A stretch of 64,000 bases of DNA from Bacteroidota bacterium (GTDB lineage Bacteria; Bacteroidota; Bacteroidia; UBA8524): contig WBUH01000019.1 of the NCBI GenBank assembly GCA_008933805.1, positions 1 through 64,000 on the forward strand, in the 5' to 3' direction. A program made the position numbers and the translations under genes. Under the pieces are notes generated by a model that was not told the DNA's origin, searched no databases, and was given only the letters and a program-made list of their open reading frames with translations. Positions 1 through 64,000 of the stretch are shown here, one piece after another; the first letter of the stretch is position 1, and every line of letters begins with the position of its first letter.

Positions 1-558
1 AACCTGCTGATAAAAACAATTGACGACGGTGCACAGCGTACCTCTGAAATTGTGAAAGGTTTACGCAACTTCTCACGTGTGGATGAGCAGGATTTGAAAC
101 GTGGCGACATACACGTAGGGTTAGACTCTACCTTGATGTTGTTACGTAACAAACTGGATAATATAAATGTTATCAAGAACTACGGCGATATACCTGAGAT
201 AGATTGCTTTATGGGTAAGCTAAATCAAGTGTTTATGAATATTATTGGTAACGCCGTTCATGCTATACGTGCCAATCGTAACGTAAACCCCAAGGGAGTT
301 CTTACCCTTACCACAGCCAATGCCGGCGATTACATTACCATTAGCATTAAAGACAATGGTATTGGTATGGATGATAAAGTAAAGGCTAAAATATTTGAAC
401 CCTTTTTTACTACAAAAGAAGTAGGGCAGGGTACAGGTTTAGGTCTTTCGATAGTGTTTAATATTATCCAAGAAAGCCATAACGGTAAGGTAGAAGTAAT
501 AAGCGCTCCGGGTGAAGGAGCCGAGTTTATACTTACCCTCCCCAAAGTGCAACATTAA
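1..558 (+). CDS. Sensor histidine kinase, C-terminal part (5' end outside window)
   Basis: The reading frame is open from the first base, so the N-terminus lies outside the window. The visible 185 residues begin just after the phospho-acceptor helix (the run ERTSEIVKGLRNFSR-like is typical of the second dimerisation helix of HisKA kinases) and then form an ATPase domain: N box around FMNIIGNAVHAI, G1 box DNGIGM, F box FEPFFTTK and G2 box GQGTGLGLSIV. It therefore catalyses ATP-dependent His autophosphorylation; its sensor domain and partner are not visible. A GTG at 52 is in frame, but kinase homology continues upstream of it, so it is not the start. The gene ends 77 bases before sucD. Confidence 0.9.
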   Translation, partial: NLLIKTIDDGAQRTSEIVKGLRNFSRVDEQDLKRGDIHVGLDSTLMLLRNKLDNINVIKNYGDIPEIDCFMGKLNQVFMNIIGNAVHAIRANRNVNPKGVLTLTTANAGDYITISIKDNGIGMDDKVKAKIFEPFFTTKEVGQGTGLGLSIVFNIIQESHNGKVEVISAPGEGAEFILTLPKVQH

Positions 559-635
559 ACAGCAGTATTTTATAAAAAAATCCACCCCAATTAGGCGTAA
601 AACACTAAATTGCGGCACATTTTTGAGAGCAACCC

Positions 636-1523
636 ATGAGTATTTTAGTAAATAAAGATTCAAAAGTGCTGGTGCAAGGTTTCACCGGCGGCGAAGGTAC
701 ATTTCATGCCGAGCAAATGATTGCCTACGGTACTAACGTAGTAGGTGGTGTTACCCCCGGTAAAGGCGGCCAAATGCACTTAGACCGTCCAGTGTTTAAC
801 ACTGTGAAGGATGCAGTTGATGCTACCCAAGCCAACGTATCCATCATATTTGTTCCGGCTCCATTTGCGGCTGATGCCATTATGGAGGCTGCCGATGCTG
901 GTATTGCCCTTGTGGTTTGTATCACCGAAGGTATCCCAACCAAAGATATGATTGCTGCCAAAGCATATTTGCAAGGCCGTCAAACACGTCTTATCGGACC
1001 TAACTGCCCCGGTATCATTACCCCCGGCGAAGCTAAAATCGGTATTATGCCCGGATTTATTTTCAAACCAGGTCGTATCGGTATCGTTTCAAAGTCAGGT
1101 ACACTTACTTACGAAGCTGTAGACCAAATTACCAAAGCAGGTATGGGACAAAGTACTGCAATTGGTATTGGCGGTGACCCAATTATTGGAACTACCACCA
1201 AAGAAGCAGTTGAAATGTTTATGAACGACCCTGACACCGATGGTATTATTATGATTGGTGAGATTGGCGGTAGCATGGAAGCAGAAGCTGCACGTTGGAT
1301 TAAACAAAACGGTACTAAGCCTGTAGTTGGTTTTATTGCCGGTCAAACTGCGCCTGCAGGTAAACGTATGGGCCACGCCGGTGCTATTATCGGTGGTGCT
1401 GAAGATACCGCTGCTGCTAAAATGAAGATTATGGCCGAGTGCGGCATCCACGTTGTGGAAAGCCCCGCAGAAATCGGTGCTAAAATGGCTGAAGTGTTGG
1501 GCGTAAAAGCTGCCAACGCTTAA
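636..1523 (+). CDS. sucD: Succinyl-CoA ligase (ADP/GDP-forming), alpha subunit
   Basis: The 295-residue protein is full length for the alpha subunit of succinyl-CoA synthetase, which makes succinate and ATP or GTP from succinyl-CoA in the TCA cycle. It has the N-terminal CoA-binding Rossmann domain ([16 protein letters not shown] near residue 14), the [12 protein letters not shown] segment, and the active-site histidine in [11 protein letters not shown] near residue 250 that carries the phosphate. The beta subunit gene is not adjacent, which is common in Bacteroidota. The ATG at 636 is the only sensible start. A strong hairpin terminator follows the stop codon. Confidence 0.97.
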
Positions 1524-1548
1524 TTAGCTGTTTAATACAATTTTATGA

Positions 1549-1584
1549 AAACACCTGTAAGGCAAGCCTTGCAGGTGTTTTTTG
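1549..1584 (+). terminator. Rho-independent terminator after sucD
   Basis: The arms AACACCTG..AAGGC and GCCTT.GCAGGTGTT form a stable stem, preceded by an A run and followed by TTTTTTG. It lies 25 bases after the sucD stop. Confidence 0.85.
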
Positions 1585-1684
1585 TTTGTAGCGTTTACTA
1601 ATTGGCTGCAAATGAGTATATAGGGTAGATAAATAGTTTTTGCACCGACACTATTTTTTACGTACTTGCGTTTATTAAGGAAAT

Positions 1685-2020
1685 ATGAAGAAATTGTTTC
1701 TTGCCCTAACTGCCCTATTTGTTTTTGTGACTGCCAATGCCCAATTTGAAGAAGAGGGACACGTTTATTACGACTCAGCGCAAACACAATTGAAAGAAGT
1801 GTATCACTATTACCTTCGGTATTCTTTTCAGATAAACTATTCAAACGGAGATACGGCAATAAGCCCTACGCCCGTTCCGGTTCGTCATGGTGTGGCAATT
1901 ACCTACCGTAAAGATGGCACTATAGAGTCAACCGGTCAATATAAAGATGGAAGAAAATCAGGCCAGTGGCTGTTCTATGACGACAAAGGAAAAACCGTAG
2001 TGCGAAAAGAACAGTTGTAG
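1685..2020 (+). CDS. Small exported protein with MORN-like repeat
   Basis: This 111-residue protein starts with a signal peptide (MKKLFLALTALFVFVTANAQ, cleavage expected after AQ). The C-terminal half has a MORN-like toxin/antitoxin-type repeat: HGVAITYRKDGTIESTGQYKDGRKSGQWLFYD carries the G.....DG.....G.Y..G...G.W..Y pattern. Such repeats form small beta-sheet surfaces on exported proteins; no enzymatic function can be read from this one. The gene stands alone between the sucD terminator and a 450-base gap. Confidence 0.75.
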   Translation: MKKLFLALTALFVFVTANAQFEEEGHVYYDSAQTQLKEVYHYYLRYSFQINYSNGDTAISPTPVPVRHGVAITYRKDGTIESTGQYKDGRKSGQWLFYDDKGKTVVRKEQL

Positions 2021-2470
2021 TAAATACATTTCCTATCCGTTATTCATACACGGATTATTACACGGCTTGTCAGTATAGTACTCATCATAATTTAGCTACA
2101 CCAAAAAAGGTGATGTTTCATACCCATTTCGGGCAAACGCAACTTCTACAATTTCAACACACTACTTTCTGCATCACTGTTGCTTATTTATCAGTTAACG
2201 TTTAAACAATAAATTTTATTCCTTGGTTATACAGCTATAAGTATTGTCTTTTTTGGTATCTTGTGCCAATATGAAGTAAATATTCTGTGTAATTAAGAGA
2301 TTTTTAATTAGGGTGTATTTTTTTGAATAACAGACAATTGCAAATGTGTAAAACAAATGCGTAGTTTTTTTAAATTTTTTATGGTTTGAGCCATAAAATT
2401 ATAATTTTGCTGTGGTGTAGAAAAAAAATGTCATATTGCTACACAACCATATTTAACATAGGTTTGCATT
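2021..2470. other. Gene-free interval of 450 bases
   Basis: No supported gene or RNA was found. The last 130 bases are very AT-rich and hold TAATTTTG at 2402-2409, which matches the Bacteroidota -7 element TAnnTTTG. A TTTG at 2385-2388 is closer than the usual -33 spacing, so promoter assignment for the downstream kinase is tentative. Confidence 0.35.
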
Positions 2471-3580
2471 TTGGAACAAGAGAAACCATCGGTATTATTT
2501 TTGGACGATGAAATGGGCAACCTTACGGGGTTTAAAGCACAATTCAGACGGTTTTTTGATATTGAAGTAGCTATCAGTGCCGGCGAAGCCCGCCAGAAGC
2601 TTGCTGAAAAGCCTTTTCATGTATTGCTCACAGACCAACGTATGCCCGAAATGAGCGGGGTTGAGTTTTGTGAGTCCATTAAAGATGAATACCCTGATAC
2701 TGTACGGATACTTGTTACTGCCTACGCAGATATTAACACGGTTATTGATGCCATTAACAAAGGGCAGGTGTACCGTTATATTACCAAGCCTTGGCAAGAC
2801 GAGGATATAATGGTGGCCGTGAAAAACGGTGTGGACTTGTGCAATTCTCGTCGTGAGTTGAGAAAGAAAACCGAAGAATTGCAAAAGGCCTATGATGAAC
2901 TAAACCGTTTTATATACAGCGCCTCACACGATATGCGCGCGCCACTTACCTCGATACTTGGTGTTGTTAGTTTGGCACAGCACGAAACCTCAGACGAAAA
3001 AATGCACGAATACCTACGCATGGTAGAGATTAGTGTGAAGCGTATGGAGGTATTGAATAATAACGTAATTGATTATTACATAAATAATAAAAAAGAAGCC
3101 CGGCTTGAAGTGCTTGACTTTGTTGCCATGATTCAAGAAACGGTGGGAAGCCTTCGTTATTATTTAGGTGCCGATAAGATAAACTTTGACATAAATATTA
3201 GTCAAACTTCAAGGTTTATGAACGATGGTTTTAGAGTTCGTTCAGTAGTTAATAACCTTATCAGTAACGCTATCAAGTTTCAACGCCCCGAAAACCCCAA
3301 TAAAGAAATTAAAATTGAGGCCCGCGTTGATGAAAAAGAGGTGTACTTAAAAGTGGTTGATAACGGTATAGGGATTAAACCTGAGAGCCTTTCGCACATT
3401 TTTGATATGTTTTACCGCGCTACCTTTATTAATGCAGGTTCAGGCATTGGTTTATACGTAACCAAAGAATCTATTGATAAACTGGGTGGTAAAATTGATG
3501 TGCAGTCTGAAGAAGGAAAAGGTACAGCCTTTATAATTTCGCTGCCAAATTTAGATAATCAAATTCAGCAAGCAGTCTGA
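2471..3580 (+). CDS. Response regulator receiver-histidine kinase hybrid
   Basis: The 369-residue soluble protein has an N-terminal receiver domain (acidic pair DD at 12-13, phospho-acceptor D55 in LLTDQRMPE, K106 in ITKPW), then a HisKA helix with H153 in SASHDMRAPLTS, then a HATPase domain (N box NNLISNAIKF, DNGIGI, GSGIGLYVTKE). This order lets one signal phosphorylate the receiver and tune the kinase. No membrane segment is present. The start is probably TTG at 2471: an in-frame TAG sits at 2459 and the first ATG falls after the acidic pair. The last 16 bases overlap the 3' end of cmk on the other strand. Confidence 0.88.
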   Translation: MEQEKPSVLFLDDEMGNLTGFKAQFRRFFDIEVAISAGEARQKLAEKPFHVLLTDQRMPEMSGVEFCESIKDEYPDTVRILVTAYADINTVIDAINKGQVYRYITKPWQDEDIMVAVKNGVDLCNSRRELRKKTEELQKAYDELNRFIYSASHDMRAPLTSILGVVSLAQHETSDEKMHEYLRMVEISVKRMEVLNNNVIDYYINNKKEARLEVLDFVAMIQETVGSLRYYLGADKINFDINISQTSRFMNDGFRVRSVVNNLISNAIKFQRPENPNKEIKIEARVDEKEVYLKVVDNGIGIKPESLSHIFDMFYRATFINAGSGIGLYVTKESIDKLGGKIDVQSEEGKGTAFIISLPNLDNQIQQAV

Positions 3581-4257
3581 CTCATACGCTCATTAGCCCA
3601 TTTTACGGCTAATTCAAACTGTTCCTCACGGGTAATATCGCTATTATCAAGCACCAAGGCATCATCAGCTTGTTTTAAGGGGCTATCCGCTCGTGTCGAG
3701 TCAATACGGTCCCTTTCCAGTAAATTGTCCATTACTTCGTTAAAAGGCACATTCTGGCCTTTTTCGGCCAATTCTTTTTGCCTTCTTTCTGCTCTCACTT
3801 CAGGACGTGCCGTTAAGAATATTTTCAACTCAGCATCCGGAAAGACCACAGTACCAATATCACGGCCATCCATCACTAATCCCTTATCAGCACCCATTTG
3901 TTGTTGTTGTTTCACCAAAAAGCGGCGCACTGCCGATATGGTACTCACTTTACTAACAAACTGTGCAACAGCCATGCTGCGTATTTCATCCTCAACGTTT
4001 TTACCGTTCAGGTATGTATCGCTGGCACCGCGTTGGGGGTTATAAACAAACTGTATGGTAATGTTTTCAAGTGCGCTATCAACTTGGGCGGCATCGTTTT
4101 TATCTACCTCGTTTTGGGTAAAGTATAACGCAACCGCACGGTACATCGCTCCCGAATCGATAAAAGTATATCCTAAATGAGAGGCAAGGGCGCGTGCCAT
4201 TGTGCTTTTTCCGCACGATGAGTAACCGTCAATAGCTATAATAATCTTTTTCAACAC
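3565..4257 (-). CDS. cmk: Cytidylate kinase
   Basis: The 230-residue protein phosphorylates CMP and dCMP using ATP. It has the P-loop AIDGYSSCGKSTMAR at residues 8-22, the substrate-binding IDSGAMYRAVALY segment, and MDGRDIGTVVFPDA near 129, all diagnostic for bacterial CMP kinases. Length is normal. It lies 64 bases downstream of porQ on the same strand and may be co-transcribed with it. Its 3' end overlaps the converging kinase gene by 16 bases. Confidence 0.96.
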   Translation of the reverse strand: MLKKIIIAIDGYSSCGKSTMARALASHLGYTFIDSGAMYRAVALYFTQNEVDKNDAAQVDSALENITIQFVYNPQRGASDTYLNGKNVEDEIRSMAVAQFVSKVSTISAVRRFLVKQQQQMGADKGLVMDGRDIGTVVFPDAELKIFLTARPEVRAERRQKELAEKGQNVPFNEVMDNLLERDRIDSTRADSPLKQADDALVLDNSDITREEQFELAVKWANERMSQTAC

Positions 4258-4321
4258 CTGAATTTTAGTACAAAGATAACAAATAAAGGGCTAAAAGCCT
4301 TGCAGGTGTTGTACTGCGGGT

Positions 4322-5392
4322 TTAAATAGAAGGAGTTGTTGTGCTTGGTGCCTTTTTCTTTCTTTTAAAGAAGGTTGGGGTATCTATCAGCAGTGAGAAG
4401 TGATGGCTGCCGGTTTTTGGAAAGAAACCTGCGTTGCCGTAACTCACATTCATTTTAAGCAGTTTAAGGCTAAAACCCCACGAAAAGCCGGTGAAGCCGC
4501 GCATATCAGGCAAGCTCATTTCTTTGCGGCGTTGGTGGTTATAGGCAAAGCGGATGTTAAAGTTTTTGCTGAAAACGGCTTCGACCCCAAAAATCAAGTG
4601 GCGCATAATTTTATCGCCGGTAGATACTTTTTCTTGTATCGGTTTTTGAGTCGCAAAATCAATTTGCAGGTTTTTTGCATTAGGGTTGATGTAAGAAATA
4701 TCTCCCTTTTGCAGGTTGTGAGCCACCATTGAAAGTCTGAAAGGTGCATGTCTAAGTTTTTGAGAAACGCCAATCATTACTTCAAACGGTAAATGCTCAG
4801 CATTACCGGGCACATATTGCATGATTTGTAAACCTGCATTGCGGGCAACCACTGTAGCGGTGAAAAGAGTATCCTTGCTTACGTAGGCTCCTGCAATATC
4901 AAAAGCAACACCTAATGATTTGTAGGTTTCAAGCTGTGAGTACACCACTTTCATATTGGCTCCGTAGCGCCATTGTTTTTTGTTATTGCCGTACCCTATC
5001 TGTAGGGCCATATCAGAGGCTGTAAAAGTGCCTGTTGAATTTCCGGCGATATCAGCACCTTTAAATGTACCGTAGTTTAGGTATTGTATGCCTGCCGCAA
5101 ATGTGCCCACGCTATCAAAGTGCCGTGCGTAAGCAAAGTATCCCTGATTTATATCGGTGAAATAGTTGAGATAGTTAATCGAAAGCTGCCTATCCATTTG
5201 GCGGTTAATCATGGCAGGGTTTTGAAAGCCGATGTTTACATCCCTGTCGTAAGGGGTGATGTAAGTACCTCCCATGGCCGCTATGCGTGCCGATGGGGCA
5301 ACATTAAGCACCTGATATATTCCGTTTCCGCCAATTTGGGCTGTTGCATGAATTGCGATAAAACAAAAGAAAACAACTATACTTTTTTTCAC
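4322..5392 (-). CDS. porQ: Type IX secretion system protein PorQ
   Basis: The 356-residue protein has a signal peptide (ending HATAQ) and the PorQ/PorV-like outer-membrane barrel pattern: LNVAPSARIAAMGGTYI, then NPAMINRQMDRQLSINYLNYF, and a C-terminal run of amphipathic strands with aromatic ends. PorQ belongs to the outer-membrane attachment apparatus of the type IX system, which handles proteins carrying C-terminal sorting domains, such as the products at 32,433, 34,450 and possibly 43,879. It precedes cmk on the same strand. A basic tail (KRKKKAPSTTT) follows the last strand. Confidence 0.88.
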   Translation of the reverse strand: MKKSIVVFFCFIAIHATAQIGGNGIYQVLNVAPSARIAAMGGTYITPYDRDVNIGFQNPAMINRQMDRQLSINYLNYFTDINQGYFAYARHFDSVGTFAAGIQYLNYGTFKGADIAGNSTGTFTASDMALQIGYGNNKKQWRYGANMKVVYSQLETYKSLGVAFDIAGAYVSKDTLFTATVVARNAGLQIMQYVPGNAEHLPFEVMIGVSQKLRHAPFRLSMVAHNLQKGDISYINPNAKNLQIDFATQKPIQEKVSTGDKIMRHLIFGVEAVFSKNFNIRFAYNHQRRKEMSLPDMRGFTGFSWGFSLKLLKMNVSYGNAGFFPKTGSHHFSLLIDTPTFFKRKKKAPSTTTPSI

Positions 5393-5430
5393 TGATGCGG
5401 TACGTGGTTTACAGACTTCAAATAAAACGA

Positions 5431-5466
5431 AAAAACCCGTCGGATAATATCTCTGACGGGTTTTAT
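5431..5466 (-). terminator. Terminator of the barrel-protein gene
   Basis: A perfect 10-base-pair stem (AAAACCCGTC at 5432 with GACGGGTTTT at 5455) is followed on the minus strand by a T-rich run. It separates the gene at 5489 from porQ and may work in both directions. Confidence 0.8.
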
Positions 5467-5488
5467 TATTTACAAGTTGTGCCGTTAC

Positions 5489-6148
5489 TTAAAAAAAGTA
5501 GTAGTGGAACCCAAAATTAAGGCTCATTGTGCTTAGTCCGAAGTTGAAACCTGATTCAGTCATTGATACTTCGGGGTTTGTGTTTTCTTGGGTGATAGTT
5601 TCACTTCTAAACCCAATTAAACCAACATTTGCCTCAAGACCAATGTGAGGAGTGGCAAACCACACAGGGCCGGCAGTTATTGCTGCACCAAAGCCTCTGT
5701 TGTTAAATTTGTCGACAGTGGTAGTGTTGGAAGATGCGTCATAGTCTTCTTCTTCTGACCCGCCTAAAATTCCATAGACGCCCAAGGTTCCGGTAAAACC
5801 GAATTGGTCGTTCAACATAAAGTACCTTCTGGCAAATACACCCACATTAATTGGGGTTTCTGTAGTTACGGTTTTATCGTTGTTTGCGAAAAACTCAGTG
5901 CGTTTTTCATTGGTGAAGGTAGCCATAACGCCAACGGCAGTTTTATCGGCAACAAAATACCCCACAGTAGGGTTGAAGAAAAACTGGCTCGTTTTCCAAT
6001 CGTCGGTGGAGTTTGAACCCACTTTGATTTTGTTGGAGCTTGAGTTGAAGCCTAATGAACCGCCCGCAAAGAGTGTACCTGAGGCGGTTTGTGCCTGTAC
6101 TGCGGTTGCAGATACAGCGATAGCAAATAAAAGAATAAGCTTTTTCAT
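5489..6148 (-). CDS. Outer-membrane beta-barrel protein
   Basis: This 219-residue protein starts with a signal peptide (cleavage after AVQAQ) and looks like an eight-strand OmpA/OmpX-type barrel: GTLFAGGSLGFNSSSNK, then FFFNPTVGYFVADKTAVGVMATF, and a closing strand LNFGFHYYFF that ends in phenylalanine, as outer-membrane barrels usually do. The family is known as porin-family or outer-membrane beta-barrel proteins; no ligand can be inferred. It is a single-gene unit with its own terminator. Confidence 0.82.
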   Translation of the reverse strand: MKKLILLFAIAVSATAVQAQTASGTLFAGGSLGFNSSSNKIKVGSNSTDDWKTSQFFFNPTVGYFVADKTAVGVMATFTNEKRTEFFANNDKTVTTETPINVGVFARRYFMLNDQFGFTGTLGVYGILGGSEEEDYDASSNTTTVDKFNNRGFGAAITAGPVWFATPHIGLEANVGLIGFRSETITQENTNPEVSMTESGFNFGLSTMSLNFGFHYYFF

Positions 6149-6215
6149 AGTGTTTAGGGTTTATTTTCACTTAACACTAATCGTTCCAAAATATTTAATT
6201 AAACAGTAAAATGTT

Positions 6216-6989
6216 TTAAAAAATTACACTTTTTTTTGCTTCGTTCCAAATAGCGTCCATTTCAGCCAGTGTCATATCCTTTAAATTACGGCCTTGCTCT
6301 TTGGCTTTCAGTTCAATATACTCAAACCGTTTTTTAAACTTCCGATTCGTCATTTCAAGGGCATCATCGGGATTTATTCCTTCAAAACGGGCATAGTTAA
6401 CAAGCGCAAAAAGTAAATCGCCAAATTCACCTGTAGCATTTTCTGTACCCAGTTCTTCTTGCAGTTCGCCCAACTCTTCTTCTACTTTAGCCCACACCTG
6501 TTGTTTGTTTTCCCAATCAAAGCCCACTTGAGCGGCTTTCTCTTGCATACGGTAGGCTTTTACCAAGCTGGGCATACTGTTGGGCACACCTGCCAGCAGG
6601 CTTTTTTCGCCTTTGCTTTCTTTTTGCTTTATCTGCTCCCAGTTTTGCTTCACTTCATCAGAGCCACTTACTTTTACATCTCCGTATATGTGCGGGTGGC
6701 GCACAATCAGTTTATCGCACAACTGGTTAATGACGCTTGTAATATCAAATGCACCCTTTTCCTGTCCAATTTTGGCATAAAACACAATGTGCAGCAATAC
6801 ATCGCCTAACTCTTTTTTTATCTCGTCAAGGTTATTGGCAAGTATTGCATCCGAAAGTTCATAGGTTTCTTCAATGGTGAGGTGGCGTAACGATTCTATC
6901 GTTTGTTCACGATCCCAAGGGCATTGCTCGCGCAATTCGTCCATTATTTTCAGCAGCCTTTCAAAGGCTACAAGTCGTACATCCGTCAT
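6216..6989 (-). CDS. mazG: Nucleoside triphosphate pyrophosphohydrolase MazG
   Basis: The 257-residue protein has two MazG helical domains. The first holds LREQCPWDREQTIESLRHLTIEETYELSDAI and the metal-binding ELGDVLLHIVFYA motif (ExxD); the second holds EEELGELQEEL and EFGDLLFALVNYARF. MazG hydrolyses (d)NTPs, including non-canonical ones, to NMP and pyrophosphate. Length matches the two-domain enterobacterial form. It is the last core gene before the island; the 226 bases upstream of its start lead directly to the putative left attachment repeat. Confidence 0.95.
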   Translation of the reverse strand: MTDVRLVAFERLLKIMDELREQCPWDREQTIESLRHLTIEETYELSDAILANNLDEIKKELGDVLLHIVFYAKIGQEKGAFDITSVINQLCDKLIVRHPHIYGDVKVSGSDEVKQNWEQIKQKESKGEKSLLAGVPNSMPSLVKAYRMQEKAAQVGFDWENKQQVWAKVEEELGELQEELGTENATGEFGDLLFALVNYARFEGINPDDALEMTNRKFKKRFEYIELKAKEQGRNLKDMTLAEMDAIWNEAKKSVIF

Positions 6990-7215
6990 TTACGACGCAA
7001 GATAAAGGTTAGTTTACAGTTTTGGGATGGTAATGTTTAATAGGGGCGAAGCCTTAATGATATGAGGTTGACTTTTGCACCCGTCATCCTGAACTTGTTT
7101 CAGAAGCTCAGTATTTATTTGTTAACTTTTGTTATCCTCATTTATTACAGGAGTTTTGTCGAATAACTGACTTTTCTATTTGTTACTTTTTGCTATATTT
7201 TGTTATGTTTGTTGT

Positions 7216-7229
7216 ACCTATGTTGTACC
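7216..7229 (+). repeat. Putative left attachment repeat
   Basis: ACCTATGTTGTACC, also found at 40,668. Locally, GTTGTACC is tandemly repeated (7211-7218 and 7222-7229), which may be a recombinase-binding arrangement. Confidence 0.5.
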
Positions 7230-7263
7230 AATTAGGGGTGCAACATGGGGTTGATAACAAACT

Positions 7264-8499
7264 ATGGCGACCATAAAATTACTACTCAGAACGTCAAAAA
7301 CATTAGCCGACGGTTCCCATCCGATTGTAATCAGGGTAACAGTCAACCGCAAGTCTAAGTTTATCTTCACAGGAAAGACAGCAAAAGTATCCCAATGGGA
7401 CGCAGCTTTGGGGCTTACCAATAAGAAACACCCCTTACATTCTGAACTAAACATCTATTTAAGCCAACGCTTGTTGGATGCCCAAACAGAACTACTCGAA
7501 CTCCAACGCCAAAAGAAAGGCTTTTCAGCCGGAACCGTTCGAGAGATAATAAAGGATAATAAGCCCTCAATGACCTTTGTTCAGTTTTGCGATAAACTGC
7601 TTGCAGAACTAAAGGAACAGGGACGCATCGGCACAAGGGGTACTTACCGAACGATTAAGAACTCAGTCCTTCGGTTTACCAACAACAACCAACTGTTAAC
7701 CTTTTCCGATATTGACCTTGCCTTTTTAGTGAAATACGAACAATATCTAAAAGCCAACGGGTTTAAAAACTCGTACATCAAAACGATGCTGAATAAACTA
7801 CAGGCTCTTTTTGGGAAAGCTATCCTTGAGAGGGTTGTTAAAAAGAATAACAACCCGTTTTTAGAATACAGTTTAAGCCATTTGCGCCCTGAGTACCAGC
7901 ACCGCTCCCTTGATAAAACCAAATTAGAGACTTTATTAAACTATCAAGCCGAAACAGGGTCGATTAAACACGATACCATTAACTACTTCACCTTTTCTTA
8001 CTATTGTTGGGGCATCAATTTTACCGATATGGCCAAGCTGCAATGGAAAGACATCTACAACGGTAGGTTGGTGTATAACCGCGCTAAAACAGGAAAGCTA
8101 TACAATATATTACTGTTAGACCCAGCTTTAAAAGTATTGGAATATTACAAACATCTTAAATATGGAGAGAATGTTATCCCTCCTGCTGAGGATTACATTT
8201 TCCCTATTCTTGACCCCGTGAAGTATAATACTCCTTCAAAGGCTACCCATCGCATAGAAATGAAACTCTCTTTGACCAATAAATACCTTAAAATCATAGC
8301 AGCCGAACTGGAGCTTGGGGAGAAAGTAACCTTTTACATGGCAAGGCATACGTTTGCTACACAACTGTTACGAAAAGATGTAGCCACGGCCAAAATCCAA
8401 AATATGTTAGGGCATTCTACTGAACGGATGACCCAAGTGTATTTGGATAGCTTCAAAAACGATGAATTAGACGAAGTATCCAAGCTATTGGTTGGATAA
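7264..8499 (+). CDS. Tyrosine recombinase/integrase of Bacteroidota mobile-element type
   Basis: The 411-residue protein has an N-terminal arm-type DNA-binding domain (residues 1-90), a SAM-like core-binding domain (about 103-195) and a C-terminal catalytic domain (215-405). Visible active-site parts are the box II arginine in YMARHTFAT near 365, the histidine of MLGHSTERM and the nucleophile Y393 in MTQVYLDSF. Two positions are unusual: box I reads YYCWGINFTDM, with Trp249 where related integrases have Arg, and Tyr replaces the first His of the HxxR motif. The Tyr is common in this group; as I recall, IntDOT also lacks box I Arg, so loss of activity cannot be assumed. It should integrate and excise the island. 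Confidence 0.93.
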   Translation: MATIKLLLRTSKTLADGSHPIVIRVTVNRKSKFIFTGKTAKVSQWDAALGLTNKKHPLHSELNIYLSQRLLDAQTELLELQRQKKGFSAGTVREIIKDNKPSMTFVQFCDKLLAELKEQGRIGTRGTYRTIKNSVLRFTNNNQLLTFSDIDLAFLVKYEQYLKANGFKNSYIKTMLNKLQALFGKAILERVVKKNNNPFLEYSLSHLRPEYQHRSLDKTKLETLLNYQAETGSIKHDTINYFTFSYYCWGINFTDMAKLQWKDIYNGRLVYNRAKTGKLYNILLLDPALKVLEYYKHLKYGENVIPPAEDYIFPILDPVKYNTPSKATHRIEMKLSLTNKYLKIIAAELELGEKVTFYMARHTFATQLLRKDVATAKIQNMLGHSTERMTQVYLDSFKNDELDEVSKLLVG

Positions 8500-8541
8500 T
8501 CGACCCGTGTCAACCCACAGACGGATTAAGGCAACTTTTCC

Positions 8542-8555
8542 AACAACACGTTGTT
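8542..8555. repeat. Island palindrome copy 1 (AACAAC-AC-GTTGTT)
   Basis: Arms AACAAC/GTTGTT with spacer AC. It is embedded in an 18-base stretch (CAACAACACGTTGTTGCA) that recurs exactly at 31,741. Confidence 0.8.
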
Positions 8556-8660
8556 GCAGTCAAAAAGTACGTAAATAGCTAATTTTAAACTAATTAAACA
8601 GTAAATAAAGACACGGTGTTTTTCATAAAAATTAACTAACTACTAATGAAACACTTGTAA

Positions 8661-8695
8661 AAACAGCGTGTTGAATATTTTTCAACACGCTGTTT
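8661..8695 (+). terminator. Perfect 15-bp hairpin, terminator-like
   Basis: AAACAGCGTGTTGAA pairs fully with TTCAACACGCTGTTT around a five-base loop; an A run precedes it and TTTTTGGG follows. It lies 160 bases after the recombinase gene. Part of the right arm and tail (TCAACACG..GTTTTTGG) resembles 31,768-31,785. Confidence 0.6.
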
Positions 8696-8747
8696 TTGGG
8701 ATTGTTATAACTAATTGGTTAACAATAAACTCAAATAAAACATCTGC

Positions 8748-8761
8748 AACAACGTGTTGTT
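8748..8761. repeat. Island palindrome copy 2 (AACAAC-GT-GTTGTT)
   Basis: Same palindrome in the opposite orientation to copy 1, 42 bases before the likely start of the next gene: an operator-like position. Confidence 0.8.
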
Positions 8762-8802
8762 TTTCTATACCCTGTCTTATGTTTCTTTTGAGCCGGGATA
8801 AG

Positions 8803-9291
8803 ATGAAAAGGACGCACATTTACAAAAACCATTTAAGAGCAGTACAACGGAAAATCTATCCTGACATCCTGCCTGAAAAACAACAAAAAGCGGAACGACC
8901 TAAACAAGTGGTTGAAAAATTAGAGATAGCACCATTTAAAGATACCAAACCGTTTGAGTTTACTTTACGCCGTCGGGTAATTGCTTTAATAAATATGTTA
9001 GGGGCGTTAGGGGTGGATTTTTCACGAACTGACCTCACTCAAACAGCAAGGTTTATTCATGTGATACTTGACAAGGAAATACCTACTGATAGAGCAGGAA
9101 ATGTTAAAATGGACAACTCACCGATATACAAGATGGCTAAAACCTTGCACAGGGTGTCCATGTTTAGACTGAAAACCGACCTGCTTTCGGTGAAAAATCT
9201 GTTCCAACAGTTCCCTACATTGCACGAAAAAACACCAATGCAGGAATTGATTAAACAACTGGAAATCAAAGCCAAAGAAAGCCCTAAATAA
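8803..9291 (+). CDS. Unknown island backbone protein
   Basis: I do not recognise this protein of about 162 residues. It is strongly basic at the N-terminus (MKRTHIYKNHLRAVQRKIY) and mostly helical in appearance, without signal peptide or membrane segment, which suggests a nucleic-acid-binding or structural role. The ATG at 8803 is preferred because GGGA lies just upstream; an in-frame ATG at 8779 is possible. The island palindrome at 8748 sits just upstream and may control it. Position between recombinase and excisionase-like gene fits the element backbone. Confidence 0.6.
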   Translation: MKRTHIYKNHLRAVQRKIYPDILPEKQQKAERPKQVVEKLEIAPFKDTKPFEFTLRRRVIALINMLGALGVDFSRTDLTQTARFIHVILDKEIPTDRAGNVKMDNSPIYKMAKTLHRVSMFRLKTDLLSVKNLFQQFPTLHEKTPMQELIKQLEIKAKESPK

Positions 9292-9466
9292 CTTATGGGG
9301 TGGGTAACGGGGTAGTCCGACGTGATGGGGTGGGTAAGGGCTTACCTACCCCACGCACCCACCCCACGAAAAAGACCAAAAATTGGGTGCAAAATATGGG
9401 GAGGATTGGATGCCCACCCCATGCACTTTTTCTTCTCAGATTTGCTGCACTTACTCGAAACACACA

Positions 9467-9769
9467 ATGGTAGCAAACCCATTCAACGAACTTTCAGAAA
9501 AATTAGATGCCCTTACCCAACTGGTAGCAGAAATGAACCGCAAGATGCAGGGGCAGACTTTTCAAATTGACAAGCCTTTTACTGTGCAAGAGGCCGCCAC
9601 CTATTTATGCCTTTCAAAAAGCAGGTTGTACCATTTAACCTCAAAACGGGCACTTCCGTTTTTCAAGCGCGGGCAAGCTACCCTATTTCGTAAAGAGGAC
9701 TTGGACAAGTGGCTGCAATCCAACCGTCAAAAATCAGCTGACGAAATCAGGCAAGAAGCTAAAAGTTAA
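9467..9769 (+). CDS. Excisionase-family helix-turn-helix protein
   Basis: The 100-residue protein has an N-terminal helical stretch (FNELSEKLDALTQLVAEMN) followed by an HTH_17/MerR-like DNA-binding domain: FTVQEAATYLCLSKSRLYHLTS, then FFKRGQATLFRKEDLDKWL. This is the standard fold of Bacteroidota mobile-element excisionases and small regulators. The start at ATG 9467 (MVANPF) is preferred over an upstream in-frame ATG at 9383, whose extra 28 residues are Cys-rich and unlike the family. It probably directs the recombinase toward excision or regulates backbone genes. Confidence 0.82.
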   Translation: MVANPFNELSEKLDALTQLVAEMNRKMQGQTFQIDKPFTVQEAATYLCLSKSRLYHLTSKRALPFFKRGQATLFRKEDLDKWLQSNRQKSADEIRQEAKS

Positions 9770-9798
9770 AAGGGATAACCATTTAACCATCCGTTTGT

Positions 9799-9978
9799 AT
9801 GGACTCTTACAAGCCCCAAACCCAATCCTGCACAGGGTGCAAAATGCCTTTGCAATCTGAACCTACCCTCGCTTTGGGTGCTTTTTCAGTAAAGACGGGC
9901 ATTTTACGTTGCAATCGTTGCAACCGTGTTTTGGCAGTATCCCTTTCACACCCTCAAAATCCCAAACAAAACGTATAA
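9799..9978 (+). CDS. Small zinc-ribbon protein (59 residues)
   Basis: A frame starting at ATG 9799 (MDSYKPQTQSCTGCKMPL) and ending at TAA 9976 encodes 59 residues. It has two CxxC pairs, CTGC at about 11-14 and CNRC at about 39-42, spaced as in treble-clef or zinc-ribbon folds. It ends two bases before the ATG of the next gene, so the two are probably translationally coupled, which supports it being real. Function is unknown; small ribbons of this type bind DNA, RNA or protein partners. Confidence 0.6.
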   Translation: MDSYKPQTQSCTGCKMPLQSEPTLALGAFSVKTGILRCNRCNRVLAVSLSHPQNPKQNV

Positions 9979-9980
9979 CA

Positions 9981-10286
9981 ATGGCAAAGAAAACCACAAC
10001 GCCTGCCCCCGCTATTTCGATAGAGTTGGTAAAGGAGCAGGTAAAAACAACCCTCACCCCAAAGGATGCTCAGGGCAACCCCGCCCCCGACAGAAACCTA
10101 ACGGATAGTCGACGTACATGGCTGACCGTTAATGAAATCACCGATGTGTTAAAAATTAAAGCACCCGAAGGTGGTATTACCAAAGCTCTGGTAGTAAAAA
10201 GCGTTACAGAACTGGTACAGGAAGGGATAATCAAACAGCGGTTGCGCAAGCCTCCGCACATTAGCGAATATACTTCCGCCCATTAA
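9981..10286 (+). CDS. Small winged-helix-like island protein
   Basis: The 101-residue protein starts at ATG 9981, immediately after the zinc-ribbon gene. Residues 40-95 (WLTVNEITDVLKIKAPEGG, then ALVVKSVTELVQEGIIKQR) look like a winged helix: two helices, a recognition helix and a basic wing. The N-terminus is Thr/Pro-rich and basic. It may be a DNA-binding regulator of the element; I do not recognise the family. Confidence 0.6.
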   Translation: MAKKTTTPAPAISIELVKEQVKTTLTPKDAQGNPAPDRNLTDSRRTWLTVNEITDVLKIKAPEGGITKALVVKSVTELVQEGIIKQRLRKPPHISEYTSAH

Positions 10287-10316
10287 CCCATGCACCCAAC
10301 AGTAACGTATAAATAG

Positions 10317-10353
10317 CAAGCGCGGGGGGCTGGTTAGCCCTCTTTGCCGCTTG
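10317..10353. other. Nested GC-rich hairpin between backbone genes
   Basis: Outer arms CAAGCG (10,317) and CGCTTG (10,348) enclose an inner stem GGGCT-ggtt-AGCCC. It is GC-rich in an AT-rich setting and lies 34 bases before the next start. It could be an attenuator, a protein-binding site or part of an origin or transfer site; the sequence does not decide. Confidence 0.45.
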
Positions 10354-10386
10354 GAGTTAGTAGTTAAGTAAATTAAGACAGGGATA

Positions 10387-10623
10387 ATGCAAAGGTATCT
10401 TCAAAAAGCCAAAGCAGAAACCGAAAAAATACGGCACATACAGCGGTTGCTGCTTTTTCCAACTGAACCCCACAATAATGGGGATACTGAATTGTTAACC
10501 CGTAAAATCGCTACCCACCAACGCCTGTATAAACGGTTTATCACCCTTGCCCAAAAACACCAACCAATCCCCAACAACCCGTTGTTTTATGAATACCACA
10601 GACACAGCACAGAAATACTATGA
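10387..10623 (+). CDS. Unknown small helical protein
   Basis: This 78-residue protein is basic and helical (MQRYLQKAKAETEKIRHIQ), has no recognisable motif, and overlaps the next gene by 35 bases in another frame (next start at 10,589). A good ribosome site (AGGGATA) precedes the ATG. Translational coupling to the replication-like gene is likely. Function unknown. Confidence 0.5.
   Translation: MQRYLQKAKAETEKIRHIQRLLLFPTEPHNNGDTELLTRKIATHQRLYKRFITLAQKHQPIPNNPLFYEYHRHSTEIL
10573..10586. repeat. Island palindrome copy 3 (AACAAC-CC-GTTGTT)
   Basis: The only copy with a CC spacer. It lies inside the small gene and ends three bases before the start codon at 10,589. Confidence 0.7.
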
Positions 10624-11863
10624 GCGGATGGACATTACCACCGCCCGCTCAAATGCCAATAAATACATACAGCACTACAATCAGCAAGCCTCATCAAAAA
10701 AAGAATGGATACGTGGCGGGGTATTAGCCACCCTAATGCGGGTGATTGATGCCTTTGTGCGTCAAAACAATTTTATCGGTCAATTGGCAGGACAAGCCGT
10801 AGGCTGCCGACTAAACAACTGTATGCTGGCCGACCAATTGAAGGTGGACAGGCGCACCATTATCAACCACCTTAACAAACTTGAGAAAGCAGGCTTTCTT
10901 ACCAAAAAGTTTAGGGGTACCTATGCAGATTACGAGTTGACGGTCTCCCCTTGCGTATTGTTCAACAACGTGTTGTTGATTGAAAACAGAGTGGAAAGCT
11001 CTGCCACCGACACCCCCGAAAATACCTACAATACGAAAAAAGTTCGCCCTATCAGTCTTGCAACTAATTTAGAAATAAGTAATATGCTCCCTAAACCCTG
11101 TGAATTGGTGGATAACGGGGTAGAAAACAGCGGTGTGCCTCCTGCGTCGGCACCAGTAAACAAGGCTCTTGCAACTATTTCTTGCCACCAGCCCAAAGTA
11201 ATGTGTACAGGTGAAAATCCGCAAGGGTTATCCACCTCCCAAAAAGAAAAAAAAGAGTGGGGCGGCGGCGGCGCGGATTTTTTGGGGGGCGCGGCGGCCA
11301 AAAAAACCTATCCCGCTTGGCAAATAGCCCTTGTTAAAACCTTTTACAGCTACTTCATCACCCATTTATACCCTTACCGCACTTACACAGGGGACACCGA
11401 ACGCAACATCTTAAACAAGATATTCAACCATGTTTTTTATGGCTTTAAAGAGCCTACCTATACCCGACAAGATTGGCAGGAGTATCTGGAGGAACTGTTT
11501 GAACGGGTACGAATGATAAAAGCATGGTTAGACCGACCCTTACCCCAATACAAAGAAAAGCAGTATGAATTGGGTAAGTTTTTAGTAAACCCGCTCACTT
11601 TCTTAGACCGTAATTGCAAATATGGGTTTGCCCAAACCGAGCAATGGTTGGTATTGGCGCACCAACGCAAAGAATTGATAAAAGCAGAATTGGAACTCGA
11701 TAAAGCCCGCAAGGAAATCATCACCGGCACAGATAGGTTTAATGCCTACAAAAAGTGGGAAAAACGATTTAAAAACAAACGCTTCCCCGAAGCCCAAACC
11801 ATGTTTTACAAGGCAATGGTAGATATACAAGCCCAATTGACCGCTATTAAACAGGCATTTTAA
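10589..11863 (+). CDS. Winged-helix protein, possible replication initiator
   Basis: From ATG 10,589 (MNTTDTAQKYYERMD) the protein has 424 residues. Residues about 40-110 form a helix-turn-helix module (MLADQLKVDRRTIINHLNKLEKAGFLTKKF is split here as LADQLKVDRRTIINH and LEKAGFLTKKF) resembling winged-helix domains of plasmid and element replication proteins. A low-complexity Gly/Ala stretch (about 228-240) links to a helical C-terminal part with lysine-rich segments. No primase or helicase motif was found. Two island palindromes flank or lie within its 5' half. Replication initiator is inference; a transcriptional regulator is also possible. Confidence 0.6.
   Translation: MNTTDTAQKYYERMDITTARSNANKYIQHYNQQASSKKEWIRGGVLATLMRVIDAFVRQNNFIGQLAGQAVGCRLNNCMLADQLKVDRRTIINHLNKLEKAGFLTKKFRGTYADYELTVSPCVLFNNVLLIENRVESSATDTPENTYNTKKVRPISLATNLEISNMLPKPCELVDNGVENSGVPPASAPVNKALATISCHQPKVMCTGENPQGLSTSQKEKKEWGGGGADFLGGAAAKKTYPAWQIALVKTFYSYFITHLYPYRTYTGDTERNILNKIFNHVFYGFKEPTYTRQDWQEYLEELFERVRMIKAWLDRPLPQYKEKQYELGKFLVNPLTFLDRNCKYGFAQTEQWLVLAHQRKELIKAELELDKARKEIITGTDRFNAYKKWEKRFKNKRFPEAQTMFYKAMVDIQAQLTAIKQAF
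10964..10977. repeat. Island palindrome copy 4 (AACAAC-GT-GTTGTT)
   Basis: Inside the coding region of the winged-helix gene, where it encodes FNNVLL. Its presence in coding sequence argues for selection on the site itself. Confidence 0.75.
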
Positions 11864-11875
11864 CCCAATAACCGA

Positions 11876-12190
11876 ATGCAACCCAATAAACAGATAGAAA
11901 ACAAGCCGTTGAACGAGAAGCAACGAGGTGTTTTTGCGAAGAAAGCCAAGTATAAACTTGTGGTGTTCTTTAAAGAAGGTACAGGCCGCAATGGTGATAA
12001 CAAGCCAAAGGTGTTTTTCTCCCGTGAGCTGCACGATAAGCAGGGGGATATGGGCGAAAGGGAATTAATGCAGTTGGTAACTGTAAAATATACGGGTAAC
12101 TACCGCACCGCCCTGATTTACGATAACCAAACGGGGGCATTGCTGCACAAATGGGTGTTTAACGGGATAACCGATGATAAGGGGATATGA
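11876..12190 (+). CDS. Unknown island backbone protein
   Basis: This 104-residue protein starts 12 bases after the winged-helix gene and so belongs to the same transcript. It is rich in Lys and Gly with alternating beta-strand-like segments (YKLVVFFKEGTG, KVFFSRELHD, YRTALIYDNQTGALLHKWVF). There is no signal peptide or membrane segment. I do not recognise the family. It ends four bases before palindrome copy 5. Confidence 0.6.
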   Translation: MQPNKQIENKPLNEKQRGVFAKKAKYKLVVFFKEGTGRNGDNKPKVFFSRELHDKQGDMGERELMQLVTVKYTGNYRTALIYDNQTGALLHKWVFNGITDDKGI

Positions 12191-12193
12191 ACC

Positions 12194-12207
12194 AACAACG
12201 TGTTGTT
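12194..12207. repeat. Island palindrome copy 5 (AACAAC-GT-GTTGTT)
   Basis: Placed directly after the last backbone gene, at the junction with the cargo genes. Confidence 0.8.
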
Positions 12208-12270
12208 GAATTTATAAAACCTAACAGATAACACCGATAAGAAAACCTACTAATACAAACCCCGAATTGT

Positions 12271-12477
12271 TTATTTACATAACCAATAATCCACACCCCC
12301 ATGACCTGAACAGGCGCCAGAACCGGTTGCATTTGATTCAGTACCATCCTTGCATCTTGCGCCCCTCCTTTTACTTTGGTCGGTTTGACAATCACTGGCT
12401 GGGGTATCTTCTTTTGTACAATCACTAAAAGATAGACTTAATAAAAAGAATACCGTTAAAATTATTTTAGATTTCAT
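12271..12477 (-). CDS. DUF3761-like small exported protein
   Basis: The 68-residue protein has an N-terminal hydrophobic signal (MKSKIILTVFFLLSLSFSDC) that may be a lipoprotein signal, though the residue before the Cys is Asp, which is unusual. The C-terminus, RCKDGTESNATGSGACSGHGGVDYW, was compared with DUF3761: the CxDGT....G.CS.HGGV pattern is present. Such domains occur on small secreted proteins; function unknown. It follows the gene at 12,491 on the same strand by 13 bases. Confidence 0.6.
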   Translation of the reverse strand: MKSKIILTVFFLLSLSFSDCTKEDTPASDCQTDQSKRRGARCKDGTESNATGSGACSGHGGVDYWLCK

Positions 12478-12490
12478 AGATAGGTATATT

Positions 12491-13258
12491 TTAATTGATT
12501 TTTAGATCGTCTAACTCAAAACCTCCCACAGAGGCTATCTGTAAGCAATTTTTCTCAGGGTTTGAGAAATAACTCAATATGCGACTATCAATTCTATCAT
12601 CATTCATAGCATACTTACCCCATTGCATATATTGATACTCCACGTTCACCTCTCTCACCAAAAGCTCTCGACCCCCAATTGGATTTCCTGAAGTTGAAAT
12701 ACCGCTAAATATTCCCTGAGCAACTCTAATTTGCCTACTATTTCCCAACTTAAACACTAGACAAAGTCTTTTCTCAGTCCCTGAGTCTAAAAAGCCTGTC
12801 ATACAGCCCCCCCGTTCAATCAACTCTCCAACAAAAGTTCGTTCACCCCCACGCAATTCCATTAAAATCTTTTGTTTATTATCATCTTGAAATATTCTTG
12901 CAGGTGCTTTTAAAATAAACTCTCCGGTATTTGCGCGCACATAGCTCCACCAATTACCAATGCAGGCGCTTAGTAAATCAGAAAATCTTTTATTATACGA
13001 CAAAGAAAACTGGTTAAAATTCTTATACTTTAAATACTGTGCTATTAAATCAAGTCTAATCCTTGATTTTCTTGTAAATTCAATTTCATTGGCGATTTTT
13101 CGCCGAACATCTCTATACAAATCATCCAAATACCTTTGCGATATTGAATCGTCGAGCACATCGCTCATCAGCCCAAAACCTTTGTAATCCATTGGCTGTT
13201 CAAGGGTTTCAGCCAATTCTTCAATTAAACGCAATACGTGTTTTGTACTTACGGCCAT
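12491..13258 (-). CDS. Unknown two-part protein with Bacteroidota N-terminal module
   Basis: The likely start is ATG 13,258 (MAVSTKHVLRLIEELAETL), giving 255 residues; an in-frame ATG at 13,291 is possible. Residues 1-95 follow the pattern of an N-terminal helical module I recall from Bacteroidota proteins (a Ser/Leu motif, here SISQRYLDDLYRDV, then LDLIAQYLKYKNFNQF), often fused to variable C-terminal domains. Residues 100-255 have no recognisable motif. No signal peptide. It runs divergently from the structured region and the gene at 13,769. Function is unknown; a fused sensor or effector half is possible. Confidence 0.55.
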   Translation of the reverse strand: MAVSTKHVLRLIEELAETLEQPMDYKGFGLMSDVLDDSISQRYLDDLYRDVRRKIANEIEFTRKSRIRLDLIAQYLKYKNFNQFSLSYNKRFSDLLSACIGNWWSYVRANTGEFILKAPARIFQDDNKQKILMELRGGERTFVGELIERGGCMTGFLDSGTEKRLCLVFKLGNSRQIRVAQGIFSGISTSGNPIGGRELLVREVNVEYQYMQWGKYAMNDDRIDSRILSYFSNPEKNCLQIASVGGFELDDLKIN

Positions 13259-13291
13259 AAACTCGAAGTAAAAACATACGGCGTCTTTCAA

Positions 13292-13593
13292 TTAATAACT
13301 TTTCCTAAACTGCTTTGCAGCTTTCCATACCGTTTGTTTTTGTTTTCTAAAACTCGTGAAAACCCGTTATAAGTGCTATAAACCGGTAGATTATATTTCC
13401 GATATCGTTATAAAACAAATTGATTATCAATCAACTTTGTAGTGTTAATTAACAAGTAGCTACTAAAACAAACAACACGGACAAAATAATAATTTGGAAA
13501 AAGGAATCTTAGGCCAGGAAGGCTTACCGATTAATAAAATCAATCTCAAATCCTTTTTACTTATTAAAAAATAGTTCGTCAGTTTTTCTGCCA
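13292..13593. other. Non-coding interval upstream of the 12,491-13,258 gene
   Basis: No gene is visible. TTGATTATCAA, a near-palindrome at about 13,419, lies about 160 bases upstream of the minus-strand start and could be an operator. The structured region at 13,594 follows. Confidence 0.3.
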
Positions 13594-13731
13594 GTGCTGA
13601 TTCCCATTGCTTGGGAGAGCAATACGGAATTAGCACAGCAGATTATCTCCCATCTCCTTTCATGCCTTTTCAGCAACGTAGTTGCATTTTACCAGTATTA
13701 AACCCGAAATAATGGTATTGGGAAAGGCATG
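13594..13731 (+). ncRNA. Candidate structured RNA or structured leader
   Basis: Three or four helices can be drawn. Helix A: GTGCTGATTCC (13,594) pairs with GGAATTAGCAC (13,626) as 11 pairs including one G-U, continuing inside as ATTGCT/AGCAAT with a six-base loop. Helix B: CATGCCTTT (13,661) pairs with AAAGGCATG (13,723) and encloses GCAAC-GTA-GTTGC (13,673) and TACCAGTATT/AATAATGGTA (13,690/13,708, one mismatch). The layout resembles a multi-branched RNA. It lies 38 bases before the gene at 13,769, so it could be a leader of that gene or a free RNA. The strand is assumed. Confidence 0.45.
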
Positions 13732-13768
13732 TCGTATCGGGAAATGCTAACGATTAATAACTACAATC

Positions 13769-14152
13769 ATGTTTAAATCAATTTTTTTGTTATTACCATT
13801 TATTTTTTCAGGCTCATACAGCGGCAATATCTTCCAAAGCAATAATCAACCCGAGCAAGCAAATGCCGTTCTTACTTATTGTGAAGAAGGCGACAACGAA
13901 GATTCGCAGCCTATGCTTAGCGGTTCGGTTAGCTACTCTTCCAACCCTTTGTATCATGCCTGTGTTGAGGTGAGAACTACCGGTGGGGTTTTAGTATCTG
14001 TGATTGGCACCGACAGTATTGGCCACTACTTCTTCAATGTGCTAAGTAACGGGAGTTATAACCTCATCGTTTCATATCCTGGCCTAAGCCCCAAAACCAC
14101 ACCCATAACCATTAGCGGGACTCCGCAAACGGTTAATGTTTCCCTTGACTAA
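13769..14152 (+). CDS. Small secreted carboxypeptidase-regulatory-like protein
   Basis: The 127-residue protein has a signal peptide (MFKSIFLLLPFIFSGSYS) and one CarboxypepD_reg/transthyretin-like beta-sandwich: LSGSVSYSSNPLYHACVEVRTTGG, DSIGHYFFNVLSNGSYNLIVSYPGL and a final strand PQTVNVSLD. These domains usually sit on larger exported proteins or TonB receptors as binding modules; here one is encoded alone. It is preceded by the structured region and followed by a terminator. Confidence 0.72.
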   Translation: MFKSIFLLLPFIFSGSYSGNIFQSNNQPEQANAVLTYCEEGDNEDSQPMLSGSVSYSSNPLYHACVEVRTTGGVLVSVIGTDSIGHYFFNVLSNGSYNLIVSYPGLSPKTTPITISGTPQTVNVSLD

Positions 14153-14169
14153 GGTTGAACAATAAGCAG

Positions 14170-14200
14170 GCCTCCTTCTTTTTAAAGGGGGGGGCTTTTT
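14170..14200 (+). terminator. Terminator after the gene at 13,769
   Basis: GCCTCCTTC pairs with GGGGGGGGC through several G-U pairs, extended by TT/AA, and is followed by TTTTTG. It separates the gene from the converging kinase gene. Confidence 0.65.
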
Positions 14201-14203
14201 GTT

Positions 14204-16060
14204 TTAGAATATAATCCGGTATTCAACTCCGTCTGAAGTAAACCGCTTCATTTCACCTTTTAATAGTTTAACCTGTGTTTCAACCAATTTCAAACCAAAA
14301 GATTTATTAAAAATTACTTTATCAGAATCAGACGCATTATCTTTAACTATCAGTGTGTGCGAAGATGCCAACTTTGTAAGTATAATTGTAAGGACAGGGT
14401 GCAAATTATCTGCTCCAAAAGCATATTTAAAAGAATTGGTTACTAACTCATTAATTAGCAAACCCATTGATATTGCATTATCAACGTTTAAACTGATACT
14501 CTCGTCAATTTCGTATCTTATATCTATTTGCCGTTTTCTTAATTCATAAGCAGTAAGCAAATTTTCAACCAGCGTTTGAATATAGTCAGATACTTTTACT
14601 GTTGTTATCTCTTTATCAAAATACAACTCACGGTGTATTAACATCATTGCCGTAATGCGGTTGCAATTACTACGTATAAATTCTTTTGATTCTTTGTCTT
14701 TAATATGGTCTAATTGAAGATTAAAAATTGAAAGTAATACTTGAAAGTTGTTTTTAACCCGGTGATGCATTTCCCGCATCACCATATCCAGTCGATTTGC
14801 AAATCGGTTTCTTATCCTGAAAAGAATTAAAACTAGTACCAGAATGCTTGACAAAAGAATAATGACAATTACTAAGTTGCGCGTATGCACTTTTTTAGAT
14901 TGCAATTGGAGTTCCTGAGCTAAAAGCTCGGCTTCGCGTTTTTTCTTATCCCTGCTTAAATTTTCAATCTCGTCCTGTTTTCTCTCTGTTTCATACTTAA
15001 TTTGCATTTGGGTAAGCGATTTAAGTTTCTCTTCGCCCAATACTTGTTCATTGAGAATTATAAACAAATCATCGTATTCAATAGCTTTTATATAGTTTTT
15101 TGTCTCTTTATATAGCTTTCGTAAAATGGTGTAGCATTTTAACAGAACATCTGATGCATTGACTTCTTCAGCACTTTTAATACTTAACAATAAATACTTT
15201 TCTGCTTGTTTAAAGTCCTTACTTACATAATTCAATTCTCCAAGTTCTAACATGGAGTACGCTATTCCTTTTTTGCTGTTAACACTCCTTCTTATACGGT
15301 ATGCACTATCATAATATTTTTTAGCATAATTGAAGTTTTTATTTTTGACGTAAATGCTTCCAATATGAGATAAGGTATTGGCCAAATGCTCAGTAGGTGA
15401 GTTGCCTTTTGCAGCTTTTTTAATCGATTCTTGCAGAAAGATGAGAGCCGAGTCATACTTCTCTAATTCTTTATATACAACGCCTATACTATTTAAAGAA
15501 CCTGCAATACCTTCTGTATAATTTATGCTTTCCCTAAGTTTAAGAGCTTTAAAATGATACTCCAGCGATTTTTGATAGTTTTTCTCAATCCTACTGATAT
15601 TACCAATGGCGTTATACGCTGATGATTGTTTTTTTGCATCTTTCCATTCTTCAAAATACCCAACTGACTCAAAAAGATAATTTAACGCCTTATCATATAT
15701 TCCTTGTTCTTTATATGCAATCCCTATGTTTAGCAGTGATGTGGGAAAATCTTTGCTTTTGGGAAGCACGCGTAAAATTTTTAGCGATTGTTCATAATAA
15801 AAAATGCTCTTTACAGGATCTCCAATACTTATATATATCAATCCTGTGTTGTTTAAGCATTTAGCAATTTGTAATGAGTCGTTTGTTTTTCTTGCAATAT
15901 TTAGAGACCTATTGATGACCGCCAGTGCGTTTTTGTAATCACCCAGTTTCCATAATTTTACTGATGAATCACTTAATAAAGAAGCACTATCTTGTGCATT
16001 TGACTGGCAAAAAATAGCAATACTCGATAGCAAAGCCCCAATAACAAATAATAGTTTCAT
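14204..16060 (-). CDS. TPR-containing sensor histidine kinase (HisKA_2 type)
   Basis: The 618-residue protein has a signal peptide (residues 1-22), about seven tetratricopeptide repeats in the periplasm (residues 35-345, e.g. AYNAIGNISRIEKNYQKSL and LNSIGVVYKELEKYDSAL), a coiled coil (345-390), one membrane segment (395-415) and a cytoplasmic HisKA_2 kinase with phospho-acceptor H433 in MHHRVKNNFQ followed by a HATPase domain (LLINELVTNSFKYAF, then SFGLKLV). It is divergent from the LytTR regulator, 48 bases apart, so the two very probably form one pair that shares a control region. Confidence 0.9.
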   Translation of the reverse strand: MKLLFVIGALLSSIAIFCQSNAQDSASLLSDSSVKLWKLGDYKNALAVINRSLNIARKTNDSLQIAKCLNNTGLIYISIGDPVKSIFYYEQSLKILRVLPKSKDFPTSLLNIGIAYKEQGIYDKALNYLFESVGYFEEWKDAKKQSSAYNAIGNISRIEKNYQKSLEYHFKALKLRESINYTEGIAGSLNSIGVVYKELEKYDSALIFLQESIKKAAKGNSPTEHLANTLSHIGSIYVKNKNFNYAKKYYDSAYRIRRSVNSKKGIAYSMLELGELNYVSKDFKQAEKYLLLSIKSAEEVNASDVLLKCYTILRKLYKETKNYIKAIEYDDLFIILNEQVLGEEKLKSLTQMQIKYETERKQDEIENLSRDKKKREAELLAQELQLQSKKVHTRNLVIVIILLSSILVLVLILFRIRNRFANRLDMVMREMHHRVKNNFQVLLSIFNLQLDHIKDKESKEFIRSNCNRITAMMLIHRELYFDKEITTVKVSDYIQTLVENLLTAYELRKRQIDIRYEIDESISLNVDNAISMGLLINELVTNSFKYAFGADNLHPVLTIILTKLASSHTLIVKDNASDSDKVIFNKSFGLKLVETQVKLLKGEMKRFTSDGVEYRIIF

Positions 16061-16108
16061 AAAAACTTTAAGAACCGTTAATTTTACACAAAATTTATCA
16101 TTTAGCTA

Positions 16109-16861
16109 ATGGCATCAGTTAAAGTACTTATCATTGAAGATGAAGAGCTTATCGCCGAAGATATGGCAAACAAACTCACCAAATTTGGTTACGAAATTAC
16201 GGATTATGTCGAGACTTGTGCTGATGCTTTAGAATCTATTAAAAGAACACCTCCTGATGTTATTTTTTTGGATATTATGATTGCGGGTGAATACGATGGT
16301 ATTGATACTGCACTGAAAATTAAAGCTATCGAAGACTTCCCGATTATATTCCTTTCTAATATTAGTGATAGCAACACGTTGCAGCGGGCATTAGCCACCA
16401 ATCCTGCAAACTACCTGAAAAAACCCTTTACGCCTGATCAACTCCACATAAGTGTGCAAACAGCCTTGTTTAACCACGCAGAGAAACGAAAAATCGGTAT
16501 AAACGATGCTATTGTAGAAAACCCCGAAGCTCTTGTACGAAAAGATAAATTGTTTTTAAAAGATGCTAACGATACCTACCGGAAGTATGATATATCTAAC
16601 ATTCTTTTTATAGAAGCCGACAGAGCCTATTGCCACATATACATGACAGATGGAACCAAATTGACGCAAAGTGTCAACATGGGGGCTATGAGTGTTAAAA
16701 TTAATCACCCTAATTTAATACGTGTTCACCGATCTCATATTGTAAATATCGATAATGTTGATGCTGTAAAAGGCAATGTTTTAATACTAGGCAAGTATGA
16801 AGTGATTGTTAGTGAAACATTTAAAGAGGAAGTTTTCAAGCACTTACCACCTCTACTATAA
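16109..16861 (+). CDS. LytTR-family response regulator
   Basis: The 250-residue protein has a receiver domain (acidic pair E10 D11, phospho-acceptor D55 in VIFLDIMIAG, Lys in LKKPF at about 109) and a C-terminal LytTR DNA-binding domain (about 145-248: ISNILFIEADRAYCHIYMTDG, then PNLIRVHRSHIVNIDNV). LytTR regulators bind paired short repeats upstream of target promoters. The kinase partner is the divergent gene at 14,204. The downstream TIR gene (start 16,953) is on the same strand after 91 bases and is an obvious candidate target. Confidence 0.93.
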   Translation: MASVKVLIIEDEELIAEDMANKLTKFGYEITDYVETCADALESIKRTPPDVIFLDIMIAGEYDGIDTALKIKAIEDFPIIFLSNISDSNTLQRALATNPANYLKKPFTPDQLHISVQTALFNHAEKRKIGINDAIVENPEALVRKDKLFLKDANDTYRKYDISNILFIEADRAYCHIYMTDGTKLTQSVNMGAMSVKINHPNLIRVHRSHIVNIDNVDAVKGNVLILGKYEVIVSETFKEEVFKHLPPLL

Positions 16862-16952
16862 GAAAATTGTTGTTCGGAAATCACATTCGCTGTTTAGGAA
16901 ATAAAATTTACTAATAAATTTTTACAGTCTTTTTTTTGGGTACATATAAATT

Positions 16953-18044
16953 ATGTTTCCCTATAAATTAAAAACAAATGATATTTTTATATCATACGTT
17001 GTAGAAGACCGCGAAATTGTGGAAGAACTCTACGCACAACTTATTAAGCGGGGATATAGAGTATGGTACGCAAATAGGGAGTTGTATATCGGGGCTAATA
17101 TAAGAGCCAAAATAAACACTGGTTTAAAAACAGCCCGTTACGGACTTGTTTTAATAAGTCCTCACTATAAAAGCCACTGGTCGCAGGGCGAGTTGTTTTC
17201 CTTAATGGAAAACAGCCAGCGTGTATTGCCTATCCTGCACAATACTACCATTGAAGAAGTAGCTTTAGAAATTCCGGGTATATACGACATCTTTTGCCTT
17301 AACACCCAAATGGGGATTGAGCAAGTTGTAGAGCGTATTTGCAAACGAGTTGCCCACAAACCTTATTTTTATTATCGATTCATTGACTTTATGAGCTTTG
17401 TAAAAAAGAAAAAGCAAAAAGTCATATCAGTAACCCTGGTAATCTTACTGCTATTTTTTTCAATTGCTTATTTGTTTTATTACCATTCATTACGCCCTAC
17501 GAGTGAGTTTATTTCAAGGGCACTTGAGGAGCGGAAAAAAAACATTGAAACGTTTGCAAATAGACAGTTTGAAGATGAGTTATCCGAGAGTGTAATGCAA
17601 GTAAGTACTTTATCAGATATTAACCGATTGGAAAAATCGCCGTTGAAAAGTCGCTATATGTTTTCTAATGGTGTGGAAGATATCAGCTCATTGGCGAGCC
17701 TAAAAAACAATGGAATACTTCCAAGTGTATCGCCGATTGCCCCTCCATACGGAATCAGTGAGTATAAGGCGTACATTTTTAAAAACGATGAAATTATAAA
17801 ATACGGACTGGTAAGTTTATTGCCCTGCAGTTGTGATGTTATAGATGAACGCCTTGTTGAAAAGGGAATCTTTGAGTTAGATATAAAATGTGAGAATTTT
17901 TTGCGCTATGCAGAGGTAAGTCTGCACACAGATGCTGCCACACAATCCAGTTTGAGGATAGTAAATTTATTTGGGGTTAAACCATACGAAACTATGGTAT
18001 TTGAGGAAATTGATGGTGCTTGGAGACTCATTCAGATACGATAG
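16953..18044 (+). CDS. Membrane-anchored TIR-domain protein
   Basis: Residues 8-135 form a TIR domain: DIFISYVVEDREIVEEL (beta-A and helix), RGYRVWYANRELYIGANI, RYGLVLISPHY, and the putative catalytic E80 in HWSQGELFSL, the position of the NADase glutamate in active TIR domains. A basic run (KKKKQK) and one membrane segment (157-178) follow, then a 185-residue C-terminal part without recognised motifs, predicted outside the membrane. TIR faces the cytoplasm under the positive-inside rule. Known bacterial TIR proteins cleave NAD in defence; the present fusion is not one I can name. Activity is inference. Confidence 0.85.
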   Translation: MFPYKLKTNDIFISYVVEDREIVEELYAQLIKRGYRVWYANRELYIGANIRAKINTGLKTARYGLVLISPHYKSHWSQGELFSLMENSQRVLPILHNTTIEEVALEIPGIYDIFCLNTQMGIEQVVERICKRVAHKPYFYYRFIDFMSFVKKKKQKVISVTLVILLLFFSIAYLFYYHSLRPTSEFISRALEERKKNIETFANRQFEDELSESVMQVSTLSDINRLEKSPLKSRYMFSNGVEDISSLASLKNNGILPSVSPIAPPYGISEYKAYIFKNDEIIKYGLVSLLPCSCDVIDERLVEKGIFELDIKCENFLRYAEVSLHTDAATQSSLRIVNLFGVKPYETMVFEEIDGAWRLIQIR

Positions 18045-18132
18045 GTATTTGGAAAAAATACCGTTAGCTTGGGAAAACAGATTAGCCTAAGGAAGCGCTT
18101 GAGGATTACTTGCTATAAAAAACAAGTAACCC

Positions 18133-18576
18133 ATGAAGTTAATATCTAATGAAGTAATGGTCTCAACAACAAACGGGCTAATCTTGACAAATCGAAGGGT
18201 TCGTCACAGTATTAAATCCAAAGGATGTCTTCACACTACTAGCTTATTACTCGAAAATATACAATCAGTAAGTACAAAATACACAAGCAAAATAGGCTTT
18301 CTTATAGTGGGTCTATTAGTTTCAATAGTAGCCACAGTCGGATTATTAAACGAGGAAGAGTCTTCACTAATAGGAGTTATAGTAGGAGTGCTCCTAATAG
18401 TGTTTTATTATATAACCCGCGAACATCAAATAATTATTGCTAGCTCTAGCGGAAAGATTGTTATTCAATTGGTAGGGGATAATAAAAAAAACATAAGTGA
18501 CTACATCGATTTGTTAGAGGAGACTATTTGCAAACGCAAGAGCGAATTGGCAACGGAAGTGTATAGCAATAGGTAA
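18133..18576 (+). CDS. Membrane protein with PH-like domain
   Basis: The 147-residue protein has the bacterial PH-like (bPH) pattern: an N-terminal LTNRRVRHS turn motif, strands around LENIQSVSTKYTS, two membrane segments (about 54-70 and 79-95), then a final strand-helix (IIIASSSGKIVIQL, DYIDLLEETI). Such proteins sit in the inner membrane with the PH-like fold in the cytoplasm; function unknown. It lies 88 bases after the TIR gene on the same strand. Confidence 0.65.
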   Translation: MKLISNEVMVSTTNGLILTNRRVRHSIKSKGCLHTTSLLLENIQSVSTKYTSKIGFLIVGLLVSIVATVGLLNEEESSLIGVIVGVLLIVFYYITREHQIIIASSSGKIVIQLVGDNKKNISDYIDLLEETICKRKSELATEVYSNR

Positions 18577-18604
18577 CGCATTTCTCACCTAACCAATAAC
18601 TATC

Positions 18605-18844
18605 ATGACATCATTAATAAGAGCAGTCTTTGTTGCTTCGTGCTTTTTAGTGTTATCCTCATGCAGCCTAACGGATGATGAAGATATAAGGGTATATGTA
18701 ACAAAAAACGGAAAGAAATATCATACCGGTACTTGCGAGCATTTAGTGAAAAGTAAAATACCCATGAAGTTAAACTTGGCCATTGCCGAAGGGTACACCC
18801 CTTGCCAGAAGTGCAATGCCAAACAACTGACCACAAAAAAATAA
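18605..18844 (+). CDS. Small lipoprotein with His/Cys metal-type motif
   Basis: The 79-residue protein has a lipoprotein signal (FLVLSSC, lipid on C20) and a small domain VYVTKNGKKYHTGTCEHL ... GYTPCQKC. The Y-H....C..L...PCxKC arrangement is a known small domain of exported bacterial proteins (also seen at the end of thermonuclease-like proteins) likely to bind one zinc through His and three Cys. A related copy occurs in the gene at 20,008. It sits 28 bases after the PH-like gene. Function unknown. Confidence 0.7.
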   Translation: MTSLIRAVFVASCFLVLSSCSLTDDEDIRVYVTKNGKKYHTGTCEHLVKSKIPMKLNLAIAEGYTPCQKCNAKQLTTKK

Positions 18845-18858
18845 CCCCCATAATAAAA

Positions 18859-19989
18859 ATGAAAGTTTTTTACACCGCACTTTTGGCAGTATTCATCCCT
18901 TGTGTAGTAATGGCGCAAGACAAGTTGTTAGTAAGCGAAGGCTCAATAAAAATTGGAGCATTTAGCGAAGAAGTGCTTTATTTTGGCTTTGCTGAAAATG
19001 ATAAAATTGTTTTTAGTTTTTCAGAAGAAAACCGGAAAGAAATAAAGGAAGTTGAAGTTGCTGAATACCCTTCAACATCCCGCTATACTGATTACAAAGA
19101 ATCAAGTGCAAAAGAAAAAATAATTCTGGTTAATAAAGAAGGGGTTTATGGGTTCAGGTTTACCAATGGAGCCATAACCAAACGTATTGTTAAATATACG
19201 ATAGAGCGAATCCCAGCCAGTGCTGAGACGCAAAAATTTAATACTACTGTTAAGTGGATTACTACAAGCGACACTATTTGGAAAACCTACACCAAAAATG
19301 TTATTGTAGCTTACGACACCACATATACCACGCAGGTTAAGCGCGAAGCGATAAGCACCACCCAAGCAGAAGAGTTAATAATGGACAAAACCGAGCGGGT
19401 GCATTCTATAACAAATCCTAACCCCAACAAAACATCAATCTTTTTTACACTTCCGAAAAATCAAAAAAGTGAATATGAAACTAAAACAATTGTTGCATGG
19501 GCTTATTGGATAGGCGTTGGTCAAGAAGCAGGTGAAGCATGGAGTGATAATGCTAACTCAGTATCAAAACTAGTTAATACAACAACGGCAACAGTGTTAA
19601 CACCTTTAGGAGCCTTAGCAATTGGAATTGCAACAGAATTAATAAAGCCCACTACAGGAGAAGACATAGAATACGCATTAACTGATGAAGCTAATAGAAA
19701 TCTCTTTCTGACTGAAAATGCCTATAGATTTTATGATGGAGGAAAGGGTGTAGCAAGCTATAAGAAGGAAACTAACCCTAATCGTTGTCATGGCAACTAT
19801 TACATCTGCCTTCATAATGATAACATAAGACTTGGCTTAGATGTAAACGTAAAAGTTTCAGCCATTGTAGAAACTGTAAAGTACGAAGACAAACACTACA
19901 AAATACCCATCGTTACTCCCCGCTTTGAAAAGCAAATATTTTCCGACCCGGTAATTACCACCCACACCTTGCCTGTGGTGGTTAAATAA
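18859..19989 (+). CDS. Exported protein, GOLD-like beta domain
   Basis: From ATG 18,859 (MKVFYTALLAVFIPCVVMAQ is the signal peptide) the protein has 376 residues. The N-terminal half resembles emp24/GOLD-type beta-sandwich proteins of Bacteroidota: an EGSIKIGAFSEEVLYFGF strand pair, KEVEVAEYPS, VNKEGVYGFRFTNGAITKR and then RIPASAETQKFNTTVKW. A later segment (AWAYWIGVGQEAGEAW and LTPLGALAIGIAT) may contact the membrane. The family is uncharacterised as far as I know. An upstream in-frame ATG (18,802) overlaps the previous gene and would spoil the signal peptide. Confidence 0.65.
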   Translation: MKVFYTALLAVFIPCVVMAQDKLLVSEGSIKIGAFSEEVLYFGFAENDKIVFSFSEENRKEIKEVEVAEYPSTSRYTDYKESSAKEKIILVNKEGVYGFRFTNGAITKRIVKYTIERIPASAETQKFNTTVKWITTSDTIWKTYTKNVIVAYDTTYTTQVKREAISTTQAEELIMDKTERVHSITNPNPNKTSIFFTLPKNQKSEYETKTIVAWAYWIGVGQEAGEAWSDNANSVSKLVNTTTATVLTPLGALAIGIATELIKPTTGEDIEYALTDEANRNLFLTENAYRFYDGGKGVASYKKETNPNRCHGNYYICLHNDNIRLGLDVNVKVSAIVETVKYEDKHYKIPIVTPRFEKQIFSDPVITTHTLPVVVK

Positions 19990-20007
19990 AAATAAACAAC
20001 AATCCCT

Positions 20008-20445
20008 ATGAAAGAAAAATTAAAAGCGTATTTACTGGTTTCGCTGTGCTTTGTGGCATTTTCAATGGTAATGTTTGCCCTTTATTATTCGAAAGGGCTG
20101 ACTAATAAAGAATCGTTAAATAGAGATATACTGCGTGGAGAATTAACGGCTGCAGAAAGCACCTTCCCATACGTACTAACCCAAAACAAGGTAGAAGCAC
20201 AAGATACACCCAAACGTGACTCATCTTCTAAACCAGTAACTAAGGAGCTTCCGGCACAAAAAGACACCGTTAAAAAGGCAAAGGAAAAAGAAATCACGGT
20301 GTATTTCTGCAACAGTACTAGTGCTTATGCTTACCATGCAAACAGTTATTGCCAAGGCCTTAGGAACTGCAAAGCTGAAATTAACGCTGTTACCAAAACC
20401 CATGCTGAAAACTTTGGCCGCCGGCCTTGTAAGAAGTGTTATTGA
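20008..20445 (+). CDS. Membrane-anchored protein with His/Cys metal-type motif
   Basis: This 145-residue protein has one N-terminal membrane anchor (residues 7-28), a charged linker rich in Lys/Asp/Pro (about 60-93), and a C-terminal domain VYFCNSTSAYAYH....C.GL...GRRPCKKCY. The order Y-H, C, L, PCKKC matches the lipoprotein at 18,605, so the same fold occurs twice in this run with different anchors. It ends one base before the DUF6119 gene start, implying coupled translation. Confidence 0.65.
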   Translation: MKEKLKAYLLVSLCFVAFSMVMFALYYSKGLTNKESLNRDILRGELTAAESTFPYVLTQNKVEAQDTPKRDSSSKPVTKELPAQKDTVKKAKEKEITVYFCNSTSAYAYHANSYCQGLRNCKAEINAVTKTHAENFGRRPCKKCY

Positions 20446-20446
20446 T

Positions 20447-22213
20447 ATGGAAGAAACTGAAAAAATGCCGATTACTCTTTATCGGCTAAACGATGAGGCA
20501 TTCAACTTTAAAGAGTTTGATAAAATGGTTGATTGGGTTATGGACGCTGATAGAGAACAGAACAAGCAACTTGTAGGATTCAAAGAACAAGAAGTGAGAA
20601 CCTTTGATGGTTTTTATTTAAGGCTATTTTATTCCCAAAAGACTAGAAAACCTGTTTGGAGAGACTTTCTTACCGGGGTTGCATTACCATCATCCAAAAT
20701 CATTAATGCAAGTAATGAAGACGCTTCATTTATAGCATTTATTGGCTATAATAATAACTTATTTGCAATTTCAGGTGGACAGGGGAATTTTATAATCCAA
20801 CCGTATATTGACCAAAATTTTGGCTTGGATATAATATGCAGGATACTCCCTCAAAATCATAATGCAATAAAATCAATTCAAGATGTCGGTGTTTTTGGGT
20901 CTATTTTAGGAACTGAAAAATTCTTCAGGGGAGATTATAGACTGGATGATGAGGAGCAGTTTGGGAAAGTTTATAAATCAGTCATATCAGGCATTGACAA
21001 ACAAATAATAATTGATGAATTTGGATTCCCCAGTTCAGAACTGAAAAGAAATCCTAGAATATTAGCTAAATCTTCTTTCCAAATATCAAGGAGCATTGAT
21101 TTTGATAATTTGTTAGAAATTATTAAAAGAACTGACAGTATACTTGCCCGAAACCCTAATTTCATTTTAAACAAAATTACCCATATAAATAGACGTGGAA
21201 TTGTCAATAAGCAACTCATTGAAACTTTAAATATTGAACTCATACAGTATCTTTTTGAGTTTTTCACTGGTAATGGAGATGATGCAATAAATATATGCCA
21301 TCGAAATATATCAAAATATTTAAATGCAATATGTTATGAGGTTAAAGCTCACAGGAAACACATATGTTCCTTAGAAACCATCGATAATATTATTCACCTA
21401 GCAAATAATAGTGATTTCGTAATAAATATAAACTTGAATTCAGTTGATGAGTTTAGGGAATCAATTGAAAAAATTTCGATTTTGAGTTTTGATGAAGAGG
21501 GCAACCAGCTAACAAAAGCGTATCTCTTAGAGCACTGCCATGGAGAACTCACCTATAACAATACCGTCTATTTTTTTCTAGATGGAGAATGGTACAGGAT
21601 TGAAGATGAGTTCATAGATGGACTAAACGAAGAAATGAGTAATTTAATTGCAGAAAATCTTGATAACAGTATTTTAACAGATGTTTTCGATTTATCAGTT
21701 GACGAAAAAGATTTCAATCAACAATACCTTAATGACAATAGTGTTTTTGTGTTAGATAAAGTAATTGCTGACGGGATTGAGATTTGCGACTTACTTAAAA
21801 CTACAAGCAATCAGTTATACATTATCCATGTAAAGAAAGGATTCAATAATAGTATCAGGGAGTTGACATCTCAGGTGGCTCTTTCGGCAAATACACTGCT
21901 TTGGGACACAAAAAAACGATACCCTCATGTTAAAAAGCTAGATAGTATGCTGAATTCTTCCAAAACAGGTTACTTGTCAACTATTTATAATCAAGCTAAG
22001 CCTTCTCAAACTTTACTTGAAATCTTTAATAAAAAGAAATTTGCTGATATTACTTTTTGTTTAGCATTTGTAGATACTGCTACATCGGATAGAGACATTA
22101 AGGATATTAGAGCCTTTCATTCAAATATTGCAAAGTTTTCAATTATAGAGCTTAGAAGGAAAATCAAAGGCTTAGGTTTCAATTTCAAGCTAATTCAACT
22201 AAAAAGACCTTAA
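20447..22213 (+). CDS. DUF6119 (TIGR04141-type) sporadically distributed protein
   Basis: The 588-residue protein starts at ATG 20,447 (MEETEKMPITLYRLND). Recognisable family features are LPQNHNAIKSIQDVG with a following FRGDYRLDDEEQFGK, FFLDGEWYRIEDEFI near 375-390, and a C-terminal EICDLLKTTSNQLYIIHVKKG ... ELTSQVALSANTLL block near 445-485, arranged here in pieces. That block is like a PD-(D/E)xK-type nuclease core, but the usual ExK is replaced by HVKK, so catalysis is uncertain. The family has patchy distribution and turns up in islands with conflict genes. Start overlaps the end of the preceding frame region only by adjacency. The gene is visibly AT-rich compared with the core. Confidence 0.72.
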   Translation: MEETEKMPITLYRLNDEAFNFKEFDKMVDWVMDADREQNKQLVGFKEQEVRTFDGFYLRLFYSQKTRKPVWRDFLTGVALPSSKIINASNEDASFIAFIGYNNNLFAISGGQGNFIIQPYIDQNFGLDIICRILPQNHNAIKSIQDVGVFGSILGTEKFFRGDYRLDDEEQFGKVYKSVISGIDKQIIIDEFGFPSSELKRNPRILAKSSFQISRSIDFDNLLEIIKRTDSILARNPNFILNKITHINRRGIVNKQLIETLNIELIQYLFEFFTGNGDDAINICHRNISKYLNAICYEVKAHRKHICSLETIDNIIHLANNSDFVININLNSVDEFRESIEKISILSFDEEGNQLTKAYLLEHCHGELTYNNTVYFFLDGEWYRIEDEFIDGLNEEMSNLIAENLDNSILTDVFDLSVDEKDFNQQYLNDNSVFVLDKVIADGIEICDLLKTTSNQLYIIHVKKGFNNSIRELTSQVALSANTLLWDTKKRYPHVKKLDSMLNSSKTGYLSTIYNQAKPSQTLLEIFNKKKFADITFCLAFVDTATSDRDIKDIRAFHSNIAKFSIIELRRKIKGLGFNFKLIQLKRP

Positions 22214-22299
22214 TCTTTTCGGAAAGAAAACCTCGCCCTTCGGAAAACCAGTTTATTTATCGCATAGCTTGATATTAAAATTGGATAAAAATTAAAATT

Positions 22300-22506
22300 A
22301 TGGCTAGATATTATGTAAACAAGAACGCTCAAAACAACGGCGATCATGAGGTTCATAGATCAGGATGTTCTTACATGCCTGATACAGAAAACCGACTTTA
22401 TCTTGGTGATTTTGATAATTGCAAAGACGCAATAAAGGAAGCTAAAAAAACATATCCCAAGTCAAATGGCTGTTACTATTGCTGTAACGAGTGCCACATA
22501 ACATAA
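22300..22506 (+). CDS. Small His/Cys-rich protein
   Basis: This 68-residue protein (MARYYVNKNAQNNGDHEVH, RSGC, then GCYYCCNECH) belongs to a small conserved family that I recall from many bacteria, with an N-terminal YYVN.NAQ..GDHEVH.. motif, NRLYLGDF and a C-terminal C..CC..C cluster likely to bind zinc. It has no signal peptide. It is the last gene before a terminator and is the third His/Cys small protein in this run. Confidence 0.72.
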   Translation: MARYYVNKNAQNNGDHEVHRSGCSYMPDTENRLYLGDFDNCKDAIKEAKKTYPKSNGCYYCCNECHIT

Positions 22507-22569
22507 GACACTAAAGAAACTTAAGCATACGCTATCTCGCGCTCTGAGTAGTTGGTGTTTAGTAGTTAA

Positions 22570-22602
22570 CCCTCCAATAGCAATATTGGGGGGTATTTTT
22601 TT
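22570..22602 (+). terminator. Terminator dividing the cargo into two units
   Basis: CCCTCCAATA pairs with TATTGGGGGG (one G-U) around a four-base loop, followed by TATTTTTTT. It ends the run that starts at the TIR gene and precedes the six-gene operon. Confidence 0.8.
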
Positions 22603-22712
22603 AACAACGACTTACAAATCAATAGTGAGGTTTGGGAAAAGAAAATCACCTGATAGGAAAAGTTAATTGGTGTACTCTGTAAGCGATTGTTGTTTTACGC
22701 AATAAAACTACT

Positions 22713-23963
22713 ATGCACAAAGCTATACTATACAAGGCATTGCTTGCGGCCCTATTGATGTTTGGCCTCAATTCATGTAAAAATGAAGCCCCGAAAAAAA
22801 CGGAGGTTGTTATACCAAAGGGAATATCAGCCATAAAAGTATTCCTGGATAATTCTGAAAGTAACATCGGTTATATGCGCGGGGCAACCAAGTTTAAGGC
22901 AATCATCACCAACTTCACAGCAGAAATTAATAACCCCAAACTGGCTGCGCATAGTCACTTTAACCTGATTGCAGATTCAATTTCACCACTCAACTATTCT
23001 CCTGAACAGTTTATTGATGCAGTTGCCAATAGCAAAATTGAGCCTGCCAAGTGCTCAGAAATGCACAAGATGGTAGAAATGCTTACCACAAACCTCGATT
23101 CGTTTGACATTGGCATATTGGTTTCTGATTGCATTCTTTCGTATTGTGATACAAAAGGCAACCCTAATAAAAACAGAGACAATGCCGAAAGTGAGCAAAA
23201 AACCTACGTAAAGTCAATATTCAAAAAACTAAACACCAAAGGAGTTTGCGCCTCAGTGTACGCCTTTAAATCTGATTTCAATGGTCGGTACTTTACATAC
23301 AATAACAAAATACAGTATTACAAAAACGAGGTACGCCCCTTTTATGTGTGGGCAATTGGGCGCAAAGAACAGCTAATGCTTTTTAATGCCGAGTTATTGA
23401 AAACCACACGCCCCGATGCTCAGCTCCATTTTGGTTTTGATACAGAGCCCAAAGCGAGTTTTGCCTTGTTCTTCAAAACAGGTAAAAAAGGAACGTGTGA
23501 AATTAACAAAGACAATATCAGCGATATAGTTGTTAAGGCAGATAAGCCGGTAGGTTTTGTAATGGGAATTAATTTGGATAGCCTCCCACCTTACGCCCAA
23601 ACGATAGAGTACGTGAAGAAAAATCTTAGCATCGGTTTTGAGTACTTGAAGCTGAAAGATGTAAAGCTGAGAAAAGATTTTGAACTGCTACAAACAAATA
23701 ACCGCGAAAAGTTATTTAGAGAAAACAATACCCATTTTCTATACTTCGAAATAGAAGATTTAATCACCGATACCCCTGTTGAGATAACATTGGATAACAA
23801 AACCGACACTTGGTATGAAGACTGGTCGACAATGGACGACCTGACTACTGAAAATAATAACGAGAAAACGTTTGCATTAATTCACCTTATCAACGGCGTA
23901 AAAGAGGCCTACGAGGTAAAACACACCTCTTTCTTAAAAGTAAAACTTACCCTTAAACAATAA
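22713..23963 (+). CDS. VWA-like lipoprotein, first gene of six-gene operon
   Basis: The 416-residue protein has a lipoprotein signal (MFGLNSC, lipid on C22), so it is anchored in the envelope. Residues 38-230 look like a von Willebrand A-type fold: strand IKVFLDNSESNIGYM gives a DxSxS metal-site motif at 46-50, IGILVSDCILSY supplies the later strand-Asp, and GVCASVYAFKSDF a third strand. Residues 240-416 form a separate beta-rich part. It could bind a partner through a metal site outside the cytoplasm. The next gene starts 12 bases after its stop. It is not a family I can name. Confidence 0.68.
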   Translation: MHKAILYKALLAALLMFGLNSCKNEAPKKTEVVIPKGISAIKVFLDNSESNIGYMRGATKFKAIITNFTAEINNPKLAAHSHFNLIADSISPLNYSPEQFIDAVANSKIEPAKCSEMHKMVEMLTTNLDSFDIGILVSDCILSYCDTKGNPNKNRDNAESEQKTYVKSIFKKLNTKGVCASVYAFKSDFNGRYFTYNNKIQYYKNEVRPFYVWAIGRKEQLMLFNAELLKTTRPDAQLHFGFDTEPKASFALFFKTGKKGTCEINKDNISDIVVKADKPVGFVMGINLDSLPPYAQTIEYVKKNLSIGFEYLKLKDVKLRKDFELLQTNNREKLFRENNTHFLYFEIEDLITDTPVEITLDNKTDTWYEDWSTMDDLTTENNNEKTFALIHLINGVKEAYEVKHTSFLKVKLTLKQ

Positions 23964-23975
23964 CTTTTAACGCGT

Positions 23976-24362
23976 ATGCTATTATCAATTTTTACAAGTC
24001 TCTATCAGGCTTTAATCGGAAAAAACGACGACCCTATTTATGAGGATGAAGTGTTTTTTTCTGTAGGATTGTTTACAATAATTATTGCCTTAGCAGTGGG
24101 CATCTTGTTTTATCTGGGCATTGGCCGCTGGAAGGCTATTTTTTGCCACCTCAAACATTGGATAGTTAGTTTATTGATAGTTTTGGTTGTAACAGGGCTA
24201 TTGGCATTGCAGCAAGCTAAATCAGCCACACAGGCTGAGGTTTTTGATGCCTACATGGTAAGGTTTGCAATGTTCAATGCCCTGTTTGCAATTATTTGGT
24301 TTTTTCTATTCTCATTGCTACTAAAACGATTTTCAATTTTTTCAAAACACACACCTTTTTAA
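23976..24362 (+). CDS. Three-helix membrane protein
   Basis: The 128-residue protein has three hydrophobic segments (about 26-46, 56-75 and 96-116), no enzymatic motif, and a short acidic N-terminal stretch (GKNDDPIYEDEVFF). It is tightly packed in the operon (12 bases from the previous gene, 23 to the next) and could link the external lipoprotein to the cytoplasmic GTPase. Function unknown. Confidence 0.65.
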   Translation: MLLSIFTSLYQALIGKNDDPIYEDEVFFSVGLFTIIIALAVGILFYLGIGRWKAIFCHLKHWIVSLLIVLVVTGLLALQQAKSATQAEVFDAYMVRFAMFNALFAIIWFFLFSLLLKRFSIFSKHTPF

Positions 24363-24385
24363 TCATCATTACTAACTAATACACT

Positions 24386-25876
24386 ATGGCTATTAATACA
24401 TTTGTTTTTGGTATCGGTGGTACCGGAGCGCGTATTGTGCGTTCACTCACCATGCTGTTGGCATCAGGTGTCAAATTGGAAAACACCAATAAAATTATTC
24501 CCATTATTATTGATGTAGATGCTAAAAATGCAGACACCAGCCGCACATTAAAAGCACTTACTACTTATAAACACATTAGAGAAAAGGGATATGGTAGCAG
24601 TGAGGAGATTAAAGAAGGTTTCTTTAATGCCGACCTCAATACCCTTAGTTCCTTGATGCCCGAAACAAATACAAGAGAGCGGCTGGACGATTCTTTTCAA
24701 CTACAGTTTGACAACCTTGAAACTACCTTTTTGCGATACATTGACCCTAATGAAGAGTTGGTGAATGATGTTACAATGGATTTTTTGGAGGCGTTGTATG
24801 ACAATACCCCTCCGGATCATCCAAATTACAGCCATACGGAACTTAATCTTAGGCTTGATTTGGGCTTTAAAGGCAATCCCAATATTGGCTGTGTAGTATT
24901 TAACAACCTTGCCAACACCAAAGAGTTTCAGTTTGTATTAAAAAGCATTGGCGAGCAGGATAGGATTTTTATTGTGAGCTCCATATTTGGCGGTACAGGT
25001 TCTTCCGGCTTCCCCCAATTGGTGCGCCTGCTTCAGGCCGAAGACCGCATAAAAAACAATGTATTTGGAGCACTCACCATCATGCCCTACTTTAATGTAA
25101 CCGATAATAAAAAAAGTGCTATAAACTCGGACAGGTTTAATTCTAAAACCGAAGCTGCACTAACTTATTATTCTCGCTACTTAAGAGGAAAGATAAACTG
25201 CTTTTACCAGTTGTGGGACAAACCACTTAAGCAATACGAAAACAAAGAAGGGGGTATTGAGCAACAAAACAACGCTCACTTGGTAGAAATGCTGGGAGCC
25301 ACTGCCATTGTTGATTTCGTAAACAAATCACACGAATCGTTTAAGCCAAAGGAACGGACAGAGTACTTCGATTTTGGCATAAAAGCCGGAGACCATATAG
25401 ACATACGCAATTTTTACGATAGAACCAGAGAAACTGTATTGCAACCGTTGACTTTGTTTTCGTATGCAATGAAGGTATACCTTGAAAAAATACCTGAGTT
25501 TAAATCGGAAGCTTTTTTTAAGGAATTGGAGTTGGGAAGTAGGCTCAATGGCGATGCATTTTTCCAAAATCTCACTTGGTTTTTCAACCATTATAAACAA
25601 TGGTTGAAGGAGATGGCGGATAACGAACGAAAGTTCCAGCCGTTTAACTTAGACCTTGACTTAAACTCAATGATAAGAGGAAAACAAATAGAGACCTCAA
25701 TCATTAATAGGGGAATCTCAGAAGCTTATCTCAAAAACAATCTTGGAAAGATTGAAAACGAACTGAAGAAGAACATCCCTGATGGAGAAAAAGCACGAAG
25801 GTTCTTAAAGCTCATGAACGCAATTGCTGATGCCTGTTTTGATAAAGTAAAACCACTGCCTACGATGGCACACTAA
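24386..25876 (+). CDS. Tubulin/FtsZ-superfamily GTPase-like protein
   Basis: The 496-residue protein has the two glycine loops that define the tubulin/FtsZ fold: FVFGIGGTGARIVRSL at 6-21 (T1 loop) and IFGGTGSSGFPQ at 200-211 (T4 signature, compare GGGTGSG). The strand IIPIIIDVDAKNADT near 37-51 fits the following beta-strand and T2/T3 area. It matches the general appearance of the Tubulin_2 (PF13809) group. I could not find a clear T7 NxDxxD/E catalytic loop, so GTP binding is better supported than polymer-driven hydrolysis. The C-terminal 200 residues are helical and unassigned. The next gene begins 12 bases downstream. Confidence 0.78.
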   Translation: MAINTFVFGIGGTGARIVRSLTMLLASGVKLENTNKIIPIIIDVDAKNADTSRTLKALTTYKHIREKGYGSSEEIKEGFFNADLNTLSSLMPETNTRERLDDSFQLQFDNLETTFLRYIDPNEELVNDVTMDFLEALYDNTPPDHPNYSHTELNLRLDLGFKGNPNIGCVVFNNLANTKEFQFVLKSIGEQDRIFIVSSIFGGTGSSGFPQLVRLLQAEDRIKNNVFGALTIMPYFNVTDNKKSAINSDRFNSKTEAALTYYSRYLRGKINCFYQLWDKPLKQYENKEGGIEQQNNAHLVEMLGATAIVDFVNKSHESFKPKERTEYFDFGIKAGDHIDIRNFYDRTRETVLQPLTLFSYAMKVYLEKIPEFKSEAFFKELELGSRLNGDAFFQNLTWFFNHYKQWLKEMADNERKFQPFNLDLDLNSMIRGKQIETSIINRGISEAYLKNNLGKIENELKKNIPDGEKARRFLKLMNAIADACFDKVKPLPTMAH

Positions 25877-25888
25877 TCAATAACCACC

Positions 25889-28800
25889 ATGACAACGCAC
25901 GTATTTAGAAAATATAACGGGTATAACCCCAACGAAATAAAATGCTGGACACCCAGCACTGTAATTGACGAAACCAGTTTTGATGTTGAGGATATTGTTT
26001 TTACCAGAGGGGCAGCAAAAGCAGGAACCTCCATCCCGTCACCACTGGCGCGTATGGAGTTGTTTGATACCGCATTTAGAATTGTTGCCGATGACCGCAA
26101 GGATAACCTAAAAGGTAAAACCATCTATCATCAATTGGTATCAGATATGCTCGATGTGATGCAACTGTTATTTAACATACACGACGAAGAAATAGGACGC
26201 GGGAAAAAAATATGGTTTAAAGAATGGCGAGTACGCGAAAATATAGAGAACCTAAAATCCAAGGGGGAAAGCCATCCCAATTATCTGCTGGCAAAATCGT
26301 TAGAGCAAATATTTTTCGATGATAAATTTTCAGGCACTGATAGCATCTTCCTAATCTATTATGAGCAGAAACTGTTAGGCGCTACATCGCCCCTCACTAT
26401 GTTTTTTACCTCGCCCAACTGGGCACGTTATATTTCCGACGGTGTTATTGCCAATGTGCCAAAAAGTATGGACGGTGATGTGTTTTTTGATAACGATTAC
26501 AGGGCACTGCACGAAAGGGATAAAGAGTTTGTAAAATACATATACAAGCTGCTGCTACAATATCCTACGGCATTTAACAAAGCTGAGGGACTAAGAGCAT
26601 ATATCAACAAAACCATTACTACCCACTTTCCTTCGTGGCGAAACGAATTCGGAGTCCAAAGAGGATCAGAAGAAGGGCAAACCACCATGGGTAATTTATT
26701 AGACGGTGATTATGAAAAAATACGAACCAATGCAGACAACAAGCTGCTTACCGTTAATGGCATTTACTTTTATCACCAAAAGCAAGAGGATATTAGAGAA
26801 CGGATAAAAAACAACAGTGATTTTATAATTAGTGCAACCGTTGAAAAATATGCTACGGAAGAATTTGGAGGCAATAGCTATAAAATTTACCCGCCGCTGG
26901 TATTGGTAGATAATATGAATGTTCAGGGGGATTATATGGACAGGAACTCTCCTTGGAACTCAAATAACAGGGTGAAAGAGTTTTATCACAAAAACATTCC
27001 ACTGTTTGAAAGAAGACTTCCGCTTGGCTTATCATCTACTGTTAACTATCCTTTTATAACCGTTGATGATTTTATTGAAGATGTATTGATAGAGCTACCT
27101 TACGCGATTAACTCTTCAAAATTTTTCACCGGTTTTCAAGGCGAGTTTAAATATCTGTTGCCCATCAAAAAAGAATATTTCGATTTTTTCAGGATTGAAG
27201 ATTTGAAAAGCCAACTTTCAATACATGTTGGGGAAGAACAAGTTAAAGTGAACTTAAAAATCCCAATCAGGAATAAAAAAGGAGTTGAGAATATTCTATT
27301 CACGAAAGAATACAAAAGACAAAGTGATGATATTGTACAGCTAAGAGCCGGTATCGGTATTTTTCCTTTCTATCAGATAAACGATACAGACCCTAACCTA
27401 CAAGCCCTTAATGATTACACGATATTACTGGCTGAACGTGAAGAGAATTCAAAAATAAAATCGCTTGATTTTTATAAATATGTTTTACACTCTTCGTCGG
27501 CAACAATTCCTTCAAAAACTCACCAACGCTCTACAGAAACTGATGTAAACACCAACGATTCAACTGCAACCTCCAAGTATTATATGGTTAAAGAAGCCTT
27601 TGATTACATGGAGCTTGAGTATGCTATTGGCATAAGTGATACATGTAAAGGTCTTATCATTCCTAATTTTAGTAACAGAACATTTGGTAGAAATAACCTT
27701 ACCAAGGCCTATACTTTTGCTATTGATTTCGGAACTTCTAACACGCATATTGCCTATAAGGAGAATGATGAGGCGTTGCCAAAACCTTTTGAAGTAGATG
27801 ATACCGATCAACAAATGGTATTACTTAACCAGCCTGCTTTAAGCAGTGATTTAGGATTTAAGTATAACTATCAGTTTCCTGCCATTGACTTAACATTGCG
27901 CAGAGAATTTGTTCCGCCGGTCTTCAGCTCACAAAGCAAACTAACAATTTCATTTCCATTTAAAACGGCCTCCTGTGAAGTTATAGCCTTTAGCAGTGTT
28001 GACAAATCAGAAGCCGATTTGTTTAGCCATATTAATATTGGTTATTACATTGATGCTGACGAAAGAAAAGCTACAAACATTAACTATACTACAAATCTTA
28101 AATGGTTGTTGGAAAATAATAACGACGATACCAATAAAAGCCGTGTCAAGTTTTTCTTAAAACAATTGCTATTGCAAATTAAAGCTAAAGCCATTATTAA
28201 TAACGCAAGGTTAGACCATTTAAAGGTGGTTTGGTCTGTGCCGTTGAGCATGGAGCGAGGAAATAGAGCCACCTTAAACAATACTTTGAGAGAAGCTTTT
28301 GGTGAAGTGTTTGGAAGAAGTGGAGCAGTATTAACTGCACCAATCCCAGAGTCAATCTCCCCCTATTTTTTCCTTACAAAATCAGAGGCGGATATTCAAA
28401 GTACTGCAAACGTAGTTAACATTGATATAGGCGGAGGCACAACGGATATAATGATGTTTATGGAATCATCAGGCAACCGTGAAGACAAGTATTTAACCAC
28501 TTCGTTTAAGTTTGCAGGAAGCGATTTGTGGGGCGGGGGGTATAAAAGTAAACTTAAGGACAATGGCTTTATTAAAAACTATTTAAATTATCAAAAAGCC
28601 AACAACATAAACCCTGAAGAAGTTAAGTATTTTAAGAGGGTTAAAGACGATAGCAATCTTAGTTCTGATGATTTAATTAGTCTGTTGTTTAAATACGATG
28701 ATAAATTTAAGTTCAGTGATTCAATCACCATCGGTAACCCCAATCTTTCGATAGTACTTTATCTTCATTATAGTGCAATTGTGTATCACATTGTACAGGT

Positions 28801-29470
28801 GATTGAGCTAAAAAAATATCCTTTGCCACGCTATTTATCATTTACAGGAAAAGGAAGTCAATACATAAAACTGATTTGCGGTGGTGACGAAAACGAACTG
28901 CAAGAATTTACGAAGTTGTTATTTAAGTCCTACACTAAGCAACCGCTGCCCGGAAGTTTTAAAATACACTTAAATAACAACCCAAAAGAAATAACGGCCA
29001 ATGGCTCGGTACTTTACTCATTGGAAAGTGAAGAGGAAACTAATAAATTTAAAAATATTGTTGAGTTTGTCCATCCCGGCTTCAATCCAGAAACTGATAT
29101 TGAGTTAACCCAACAACTTGTTAATCATGGAAATAATGTATTGTGCGTAGCTGATGCAGTTGAGGCAGGTAGCTCACTTAATATATCCGTATTAAACAAT
29201 CTGAATACTTTTTTAGAAAAGACCCTAACGAATAAAGAAATAGTTGATTTTTTAGCCGATTTTAAAGTTAAAACCCCCAAAGAAGTATTTGAAGACTTGA
29301 AATGGAATGGGGATGCCTTTAATGGGGAAGGCTTAGTTTACGACAGTTTTAAAAAGGTATTAAATGACCTTAAAAAGCTGGACGAAACAAACCAGTTGCC
29401 GGAGTCTCTTTTCTTTTTTGCATTGAAAGACTCATTATACCGCTTATCAAAAGAAATCGTAAAGAAATAA
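25889..29470 (+). CDS. Large protein with C-terminal actin/Hsp70-type ATPase domain
   Basis: The protein has 1193 residues. Residues 607-1080 carry the ASKHA nucleotide-binding motifs: phosphate-1 AIDFGTSNTHIAY (D613), phosphate-2 VNIDIGGGTTDIMMF (845-853) and adenosine motif LSFTGKGSQYIKLI (984-990). FAGSDLWGGGY follows phosphate-2 as in Hsp70-like and SrfB-like proteins. Residues 1-600 are a separate region with no family I can name; it includes TSIPSPLARMELFDTAF at 47-63, a motif I believe recurs in uncharacterised Bacteroidota proteins. There is no signal peptide, so it acts in the cytoplasm, next to the tubulin-like product. It could be an assembly factor, chaperone or filament; which one is not decided here. 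Confidence 0.75.
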   Translation: MTTHVFRKYNGYNPNEIKCWTPSTVIDETSFDVEDIVFTRGAAKAGTSIPSPLARMELFDTAFRIVADDRKDNLKGKTIYHQLVSDMLDVMQLLFNIHDEEIGRGKKIWFKEWRVRENIENLKSKGESHPNYLLAKSLEQIFFDDKFSGTDSIFLIYYEQKLLGATSPLTMFFTSPNWARYISDGVIANVPKSMDGDVFFDNDYRALHERDKEFVKYIYKLLLQYPTAFNKAEGLRAYINKTITTHFPSWRNEFGVQRGSEEGQTTMGNLLDGDYEKIRTNADNKLLTVNGIYFYHQKQEDIRERIKNNSDFIISATVEKYATEEFGGNSYKIYPPLVLVDNMNVQGDYMDRNSPWNSNNRVKEFYHKNIPLFERRLPLGLSSTVNYPFITVDDFIEDVLIELPYAINSSKFFTGFQGEFKYLLPIKKEYFDFFRIEDLKSQLSIHVGEEQVKVNLKIPIRNKKGVENILFTKEYKRQSDDIVQLRAGIGIFPFYQINDTDPNLQALNDYTILLAEREENSKIKSLDFYKYVLHSSSATIPSKTHQRSTETDVNTNDSTATSKYYMVKEAFDYMELEYAIGISDTCKGLIIPNFSNRTFGRNNLTKAYTFAIDFGTSNTHIAYKENDEALPKPFEVDDTDQQMVLLNQPALSSDLGFKYNYQFPAIDLTLRREFVPPVFSSQSKLTISFPFKTASCEVIAFSSVDKSEADLFSHINIGYYIDADERKATNINYTTNLKWLLENNNDDTNKSRVKFFLKQLLLQIKAKAIINNARLDHLKVVWSVPLSMERGNRATLNNTLREAFGEVFGRSGAVLTAPIPESISPYFFLTKSEADIQSTANVVNIDIGGGTTDIMMFMESSGNREDKYLTTSFKFAGSDLWGGGYKSKLKDNGFIKNYLNYQKANNINPEEVKYFKRVKDDSNLSSDDLISLLFKYDDKFKFSDSITIGNPNLSIVLYLHYSAIVYHIVQVIELKKYPLPRYLSFTGKGSQYIKLICGGDENELQEFTKLLFKSYTKQPLPGSFKIHLNNNPKEITANGSVLYSLESEEETNKFKNIVEFVHPGFNPETDIELTQQLVNHGNNVLCVADAVEAGSSLNISVLNNLNTFLEKTLTNKEIVDFLADFKVKTPKEVFEDLKWNGDAFNGEGLVYDSFKKVLNDLKKLDETNQLPESLFFFALKDSLYRLSKEIVKK

Positions 29471-29481
29471 GCTACGCTATC

Positions 29482-30651
29482 ATGAAAAGATTAATACCAC
29501 TAACTATAATACTATTAGGTGCAAACACACTGTTCAGCCAAGTTCCATCGAAACAGACTTTAGACAGTGTTCAATACCAAATAATCCGTGCGACAGTTGA
29601 TTTTTTGGCCACAGACACAAAAACATTCGGAAAAGTTAAAGGTACTTGTATAAACTGTAATGTAAATGATTATGCAGCCTTAAAAAAATATGCAGACGAT
29701 AACAAGTTGGCTAAAGTACCTGATTTGATAAATGAATGGAAAAAAATATCTCTTGATACTAGTGAAGCAGGTTGGATGGCTTCAGTAGAAAGTTTCAGAA
29801 AGAAAATTCATTATAAAATTGCTGATGGAGAAAAGAAAGAACGCCAAAAATTAATAGGTTATGAGCCCTATAACATTAAACTTGACAGCATCATAAATAG
29901 GCTTAATACCCTTACAAAATCTAAACAACCATTGGAACAAGAATCCGCAATAAGAGATGGAGATACTGATGAAATAAGTAAGGCTGAAAGCGATAATGAA
30001 GAAGATGGTATTTTATCAAGCTTGAGTGCCTGGCAAAATATTTCCCTTGCTGCGTGCATTGTAATCTCCTTATTGGTGTTGATGGTTAGTTTCCTAACCA
30101 ATAAAAAAAAGGCAGCAGCACATAACAGAAATGTTGAGAAGCTTACAAAGAAGCATAAAGATGCGATAGCTGAACTACAGAGAGAGAACAAATTATTGGA
30201 AGCTGAAAAGAAAAAAATGGACGCTACCATTACTCACTTGGAAAGCGAATTAAAAAACGAACGAGAAAAAAATTACATCAGCAAGCAGCCACAAATTGTT
30301 GATGAACAAAAGTCAGTCTCAACTCAAAAGCCTGAAAGTAGAGTAAAATACGCCAGTTATGCTGACCAGGGCGACGGTTTTTCAGTCGGAAGCCTATTAA
30401 ATCAAAGCAACAGCGAAGCAATATTTGAAATAAGTCTTACCTCTTCAAACACCGCAAGCTATAAAGTCTCAAGCGATAATGCTATTCAACGTTATGCGTT
30501 ATCAAACGCTGCATTTTTTTTAGGGACTACCTGCAAATACGATACGGAACCTAATAGCCAACAAGGCATAGTAACAGAAAAGCCTGGCGAATTGAAGTTA
30601 CAGGGCAATAAATGGATAATAACGGTTCCTGCTGTGATAAGTTTTAGATAA
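29482..30651 (+). CDS. Membrane coiled-coil protein of the operon
   Basis: The 389-residue protein has a signal peptide (cleavage after LFSQ, residue 20), an outer segment (21-185) containing a CINC pair, one membrane segment (187-206), a cytoplasmic coiled coil (214-265, KKHKDAIAELQRENKLLEA) and a C-terminal domain (about 300-389) of alternating strands. Topology puts the N-terminal region outside and the coiled coil inside. It could tether the cytoplasmic GTPase/ATPase pair to the membrane. Family unknown. It starts 11 bases after the ATPase gene. Confidence 0.7.
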   Translation: MKRLIPLTIILLGANTLFSQVPSKQTLDSVQYQIIRATVDFLATDTKTFGKVKGTCINCNVNDYAALKKYADDNKLAKVPDLINEWKKISLDTSEAGWMASVESFRKKIHYKIADGEKKERQKLIGYEPYNIKLDSIINRLNTLTKSKQPLEQESAIRDGDTDEISKAESDNEEDGILSSLSAWQNISLAACIVISLLVLMVSFLTNKKKAAAHNRNVEKLTKKHKDAIAELQRENKLLEAEKKKMDATITHLESELKNEREKNYISKQPQIVDEQKSVSTQKPESRVKYASYADQGDGFSVGSLLNQSNSEAIFEISLTSSNTASYKVSSDNAIQRYALSNAAFFLGTTCKYDTEPNSQQGIVTEKPGELKLQGNKWIITVPAVISFR

Positions 30652-30664
30652 TTGACAATTGCTA

Positions 30665-31705
30665 ATGCAAACCATCGAAAGCTTAAAGGAGCTGATTAAA
30701 GAAACGCTTCTAAAAAACAGGGGCGATTTAAAGTTAAGAGCCCACAAAGAAATTACCAATTATGCTCATCATATAGGGATTGATGGCAGGAAACTCAGTA
30801 AACTGATACAGGAGGTAGATGCCTCCATTAACTGGGAATTAATTGCTCAACAAGAAACAAATGTACCAAAGAAGAAAACAAAAGTTTCTAAAACCGCTAA
30901 TAATGATAATGTACTAACTAAAGAGCCGGAAAGCATTCCTAAGGAAAATTATGATAACGAAAAAGTTGATGCTGGAGAGCTAGTGAAAAACAGGAAAAAA
31001 ATACCCCTTACGAAAATATACATTGCCGTTTGTTGTGTTTTTTTTGTTTTTGTAGTGTTACAAACCACAAGAAGATCGGCCCCTTCAAGAGGTATTACAA
31101 TGTTTTCATGTGCGGAGGTATTAAACCTTAGAGAATCTGAAGATACCATTAGCCCTGATAATATTATTGGAAACATTTTCTATGCCGATTCTGTCGAAGT
31201 AGTGTCTATAAATAGCGGAGTAGCATATTGTAAAGTAGGTGACCTTAAAGGTTATTTATCTGCAAATTACCTGCTCACCAAGGAAGACTTTTACCTTCTA
31301 GACGGAATATTTGCTAATAAAACAGCTCGATTGCTTGTGAAGTCCACAAGGGAAAAAAAAGCACTGCTAAGTTATTACAAATCAAATGGATTAATGAGTA
31401 AATTGAGAGATGAGTATGATAGTGGTATGGCTGAAAGTAATATATGGCAATTGTTTGCTGCCCCATCAACTAAGTATTACAATACAGTTATGTATGTTAA
31501 CGGGTTAAATAACACATCATTGTTACCAGGCTTCGCTTGTATCATTACAAACACTAGTACCAATGAGCGTAGGTTTCTTTTATTTAGCTTCAATATAAAT
31601 GAGGATCCGCAACTTTTATATGAAGAGTCTGCACCTCAAAGAGGAAACATCAAAACCGTTCAGGAACTTCAAACAGGAGTTTATAAAATCAGATATTCAA
31701 GGTAA
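30665..31705 (+). CDS. Membrane protein with SH3-like domain, last gene of operon
   Basis: From ATG 30,665 (MQTIESLKELIKETLLKN) the protein has 346 residues. Residues 1-60 are a helical cytoplasmic module (LRAHKEITNYAHHIGIDGRKLSKLI), then a Lys/Asp-rich linker, a membrane segment (about 116-134), an SH3b-like beta domain (about 143-205: FSCAEVLNLRESEDT ... GVAYCKVGDLKGYLSANYL) and a C-terminal 140-residue region. The SH3b part is outside the cytoplasm and may bind peptidoglycan or another protein. It is the last gene of the compact operon; the following 37 bases have only a weak short inverted repeat. Confidence 0.7.
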   Translation: MQTIESLKELIKETLLKNRGDLKLRAHKEITNYAHHIGIDGRKLSKLIQEVDASINWELIAQQETNVPKKKTKVSKTANNDNVLTKEPESIPKENYDNEKVDAGELVKNRKKIPLTKIYIAVCCVFFVFVVLQTTRRSAPSRGITMFSCAEVLNLRESEDTISPDNIIGNIFYADSVEVVSINSGVAYCKVGDLKGYLSANYLLTKEDFYLLDGIFANKTARLLVKSTREKKALLSYYKSNGLMSKLRDEYDSGMAESNIWQLFAAPSTKYYNTVMYVNGLNNTSLLPGFACIITNTSTNERRFLLFSFNINEDPQLLYEESAPQRGNIKTVQELQTGVYKIRYSR

Positions 31706-31741
31706 CACTTGTGTTTGTTTTTATTACGATTCTAAAACCCC

Positions 31742-31755
31742 AACAACACGTTGTT
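31742..31755. repeat. Island palindrome copy 6 (AACAAC-AC-GTTGTT)
   Basis: Same orientation as copy 1 and shares 18 bases with it (CAACAACACGTTGTTGCA). It lies 37 bases after the six-gene operon. Confidence 0.8.
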
Positions 31756-32042
31756 GCAAATCCTCAACACGACGTTTTTGGTTTCTGATGAAGTTTCCAC
31801 AAGCCTGTTATTCCTCATTCCCCACATACGCCCCCCTTTTGTTTTGGCCATTTTGATACTCATCTTATTCATGTAGTTCACTTTACACTTGAGTTTCATT
31901 TTATGGACATTAAAAAGGGTTAATTAACGCTATCATTTACAAAACACATTATTAAAGTTTGTACAGCTTAAATGATGCTTGTGTGCTATCGCACAAAACT
32001 CAACGCTCTTTATACAAGTATTATTGAAAGTATGTTTCTAAA

Positions 32043-32056
32043 AACAACGTGTTGTT
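32043..32056. repeat. Island palindrome copy 7 (AACAAC-GT-GTTGTT)
   Basis: Opposite orientation to copy 6, 287 bases from it. The pair mirrors copies 1 and 2 (192 bases apart) at the left of the island. Confidence 0.8.
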
Positions 32057-32168
32057 GGCTATTGTGAAACGGGCTGTTGTTTGCTACTTTTGTAACCAAG
32101 ATAGTTAATAGAAACATCAAAACTTAGTCAATAAGGATAACATATAACGTGTCCTGATGATAGTCCCT

Positions 32169-32287
32169 GTTAGGAAATCGGCGAAAATTTAATAACACGG
32201 CGGACTGGCATCCGAGGACATACCCTCAAAAAAGGGTATGTTGCTCAATGCTATTGCCGTGTTGGGTTCTTCGCCGAACCTCCTAAC
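32169..32287 (+). ncRNA. Candidate structured element: four nested stems
   Basis: The left and right halves are inverted repeats in order: GTTAGG (32,169) with CCTAAC (32,282); TCGGCGAA (32,178) with TTCGCCGA (32,270); AACACGGC (32,194) with GCCGTGTT (32,256); ACATACCCT (32,218) with AGGGTATGT (32,233) around a six-base loop. All four stems are perfect and stack on one axis with small internal loops, plus a possible CGGA/TCCG side hairpin. It could be a non-coding RNA, a 5' leader of the secreted protein at 32,433, or a foldable DNA site of a small mobile repeat. The ends are GTTAGG..CCTAAC, opposite in order to an integron attC site. Confidence 0.5.
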
Positions 32288-32296
32288 GCAATCAGC

Positions 32297-32316
32297 AAAG
32301 GGTGCATACCCTTTTT
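32297..32316 (+). terminator. Short hairpin with T run
   Basis: AAAGGGT-GCAT-ACCCTTT followed by TT, ten bases after the structured element. With that element it would define a short transcript, or act as an attenuator before the gene at 32,433. Confidence 0.45.
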
Positions 32317-32432
32317 GAGTTTTATCGAATACATAAAAACAATACAACAGAAACAGAACAAAAATGTATCTATTGTATAGTTGCACACAGATTAAGAGGA
32401 ACAAAAATTTCTTAATCAAAATACTTTCAAGG

Positions 32433-34436
32433 ATGATTAGAACAATACTTTTAACACTCGTTATACTACATTCATTGAGTGTGTTTTCCCAAGACATAAA
32501 ACGCACCGCTATATGGTACTTTGGGCAAAATGCGGGGATAAATTTTAATACAGACCCTCCAACACCACTTACCAACAGTGCGATGAATACAGTTGAGGGC
32601 TGTGCCACTATTTGCGATACCAACGGCAACTTGCTGTTTTATACCAATGGCGAGAAGATTTGGAACAAAAACCACCAGATAATGGATAACGGCGATGGTT
32701 TATTAGGCAGTTGGGACGCCACACAATCCTCTGTCATTATCCCACAGCCTGATAATGACAGTTTGTTTTATGTGTTTACTACAGATGCCGTTGGCCAAGC
32801 TAACGGTTTGCGTTATAATATTGTCAATTTAAACCTTGATAACGGTTTGGGCAGTGTAACCACAAAAAACATCTTACTGCAAACCCCTGTGTGTGAAAAG
32901 TTAACCGCTACCCATCACGAAAATGGCAAGGATATTTGGATACTTTCACATGAGTTTGGAACAGATAAATTTTTTGCACATCTGATTACTCGAATGGGAA
33001 TTCAGGAATGTCCTGTAATTAGCAATGTTGGCTCAATTCATTCTACTGATTTTATTACAAATGCTCAAGGTGCTATGAAATTTTCAGTTAATGGGAAATG
33101 GATTGATGTCTCAGTATTTGGGTTTCCACTAAAACATGAACTTTTTAAGTTTGATAAAGTAACTGGTCGATTAAACTTTCAATATACTATATCAAATACA
33201 TTTTTGTCTTACGCTGGAGAGTTTTCTAAAACTTCTAATTTCCTTTATGTCACAGATAGAAACAAAAATTTATACCAATACGACTTATCACTTCAAAATC
33301 AAGACAGCTTAAACAATAAAAGAAAAATAATTTATACCAGTTCAGGTGAAAATCTAAGAGGGGTGCAACTTGCTCCTGATGGGAAAATATATTTAGACAT
33401 TATAAATTCATCCACCTTAAGTGTAATTAATCGACCAGACTCCTTGGGAGATAGTTCCTATTTTGCCTATGCTTCACAAGGGCTTGGAGGTAAAAGAGCA
33501 GAATATAATCTACCAAATTTCATCACCTCCTATTTCCATACCCCTGAAATAGATTTCACTTATCAAACCAACTGCACTAATAATACAGTGCAGTTTACTG
33601 AGAAATCAACCGTTCCCATCACCTTCAGTAAATGGCTGGTGATAAAAGAAAACACCCTTATTGATAGTTCAACTCTTTCCAATCCATCTTTTACATTTTC
33701 CGATACAGGAACTTACAAAGTGCAACTAATCATAAATACTGCCGATACAGTAACCAAAGAAGTTTTAATAGAACCGCCTTTGATAGCCAAACGCGATACC
33801 GTTTTGTGCAACCAATCTTCTTACACCATTTCCATACCCGATAATTACCGCTGTATCATGTGGCTGGAAGGACAAGACACCAGCCGCTACACCGTTTACA
33901 AAACAGGCATTTATGTAGTTTCAGCTTACAATACCAAAGGCTGTTATGTAACCGATACCGCCAAAGTAACTTTTAGTTACATAGGTAAACCCAACATCCG
34001 TAAATCCAACGACACCCTATATACCGACAGCAGTGCCGCCACCTACCAATGGTATTACAACGGTCAGCCTCACAGCAATACACAAAGCATAAAAATCACC
34101 CAAAACGGCACGTATAAACTGACAGCTACCAATGATAAGGGATGTAGCAATACTTCCGATAATTTCGGGGTATCCGGGTTAGGGATTAAAGACATTGAAC
34201 ATTCTTCTTTTACCATTTATCCCAATCCTTCGTCGGGTGAGTTTATTATTAAAACCCAACAATATTTAGTTTATTCGGTATCCGTTATAAACGCTTTGGG
34301 ACAAGTAGTATTTTTTCAAAATACCATCTCAGACCCGCAATTAACCGTTCGACTTAACCGTGCAGGATGTTACCTGATTAAAATTACCGACAATTTAGGA
34401 AACACCTACTTAAACAAACAAATCATACACAACTAA
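32433..34436 (+). CDS. Type IX-secreted protein with PKD-like and propeller-like domains
   Basis: The preferred start is ATG 32,433 (MIRTILLTLVILHSLSVFSQ, signal peptide), giving 667 residues; an in-frame ATG at 32,364 would put 23 polar residues before it. After the signal, WYFGQNAGINFN begins a repeat-rich region of about 350 residues (GCATICDTNGNLLFYTNGEKIWN) that looks like a propeller. A PKD-like domain follows (FSDTGTYKVQLIINTA), then an Ig-like stretch (YQWYYNGQPHSNTQSIKI), and a type A sorting domain (FTIYPNPSSGEFII ... VSVINALGQVV). It is exported through the type IX system. Confidence 0.85.
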   Translation: MIRTILLTLVILHSLSVFSQDIKRTAIWYFGQNAGINFNTDPPTPLTNSAMNTVEGCATICDTNGNLLFYTNGEKIWNKNHQIMDNGDGLLGSWDATQSSVIIPQPDNDSLFYVFTTDAVGQANGLRYNIVNLNLDNGLGSVTTKNILLQTPVCEKLTATHHENGKDIWILSHEFGTDKFFAHLITRMGIQECPVISNVGSIHSTDFITNAQGAMKFSVNGKWIDVSVFGFPLKHELFKFDKVTGRLNFQYTISNTFLSYAGEFSKTSNFLYVTDRNKNLYQYDLSLQNQDSLNNKRKIIYTSSGENLRGVQLAPDGKIYLDIINSSTLSVINRPDSLGDSSYFAYASQGLGGKRAEYNLPNFITSYFHTPEIDFTYQTNCTNNTVQFTEKSTVPITFSKWLVIKENTLIDSSTLSNPSFTFSDTGTYKVQLIINTADTVTKEVLIEPPLIAKRDTVLCNQSSYTISIPDNYRCIMWLEGQDTSRYTVYKTGIYVVSAYNTKGCYVTDTAKVTFSYIGKPNIRKSNDTLYTDSSAATYQWYYNGQPHSNTQSIKITQNGTYKLTATNDKGCSNTSDNFGVSGLGIKDIEHSSFTIYPNPSSGEFIIKTQQYLVYSVSVINALGQVVFFQNTISDPQLTVRLNRAGCYLIKITDNLGNTYLNKQIIHN

Positions 34437-34449
34437 CTAACAACAGCTT

Positions 34450-37400
34450 ATGACCAGATTTTTATCGTGGGTGGGAGTAGTGTGCCTACTGCTCACCACG
34501 GGCTTGCTGCGCGCGCAAACCGAGAGTTGCGCCAGCGAATGGCTTCAAACCCACTACACCAACCAAGACACAGGCTTTTACCTGATGAAAAAAGCCATTG
34601 GTAACCGTGTTCAGCACTTCCGCCAACACAAAAACGATATCAATACAGGGTTTAACCCCGGTAGCGGTAGCGGTAACAACCTTTCGGCAGGCTGCAATCT
34701 TGCCCGCTTTATTATCCCTGTTGTGGTGCATATTGATACTACGGATAATGCAGCCAACATTACCGATGCACAAGTACAACATCAAATAGACATCCTGAAT
34801 ACCGCATTTAGCGGTACCGAAATACAGTTTTGTTTGGCCAAAAAACGACCCAACGGTACTTCATTTAACGGTATCAACCGTATAGCAGGCAACAATACAA
34901 GTAATAGGCTAACCTTGCAAATAGGCCGCCTTGCCCAACTGGCCTACTATAACCCCGTCCAATACCTTAATATTTATGTGGTAAAAGACATACTTACTGA
35001 TGCTGGGGCATCTACAGGGTATGCAGGGTATAATGCCATCTACCCCGGCCAAAACGGTACTGACGGGGTAGTGGTACGCTACAATTATTTTGGCAATGCA
35101 CAAACCTGCACCACAGGCTGCAATACGCTGGTCTCTTATTCAAGGGGGTTCACATTGGTACACGAAGTAGGCCATTATTTGGGGTTACTTCACACTTTTG
35201 AGGGCGGATGCAATGGCGGAAATACCGCTGCCACTTGTGGTTCACAGGGGGATAATTGCTGCGATACCCGCCCCCAACCGCAGCTAAACAACTGTCCTAC
35301 CGTCAACCACACCAATTCGTGCCCCACCTACCACCTGAGCATTGACGAAAATTTGGAGAACTACATGAGTTACGCCAAAGATACCTGCCAAAATAATTTT
35401 ACCGCCAACCAAATAGAGGTAATGCACAGTACGCTGGAAGGGCCGCGCAGTTACTTAGGCAGCCCCCTAAACGTAAATACCAAAGAACTGAGCTGCTGCA
35501 TGGGCAGCGCATTTTTTACGGCCAGCAACAACTTATTGTGTTTGACAGAAGTGGTTACCTTTACTGCCTACCAATACACAGGCAGCACTAAGTACCGTTG
35601 GATAATAGCCGATAGTACTGGCAGTGTGGTAAAAGACACCACCCTTACCAACAACCACATATATAGTTATACGTTTAGCCAAAATAACCGATATACGGTT
35701 ACCCTGAAAGTAATATTCGGCAGTAATAACGATACCATCACCTTTGGTCGCACGGGGTTTATTGAGAAAAAAAATTGTGGCACTCCTTTGCAAAGCATAC
35801 ACGCCAACTGGTATTTCGGAAATTTTGCGGGACTAAATTTTACTACTGCTGGTGCAATTAGGGATTTAAATCCAAAGTTTAGAGACCCTATAAACGTCAA
35901 CACACAAGAAGGTACTTATGGAATCAGCAACCCGTATGGCCGTTTGTTGTTTTATGCTGCCGCAAGGCCAAATTTCGACTCTTTATTTAATTATCAACCC
36001 CAAGTAGATGTATATAACCGAAATTATGCAAGAGTCTCCAACGGGCCTTTACACGGTTTCGGGGATGCTTCACAAGGCGGTGTAATAGTTCCTATGCCGG
36101 GCAATAAAAGCAAATACTATATCTTTACCGTATCTGAATTAACAGGTTTTCATTATTCAATTTATGACACCACAGTAAACTCAGGGTTAGGGAACATTGA
36201 TACCAACTATAGAAATGTTCCTGTTCCGGCTCCGAGCGGCTCTGTAAACATATATTTCAAAGGGGACAGCACTCATAGTGTTGGGGAAATTATTACCGCT
36301 ATTCCCAAATGTAACGGTAAAGATTATTGGGTGATTGTAGGCGATGTTTCTGTCCTGACTTATACACCAAAATTCCCAAATTATTCGAAGTTGGTGGTGT
36401 ATTCTTTAGACAGTTTAGGACTTTCGTTTCATAGTGTCTTACCCTATACCGTTGAAACAAGAGGTGGCTTAAAAGCCTCTCCTGACGGTACAAGACTTGC
36501 AGTACCTCCCTATATATTTGATTTTGATAAATCAAATGCTACGGTCAAAATTCACAGTAAAATACCTGCAACAACTATGGGTGCAGGTGCCCTTTGGAGC
36601 GGGTCTTTTAGTCCAAACAGCAACGTATATTATCATCTTCAAAGAATAAATGACAATGTATCTAAGTTAGTGCAGGTGGATTTGTTAAACCCTGACACCT
36701 TAACTGCGTCAAAAGAAATTTTAACGTATTACAACCCCTATTACATGGCCTTGCAACTCGCACCTGACAATAAAATCTACGTAAGCCGTTTAGGGGTAGG
36801 TCAATTGACGGTCATAAATAATCCTGATGAAGTGGTAACCAGCGCAGAACCTAACAAATGCGGGTTTACCGATAACGGTCCTATGTTGTCGGTAGGAGGT
36901 TTAGGCGGCGAATGTTCAGAAGGATTACCCAACAACGTAGATGCAAAACTACCCTCAGAAATCCCATTGGATTTCGTACGCATAGACAGCACTTGTTTTA
37001 ACGTCCGCTTCCGTCCCAACGAATGTTGTGCAACCTCTTATAAGTGGCACTTTGGCGATGGCGACAGCTCATCATTGCGTGAGCCTAATCACACATACGG
37101 AGATACAGGCTTATATACCGTTTCCCTCAAAATCAACGGCACACAAACCGTACAAAAAGACATTTTTATAGGTATCCGTTCCAAAATACAGGATGAGGAC
37201 ACCGCCTGCGTACTTGACAGCAGTATTGTTAACTATACCATAACTCACTACGATGATAAAAATACCTATTCGTGGAGTGTAATAAATGGCGCATCTATGG
37301 TTGGCTACAATAATACTCTTGCGGTAAACTGGTATGCAAACACAGGTAAAGTTGTTCTGAATATGAGTAACTTCTACAATACTTGTACTGCTACAGATAC

Positions 37401-39564
37401 ACTGGCTGTCACCCCAATTTTTCTAAGTGCCAACACTATTTGGCCTGACACAGCATTGTGTTCAGGAACACCATTACATATTTTGGGCAATGTAACTACA
37501 TCAAACATAGGTACAGTTTCCTACCAGTGGCAATACAGCAGTGATGGGGTAACATGGAACATCACAAATGCAGGTGATACCCTACAAGAGCTTTCGGGTT
37601 CTATTCAAGATACCACCCTATGGTATCGTCGGGTAGCAAAACATAGACTTAGCTATTGTCAATTTACCAGCAATTCTGAAAAAATCATCTACAGACCCCG
37701 TGCATATATTCAACGCCAACCACAGAACTCAATAGCCTGTCCCGGAGGTTGGAGAGAATTTTCCATTGGTGTAGAAACACCCCCGGGAGTAACAGTAACC
37801 TCAACATGGAACTTCCAGTTTAAAAACGCTACAGGTTGGAATTACTTGTTTTATATAGGCGACACTATTCGTGATTGGCCGACAACCACAGCATACGATA
37901 GTGCAAAATACCGCTGTACCGTCAGTACCCCTTGCGGTGCCCTTGTTTCCGATACCGCGTATGTTTTAATTGAAAAAAATCCAAGTATTACCAACCACCC
38001 GCAAACCCAAACCGTATTGGAGGGAGACAGTGCGATTTTTACAGTTACCAGTACTGCATTTAAACCCTATTATACATGGTATCAAAGCACTAACAACGGT
38101 CTTTCGTGGGACACTATCCCCAGTGGGCATAATGATACATTAGTAGTTCGAAATGTTACAGCTTGTGACCATAAAAACTTGTATCGCGTAGCACCTACCA
38201 TTTGTCTCAACGAAACCAGTGATTCAGCGACGATTAATGTAATTACCCAAATTGATTTATGGTCAAAAGACGGAGCGGCAGACACAGGTGCAGAACCTAA
38301 CATCGACACTGCCCGCGATTATTGGGGCAGTCCAGACCTATGGAACTGCTGGCCTTCTCAGGGCTGTTCTACCCATAGGTCTCCCGAGTTTATGAACAGT
38401 GGATGGAACTACTTAAACGCAAGGGTACGGAACAAGGGTACACAAACCAGTGGTCGTTTTGAGGTAAAAACCTATTGGACATTGGGCGGGTTTTACGAAC
38501 AGTGGCCGTTAAGCTGGCACTACGACACCATAAACAATGGGTTTTATGACTCAATTACCATGAAACGCTACCCGATGGGCGGTGAGATTGGTGCATACAC
38601 CGACTCTAATCTGACAACGGGGTCTTCGCAGGTATATGAATTTCAATGGTCTCCACCCTACCCTGGATGGTACGCACAATCCCCTTATTTTGGCAGCAAT
38701 AATATTTCGCACCCCTTGTGTGTATTGTCCCGGATAGTAACTTGTCCCGATACCCCGTTTGGTATGACATACCCTGAAATAATCCCAACTGGTGAAAATA
38801 TGATTAACAATAACAACATTGTGACCCGCAACACGGAAGTGTATGATTCTATCGGCTTTAACAAGACAACGCCCGAATGGATATTGCGCATGGGTAACCA
38901 ATGGCCTGTACAACGTAAAATCAGGCTGACAATCGAGAACCCTGTTACTAATTTTTGGGATTTGGGGTATTACGTAGTGCAACTTGACCCGATGCTTTAC
39001 AATGCTTGGGAGGAAGGCGGCTCCAATGGGGAAGGATTCAACATGGATGGAAATACTTTTGTGATAACAGACGATGGGTTTTTCCTTGATAATATTACCC
39101 TTGAGGCAGGACAGTGGGGTTGGGCACATTTCCAATTCCGATTACACGAAGAAACGGTTATGGACGAGGACAGAGGACAGCAGATGTTTAGCTTTGTGCA
39201 GCATTCCGCACCTATTGGCTATGAAGAATATGAACCCGATGGCGGCTTTAACTTCTTATTAAACCTGTTACCCGAACCTCCACCGCACATTGACTCTTTA
39301 GAGTTCACTATATCACCCAACCCTGCGGATGTGGATTTTATCACCGTGGATATGGATATGAATTTTGCCACCTCAACGGCAGTATTGGATATATTGGATA
39401 CTTGGGGTAATCCAATGATTAGTACTTATTCATTAGGGTCGCTGAGTGTTGGCAACAACAACAGGACGATATACATAGGAGGCGTAAGTGCCGGAACTTA
39501 TACGGTTGTTATTACCGCTAACGGTAATACTTACACGGAACCTATTATTATCCTTAATCATTAA
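34450..39564 (+). CDS. Type IX-secreted M43-type metalloprotease with propeller, PKD and Ig-like domains
   Basis: The 1704-residue protein has a signal peptide (ending LLRAQ), a pappalysin-like M43 peptidase domain with zinc motif HEVGHYLGLLH at 238-248 (E239 catalytic) followed by the Cys-rich CDTRPQ and the Met-turn ENYMSYA, then a PKD-like region (about 345-440), a WYFGNFAGLNF propeller-like region starting near 455 that is related to the neighbouring gene, a PKD domain with WHFGDGDSS near 863, two Ig-like domains (about 1085-1255) and a C-terminal sorting domain (about 1616-1704, SLEFTISPNPADVDF). It starts 13 bases after the preceding gene, so both are in one operon. Substrate unknown. 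Confidence 0.87.
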   Translation: MTRFLSWVGVVCLLLTTGLLRAQTESCASEWLQTHYTNQDTGFYLMKKAIGNRVQHFRQHKNDINTGFNPGSGSGNNLSAGCNLARFIIPVVVHIDTTDNAANITDAQVQHQIDILNTAFSGTEIQFCLAKKRPNGTSFNGINRIAGNNTSNRLTLQIGRLAQLAYYNPVQYLNIYVVKDILTDAGASTGYAGYNAIYPGQNGTDGVVVRYNYFGNAQTCTTGCNTLVSYSRGFTLVHEVGHYLGLLHTFEGGCNGGNTAATCGSQGDNCCDTRPQPQLNNCPTVNHTNSCPTYHLSIDENLENYMSYAKDTCQNNFTANQIEVMHSTLEGPRSYLGSPLNVNTKELSCCMGSAFFTASNNLLCLTEVVTFTAYQYTGSTKYRWIIADSTGSVVKDTTLTNNHIYSYTFSQNNRYTVTLKVIFGSNNDTITFGRTGFIEKKNCGTPLQSIHANWYFGNFAGLNFTTAGAIRDLNPKFRDPINVNTQEGTYGISNPYGRLLFYAAARPNFDSLFNYQPQVDVYNRNYARVSNGPLHGFGDASQGGVIVPMPGNKSKYYIFTVSELTGFHYSIYDTTVNSGLGNIDTNYRNVPVPAPSGSVNIYFKGDSTHSVGEIITAIPKCNGKDYWVIVGDVSVLTYTPKFPNYSKLVVYSLDSLGLSFHSVLPYTVETRGGLKASPDGTRLAVPPYIFDFDKSNATVKIHSKIPATTMGAGALWSGSFSPNSNVYYHLQRINDNVSKLVQVDLLNPDTLTASKEILTYYNPYYMALQLAPDNKIYVSRLGVGQLTVINNPDEVVTSAEPNKCGFTDNGPMLSVGGLGGECSEGLPNNVDAKLPSEIPLDFVRIDSTCFNVRFRPNECCATSYKWHFGDGDSSSLREPNHTYGDTGLYTVSLKINGTQTVQKDIFIGIRSKIQDEDTACVLDSSIVNYTITHYDDKNTYSWSVINGASMVGYNNTLAVNWYANTGKVVLNMSNFYNTCTATDTLAVTPIFLSANTIWPDTALCSGTPLHILGNVTTSNIGTVSYQWQYSSDGVTWNITNAGDTLQELSGSIQDTTLWYRRVAKHRLSYCQFTSNSEKIIYRPRAYIQRQPQNSIACPGGWREFSIGVETPPGVTVTSTWNFQFKNATGWNYLFYIGDTIRDWPTTTAYDSAKYRCTVSTPCGALVSDTAYVLIEKNPSITNHPQTQTVLEGDSAIFTVTSTAFKPYYTWYQSTNNGLSWDTIPSGHNDTLVVRNVTACDHKNLYRVAPTICLNETSDSATINVITQIDLWSKDGAADTGAEPNIDTARDYWGSPDLWNCWPSQGCSTHRSPEFMNSGWNYLNARVRNKGTQTSGRFEVKTYWTLGGFYEQWPLSWHYDTINNGFYDSITMKRYPMGGEIGAYTDSNLTTGSSQVYEFQWSPPYPGWYAQSPYFGSNNISHPLCVLSRIVTCPDTPFGMTYPEIIPTGENMINNNNIVTRNTEVYDSIGFNKTTPEWILRMGNQWPVQRKIRLTIENPVTNFWDLGYYVVQLDPMLYNAWEEGGSNGEGFNMDGNTFVITDDGFFLDNITLEAGQWGWAHFQFRLHEETVMDEDRGQQMFSFVQHSAPIGYEEYEPDGGFNFLLNLLPEPPPHIDSLEFTISPNPADVDFITVDMDMNFATSTAVLDILDTWGNPMISTYSLGSLSVGNNNRTIYIGGVSAGTYTVVITANGNTYTEPIIILNH

Positions 39565-39605
39565 TTAATAAAATCAACTCCAATAGCAATAGATAGCTAA
39601 AAGCC

Positions 39606-39639
39606 AATAGCTGCGTCGGGAGGCGCGGCTATTTTTTTT
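39606..39639 (+). terminator. Terminator of the secreted-protein operon
   Basis: ATAGC-t-GCG pairs with CGC-g-GCTAT and a run of eight T follows. Confidence 0.8.
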
Positions 39640-39683
39640 GCCTTTCATTTAGTCTGTCGGGCTTGTCTTGTCTATTAAACTTA

Positions 39684-40370
39684 TCATAAAAGAATAAGTA
39701 TTAATAACAATATGCTGGCTAGTTGAATAATAAAAAGCATCATTCCAAGCATAGAGAACACCATTCCCAATATTGCGAAAACAGTTCCGTCATATTCTTC
39801 TGAGTGCTTAGAGATTTTTACAAGAGCAACTATTGCAGCGATGAACGCAACCATTCCGAAAACAAACCCCATGAGACTAAACAGCGAAAAAGGGAAACCC
39901 CACACCAATAATGGTGCTGCCAGCCCTAAAGCAAAAGAGAAATATGCCAGCCAGTGGGTTTCTTTCTCCTGTTCGGAGGTGTTAGGGCTTTTTTGTTGAT
40001 GTCTATTATTACGTTCTTTAATTGTTTCCCTGTTATTTGCCTCTTGTTTTTCTTTTGAAGTGTTGGGCAGGAAGGAATGGGAGGTATTGACCGTTTCTCT
40101 TTTTTCTATTCTGCCATGATAATACGAAGTGAAAGAAATAACAATACTATCCTTAACCTCTTGATTTTGTGATTGACGAATGGGTAATGTATCTGTGTTA
40201 GCAATCGGTGCATAGTCTGTCAGCTTATTGGGTCTGACTCTCTTTTCTGTTTTTCGGTTTTCTTTTTTGACATCTCTTTTGAAGTAGCTGTAGTGGCTAT
40301 AACGTTTACCTGAACAGCCTGATAGAAAAAGGCTAACCAATGCAGTATAAAGTAGTATTCGTAGTTTCAT
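39684..40370 (-). CDS. Lipoprotein with C-terminal membrane domain (DUF4190-like)
   Basis: The 228-residue protein has a lipoprotein signal (FLSGCSG, lipid on C19), a long charged and polar linker (residues 22-140, many Lys/Arg/Asn/Glu), and a C-terminal part with two or three membrane segments of DUF4190 type (about 142-165, 166-187 and 200-225: LMGFVFGMVAFIAAIVALVKISKHSEE). A lipid anchor combined with C-terminal helices is odd in topology; the first hydrophobic stretch may be an uncleaved anchor instead. It is the last complete gene inside the putative right boundary. Confidence 0.65.
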   Translation of the reverse strand: MKLRILLYTALVSLFLSGCSGKRYSHYSYFKRDVKKENRKTEKRVRPNKLTDYAPIANTDTLPIRQSQNQEVKDSIVISFTSYYHGRIEKRETVNTSHSFLPNTSKEKQEANNRETIKERNNRHQQKSPNTSEQEKETHWLAYFSFALGLAAPLLVWGFPFSLFSLMGFVFGMVAFIAAIVALVKISKHSEEYDGTVFAILGMVFSMLGMMLFIIQLASILLLILILL

Positions 40371-40434
40371 ACAGGCAAGCTATTGATATGCCTATGAAAC
40401 AAAATGGTACATTTTGCAAGAAGGGCGGGAATAA

Positions 40435-40659
40435 TTTGCAAAAAATGCAAATTGTGATTTCACAAACAATATTCGCAATGAAATCTTTACCAAGCAGCTT
40501 GCCTACATTTTAACCACCTCTGAAAACCCCAATGGTTCGGCAACCATTTTAAGAAGTAATTGCTGCCTTCGCTATTTGGTAGAACCCGACCCAAAGGAAC
40601 AAATGGCACTCACCGTTGTCGTATCTTTGGAGTTAAAACCGCTCTATCAAAACAACTGA
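40435..40659 (+). pseudogene. 3' fragment of an unknown gene, no start codon
   Basis: The frame has 74 codons after an in-frame TAA at 40,432 and ends at TGA 40,657. The translation (IRNEIFTKQLAYILTTSEN near its centre, ending ELKPLYQNN) reads like protein, but the only in-frame ATG lies near the 3' end. It ends eight bases before the putative right attachment repeat. It is likely a gene cut by an earlier insertion or rearrangement at the element edge. Chance open frame is possible. Confidence 0.4.
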
Positions 40660-40667
40660 GGTGCTGC

Positions 40668-40681
40668 ACCTATGTTGTACC
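40668..40681 (+). repeat. Putative right attachment repeat
   Basis: ACCTATGTTGTACC, identical and in direct orientation to 7216-7229. To its right lie AT-rich sequence and the dnaK operon terminator, so the element would have inserted into the intergenic space between mazG and the dnaK operon. Confidence 0.5.
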
Positions 40682-40836
40682 CAAGATAAAAAACACAAAT
40701 TTTAATATTATGTAATAATTTGATTACAAGCATTTTAATTGTAAATTTTAAAACAACAAACGAACTTGTTTCAGAATCTCACTCTGTGTTAACCTTGAAT
40801 GGGTAATGCGATGCCGACCTTCGTCGGCAATAAAAA

Positions 40837-40862
40837 AGCCCCTTCAAAAACTTGAAGGGGCT
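40837..40862 (-). terminator. Terminator of the dnaK transcript
   Basis: AGCCCCTTCAA pairs with TTGAAGGGGCT; on the minus strand it is followed by TTTTTTATT. It lies 25 bases after the small gene that follows dnaK. Confidence 0.85.
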
Positions 40863-40886
40863 GGCAAAGCTATGCTTTTCTAAATC

Positions 40887-41132
40887 CTATTTATATTTTT
40901 CCGTCAAATAAACATTTGCATACTCTTCGGCTGCGTCTGGAGAATCAAACAAAATGGGTTTACCATGCTCATTTTTAATAATTTCACCCAAAATCATTTT
41001 AGGGTCATTAAGATTGTAAAAACATAAGTATTTATCTGATTGTATATAAGCATTCTGATCTTGTTGGTAAACAAGAGGCGGTTCAACAGTTACCCAAATG
41101 CTTAAACCATTAATAATAAGTTCTTTTGACAT
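40887..41132 (-). CDS. Small unknown protein coupled to dnaK
   Basis: The 81-residue protein (MSKELIINGLSIWVTVEPP ... DSPDAAEEYANVYLTEKY) starts four bases after the dnaK stop codon, before a strong terminator, so it is translated from the dnaK transcript. It is acidic-neutral, without signal peptide or membrane segment. I do not recognise the family. Its heat-shock co-expression is inferred from its position only. Confidence 0.7.
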   Translation of the reverse strand: MSKELIINGLSIWVTVEPPLVYQQDQNAYIQSDKYLCFYNLNDPKMILGEIIKNEHGKPILFDSPDAAEEYANVYLTEKYK

Positions 41133-41136
41133 AATA

Positions 41137-43038
41137 TTATTTCACTTCTTCGTAGTCAACATCGGTTACGTTGTCTTTACCGTCGCCTGCACCTGCGTTA
41201 GCACTTGCATTTGCTCCGGGGTTACCTTCGGCACCACCTTGCGCATTGTACATATCCTGGCTGGCAGCTGCCCAAGCATCGTTCAGTTTTTGCATGGCAG
41301 CATCAATACCGGTGATGTCTTTGTTAGCGTGCGCCATTTTAAGGTCTTTCAAGCCTTCTTCAATCACTGATTTTTTATCGGCAGGTATTTTATCACCGTA
41401 CTCTTTCAACTGTTTTTCAGTTTGGAAAGCAAGGCTGTCGGCTTGGTTCAATTTGTCCACTTCTTCGCGGGCTTTGCGGTCAGCATCAGCATTCGCCTCT
41501 GCTTCGCGTTTCATTTTTGCAATTTCCTCTTCGCTCAAGCCGCTGCTTGATTCGATACGGATTTTTTGCTCTTTGCCTGTGCCTTTGTCTTTTGCGCTTA
41601 CGTGCATAATACCGTTAGCGTCAATATCAAACGCAACCTCAATTTGTGGAACACCGCGTGGGGCAGGAGGGATGCTATCCAAGTGGAAGCGACCCAAAGT
41701 ACGGTTATCACGTGCCATCGGACGCTCGCCCTGCAATACGTGAATTTCTACGCTGGGTTGGTTATCGCTGGCAGTACTAAATGTTTCAGCTTTTTTAGTT
41801 GGGATGGTAGTGTTGGCTTCAATCAGTTTGGTAAATACACCGCCCATAGTTTCGATACCCAACGATAGCGGGGTAACATCCAACAACAACACATCTTTTA
41901 CTTCACCGGTTAATACACCGCCTTGAATTGCAGCACCAATAGCTACTACTTCATCAGGGTTAACACCTTTGCCGGGTTCTTTACCGAAGAATTTTTTAAC
42001 AGCGTCTTGTACAGCGGGGATACGAGTGCTACCACCCACCAAAATCACTTCGTCGATATCGCTAACTGTTAAACCTGCATTTTTCAATGCGCTGCGGCAA
42101 GGAGCAATGGTACGGTCAACAAGGTCGCTTACTAATTGTTCAAATTTTGCGCGGGTAAGGGTGCGCACCAAGTGCTTAGGCACACCGTCAACAGGCATAA
42201 TATAAGGCAAGTTAATTTCGGTTGAAGTAGTGCTTGAAAGCTCTATTTTAGCTTTTTCGGCAGCTTCTTTCAAACGTTGCATTGCCATTGGGTCTTTAGT
42301 CAAGTCAGCGTTTTCGTCGCGTTTAAACTCGTCAGCCAACCAGTCAATGATTTTGTTATCAAAATCATCACCACCCAAGTGGGTATCACCGTCGGTTGAT
42401 TTTACTTCAAATACACCGTCACCCAATTCAAGTACAGAAACGTCGTGAGTACCACCACCGCAGTCAAATACCACAATCTTCATGTCTTTGCTGCGTTTGT
42501 CCAAACCATAGGCAAGGGCAGCGGCAGTAGGCTCGTTAATGATACGTTTTACTTCAAGACCTGCAATTTCGCCGGCTTCTTTGGTTGCTTGACGTTGTGC
42601 ATCGTTAAAGTAAGCGGGTACAGTAATAACGGCTTCTTTTACTTCGTGACCTAAGAAATCTTCAGCGGTTTTCTTCATTTTTTGAAGTACCATGGCCGAT
42701 ATTTCTTGTGGTGTATATAAACGGTCGCCAATTTTAACACGCGGAGTGTTGTTATCGCCTTTGGCAACTTGGTAAGGGATACGTTTAGTTTCTTCTTTAA
42801 GGTTATCGAAGGTTTGACCCATAAAACGCTTGATAGAATAGATAGTGTTTTGAGGGTTTGTGATGGCTTGGCGTTTGGCAGGGTCGCCAATTTTGCGCTC
42901 ACCATTATCTAAAAATGCAACAATGGACGGAGTGGTGCGTTTGCCTTCGCTGTTGGCAATTACCACGGGCTCGTTACCTTCCATTACGGCTACACAACTG
43001 TTGGTTGTGCCTAAGTCAATTCCGATTATTTTTCCCAT
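41137..43038 (-). CDS. dnaK: Molecular chaperone DnaK (Hsp70)
   Basis: The 633-residue protein is a standard bacterial Hsp70: ATPase domain 1-380 ([63 protein letters not shown]), linker [16 protein letters not shown], substrate-binding domain, and a C-terminal helical lid ending in a Gly/Asn/Ala-rich tail with DVDYEEVK. The phosphate-2 loop has Cys in place of the usual Leu, common in Bacteroidota. dnaJ and grpE are not adjacent. Repeated CTGACA motifs occur upstream of the start (see regulatory entry). Confidence 0.99.
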
Positions 43039-43100
43039 TTTATTTCGTTAATGTTTTTTAGTCAGGATACATTTTACAATAGCAGTGCCATTGCGTTTGT

Positions 43101-43189
43101 GCTGACAATTTGGGGCGAAACGGCAGTAATTAGTCAGCGTGGATAGTAATGATACTGACAAGTGCTGACAGAGTGGCAGTATTGAGTGC
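43101..43189 (-). promoter_or_regulatory. dnaK upstream region with repeated TGTCAG motif and a CIRCE-like half
   Basis: On the plus strand, GCTGACA (43,101), ACTGACA (43,154) and GCTGACA (43,164) repeat the same heptamer. GAGTGCTAA (43,184 area) equals one arm of the CIRCE operator, but the second arm TTAGCACTC is absent at the required spacing. No clear -33/-7 pair could be fixed. The region is the only plausible control segment for dnaK, as the gene upstream ends at a terminator. Confidence 0.4.
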
Positions 43190-43196
43190 TAAATAA

Positions 43197-43226
43197 AAAA
43201 GTCCGACTGCAACAGCAACCGGACTT
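43197..43226 (-). terminator. Terminator of the gene at 43,252
   Basis: AAGTCCG pairs with CGGACTT around a 14-base loop, and on the minus strand a run of T follows. It isolates dnaK from its upstream neighbour. Confidence 0.75.
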
Positions 43227-43251
43227 AGTTGTAAAAAGTATTTGTAGTGGC

Positions 43252-43698
43252 TTACCACCAGCCGTAATCCCAGTAGTCGTCTTCAGAGTATACTGTAATC
43301 TCACTGCTACCAAAGTATCTTTGGTAAGTATTGTTTAAGTAGCCGAACACTTCAACCTTGTATTCACCAATGCTAAACGCATTCATTTCCATCCAGTAAC
43401 CGTAATAATCGGGGGTTATGGGGTATTCAAATTCACCTTGGTATACCCAGTAATCATCGTCGCTTGAGCCGTTTACATAATCTCTAAAGTATGCCTTCAC
43501 TTTCATTTTATTGCAGGTAACCGGTTTTATGTCGTCAACAATTATGTAAAAAGGAGTACTTTCAACAGCATCAAACAAAAACACATCCCCGTAAATTGGG
43601 TTCTGCATACTGTCTAATTCGCTTGCTATTGATACTGTTTGAGCTTTTATGGCACCAAAAGAAAGCACAACAAAAGCCAGTAAGAGGATTTTTTTCAT
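43252..43698 (-). CDS. Small exported protein, beta-sandwich type
   Basis: The start at ATG 43,698 (MKKILLLAFVVLSFGAIKAQ, signal peptide) gives 148 residues; an upstream in-frame ATG (43,737) adds 13 residues before the signal. The mature protein is acidic and Tyr-rich with alternating strands (FYIIVDDIKPVTCNKMKVKAYF, GEYKVEVFGYLNNTYQRYFG) and ends in SEDDYWDYGWW. It has no recognised domain and no sorting motif. Its single-gene transcript ends at the terminator before dnaK. Confidence 0.7.
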   Translation of the reverse strand: MKKILLLAFVVLSFGAIKAQTVSIASELDSMQNPIYGDVFLFDAVESTPFYIIVDDIKPVTCNKMKVKAYFRDYVNGSSDDDYWVYQGEFEYPITPDYYGYWMEMNAFSIGEYKVEVFGYLNNTYQRYFGSSEITVYSEDDYWDYGWW

Positions 43699-43878
43699 AG
43701 GTAAGGTTGATTTGAACCCAAAACTAAAGTTTTTCATCTGATTTTTTCATTTGGTTAGTAAAGTTTTATCCAATAATCGGATGAAAAGTAAATGACGGCA
43801 TTTGACATTTAGCATTTATCAAGAACAAAATGCAACCGGTAAGCTTGGAATATTTAAGATGATGGGTAGGCACGCCGA

Positions 43879-44238
43879 TTAAGTTTTCGGCTCTTGATTG
43901 ATTATAAACACCCTTCTATAATGTTTCTCTGGAGTCTTATCAGTATAGAAAATTGTGATGTTAAAGAAATAAGTGCCATAGGGCGGGAACTGTTTTTTAT
44001 GGATATCTATTCCATCCCAGCAATCATTGAGACTGCAACATTGCATTACTAAATCTCCCCAGCGATTATACATACTTATTTCGTACGCAACAGCAGTATT
44101 ACTAATAGTATCAGAAAAACAAAGCTTGAAAGTGGAGTCGAGTGAAAAACCGATTTCATAACCCACATCAGTTACTAGTAGAGTTGTATTCCCTTCATTT
44201 AAAACAAAGAGTTGCAAGAGGAAAAAACCGTTGCACAT
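43879..44238 (-). CDS. Orphan type B sorting-domain (CHU_C-like) protein or fragment
   Basis: From ATG 44,238 (MCNGFFLLQLFVLNEGN) the protein has 119 residues. The C-terminal 80 match the gliding-motility-associated C-terminal (type B sorting) domain: YEISMYNRWGDLVMQ, then CWDGIDIHKKQFPPYGTYFF and a final strand RRVFII. This domain normally ends proteins of many hundred residues; here almost nothing precedes it and the signal peptide is poor. The start lies eight bases after the dehydrogenase stop. It may be a remnant of a larger gene or a small protein co-opted for secretion. Confidence 0.5.
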   Translation of the reverse strand: MCNGFFLLQLFVLNEGNTTLLVTDVGYEIGFSLDSTFKLCFSDTISNTAVAYEISMYNRWGDLVMQCCSLNDCWDGIDIHKKQFPPYGTYFFNITIFYTDKTPEKHYRRVFIINQEPKT

Positions 44239-44246
44239 TTTAAATC

Positions 44247-45830
44247 CTACTTTCCCGTTACAACCCCGATAATAGCCTCGGCGACACGTTCTCCGTCCAT
44301 AGCGGCGGAAACAATACCCCCCGCATAGCCTGCACCTTCGCCGCAAGGATATAAACCGCTTATTTGCGGGTGCTGTAAACTTTCTTTGTCACGAGGGATG
44401 CGAACAGGGGAGGATGTGCGCGATTCTACCCCTACTAACACCGCATCATTGGTGTAGTAGCCCCGCATTTTTTTGCCGAAGGCTTGCAAACCTCCCCGCA
44501 AACGGGTGGCAACTTCAGCGGGTAATACATCATCTAATGAAACAGGGGTTACTCCCGGTATGTAAGAGGTTTCAGGTAATGACGAGGATATTTTTTTATT
44601 TACAAAATCAGTTACCCGTTGTGCTGGGGCGGTAAGGTTGCTGCCGCCTTTTACAAAGGCACGTTGTTCAATTTCAGCTTGCAAATACATGGCGGCCAAG
44701 GGTCCGTGTTTGGCAAATTTTTGCCAGTCTTTTTCTTCAATGCTCACCACCATGCCGCTATTGGCAAACTTACCGTTGCGTTTGCTGGGGCTCCAGCCGT
44801 TTACCACCACCTCACCCGGTGCGGTTGATGCAGGTGCAATAATTCCACCCGGGCACATACAAAAACTAAACACTCCTCTGCCGTTCACTTGCTCCACCAA
44901 ACTGTAACTGCTGGGCGGCAAAAACTCACTACGCACATCACAGTGGTATTGGATACGGTCAATCAGTTCTTGCGGATGCTCAATGCGCACACCCAAGGCA
45001 AAGGGTTTCGCTTCAATTTCGATTCCCTTTTTATGAAGCAACTCAAAAATATCGCGGGCACTGTGTCCGGTGGCCAGTATGATATGTCGGGCGACAAACT
45101 CTTCACCGTCCGCAGTTTGTACTCGTTGCAGTTGGTTGTTTTGATGAATAATATCCGTTACCCGCTTATTAAAAAGTACTTTACCGCCAAAACGGATAAT
45201 GGTCTCACGCATGGCAGCTACAATATCGGGCAGTTTATTGGTGCCAATGTGCGGGTGGGCTTCGTAGGCAATGTTTTCAGCGGCACCATGCTCTACAAAT
45301 ACCTGTAATATTTTGGCAACGTTACCGCGTTTATTGCTGCGCGTGTATAGCTTACCGTCGCTGTAAGTACCGGCTCCGCCTTCGCCAAAGCAATAGTTAC
45401 TATCGGGGTTTACCACACGGTCTTTGTTGATGGCTGCTAAATCGCGGCGACGTTCTCTAACATCCTTGCCCCGTTCTAATATCACGGGCCGTATGCCTGC
45501 CTCAAGCAAGCGCAACGCCGCAAACATTCCCGCAGGGCCTGCACCGATGATAATTACCTCGTGAGGGGCATTTGTACAATCGTGATAATTCGTAGGATTT
45601 TCAAAAAGGGGAACAGCGGGAAGTTTTCCTGCCCCGTCGGTTTTCAACACGTATTCGATGACCAAACGGACGATAATGTTCGCTTTTCGGGCATCAATCG
45701 ATTTTTTACGGATTTTCCAATCAGAAATTTTATCAACATCTATACGCAGCTTTTCAGCAAGGCGCAGCAATGTTTTTTCGGGAAAAAAAGCCTCTTCAGG
45801 CGAGAGATATAGTTCAGTTGTATTGTTCAT
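44247..45830 (-). CDS. FAD-dependent dehydrogenase (COG2509 type)
   Basis: The 527-residue protein has a short N-terminal domain (residues 1-90; SDWKIRKKSIDARK.ANIIVRLVIEY) and an FAD-binding Rossmann domain with VIIIGAGPAGMFAALRLLEAG at about 91-111 (given as parts) and ERGKDVRERRRD, YCFGEGGAGTYSDGKLYTRS and GVESRTSSPVRIPRD. That set is typical of the conserved, poorly characterised FAD dehydrogenase family COG2509. Electron acceptor and substrate are not known. It is followed by the orphan sorting-domain gene in the same direction. Confidence 0.88.
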   Translation of the reverse strand: MNNTTELYLSPEEAFFPEKTLLRLAEKLRIDVDKISDWKIRKKSIDARKANIIVRLVIEYVLKTDGAGKLPAVPLFENPTNYHDCTNAPHEVIIIGAGPAGMFAALRLLEAGIRPVILERGKDVRERRRDLAAINKDRVVNPDSNYCFGEGGAGTYSDGKLYTRSNKRGNVAKILQVFVEHGAAENIAYEAHPHIGTNKLPDIVAAMRETIIRFGGKVLFNKRVTDIIHQNNQLQRVQTADGEEFVARHIILATGHSARDIFELLHKKGIEIEAKPFALGVRIEHPQELIDRIQYHCDVRSEFLPPSSYSLVEQVNGRGVFSFCMCPGGIIAPASTAPGEVVVNGWSPSKRNGKFANSGMVVSIEEKDWQKFAKHGPLAAMYLQAEIEQRAFVKGGSNLTAPAQRVTDFVNKKISSSLPETSYIPGVTPVSLDDVLPAEVATRLRGGLQAFGKKMRGYYTNDAVLVGVESRTSSPVRIPRDKESLQHPQISGLYPCGEGAGYAGGIVSAAMDGERVAEAIIGVVTGK

Positions 45831-45911
45831 AAGTTAGGTTTCTATCCTAAAATGTTACTGCAATTTTAATTAAAAAATTAAAAAGCCCATTTTTGCAGCA
45901 AAAATCCTGCC

Positions 45912-46757
45912 ATGAGAGATATAGAGCATTTGAAGAAAATGGCCACACAAGTGCGCCGAGATATAGTGAGACAAGTACACGCAGCTAAGTCGGGACACCC
46001 CGGCGGGTCGTTGGGTTGCGCCGATTACCTTACCGCCTTGTACTTTGATGTAATGCAACATACCCCCCAGCCGTTTGATATGACGGGTAAGGGGCAGGAT
46101 GTTTTTGTACTGAGCAACGGTCATATTTCGCCTGTGTTCTACTCAGTGCTTGCCCGCAGCGGGTATTTTGATGTAAAAGAACTTAGCACTTTCCGTAATA
46201 TAAACTCACGTTTGCAAGGCCACCCTGCTACCCACGAGGGCTTGCCCGGTGTGCGAATTGCCAGCGGTTCATTGGGTCAGGGGCTTTCTGTTGCAGCAGG
46301 TATTGCTTTAGGCAAAAAGCTGGAAAACGAGAACAACCTTGTATTTGCCCTATGCGGTGATGGTGAGTTGCAAGAAGGCCAGATTTGGGAAGCGGTGATG
46401 TATGCCGCCCACAACAAGGTGGATAACCTGATAGTAGCGGTTGATTTTAACGGCCAGCAAATTGACGGCAGCACCAAAGACATCATGGGCTTTACAAGCC
46501 TTAGAGAGAAGTTTGAAGCTTTTGGCTGGCAAATACTTGAAATGGATGGTAACGTGATGGAAGAAGTGGTAGCTACACTTGAAAAAGCAAAAGCGATGGC
46601 TTTTAACGGCAAACCTACCATGATAGTAATGAAAACCGAAATGGGTGCAGGCGTTGATTTTATGATGGGTAGCCACAAATGGCACGGTATAGCTCCTAAC
46701 GATGAGCAATTGGCAGCCGCATTGGCACAATTGCCTGAAACGTTTGGTGATTATTAA
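45912..46757 (+). CDS. Transketolase, N-terminal subunit
   Basis: The 281-residue protein covers the thiamine-diphosphate (PP) half of transketolase: SGHPGGSLGCADYLTALYF, HPATHEGLPGVRIASGSLGQG, and the ThDP motif GDGELQEGQIWEAVMYAAHNKVDNLI in parts. It transfers two-carbon units between sugar phosphates together with the C-terminal subunit. The partner is encoded at 48,344, separated by an unrelated gene, so the pair is a split transketolase with an insertion. Confidence 0.95.
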   Translation: MRDIEHLKKMATQVRRDIVRQVHAAKSGHPGGSLGCADYLTALYFDVMQHTPQPFDMTGKGQDVFVLSNGHISPVFYSVLARSGYFDVKELSTFRNINSRLQGHPATHEGLPGVRIASGSLGQGLSVAAGIALGKKLENENNLVFALCGDGELQEGQIWEAVMYAAHNKVDNLIVAVDFNGQQIDGSTKDIMGFTSLREKFEAFGWQILEMDGNVMEEVVATLEKAKAMAFNGKPTMIVMKTEMGAGVDFMMGSHKWHGIAPNDEQLAAALAQLPETFGDY

Positions 46758-46759
46758 GA

Positions 46760-46838
46760 GTTTTGGGTTTACGGTTGTAAGTTAAATACGTTTACAAAGC
46801 ATCCCCTCTTAAGGTAAAATTAACTGTAAACCAAAAAC
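46760..46838. repeat. Imperfect inverted repeat between transketolase N and the VWA gene
   Basis: GTTTTGGGTTTACGGTT (46,760) matches the reverse complement of AACTGTAAACCAAAAAC (46,822) with two differences, both compatible with G-U pairs in RNA. The loop is 45 bases. It may be a weak attenuator or a remnant repeat. Confidence 0.4.
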
Positions 46839-46912
46839 TTAAAACTGTAAACTGATATAATAAAAGGCACAGTTTTTTCATTGATACAATGAACACTACG
46901 GAAAATTAAAGG

Positions 46913-48277
46913 ATGAACGGATATAAAAAATACCTGTTGGCCGCTTTGCTGAGCCTATTTATGCTGCCCTCGTTTTCGCAAAAAAAGACAAGGATTTTGT
47001 TTTTGCTGGATGCATCGGGTAGTATGTGGGCAAAGATGGAGAAGGACAATCGTATGACGGTTGCTAAAAACCTTCTCAGTAAGATGGTTGACAGCCTTAA
47101 AACCTTTGATTTTGTTGAGGTTGGTTTGCGTGTGTATGGGCATACCAGCCCTAAAGCTGCCCAAAATTGCAAAGACACCCGTTTAGAAGTTCCTTTTGGG
47201 AAAGACAATGCCGAAGACATTAAAAAGAAACTGCAAGGGATAAAGCCCAGCGGTACCACACTGATAGCCTATTCGCTTACACAGGCCGCCTATGATTTTC
47301 CCAACCAACCGGGTTGGCGAAACATTATTATTTTGATTACCGACGGTATTGAAGAATGCGACGGCGACCCCTGTGCTGTTTCAGAAGCCTTGCAAAAACA
47401 AGGCGTAATGCTTCGTCCGTTTGTTATCGGGGTGGGCGGTAATGAAAATTTTGCGGGTGCTTTTGAGTGTGTAGGCAGGTATTTTGATGCCAAAACCGAA
47501 GGTGATTTTGAGAGTATTTTGGGCACGGTAGTTTCGCAAGCGTTAAACGCAACAACGGCTCAGGTAAACTTGCTGGATATAAAAGGCAGGGCGACTGAAA
47601 CCAATGTGAACATGACGTTTTACGACTCGCGCAGCCACAAAATAATTTATAACTACATACACACGATGAACGACAGGGGAGTGCCCGATACCTTGGTGCT
47701 CGACCCCGGTTATAAGTACGATATGGTAGTGCATACCTTGCCGCCAGTGTATAAATACGGTATTGAGGTGATGCCCGGCAAACACAACATTATTGCTGTG
47801 GATGCCCCGCAAGGAGATTTGATGCTGAAAATGGACGGACTTACCAACTATGAGCGCGTATTTGCACGCGTAATGCAAGGCGGGAAAACCGAAACCATTA
47901 ACGTGCAGGAGTTTAATACCCGACGCAAGCTGATTGTGGGCAAATACGATTTAGAGGTGCTTACTACACCGCGCGTGTACATGAACAACGTGTCGATAGA
48001 CCAAAGCACTACTACTACGGTAACTATTCCGCAGCCCGGTAAACTAATTTTACTATTGGGTAATGAGTTTACGGGGGGTATTTTTACCATGAATAAGAAC
48101 AACAATTTTGAGTGGGTAGCCGATTTTGACCCTAAAAACCGTAAACAAACCATATTGTTGCAACCTGGTAAATACAAGTTGATTTTCAGGCCGATGAAGG
48201 CCAATTTAACAGTGCTTACTTCTGAACGTGAGTTTGAAATCACATCAGGGGGAGCTACAAATATTAATTTGAATTAA
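46913..48277 (+). CDS. Exported von Willebrand factor A domain protein
   Basis: The 454-residue protein has a signal peptide (ending SFSQ near residue 22) and a complete VWA domain (about 27-205) with metal-site residues: DASGS at 34-38, the threonine in SGTTLIAYSL and the aspartate in ITDGIEECDGD. The rest (about 210-454) is beta-rich with repeated K.NI.V.APQGDL-type strands and PGKLILLLGN, PGKYKLIF, suggesting repeated small domains. The gene sits between the two transketolase subunit genes. Function unknown; VWA domains bind partners through a divalent metal. Confidence 0.82.
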   Translation: MNGYKKYLLAALLSLFMLPSFSQKKTRILFLLDASGSMWAKMEKDNRMTVAKNLLSKMVDSLKTFDFVEVGLRVYGHTSPKAAQNCKDTRLEVPFGKDNAEDIKKKLQGIKPSGTTLIAYSLTQAAYDFPNQPGWRNIIILITDGIEECDGDPCAVSEALQKQGVMLRPFVIGVGGNENFAGAFECVGRYFDAKTEGDFESILGTVVSQALNATTAQVNLLDIKGRATETNVNMTFYDSRSHKIIYNYIHTMNDRGVPDTLVLDPGYKYDMVVHTLPPVYKYGIEVMPGKHNIIAVDAPQGDLMLKMDGLTNYERVFARVMQGGKTETINVQEFNTRRKLIVGKYDLEVLTTPRVYMNNVSIDQSTTTTVTIPQPGKLILLLGNEFTGGIFTMNKNNNFEWVADFDPKNRKQTILLQPGKYKLIFRPMKANLTVLTSEREFEITSGGATNINLN

Positions 48278-48343
48278 AAATTTACGGGTTAGCTGAGGGC
48301 TTTACAGCAGTCCTCGGTTCACCAATAAGTCAGTAACTGAAAA

Positions 48344-49300
48344 ATGAAACACTACGATATACTGGACAAGAAAGATACCCGCTCTGGTTTTGGGGCAGGT
48401 TTGTTAGAATTAGGAAAAACCAACCCTAATGTAGTAGCCCTTTGCGCCGACCTTACCGGGTCGTTGAAAATGGATGCCTTCCAAAAAGAGTTCCCGCAAC
48501 GCTTTTTCCAAGTAGGTATTGCAGAGGCAAACATGATGGGCTTGGCCGCAGGTTTAGCAACCACCGGTAAAATACCCTTTACAGGAACGTTTGCTAACTT
48601 TTCTACCGGCCGTGTTTTCGATCAAATTCGCCAGTCTATCGCATACTCGGATAAGAACGTAAAAATATGTGCTTCACACGCTGGTTTAACCTTGGGTGAA
48701 GACGGAGCTACCCACCAGATATTAGAAGACCTTGGGCTGATGAAAATGCTACCCGGTATGACGGTGATTAACCCCTGCGATTTTAACCAAACCAAAGCCG
48801 CTACCATAGCTATTGCTAATCACCACGGTCCTGTTTACTTGCGTTTTGGCCGCCCTGTAGTGCCAAACTTTACTGCACCCGACCAAAAATTTGAGATTGG
48901 TAAAGCAGTAATGCTGAACGAAGGTACCGATGTAACCATTGTTTGTACAGGCCATTTAGTATGGAAGTGTATCGAAGCCGGACATATTTTGGCCGAGAAA
49001 GGTATCAGTGCCGAAATAATAAATATACACACCATTAAACCTTTGGATGAAACTGCCATCTTACAGTCAGTTGCAAAAACCAAATGCGTAGTAACCGCCG
49101 AAGAACACCAAATGAACGGAGGCTTGGGAGACAGTGTATGCCAGTTATTGGCACGCACCACCCCTGCACCTGTTGAGATGGTTGCCGTAAAAGATACTTT
49201 TGGCGAAAGCGGTACTCCCGAAGCATTGATGACAAAATACGGATTGGATGCTCCTGATGTGGTAACTGCCGTACAAAAGGTTTTGCAACGCAAAGGATAA
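48344..49300 (+). CDS. Transketolase, C-terminal subunit
   Basis: The 318-residue protein carries the pyrimidine-binding and C-terminal domains of transketolase: [20 protein letters not shown] with the catalytic Glu that activates Th[19 protein letters not shown], and a C-terminal domain [17 protein letters not shown]. It pairs with the subunit at 45,912. Length is usual for split transketolases. It starts 66 bases after the VWA gene and ends 26 bases before the sigma-factor gene. Confidence 0.95.
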
Positions 49301-49326
49301 ATTGCGTACATAACCTTACACCGTAG

Positions 49327-49890
49327 TTGAGCGAGGCAAACCCCCAAATAAGCGAAGATGAGCAACTGGTGCGCCAGTTTAAAGACGAACGCACGCGCAG
49401 CCTTGCCCTACACCTCATTATTAAAAAATATGAGAAGAAGGTGTATTGGCACATACGCAAGATTTTAATTGACCACGACGATACCGACGATGCCCTTCAA
49501 AACACCTTTATCAAGGTGTGGGAAAACCTCTTAAATTTTAGAGAAGACAGTAAGCTGTACACTTGGTTGTACCGTATTGCCACCAACGAGGCCTTGGCTA
49601 TTTTGAAAAAGAAGCGCACCCGCTTCTTTTTGCCGCTTGTAGATGTTGAAGCTGAGTTAAGCTCAAAAATTGACAATAGCAGCCATTATACAGGCAATGA
49701 AATTGAGCGCAAGCTGCAAAAGGCTCTGCTGAAACTGCCCGAAAAACAACGTATAGTGTTTAATATGAAGTATTATGACGATATGAAGTATGAAGACATG
49801 AGCGAGGTGTTAGGTACCAGTGTGGGCGCATTAAAGGCATCGTACCACCATGCCGTAAAAAAAATTGAAAGATTTTTAGAAAGTGATTAA
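49327..49890 (+). CDS. ECF-type RNA polymerase sigma factor
   Basis: The 187-residue protein has sigma region 2 (IIKKYEKKVYWHIRKILIDHDDTDDALQNTFIKVWENL in parts, with region 2.3/2.4 TWLYRIATNEAL) and region 4 (LPEKQRIVFNMKYYDDMKYEDMSEVLGTS, then LKASYHHAVKKIERFL). It starts with TTG at 49,327 (SEANPQISEDEQL); no ATG precedes it in a useful position. The following gene probably encodes its inhibitor. Confidence 0.92.
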   Translation: MSEANPQISEDEQLVRQFKDERTRSLALHLIIKKYEKKVYWHIRKILIDHDDTDDALQNTFIKVWENLLNFREDSKLYTWLYRIATNEALAILKKKRTRFFLPLVDVEAELSSKIDNSSHYTGNEIERKLQKALLKLPEKQRIVFNMKYYDDMKYEDMSEVLGTSVGALKASYHHAVKKIERFLESD

Positions 49891-49922
49891 ACCATAAGCT
49901 GTTATACTTATCAAATACACAA

Positions 49923-50459
49923 ATGGAACCGAATGACGAACATATACGAAAGCTGACAGGCAACTCAAAACCCGAGGAAAACTTTAAAGTCCCTCAGGGT
50001 TATTTCGAAGCGTTTTCTTCTACCGTAAAAGAAAAAATTGAGAGTAGGTCGCAACCCAAAAAGGCACCCTTTTACAGTGTTTTTTTACGCCCCGTGTTTT
50101 CAATCCCGGTGGCAGCGATTATTGTGATTGTGGCAGGGTATTTTGTGTTCTTTTCATCCCCAACGCCTGAACAACCGGTGCTTGTAACTGCCGAAATGCA
50201 GGACACATTAGATATTAGCGAAGAAGCCATCGAAGAGTACTTGGCAAATGATATTGAACTGGTGGGTGTGGATGAAACACTGGATGAAGATATACTGGTG
50301 TATGTGCTTGAAGCTGATGATGATAAAGTATCGGTAGAAACGGTGGATAGTAAAGGCCGCTCAGGGGTTATAAAGGACAGCGCCGCTGAATTGGATGCGG
50401 AGGATATTGAAGAGTATTTGCTTGAACACGCCGACGAAACATTATTTGAAAACCTTTGA
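49923..50459 (+). CDS. Membrane protein, probable anti-sigma partner
   Basis: The 178-residue protein begins with a short cytoplasmic part containing FKVPQGYFEAFSSTVKEKI, a pattern frequent in small Bacteroidota proteins encoded after ECF sigma factors, then one membrane segment (about 58-78) and an acidic outer part rich in Glu/Asp (EEAIEEYLANDIELVGVDETLDEDI). It starts 32 bases after the sigma gene. The anti-sigma role is inferred from order and topology; no ZAS zinc motif is present. Confidence 0.65.
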   Translation: MEPNDEHIRKLTGNSKPEENFKVPQGYFEAFSSTVKEKIESRSQPKKAPFYSVFLRPVFSIPVAAIIVIVAGYFVFFSSPTPEQPVLVTAEMQDTLDISEEAIEEYLANDIELVGVDETLDEDILVYVLEADDDKVSVETVDSKGRSGVIKDSAAELDAEDIEEYLLEHADETLFENL

Positions 50460-50473
50460 TAATAACAACGAGT

Positions 50474-50995
50474 ATGAAAAAGATAATAATAGCATTATTG
50501 ATGGGTTGCTTTGCGGTGAGCGCATTTGCACAACCCGATAAGGAAAAGATTAAAGAGCTTAAAGTGGAGTTTTTGAAAAAGAAACTGGCTCTTACTGAGG
50601 ATGAAGAGAAAAAATTTATGCCTTTGTACGAGAAGTTTATGACGGAGAGCGAGGAGCTACGCAAAACGTTTAAAACAGACATTGATTTAGAGGATGTTGA
50701 CCTAACCTTTATGACCGATGCCGAATGCGAAAAACTGATTAATGATATTATAGAGTTTAAGCAAAAAGAGGTGGATTTGATTAAAAAACACACGGCTGAG
50801 TTTAAGAAAGTGTTGCCTGTGAAAAAGGTAGCGATGATTTTTAAGGCCGAGGTAGAGTTTAGGAAGCACCTGTTTAAAAAGCTGAAAGATAAACGCAAAG
50901 ACAAGAAAAAAGGGGATAAGGGTGATAAAGGCGACAAGGGAGACAAAGGCAAGAAGGGTAAAAAAGATGTGCCTGAAACAGAAGACGAAGAATAA
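50474..50995 (+). CDS. Small exported Spy/CpxP-like protein with Lys/Gly/Asp repeat tail
   Basis: From ATG 50,474 (MKKIIIALLMGCFAVSAFAQ, signal peptide) the protein has 173 residues. The middle is helical and charged (KKLALTEDEEKKFMPLYEKFM), the pattern of Spy/CpxP-like periplasmic proteins that follow ECF or envelope-stress sigma genes. The C-terminus ends in a low-complexity run of G-D-K triplets (from about 145) and KGKKDVPETEDEE. The DNA repeats GA(T/C)AA(A/G)GG(T/C/G) units over the same stretch. It is 15 bases after the previous gene. Confidence 0.7.
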   Translation: MKKIIIALLMGCFAVSAFAQPDKEKIKELKVEFLKKKLALTEDEEKKFMPLYEKFMTESEELRKTFKTDIDLEDVDLTFMTDAECEKLINDIIEFKQKEVDLIKKHTAEFKKVLPVKKVAMIFKAEVEFRKHLFKKLKDKRKDKKKGDKGDKGDKGDKGKKGKKDVPETEDEE

Positions 50996-51028
50996 TAGAG
51001 ACGTTTATAGATATCTATAAAAAAAATG

Positions 51029-51053
51029 CAGGCGGCCCATTGGGGCCGCCTGT
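51029..51053. terminator. GC-rich terminator after the sigma operon
   Basis: CAGGCGGCCC pairs exactly with GGGCCGCCTG around a four-base loop, then TTTAGTTT. It lies between converging transcripts and may serve both. Confidence 0.8.
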
Positions 51054-51102
51054 TTAGTTTAGCTTTAGCAATCCTTTGTGGGAATATTTTTCAGGGGTAT
51101 AC

Positions 51103-52017
51103 TTAGTACACTTTAAAACTCACTTTTGTGGCGTTTTGCAACAGTTCATCGCTAACCATATAAACAGGATAATTACTTTCAGAAGCACTGATAGTGTATT
51201 GCTTTGTACCCGATAGGTTGCGTTTGCCAAGCCGCACCTCAACAACACCGGGCGAGGGGTTAAAATCTGTTTCGGCATCGCCATCCTGCACACGGATAAT
51301 CACCGGGCTGCTTGCTTGGTCTTTAAACAGCAATACCCAATTACCGGGCTTAGTATTAAAAACCAATTTTTGTTCGGCATCAATACTCACACTGTCAAGT
51401 TTACTTACCAATTCGGCAGGTTTCACAGGTTGCGGCCTGAAACGGAAATACAGTGCAAGGTTCCAAACCATTGCTGATGAATCCACCAAACGCTGCATCA
51501 TATACTTTTTACCATCCTTAACAAAAAAGGCAGTGTTTACTGATTTATCAGGATTTTCAATCAGCACCAAAACGCCGTTTCTATACTCAAAACAACCAAT
51601 CACTTTCACTTCCTTGTTTTCATTCAACGAATTAAAATAATCAGCTCGTTTATCCTCGGGGATTAAGTTATCCAGCTCTTTAGCCGATGATTTAACGTAA
51701 AGTTTTTTCATCGCCTTCCAGTCTGATTTCCGTACAACAGAAACCAATTCAGTAAGGGTTTGGTAGGGTGTGGCTTTATCACTTTTACCGCTAAAACCGG
51801 CAGAGGTTTCCTGTATAATATTGTTTTGTCCTGAGGCAAATAACTGCCCTTTAAGAGTGTAACTAATAAACCCGTTATTGATGGCATCGGGTTTTATTCC
51901 GGGCAATGAAGCGGGTATCTTTATTTCCAAATCACCTATCGTATAATCAGGGTACTTGTTTTGAGCATTAGCTGCATAAGGGACGGTGAGTAGCATAAGT
52001 AGTAAAACTTTTTTCAT
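51103..52017 (-). CDS. Exported protein of unknown function
   Basis: The 304-residue protein has a signal peptide (MKKVLLLMLLTVPYAANAQ). The mature part has no motif I recognise; residues about 85-190 (LTELVSVVRKSDWKAMKKLYVKSS, then KVIGCFEYRNGVLVLIEN) look like an alpha/beta cone fold (SnoaL/NTF2-like, low certainty) and the C-terminal third is beta-rich. It starts 11 bases after the gene at 52,028, so both are in one operon. Confidence 0.7.
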   Translation of the reverse strand: MKKVLLLMLLTVPYAANAQNKYPDYTIGDLEIKIPASLPGIKPDAINNGFISYTLKGQLFASGQNNIIQETSAGFSGKSDKATPYQTLTELVSVVRKSDWKAMKKLYVKSSAKELDNLIPEDKRADYFNSLNENKEVKVIGCFEYRNGVLVLIENPDKSVNTAFFVKDGKKYMMQRLVDSSAMVWNLALYFRFRPQPVKPAELVSKLDSVSIDAEQKLVFNTKPGNWVLLFKDQASSPVIIRVQDGDAETDFNPSPGVVEVRLGKRNLSGTKQYTISASESNYPVYMVSDELLQNATKVSFKVY

Positions 52018-52027
52018 AACGGATGAA

Positions 52028-53572
52028 TTAGAAGGTAAACTCGGGTGTATCTATCCCTTGAAACAAAACATAGTCAACAGAGTAAGAGGCCATACCCCAT
52101 CCACCGGTAACAGTGCCCACTATTTTTATTTTGCCCAATGTGCCTTTTATTTTTCCTTGCATGGGCGGGGGAGCAAAGCAATAATTACCGCTAAAACCTA
52201 ACCCTTCAATAACCACTTGTAAATCGGCAGTAATAAAACCCGCTGCTAACGAAACCCCTAACCCACCACTTATGCTGCCATTGGCAGCAAAATCGGCACA
52301 AATTTGCGGAGCCCCCACACATTGGGTGGTAGCGTTAATAGCTAATGATGCGTTGAGCGATGCTCCGCATAAAAAATCAGCAGTGGCAACATATGGAATG
52401 CCGTAGAATGGGAAACGGCAATTAATACCGTACGACCAATTCATTTGGCCCTCGTACTTAGTTTGGCCCTTTATAAACGTATTGCAGCACTCTTGAAAGG
52501 TGGCGCGGCTAAATTGTCCGTTGGGTACAAGGCTGCCGCCGCTGTTACACCGCCGGCCTGAGATAACATCAATGATGTTTTGGATAGGATCGGCACTAAA
52601 GTTTATTTGCAAAGATTGGGTAGTAACCTTGTCTTTGTTAACGGCCTTGATAGAAGCATTTTTTGTTATTGCGCCTGAGGTGACCGACAAAGGAATGTCA
52701 ACCACTTCCCACATCGCCGATGGCCCTACATTTAAGGGGACATAAATGAGATTGTTTGCAGGGCAACCGTTTCCGTTAAAAGTTACTTGGGTAACTGCGG
52801 GCACAGCAGTGTTTGTGCCTACACACATTTGTGTTGCTGCAAAGGTTTGCAAAGTGCCTGTGTTGGGAGGCATAATGCGGGTATCAGAATAGGAAACACC
52901 CTGTACAGTATAAGTTACTGTTATCGGACCGCCCGCAAACCCTGCCGGAACTGCCGCAACCACATTAGTACCCGAAAATTGCCCGAAAGGGGTTTGCCAA
53001 GTTACATCGCCCGAACCGGGGTAGGGAGTGGCCGAAAGTGTAACAAAACCGTTGGAGCAAACAGGGTCGTTATCCATGGTTACCTTAATACTGTATATAG
53101 TAACGGGTACATCGTATGAGCCTATTTTATTTACAATATCGTGCGTGGCGTTTGGGTCGCCTGCATGTATTGAGCATCCTCCGCAGTTGTATGTGTCAAT
53201 CACATTACCGTCTCCACCTCCACCCGATGGGCGACTAAATGTAACGTCGTAGTTTCCCGTTATTTTAGCCTGTACAGATGTGCCTGCCGCAGGGGCGTTG
53301 GCCATATCGGGTTTAAGTGTTCCGGTCCAGTTAATGGTTTGGTTGGGGCCAATGTTAAGTTGATTAGGTACGACACTCCATTGTATGGGGCCTTCAGAAA
53401 CAATGTTTACATTACCCGATTCGTACTTGTCGGTGGTTTTGCCTTGTTGACCCTGATAGGTGCTAAATTGCCCCGTTTGCTTGCTTAAGAACAGCTCGTG
53501 CTGCGCACTGGCTACGGGCGCAAAGAACAAAATGAACAGCACCACATAAATAGCGGTAAATAGTTTGTTCAT
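52028..53572 (-). CDS. Large exported protein with Ig-like segments
   Basis: The 514-residue protein has a signal peptide (ending PVASAQ), an N-terminal region with IQWSVVPNQLNIGPNQTINWTGTL that resembles an Ig-like strand pair, a second one near TLSATPYPGSGDVTWQTPFGQFSG, and a Cys-rich middle (CNTFIKGQTKYEGQ, NCRFPFYGIPYVATADFLCGAS). No sorting domain is present at the end (LFQGIDTPEFTF), so it is probably periplasmic or in the outer membrane. Function unknown. First gene of a two-gene operon. Confidence 0.68.
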   Translation of the reverse strand: MNKLFTAIYVVLFILFFAPVASAQHELFLSKQTGQFSTYQGQQGKTTDKYESGNVNIVSEGPIQWSVVPNQLNIGPNQTINWTGTLKPDMANAPAAGTSVQAKITGNYDVTFSRPSGGGGDGNVIDTYNCGGCSIHAGDPNATHDIVNKIGSYDVPVTIYSIKVTMDNDPVCSNGFVTLSATPYPGSGDVTWQTPFGQFSGTNVVAAVPAGFAGGPITVTYTVQGVSYSDTRIMPPNTGTLQTFAATQMCVGTNTAVPAVTQVTFNGNGCPANNLIYVPLNVGPSAMWEVVDIPLSVTSGAITKNASIKAVNKDKVTTQSLQINFSADPIQNIIDVISGRRCNSGGSLVPNGQFSRATFQECCNTFIKGQTKYEGQMNWSYGINCRFPFYGIPYVATADFLCGASLNASLAINATTQCVGAPQICADFAANGSISGGLGVSLAAGFITADLQVVIEGLGFSGNYCFAPPPMQGKIKGTLGKIKIVGTVTGGWGMASYSVDYVLFQGIDTPEFTF

Positions 53573-53691
53573 AGGCGTAGTTGTTTTGGTAAAGGTTAGT
53601 TAACCTCTATCAAAATTATAGAAAAAAAACTGAATAAAAGAAAGTTAATTAATTGATAAAAAGAGGGATAAGTGTTTTTGAAGGCATAAAA

Positions 53692-53720
53692 AAAGCCCCC
53701 GATAACTTATCGGGGGCTTT
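53692..53720 (-). terminator. Terminator of lysS
   Basis: AAAGCCCCCGATAA and TTATCGGGGGCTTT form a long perfect inverted repeat; on the minus strand it is followed by TTTTT. It lies 26 bases after the lysS stop. Confidence 0.85.
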
Positions 53721-53745
53721 AATACAGTGTATAGATAAAGGGGAG

Positions 53746-55452
53746 TTAAACCAATTCAACATCTAACGATGTGTCGGTTTTTACCACCTTGGCAACGTTG
53801 TGTTTGGTAAGGCCTTTAATGGCAGTGTCCCACTTTTTGCCGCTAAGTGCTGCTGCTTCTTTCAAATCAGCCAAAGACATGGTGTTGTGTTTTTTCAAAA
53901 TGTCAAGCACCAGCTTTTCATCAGCAGTTAATTCTACTTCCGTTTCTTTCTTCTCAGGGCGCATTTGAGGGAAGAACAACACGTCTTGAATAGAGTTTGA
54001 GTTGGTCATAATCATACTCAAACGGTCGATACCAATACCCAAACCTGCTGTTGGCGGCATACCGTATTCAAGCGCACGAAGGAAGTCCTCGTCAAGCACC
54101 ATTGCTTCTTCATCACCGCGTTTGCCCAGTTCCAATTGCTCTTCAAAGCGTTGGCGTTGGTCAATCGGGTCGTTCAATTCGCTAAAGCTGTTGCAAATCT
54201 CTTTGCCGTTACATATTGCTTCAAAACGTTCCACCAAGCCGGGCTCGGTGCGGTGTTTTTTTGCCAGTGGCGACATTTCTACAGGGTAATCCATGATGAA
54301 AGTAGGCTGTATCAAAAGCGGTTCTACTTTAGCACCAAAAATCTCATCAATAATTTTACCCCTGCCCATAGTGCTGTCGATATGAATACCCATGTTGCGA
54401 GCTGCCGCAGCCATTTCCTCTTCGGTCATTTTGCTCACATCAACACCGGTAAACTCTTGTATAGCACCGTACATGGTGTAGCGTTTCCAAGGACGTTTAA
54501 AGTTTATAACGTTTGGTCCGCAAACTACCTCAGTAGTGCCGTGCAGGTTCAGCGCAATTTGCTCTACCATCTCTTCAACCAAGTCCATCATCCAGTAGTA
54601 GTCTTTATACGCAACGTACAACTCAATCTGGGTAAACTCAGGATTGTGGAAACGGCTCATCCCCTCGTTACGGAAGTCTTTCGAAAACTCATACACACCG
54701 TCATAGCCGCCTACAATCAGGCGTTTCAAGTACAACTCGTTGGCTATGCGCAGGTATAGCGTCATATCCAAAGTGTTGTGGTGGGTTTTAAACGGACGAG
54801 CTGCGGCACCACCGTACATAGGCTGCAAAATGGGCGTTTCTACCTCCAAATACCCTTTTTCGTTCAGGTATTGGCGCATGGTGTTCATCAGTTTGGTACG
54901 TTTTATAAACGTTTCGCGCACGTGTGGGTTTACAATCAAATCCACATAGCGCATACGGTAGCGTTGCTCAGGGTCGTTAAAAGCATCAAACACCTCACCG
55001 TCTTTTTCTTTTACAATCGGCAATGATTTTATTGCCTTGCTCAAAAACTTAAACTCAGTAACGTGTATTGATATTTCGCCTGTTTGTGTGGTAAACACAT
55101 GGCCCTTTACCCCAATAATATCCCCAATATCCACCAGTTTCTTAAAAACAGGATTATACAAGGTTTTATCCTCACCGGGGCAAATCTCATCACGGTTCAC
55201 ATATATCTGTATCTTACCCTTACTGTCTTGCAAAACAGCAAAAGCAGCCTTACCCATATCGCGTACCATCATTACGCGGCCGGCTATTGATATGTCCTTA
55301 AACTCACCGGCCTTCTCAGGGGTGTAGTTTTCTAAAATGTTTACAGTTGAGGCGTTTACCTCAAAAAGTTCAGCAGGGAAGGGTTCAATCCCCAACTCAC
55401 GCAATTGGTCAATCTTTTGCCTGCGTAAAAGTTCCTGTTCGTTTAATTCCAT
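53746..55452 (-). CDS. lysS: Lysyl-tRNA synthetase (class II)
   Basis: The enzyme charges tRNA-Lys. The 568 residues comprise an N-terminal OB-fold anticodon-binding domain ([23 protein letters not shown]), the class II catalytic core ([19 protein letters not shown], motif 2; [19 protein letters not shown], motif 3) and a 60-residue C-terminal extension after the catalytic domain ([21 protein letters not shown] onward) with winged-helix character. The extension is longer than the E. coli enzyme but, to my knowledge, not rare in Bacteroidota. Confidence 0.98.
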
Positions 55453-55658
55453 TCGTACGTTTCAAAAAAATTTGCGCGAAGATAACCTGATTTGGCAAAA
55501 GGTTGAATAAATAGCTGCGACACGGCTTAAATAAAATTACGAATCAAATTGTTTGTAACCTGCTTAATTTTAATGCGTTATTTTAAAAATAATATTCGAA
55601 CTTCGTATAAGTGCCTTTAGGTTTATAAAACTATTGTTGGTTTTAAACATTATCAGCT

Positions 55659-57071
55659 ATGAAAAAACTATACTTTCTTTTAACAGTTGTGTTTTTCTCT
55701 CTTTCAGCTTCAGGCCAGCAAATTATTTCTGTTGCACCCAATACGGTAAACACCGGTACACAAAACACCGTGTTGATATCAACCACGGGTATTTTCTTAA
55801 GCCCTTCATCCACAGTTAATTTTGGCGCGGGCATTGTTGTAAAAAATACTGAAGTGATGCAAGGGCAGATGTTGCGGGCTACCATTGATGTGGATGCCTC
55901 AGCAACAACGGGCACAAGGACAATTACTCTAACTTCTGACGGGAAACAACTTACGTACGATGATTTTAATGTAGTGGATATGGGCAGTATGGTTACCGCT
56001 TCTATTGAGGTGGTGCCTGTACAGAAGATATACCTTACCGACCTTGATCCGAATAATCCTGATTTAGCACCGCTGTTGTTTAGTGTTACCGTGAATAATG
56101 ATAATAAGCAGCGCACTCTTAAAATATCATTAATAATACGGGGAGATGAAACAGGGGAGTGGGGTTATGCAACAAAAACCTTAACTAATACCGCGCCCAA
56201 TGCTGTGGTAAGGTTTAACAATAAAGAGTTTGATACTTATAAGGTTAATACTAATAATCGTACAAAACTGGATGAAGCAGCCAAGCAAGGTCGCCTGCCT
56301 ACGGATGTATATGAGTATTATATTGAGGTGTTTGACGGGAATACAAAGTTAACCGAAGCCAGTGGCCGCAATATTTTGGATAACCCGATAGCCCGCCCCG
56401 AGTTAATCGGTCCCGGTAACGAAATAAGTCTTCAACCGGAGGTAATTAATACTGCTACTCCGTTTTTTCAATGGTTTTCACAAGCCACTTCGCACATAAT
56501 ATCGGTGTATCCTGTTTTTCAAGGACAAACAACCCGTGAAGAAATAGCATTGAACCGCCCGGCATGGAGGCAGGAAAATGTGGCAGGCAAAAATATTTTA
56601 TACCCCGTATCAGCCGAGTTGTTGCAAGAAGGTACAACGTATGCTTGGCAAGTGGTTGGTGTAGTACACGGCGCAAAAGGCGACGAGAAGATATATAGTG
56701 ATATGTTTTGGTTTACCTATAAAAAGGCTGAGCTGAAAAACACCCCTTATTCGCGGATACTTATCGAGCCTGAGATGCCTACGGTTAAAACAGGTGAGGT
56801 GACCAAATTTACCGTGTACGGAATTGACGAAAAAAATGTGCGCCACGATATTGGCGATAAAGTGGTTTGGAAAGTACTGCCTGCATCGTTGGGGAGCATT
56901 AACAGCGGAGGATATTTTACCGCAGGAAAACAGCCCGAAAATGTGGCAGTGGTAGCCCAATACGGCAGCGACCAAGTTTTTGCCGATGTTACCATTGTAC
57001 AGAATACAGCGGCGCTTTCGGCAGGATGGGATATGGAATTGTTTATGAAAAAGCTGTTTGGCTTACCATAA
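55659..57071 (+). CDS. Exported protein with IPT/TIG-like and Ig-like domains
   Basis: The 470-residue protein has a signal peptide (ending SASGQ), an N-terminal IPT/TIG-like domain (IISVAPNTVNTGTQNTVLIST), a middle segment with RPELIGPGNEISLQPEVINTATPFFQWFSQ and a C-terminal BIG2-type Ig-like domain (VWKVLPASLGSINSGGYFTAGKQPENVAVVAQY in parts). It starts a two-gene operon with the outer-membrane-like protein 55 bases downstream. The combination suggests a surface or periplasmic structural partner. Function unknown. Confidence 0.75.
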   Translation: MKKLYFLLTVVFFSLSASGQQIISVAPNTVNTGTQNTVLISTTGIFLSPSSTVNFGAGIVVKNTEVMQGQMLRATIDVDASATTGTRTITLTSDGKQLTYDDFNVVDMGSMVTASIEVVPVQKIYLTDLDPNNPDLAPLLFSVTVNNDNKQRTLKISLIIRGDETGEWGYATKTLTNTAPNAVVRFNNKEFDTYKVNTNNRTKLDEAAKQGRLPTDVYEYYIEVFDGNTKLTEASGRNILDNPIARPELIGPGNEISLQPEVINTATPFFQWFSQATSHIISVYPVFQGQTTREEIALNRPAWRQENVAGKNILYPVSAELLQEGTTYAWQVVGVVHGAKGDEKIYSDMFWFTYKKAELKNTPYSRILIEPEMPTVKTGEVTKFTVYGIDEKNVRHDIGDKVVWKVLPASLGSINSGGYFTAGKQPENVAVVAQYGSDQVFADVTIVQNTAALSAGWDMELFMKKLFGLP

Positions 57072-57126
57072 ACAATTTGAAGTGGATAACGATTGCTCCC
57101 TACCTTTTACTCTTTTAAACTAGCCT

Positions 57127-59247
57127 ATGATAAGAGTTCTACGCCTGTATTGTTTTGTAGTTTTTGTTATCGGGTATGCAAGTGAAGTATCAGCACAAGA
57201 GTATACCGGTGCTGAGAAACATTTGTGGAAGCCGATTTCGCCCGCGCCTGACAGCGTAATTGCCAATGGTAACGATGGTATTTATATCCGTGTTGCCTTT
57301 AGTAAAGATTATTCGCTGGATGCAAGCTCAATGCGCATTTTTGTAGATAATCAAATGATTGACGGTAATGTAAAGGCATTGGCCAATAATGTGTTTACTA
57401 CCATTTATACCAAACCGCTAAAACCCGGTAAACACCTTGTAGAAGCCGAAGTAGTATCAACAACCGGTTATCTTTTTGAGCCTTTTAAGTGGAGTTTTTA
57501 CATTAAGTTTCCCAATCAGGATTCTTTTGCCGTAGCAAAAGATACTTTTAGAGTGTATGGTAATATTATGGCCGAAACCCGTATCACTAATCTTAGCGGG
57601 GCTGGTAGTAGTTTACGGCAAGAACCGCCCCACACCAGCCAATTCGGGGGAGATTTACGGGTTCAAAACTCTCAATGGAATTTTGGGTTAAGAGGGTTTT
57701 ATACTTCGGATGAATACCTATACGGACGGAATTTTCAATCACGCAATTATGTGCAGGCCAACATAGGCTGGCGGGGAATACAGTTAACAGCAGGTGACAT
57801 AAACCCTGTTTTTGACCGTTTGGTAATGACAGGAACACGGGTAAAGGGGGCGATGCTCGCACTTAAGTACAAACATATTGAACTTAAACTGCTTAGGGGA
57901 TTATTAGCAAGAGAAGTTGAGGGGCAACTGTATCGTTTGGGAGCAAATGAACCTGCGCCCCCTAATTTACAAACCGACTCAACCTATATGATGCCCGGCA
58001 CCTATAAGCGTACAGTAAGTGCAGCACGTTTACAATTCAGAACTTTTTCTGAAGGTAGTTATTTAGGCTTTACAGTAATGCGTGCTAAAGATGTTGTAAA
58101 CAGCATTAAATACGGAGTTGCGCCCAAGGATAATGTGGTTATTGGTGTTGACCAAACAATTACCGGGTATGATCAACGAGTAAAATTTTCGTACGGTGTA
58201 GCGATGAGCGGGTTTACCAATGATATTTCAAAGGGGGCTATTTCGAAAGCTGAAATCGACTCAGTACTCGGAGACCCTAATAACCCCTACGATCCACAGA
58301 AATACACCTCAATTTTAATTATTAATGAGTCAACTATTATCCCCTCAAACCGTTCTATTACCTCGTATATAAACACTACATTTAAATTGGGTCGTCATCA
58401 TCAGTTTTTTGTAGAGAATAAAAAATTCGGCTCGGCATATATATCAATGGCCAATCCTTTTGTAAGAGCCGACCAACGGAGTTGGGAGTTTCAAGACCGT
58501 TTTAACTTTTTTAAACGTGCCGTGAGCGGTTATCTGCGCTATCAATATTTGCAGAATAACCTTAGCAAAACCTCGTTTACAACGTTATTTACCAATATTT
58601 ATGCAGGAATGCTTACCATCAAGCCTAACGATAAATGGCCGTCACTTATAATAAGTGCCATGCAGCAACAGCGACGCAGCAGCGTAACAGGCAGGGAAGT
58701 GTCGGTGTATTTTCTTAACAACGATGATGTTATAACATACACAGCAGCATTGTCACACACATTTAAAACAGGAACGATAAAGAATACCATTAATTTAAAT
58801 TTGGTTCAATCGAACCGTAAAGACATTACCAATCCGTTGAATAATAATACTACACAGCTGTATTCTGCTAGTTTGCAACAAACATTTAGTGTTCCGCTGA
58901 CGCTCAATTATCAATACAGTATGTCAAGAATTGAGTTGGTAAGCAGCAATTACGGCTCATTAACCTCTACATACGGAACATGGGGGCAGTATAAATTCGC
59001 TAAACAAGGGTTGGAAGTTGGTGCTGGATATTTTGCTAACCGAGTGGGGGCTTCACAGTACAGTGTGGCATCGGTGCGACCGCTAATGCGAGTGTTTGCC
59101 ACTTACAGAGGGTTTAAGAAATCTCTTAAGCCACTGGTGCTTTATGTTGAAGCGGCAACAGCCCCGTATACAGAGCAAGGGAACCCGATAAATAATTATA
59201 CAGAAACATATATGTTCATAAGAGCTAATTATATTTTGGGATATTAA
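57127..59247 (+). CDS. Outer-membrane-associated protein, beta-barrel-like
   Basis: The 706-residue protein has a signal peptide (ending EVSAQ), a N-terminal Ig-like domain (SPAPDSVIANGNDGIYIRVAF ... MRIFVDNQMI) and a long C-terminal part of alternating aromatic strands (FGLRGFYTSDEYLYGRNFQSRNYVQANIGWRGIQLTAG), which is the look of an outer-membrane barrel of many strands. It ends with YMFIRANYILGY. It is co-transcribed with the preceding gene and followed by a terminator. Confidence 0.72.
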   Translation: MIRVLRLYCFVVFVIGYASEVSAQEYTGAEKHLWKPISPAPDSVIANGNDGIYIRVAFSKDYSLDASSMRIFVDNQMIDGNVKALANNVFTTIYTKPLKPGKHLVEAEVVSTTGYLFEPFKWSFYIKFPNQDSFAVAKDTFRVYGNIMAETRITNLSGAGSSLRQEPPHTSQFGGDLRVQNSQWNFGLRGFYTSDEYLYGRNFQSRNYVQANIGWRGIQLTAGDINPVFDRLVMTGTRVKGAMLALKYKHIELKLLRGLLAREVEGQLYRLGANEPAPPNLQTDSTYMMPGTYKRTVSAARLQFRTFSEGSYLGFTVMRAKDVVNSIKYGVAPKDNVVIGVDQTITGYDQRVKFSYGVAMSGFTNDISKGAISKAEIDSVLGDPNNPYDPQKYTSILIINESTIIPSNRSITSYINTTFKLGRHHQFFVENKKFGSAYISMANPFVRADQRSWEFQDRFNFFKRAVSGYLRYQYLQNNLSKTSFTTLFTNIYAGMLTIKPNDKWPSLIISAMQQQRRSSVTGREVSVYFLNNDDVITYTAALSHTFKTGTIKNTINLNLVQSNRKDITNPLNNNTTQLYSASLQQTFSVPLTLNYQYSMSRIELVSSNYGSLTSTYGTWGQYKFAKQGLEVGAGYFANRVGASQYSVASVRPLMRVFATYRGFKKSLKPLVLYVEAATAPYTEQGNPINNYTETYMFIRANYILGY

Positions 59248-59333
59248 ATGTAAATTGCTGTATAAAGCTATAAGAGACTTATCAAATTGCAGATTGCTTT
59301 TTTGGGATATGGTTTGTCAAAATGTATTAAAAG

Positions 59334-59358
59334 AAAAGGGGGCATAAGCCCCCTTTTT
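59334..59358. terminator. Terminator between converging genes
   Basis: AAAAGGGGG and CCCCCTTTT pair perfectly around a six-base loop, with T/A runs on both sides, so it can serve both directions. Confidence 0.8.
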
Positions 59359-59382
59359 AGTATCATTCACCGTGGTCAATTA

Positions 59383-61401
59383 TTATGACTTGATTAGTTT
59401 AAAGTCAAGCAACACCTCAAGACCTTCGCGCAGGATTAAATCTTTTTGGTAGTTGCCGTCTTTTTCAAGTTTCTCAATCTGTGCTTCACGGGCTTTTTTC
59501 TCTTTTTCGTTTTTGTCTATTTCACGCTTGTAGGTTTCAAACTGCACGCTTACATAGCGGCGGTTACGCGCAATTTCAACTGATGTTACGTCTTCAAGTA
59601 AAAACTTGTAGGCGTTGTTCTTCTTCATACGGTTGTTATGCGCTTCAACCAATTGGCTGCGTTTGGCTGAAAGGTCGGCTGTTTTGGTATAATCAGCGCC
59701 CTTAATTTGATCCCAAGGCAAAGCGTATGGGCTTTCGTCTTCGCCAAACTCTTTGCTTGCATACAAGCTGGGTAAAGCCACGTCAGGGATTACTCCTTTT
59801 ATTTGGGTACTGCTGCCGTTTACACGATAGAATTTTGCCATAGTTATCTTTAACTGTCCTGCATTTTCACCTTTGGGAAGAAACAAATAAGGATTAAGGT
59901 CGGCAACTGTTTGTACAGTGCCTTTACCGTGTGTTTGTTCACCTACTATGATACCGCGACCATAATCTTGGATGGCTGCTGCAAAAATTTCTGATGCACT
60001 GGCACTAAAGCGGTTTACCAATACTACCAACGGTCCGCTGTAAGCTATGCTTGGGTCGTTGTCAGATTCAACATCAATTTTGCCATCAGTGTATTTCACC
60101 TCTACCACAGGGCCGTTTTTGATAAACAGTCCCGTAAGTTTTATGGCTTCCAATAGCGCACCGCCACCGTTGTTACGCAAGTCAATTACTAAACCGTCGA
60201 TGCCGATTTTGGTAAGACTGTCTATAATCATTTTTACATCAAAGCTGGTGCTTTTGAAACTTTTGTCGCCCGATTTTGCTCCTTGGAAATCATAATAAAA
60301 CGAGGGCAATTTTATCACCCCTGCTTTGTAGGTGGTTTTACCGCGTTTAATTTCTTGTATCTCGCCTTTAGCAGCTTGGTCTTCAAGTTTAATTTTATCA
60401 CGTACTATGCGTACTTCTTTATTTTTATCTGTTACGGCAGCTTTTGCGTCAATAATTTTAAGACGGACAACGGTGCCTTTTTTACCGCGGATTAAAGATA
60501 CTACGTCGTCTATTCGCCAGCCCAACACATCTACAAACTCGCCTGTATCACCTTGTGCAACGGCCACAATGCGGTCGTTGGCCAGTACTTTGCCGCTAAG
60601 GTCGGCAGGGCCGCCTTTTACTACCTCGCGCACTTTGGTGTATTCGCCTTCGGTTTGCAGGGTAGCTCCGATACCTTCTAAAGAAAGCGATGAGCCGATA
60701 TTAAAGTCTTCGGCAACGCGCGGAGAGAAATAGTTGGTATGAGGGTCTATGATGGTAGTAAACGAGTTCATGAAAATATCATATACGTCCTCGCTTTTCA
60801 TTTTCTTCAATTGTCTTTCGTAGTTATCGTAACGTTTACGCACTACATCCGAAGTGCTTTTCCAGTCTTTACCGGTAGCAATCATGCTAAGGCATTCGTA
60901 TTTAATCTTGTTCGTCCATAATTTATCCCACTCACTTTTGCTAGCACTCCAAGGCGATGTTTCCCGATCCACCTCAAACGAGTCGTTGGCACTAAAGTCC
61001 ATCGAGTCTTCAAGCAACGTGCGGGTAAAGGCAATGCGGTCTTCGGCACGCATTAAAAAGGTATTGTAAACATCGTATGCAAATGCCAGTTTACCGTCTT
61101 GCAGGTAGTTATCAAGCTTTAGTTCATCTTTTGCAAACCTGTCAATATCGCTTTGTAAGAAGAAGCTGCGAGTGTAATCAACGGCAGCAAGGTATTCTTT
61201 AAATACTTTTTTGCTCAACTCATCATCAATTTCAACTTTGTGATATGCTTCACTGTTAAGCAATCCTGTTACCACCTGACTGATTTGCTGGTGGCGGGGC
61301 ATAGGTTGCAGGTTTAGTGATGATAGGGAAGTGCTATCTTGCTGTGCACTGGCAGCAATTATCCAAAAGGCCCCGAGGGCTACAAAAAATTTCTTCAACA
61401 T
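59383..61401 (-). CDS. prc: Carboxy-terminal processing (tail-specific) protease, S41 family
   Basis: From ATG 61,401 (MLKKFFVALGAFWIIAASAQ, signal peptide) the protein has 672 residues. It has an N-terminal helical domain, a PDZ domain (about 230-320: LSLEGIGATLQTEGEYTKV, VLANDRIVAVAQGDTG), an S41 catalytic domain with NRFSASASEIFAAAIQDYGRG (catalytic Ser) and GEQTHGKGTVQ (catalytic Lys), and a C-terminal DUF3340-like helical tail (KREIDKNEKEKKAREAQ). Prc-type proteases trim C-terminal ends of envelope proteins. An upstream in-frame start at 61,419 adds six basic residues. Confidence 0.93.
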   Translation of the reverse strand: MLKKFFVALGAFWIIAASAQQDSTSLSSLNLQPMPRHQQISQVVTGLLNSEAYHKVEIDDELSKKVFKEYLAAVDYTRSFFLQSDIDRFAKDELKLDNYLQDGKLAFAYDVYNTFLMRAEDRIAFTRTLLEDSMDFSANDSFEVDRETSPWSASKSEWDKLWTNKIKYECLSMIATGKDWKSTSDVVRKRYDNYERQLKKMKSEDVYDIFMNSFTTIIDPHTNYFSPRVAEDFNIGSSLSLEGIGATLQTEGEYTKVREVVKGGPADLSGKVLANDRIVAVAQGDTGEFVDVLGWRIDDVVSLIRGKKGTVVRLKIIDAKAAVTDKNKEVRIVRDKIKLEDQAAKGEIQEIKRGKTTYKAGVIKLPSFYYDFQGAKSGDKSFKSTSFDVKMIIDSLTKIGIDGLVIDLRNNGGGALLEAIKLTGLFIKNGPVVEVKYTDGKIDVESDNDPSIAYSGPLVVLVNRFSASASEIFAAAIQDYGRGIIVGEQTHGKGTVQTVADLNPYLFLPKGENAGQLKITMAKFYRVNGSSTQIKGVIPDVALPSLYASKEFGEDESPYALPWDQIKGADYTKTADLSAKRSQLVEAHNNRMKKNNAYKFLLEDVTSVEIARNRRYVSVQFETYKREIDKNEKEKKAREAQIEKLEKDGNYQKDLILREGLEVLLDFKLIKS

Positions 61402-61529
61402 ACGTCGTTCTCTCTCCAAAATAGTTTACAATGATTATTCCATTTACTTACCCTTGCATACAAATTAAGATGAAAAGGTAAAATTATCCTGCTAATGTTC
61501 TCTTATGACGGTTAAACGATTGCCTAAGT

Positions 61530-62189
61530 CTACTGTGTAAAGGCAAACTGTAGCATATTAGCACCCATTTGCAGGGCTTTTTGGCGCTTTTCTTCGCTAT
61601 CATTGTGCACTCCGGCATCTTCCCAGCCGTTGCCCAAATCACACTCGTAAGTGTAAAAGCATACCAAACGTCCCTCATACAACAACCCGAAGCCTTGCGG
61701 CGGTTTGTTATCGTGTTCGTGTATTTTAGGCAACCCGTTGGGGAAATTATATTTCTGATGATAAATAGGATGGCTAAATGGCAGCTCTACAAAATCCAAA
61801 TCAGGAAATACTTTTTTCATTTGCGGGCGAACATAAGGGTCTAAGCCGTAGTTGTCATCAATGTGCAAAAAGCCGCCCCCCATTAGGTAGTTGCGTAAAT
61901 TTTCGGCCTCTTGGTCGGTAAACACAAAGTTTCCGTGGCCGGTCATGTGTATAAAAGGGTAATTGAAAATCTCAGCACTGCCGGGTTCAGCCGTTGCCTC
62001 GTCAGGGTCGATATTCATATCCAGATTGTTATTGCAAAAACGGATAAGATTGGGCAACGAAGTTTTGTTGGCATACCAATCGCCGCCGCCTCCATATTTT
62101 AGCCGTGCGATTTTAAACGACGGGGGAGGAGCCAACGAAGAGAATACTATAAAAGTTATCAGCAGTAGCGTGATGTGCTTTAGTTTCAT
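61530..62189 (-). CDS. DUF4159 domain protein
   Basis: The 219-residue protein has a signal-like N-terminus (LLLITFIVFSSLA) and a DUF4159 domain, a glutamine-amidotransferase-like fold found in Bacteroidota envelope-related proteins: FKIARLKYGGGGDWYANKTSLPNL, PFIHMTGHGNFVFT, FLHIDDNYGLDPYVRPQMKK and ELPFSHPIYH. Function is not established. It overlaps the end of rsmE by four bases, so translation is coupled. Confidence 0.85.
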   Translation of the reverse strand: MKLKHITLLLITFIVFSSLAPPPSFKIARLKYGGGGDWYANKTSLPNLIRFCNNNLDMNIDPDEATAEPGSAEIFNYPFIHMTGHGNFVFTDQEAENLRNYLMGGGFLHIDDNYGLDPYVRPQMKKVFPDLDFVELPFSHPIYHQKYNFPNGLPKIHEHDNKPPQGFGLLYEGRLVCFYTYECDLGNGWEDAGVHNDSEEKRQKALQMGANMLQFAFTQ

Positions 62190-62893
62190 GGGTTAACTTC
62201 AAATTTAGCATTTATGAGTGTAGCAGCAACCATTGCGGCAGTTTCAGTGCGCAAACGGTTTGCCCCCAACGATATCGCCTCAAAACCTGCTTTTTGTGCA
62301 GCTTGTACCTCGGCGGGGCTAAAATCCCCTTCGGGTCCTATTAATATCACTGAGTTTTGATAAGTAAACGGTTGGGAAAGCAAGTGTTGTGTGTTTTCGG
62401 TTTCGCAATACCCCATAAACAGGTTGGTATTTTGCGGAGTTGCCTTTATAAAATCATCAAAAGTTTGTAGCTCATTTAACTGGGGTAAGTAAAACTGCAA
62501 CGATTGTTTCATGGCCGAAAGCGCAATTTTGTTTAATCGCTCAGTTTTAAGCACCTTACGTTCAGAGTGGGTGCATTGTATAAAACTGATTTTAGCCACG
62601 CCAATCTCGGTTAGTTTTTCAACCAGCCACTCAATACGGTCAATATTTTTGGTGGGTGCCACAACAACGTGCAGTTGATGTGTAGGAGGCTCAACGTGTG
62701 TTGTGTTTTCAATTTCGGCAAGGCAATGGTGCTTGGCAATTTCAGTAATGCGGGCACTAAATAAATTTCCCTTACCATCGGTTACGGCAAGTTCGCTGCC
62801 TACCGCTTTACGCAATACTTTCAGGTGATGAAACTCTTCATCCTCTATCCGTATTGTATTATTTTGAATGTTAGGTGAGTAAAAAAGCTGCAT
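62186..62893 (-). CDS. rsmE: 16S rRNA m3U1498 methyltransferase
   Basis: The start at ATG 62,893 (MQLFYSPNIQ) gives 235 residues; an in-frame start at 62,905 adds four. The protein has an N-terminal PUA-like domain (EDEEFHHLKVLRKAVGSELAVTDGKGN) and a SPOUT methyltransferase domain with the knot motif VILIGPEGDFSPAEVQAAQKAG and LGANRLRTETAAMVAATL. It methylates U1498 of 16S rRNA. It lies between DUF4846 and DUF4159 genes. Confidence 0.96.
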   Translation of the reverse strand: MQLFYSPNIQNNTIRIEDEEFHHLKVLRKAVGSELAVTDGKGNLFSARITEIAKHHCLAEIENTTHVEPPTHQLHVVVAPTKNIDRIEWLVEKLTEIGVAKISFIQCTHSERKVLKTERLNKIALSAMKQSLQFYLPQLNELQTFDDFIKATPQNTNLFMGYCETENTQHLLSQPFTYQNSVILIGPEGDFSPAEVQAAQKAGFEAISLGANRLRTETAAMVAATLINAKFEVNP

Positions 62894-62916
62894 TTGCAGT
62901 AGCAAAAGTAATCACA

Positions 62917-63786
62917 TTAGTCGTTAAACCGCCTTAAGTCGATAGATTTAAAGGTCCACTCAGGGGTGTGTAAATCATGTCCGTAGGCAATAGTGTACCA
63001 CGGATTATTATTTTTATCCGGATTTTTTAACACGTGTATTTCCTGTGCGGGCATATAGCTTTGCACCAGCATAAATGCACGTTGGCCGGTTTGTTTGTTT
63101 ATGGCAACATCAGCCACCATCACCGCGTGCCCGTATGGGTAGCCGGTTTGTATAAAAATATCTCCGGGCTGAATTTCATCCACCGATATTTTCATGAGTT
63201 CCGCATTTAGTGATAATGTGCCTGCGTAGGTAAATACCACATCTAAATACTTTCTAAAAGTTTTGTAGCTGTAATCTCTTTTTGCGGTCCGTGCCCAACG
63301 CACTTGGTTATTTAGTAACACAGGGCGGTCACCTTCTGCATACGATTTATACTCAGCCCGCTCACCGTTGGTAAAGTTATAATGGATGCGTTTGTACTCT
63401 TTTCTGCCGAATAAATACTCTGCCCGCAATCGTATCACAGCATCGGCGCATTGTTGTAAATCGCGGTTGCCAACGTCCATTTTAACTACTGCAAACTGTG
63501 CATCTTGGTTCGTTTTCTTCTGACCGTTATATAAATACACGGTTTTATCCTCTTTCAAATCAAGATTACGGAGATACAAAGCAAAACTGTCTATTCCGGT
63601 TGTATCTCTTACAAAGCCATCAGGAGGGGGAATTTTTCCAATTTTAGCGTATACACCCAAAGGTGTTTCCTGCGTTTTTTCTGTGCACGAAGCCAATATC
63701 GAGAGCAAGCATAAAAACCACACCATAGTGTTATAACGTTTTATGCGAACGTTAATTGCAATACTGTGTGTTTTTATAGATGTCAT
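62917..63786 (-). CDS. DUF4846 lipoprotein
   Basis: The signal is FLCLLSILASC (lipid on Cys). ATG 63,786 (MTSIKTHSIAIN) or ATG 63,726 (MVWFLCLLSIL) can start it; the latter gives a conventional signal length. The mature protein is a DUF4846 domain (GFVRDTTGIDSFALYLRNLDL, CADAVIRLRAEYLFGRKEYKRIHYNF, GDIFIQTGYPYGHAVMVADVA), a family of NlpC/P60-like appearance in Bacteroidota. It is the first gene of the operon with rsmE, 23 bases upstream. Confidence 0.85.
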   Translation of the reverse strand: MTSIKTHSIAINVRIKRYNTMVWFLCLLSILASCTEKTQETPLGVYAKIGKIPPPDGFVRDTTGIDSFALYLRNLDLKEDKTVYLYNGQKKTNQDAQFAVVKMDVGNRDLQQCADAVIRLRAEYLFGRKEYKRIHYNFTNGERAEYKSYAEGDRPVLLNNQVRWARTAKRDYSYKTFRKYLDVVFTYAGTLSLNAELMKISVDEIQPGDIFIQTGYPYGHAVMVADVAINKQTGQRAFMLVQSYMPAQEIHVLKNPDKNNNPWYTIAYGHDLHTPEWTFKSIDLRRFND

Positions 63787-64000
63787 TTGTGACGTTAAAA
63801 ATACGATGTTGGTGTTAAAATAAAACAAATTTTCATTTGTAAAGGCTCATTTTTCGGGTTGAAAGGGATTTCATGTGATTGTATAATCCTACTTACCAGT
63901 AAAAGATACATGAAAGTGCCCGAAACACAAGTGTTACAAGTGATAGAAATGTTTTGTTTGAAAATTCAACATTAAAAAGATGAAAAATTTATCCACATCT

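Follow-up and report, generated by a model that had tools for sequence, protein, structure and literature searches.

Tubulin-family and actin-family proteins that act jointly at the membrane are known mainly from the FtsZ-FtsA pair of cell division. Operons built around another branch of the FtsZ relatives, FtsZl1 (Tubulin_2), were proposed by Makarova and Koonin in 2010 to function in membrane remodelling (PMC2875224). These operons encode a P-loop GTPase (frequent but not universal), protein kinases and, in several genomes, an OmpA-family protein, and in the majority of FtsZl1 proteins the FtsZ domain is followed by an extended coiled coil, the type protein being about 1050 aa long; in the main text no protein of the actin or Hsp70 type is mentioned as partnering the tubulin (PMC2875224). 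Tubulins also occur in the DO-GTPase/GAP1-N2 conflict systems described by Kaur et al. in 2020, where 52% of GAP1-N2 neighbourhoods combine a tubulin with vWA and membrane proteins, a theme restricted to Firmicutes and Actinobacteria, while HSP70 forms a separate theme (14%) (PMC7159879).

Here we describe an operon in which a tubulin-family protein and an actin-family ATPase are encoded side by side. It lies at 22713-31705 of the window, the 64,000-nucleotide stretch of a Bacteroidota contig (WBUH01000019.1) that was analysed; coordinates are those of the window, and all features named below are on the + strand. An ORF check confirmed the six-gene operon that the first-pass annotation had delimited, with six intact ORFs on the same strand (g1 to g6) separated by gaps of 12, 23, 12, 11 and 7 nt, the last of which becomes 13 if g6 starts at the in-frame ATG 6 nt downstream of its TTG. 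The terminator noted ahead of the operon is likewise a good terminator-like hairpin (22569..22594, an 11-bp stem followed by a T run) that divides the operon from the preceding DUF6119 block; terminator-like sites overall numbered 14, compared with 7.3 (sd 2.8) in shuffles. The order of the genes is not due to chance, because the identical order is seen again in other loci examined.

The third gene, g3 (24386..25876), encodes a 496-aa tubulin-family protein. Both Pfam models exceed their curated cut-offs on the protein (Tubulin_2 39.9 bits, cut-off 27; Tubulin 34.7 bits, cut-off 33), in agreement with its earlier description as tubulin/FtsZ-like, and a single-stretch genome search for Tubulin_2 gave 25.3 bits, under the cut-off. 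The motifs GGTGxR and FGGTGSSGFP and the family motif GGxxQxNxxH fall in invariant columns of the alignment, and an AF2 model built with 12 close homologues, of low confidence, has FtsZ/tubulin as its top Foldseek matches. The catalytic T7 loop of FtsZ (NxDxxD) was not identifiable by eye in g3, and GTP turnover is therefore uncertain. The protein is not an FtsZ orthologue (TIGR00065, 14.1 bits versus a cut-off of 295.2), and an ordinary FtsZ is encoded separately in the genome.

The adjacent gene, g4 (25889..29470), encodes a protein of 1193 aa that consists of an N-terminal region of about 600 aa and a predicted C-terminal ASKHA domain of the FtsA/MreB/Hsp70 type (about 608-1193). No Pfam family matches g4 above its cut-off. 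Its phosphate-1 (DxGT), phosphate-2 (DxGGGTxD) and adenosine (GxGS) motifs are found in order, with the signatures DFGTSNT, DIGGGTTD and GxG, and D613/G615, D846/G848/G849/D853 and G987/G989 are invariant in 16 diverse homologues. Together with matches of the g4 profile to MreB (5e-4), Hsp70 and FtsA in the PDB, this upholds the annotation of g4 as an ASKHA ATPase. Because the AF2 model built with 12 close homologues is poor (pLDDT 44) and yielded no useful Foldseek match, the probable fold is assigned from these motifs and from profile matches over short stretches. In a genome-wide search of other Bacteroidota with the g4 profile, the next-best matches after its own family were FtsA- and MreB-sized ORFs; two of these were read, one being an FtsA between FtsQ and FtsZ, and the other an MreB beside a MreC-like gene. 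FtsA and MreB are thus the apparent nearest named relatives of g4 among those found. SrfB (PF07520), also a large protein, matches g4 weakly at the phosphate-2 motif and was rejected as an assignment (11.6 bits versus a cut-off of 27.1); no SrfB was found in 148 Bacteroidota genomes, and control genomes gave none either.

These comparisons bear on whether the operon could be a chaperone-like device, one of the options named in the first-pass annotation. In such a device the ASKHA protein would serve as the Hsp70 and the tubulin-like protein as its scaffold. Hsp70 does belong to the ASKHA superfamily, the g4 profile also matches Hsp70 structures, and HSP70 marks one theme of the DO-GTPase systems (PMC7159879). 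However, g4 has no match to the Pfam HSP70 model (PF00012), profile-profile comparison by hhalign places FtsA (95%) and MreB (93%) above DnaK (86%), and neither DnaJ nor GrpE was recognised among the genes of the operon, all of which makes a chaperone role improbable.

The remaining four genes encode a lipoprotein and three membrane proteins. The first, g1 (22713..23963), is a lipoprotein with an NSC lipobox and a MIDAS-like DNSES motif; across 17 homologues S48 and D139 are invariant and Cys22 nearly so. Its description as VWA-like derives from the [DE]xSxS + D pattern and holds as far as these MIDAS-like residues are conserved, but no Pfam VWA model matches any of the 17 family members, a PDB profile search was likewise unsupportive, and in an hhalign comparison with a bona fide VWA protein the similarity was weak and did not extend beyond the first strand and the MIDAS region. 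The product of g2 (23976..24362) is a 128-aa polytopic membrane protein with about three TM segments by hydropathy, conserved as a neighbour of the tubulin across loci. Downstream of g4, g5 (29482..30651) encodes a signal peptide, a periplasmic part, a TM helix (181-209), a coiled-coil region and a conserved C-terminal beta-type domain that is found again in sister loci and that, in one of them (L101), is fused to a ZorA-like protein. Finally, g6 (30659..31705) combines an N-terminal helical module of about 65 aa, common to 12 other loci, with a TM helix (114-138) and a putative SH3-like C-terminal region. While the membrane part of its earlier label stands, the SH3 part is weak: it has no Pfam support in g6 itself, and a homologue at L030 matches SH3_3 below threshold.

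Next, we compared the operon with its counterparts in other genomes. In 34 of 36 other loci, all from Bacteroidota except one on a cyanobacterial plasmid, the tubulin is directly followed by the ASKHA ATPase (about 1150-1300 aa across loci). The same holds for 19 of the 20 genomes of the class that possess the ATPase. The two families of cytoskeletal-type nucleotide switches and their membrane partners are therefore kept as a unit in many genomes, in support of the pairing that the first-pass annotation had pointed out. One genome (L097) has g4-g5 without the tubulin, and one (L037) has the tubulin and motor genes without g4. Furthermore, the sequence identities of g3 and g4 are correlated (r=0.98, Mantel 0/2000). 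The shared core runs lipoprotein, TM protein, tubulin, ASKHA and TM/coiled-coil protein, and it is followed by a distal slot that varies between SH3/WG proteins, a ZorA/ZorB-like (MotA/MotB) motor pair, TerD or OmpA. The motor pair is present in 10 sister loci, with distal genes matching ZorB at 4.8e-14 to 7.4e-8 and also matching ZorA; OmpA is found at L038 (6e-17), and TerD genes in three sister loci. An envelope-spanning machine, as had been proposed, fits these sister operons with a motor pair or OmpA.

The distal genes are also consistent with a machine for membrane remodelling, vesicles or transport, in which tubulin polymers would deform or organise the membrane in housekeeping-like stress or export roles. 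Such a function was proposed for operons of the same tubulin family with membrane proteins (PMC2875224), the OmpA genes of sister loci would suit it, and TerD in three of them points to stress. Nevertheless, the literature found records no remodelling by any member, and the patchy distribution speaks against a housekeeping role; we consider this explanation on balance unlikely.

The operon also shows signs of mobility. It sits in an integrase element of about 33.7 kb bounded by att-like direct repeats, GAACTTGTTTCAGAAGCTCA on the left (7091..7110) and GAACTTGTTTCAGAATCTCA on the right (40762..40781), the core of which is repeated in the genome as 7 near-copies. The element encodes a tyrosine integrase (7264..8499; Phage_integrase 1e-17, SAM_5, Arm-DNA-bind_5), a TIR-domain protein (16953..18044; TIR_2 4.5e-18) and a DUF6119/TIGR04141 protein (20411..22213; profile matches), so that the mobile setting and both neighbours named in the annotation were recovered. 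No empty insertion site was seen in the relatives, where the left and right chromosomal flanks of the element are on different contigs. The operon is absent from 4 relatives in the same family, and in the ASKHA tree one family (f57) appears in three separate places and another (f2) in two. Cytoskeletal families inside a mobile element, and a relative on a cyanobacterial plasmid, could point to a segregation or maintenance cassette resembling TubZ/ParM. Against this, the lipoprotein and TM partners are conserved, the operon has no gene for a DNA-binding adaptor, and searches gave only 2 matches in 72,556 plasmid records (one a 1.77-Mb replicon) and no homologue in 50,697 phages; we regard a segregation role as very improbable.

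ZorAB is thought to sense phage adsorption or DNA entry. By analogy, an envelope module might sense these events and the tubulin/ASKHA pair might act as switch or effector, containing the invader or killing the cell. Consistent with anti-phage defence are the TIR gene in the same element, the patchy and horizontal spread, the ZorA/ZorB-like partners in 10 sister loci and the 2020 conflict-system paper, in which operons with tubulin and vWA genes are counted as predicted defence systems (PMC7159879). However, PADLOC models match none of the six window proteins, the operon has no known effector nuclease, and the flanks of sister loci hold mostly housekeeping genes with scattered restriction genes and no consistent defence or stress theme. 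The evidence for the defence device of the first-pass annotation is thus circumstantial, and although defence in the broader sense, against phage or stress, is plausible, anti-phage defence as such is possible but doubtful.

Taken together, these results establish the operon as a genuine, largely undescribed membrane-linked machine with respect to its gene order, families, motifs, conservation, coupling and signs of mobility, from which we infer co-assembly, tethering, sensing and purpose. We hypothesize that it is an accessory, mobile, envelope-anchored machine with an FtsZ-FtsA-like tubulin-ASKHA switch, likely answering envelope damage or invasion, a reading to which we give slightly less than an even chance. 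Under this hypothesis, g3 and g4 would work like the FtsZ-FtsA pair and assemble together beneath the inner membrane under nucleotide control, and g2 and g5 would tether the assembly to the membrane. The g1 lipoprotein and g6 may read the state of the periplasm, which g5 could relay through its periplasmic part, TM helix, coiled coil and C-terminal domain. The distal slot would be interchangeable, with an SH3-like membrane protein here and a ZorA/ZorB-like motor, WG, OmpA or TerD elsewhere, and the purpose would most likely be a response to envelope damage or invasion, by stress or phage. A bolder proposal, which we advance only tentatively and think rather unlikely, is that the operon represents a mobile tubulin-actin-type co-cytoskeleton not recognised before. 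In it the tubulin-family protein and the giant FtsA-like ATPase would form a switchable assembly tethered to the membrane and coupled to interchangeable envelope sensors, including a Zorya-like ion-driven motor, and events at the envelope would trigger it in defence or in response to stress.

The operon thus provides a second tubulin and actin-family pair, far diverged, carried in mobile DNA and including an ATPase family without a Pfam name. The link to a ZorA/ZorB-like motor, together with a motor tail that is naturally fused to the C-terminal domain of g5, offers a handle on how ion-driven motors of the envelope might signal to filaments in the cytoplasm, and the 2010 membrane-remodelling prediction for Tubulin_2 operons gains a defined core open to expression and testing.

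Compared with FtsZ-FtsA, the operon would likewise join a tubulin homologue and an actin-family ATPase at the membrane, but g3 and g4 are not orthologues of that pair and g4 has the extra N-terminal region. Zorya resembles the ten sister operons with a long-tailed MotA-like and a MotB-type protein, the tested ones of which match ZorB models; in contrast, the window operon lacks ZorA/ZorB, none of ZorC/D/E was matched, and the effector side is tubulin+ASKHA instead. With the DO-GTPase/GAP1 systems it shares a tubulin accompanied by membrane proteins and, in g1, a putative counterpart of their vWA protein, whereas tubulin and ASKHA occur here together and not as alternative themes; no DO-GTPase or GAP1 match was found in the six proteins or close neighbours, with model libraries that may not include GAP1. 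The FtsZl1 operons are similar in combining a Tubulin_2-type FtsZ relative, a putative vWA protein and uncharacterised membrane proteins, in their broad, patchy distribution and in OmpA-type partners, present here in sister loci and absent from the window operon. They differ in that g3 is short and strictly paired with the large ASKHA ATPase, and in that the window operon has neither a GTPase (no significant P-loop GTPase model match in its six proteins) nor a kinase. The first-pass view that no named system matches is hence partly wrong, given that g3 is a member of Tubulin_2/FtsZl1, a family whose operons have been described (PMC2875224). Tubulin_2 operons and DO-GTPase systems were known already; what is new here is a defined tubulin-ASKHA core.

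The first-pass annotation of this DNA claimed a tightly packed six-gene operon preceded by a terminator. We found all six ORFs (g1 to g6, 22713-31705) intact and on the same strand, with a strong terminator-like hairpin (22569-22594) upstream of g1; the gaps, claimed to be 11-23 bases, are 12, 23, 12, 11 and 7 nt, the last falling below that range. The sequence of g1 contains a lipobox (NSC), g2 has about three TM segments, g5 a signal peptide followed by a single TM segment (residues 181-209) and g6 a single TM segment (114-138), while TM segments are absent from the tubulin-family protein g3 (24386..25876) and the ASKHA protein g4 (25889..29470).

The expectation that these genes co-occur in other genomes was borne out by the central pair. 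Taking together the DNA read around search matches, a Prevotella record and a Gloeothece plasmid (36 loci), we found the tubulin gene directly followed by the ASKHA gene in 34. A contig search with g3 identified 11 loci in Chitinophaga and Dyadobacter, all of which keep g1-g5 in order and add a sixth gene with the g6-type N-terminal module. The tubulin was found in 12 of 395 genomes in a phylum search; in a class search with the g4 profile, strong members of the ASKHA family were found in 20 of 395 genomes, and in 19 of these 20 the tubulin adjoins the ASKHA gene. Furthermore, the pairwise identities of the two proteins are correlated (r = 0.98; none of 2000 Mantel permutations reached this value). 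One exceptional locus (L097) has only the ASKHA gene and g5. The other (L037), from a genome with 13% contamination, has a VWA-like gene, an interrupted tubulin and MotA/MotB-like motor genes with no ASKHA gene, and is either a decayed locus or a different subtype. In the Gloeothece annotation the tubulin alone is named, its operon neighbours being "hypothetical protein".

Assignment of g3 (496 aa) to the tubulins holds: it exceeds the Pfam cut-offs for both Tubulin_2 (39.9 bits against 27; E = 4e-10) and Tubulin (34.7 bits against 33; E = 3e-8). In 16 homologues with identity down to 20%, the first nucleotide loop retains GGTG and the signature loop FGGTG, and the family motif GxxxQxNxxHxxE is kept as well. 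The AF2 model, from an alignment of 12 sequences, is weak (pLDDT 49, pTM 0.54); nearly all of its 50 best Foldseek matches in the PDB are FtsZ or tubulin. The catalytic T7 motif of FtsZ was not found in g3 by eye, and the T6-H7 elements of the FtsZl1 family are described as not confidently identifiable (Makarova & Koonin 2010, PMC2875224). We ruled out that g3 is the cell's own FtsZ, because it scores 14 bits against a TIGR00065 cut-off of 295 and a normal FtsZ is encoded on another contig of the same genome.

For g4 (1193 aa), no Pfam family scored above cut-off, and several weak matches (EutA, SrfB, MutL) converge on one phosphate-2 motif. When 16 proteins, 16-61% identical to the window protein, were aligned, the columns without variation included D613, G615, K738, W739, D846, G848, G849, D853, G987 and G989; these correspond to the three ASKHA motifs (phosphate-1, phosphate-2 and adenosine) in the correct order. 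Among PDB entries, the profile matched MreB (5e-4) along with an actin-family protein, Hsp70s and FtsA, and hhalign gave FtsA 95%, MreB 93% and DnaK 86%. Beyond the family members, its matches in the class genomes are mostly FtsA- and MreB-sized ORFs over the phosphate-2 region; of two that were read, one is an FtsA between FtsQ and FtsZ and the other an MreB adjoining an MreC-like gene. The AF2 model was useless (pLDDT 44). The ASKHA domain claimed earlier is thus strongly supported by sequence and not by structure. The approximately 600 N-terminal residues have no recognised fold.

The distal genes are interchangeable. The g6-type N-terminal module occurs in the window, the 11 close loci and L030, WG repeats in L029 and L036, and MotA-like plus MotB-like proteins in ten loci (L031-L033, L035, L037, L098-L102). 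PADLOC ZorB models match in the three sister operons tested (best E 4.8e-14 to 7.4e-8), and in L031 the MotA-like protein is matched by ZorA models (2.6e-5). TerD genes are found in the deepest branch (L039, L103, L105; Pfam TerD 1e-70 in L039), as is OmpA (L038). In this branch (L038, L039, L103, L105, L107) we also observed an unannotated 426-561-aa protein after the ASKHA gene, accompanied by a TerD, OmpA or, by eye, apparent protein kinase gene. Sister loci share the C-terminal domain of g5, and in L101 a ZorA/MotA-like protein carries this domain as a fusion at its end (residues 616-698; gene at 8015-10117 of the reverse-complemented locus). As a natural fusion, this suggests a common docking partner for g5 and the motor tail, and that partner would be the tubulin/ASKHA core. 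Defence by Zorya depends on each of three things: ion flow, binding to peptidoglycan and the tail of ZorA (PMC11890865). A defence role for the operon is suggested by such ZorAB-like and TerD partners, by the neighbouring TIR gene and by the patchy distribution, but the genes around the sister loci are mostly ordinary.

FtsZ is established to work with an actin-like membrane tether, FtsA (e.g. PMC5508204). By analogy, we propose that g3 and g4 form a membrane-tethered assembly under GTP/ATP control, in which g2 and g5 would serve as anchors or transducers and the periplasmic reading would fall to g1 and g6. The analysis shows which parts there are, their order, their conservation and their motifs, and from these we infer the co-assembly, the tethering, the direction of signalling and the biological purpose.

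The operon had been placed in a mobile element, and we delimited an integrative element of ~33.7 kb (7091-40781) with a tyrosine integrase at its start and att-like direct repeats, GAACTTGTTTCAGAA[GT]CTCA, at 7091 and 40762. Because the repeat core matches a sequence present seven times in the genome, its identity as the att site is plausible, not proven. Further TGTTGTACCTATGTTGTACC-type repeats lie inside these, close to either end of the element (7210 and 40662), and are possible arm sites. Consistent with mobility, g4 is absent from all four further genomes sampled in the same family. In the ASKHA tree the window groups with Chitinophagaceae and Spirosomataceae sequences, and two host families (f2 and f57) are each split over separate clades, which indicates horizontal transfer. 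Homologues were found in none of the phages and very few of the plasmids searched. The cargo includes a secreted M43-type metallopeptidase of 1704 aa with PKD domains and a Por secretion tail (34450-39564). Immediately before the operon lies the gene of a DUF6119/TIGR04141 "sporadically distributed" protein (20411-22213), which belongs to a different transcription unit and is not conserved beside the sister operons (11 close loci). A Cys/His-rich small ORF at about 22300-22507 (HRSGCSYMP...GCYYCCNECH) resembles the end of a 145-aa protein (20008-20445), possibly forming a pair of zinc-binding mini-proteins. The element also contains six palindromes resembling CAACAACRYGTTGTTG (8541, 8747, 10963, 12193, 31741, 32042), which follow closely on the integrase region and on the operon; these are possibly a regulator binding site or a terminator-like repeat.

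Tubulin operons have been described. The operons of the FtsZl1 family, which we read as Pfam's Tubulin_2, include vWA, GTPase, kinase and OmpA genes, and membrane remodelling was proposed for them (Makarova & Koonin 2010, PMC2875224); the main text of that paper mentions no actin or Hsp70 partner. DO-GTPase/GAP1-N2 systems come with either tubulin and vWA or HSP70 and GrpE (Kaur et al. 2020, PMC7159879). Our operon has a tubulin of this family but neither DO-GTPase nor GAP1, and it unites the tubulin with an ASKHA protein. Accordingly, relative to the open-licence literature, with description elsewhere possible, it is chiefly the unnamed ASKHA family that we rate as new in the operon.
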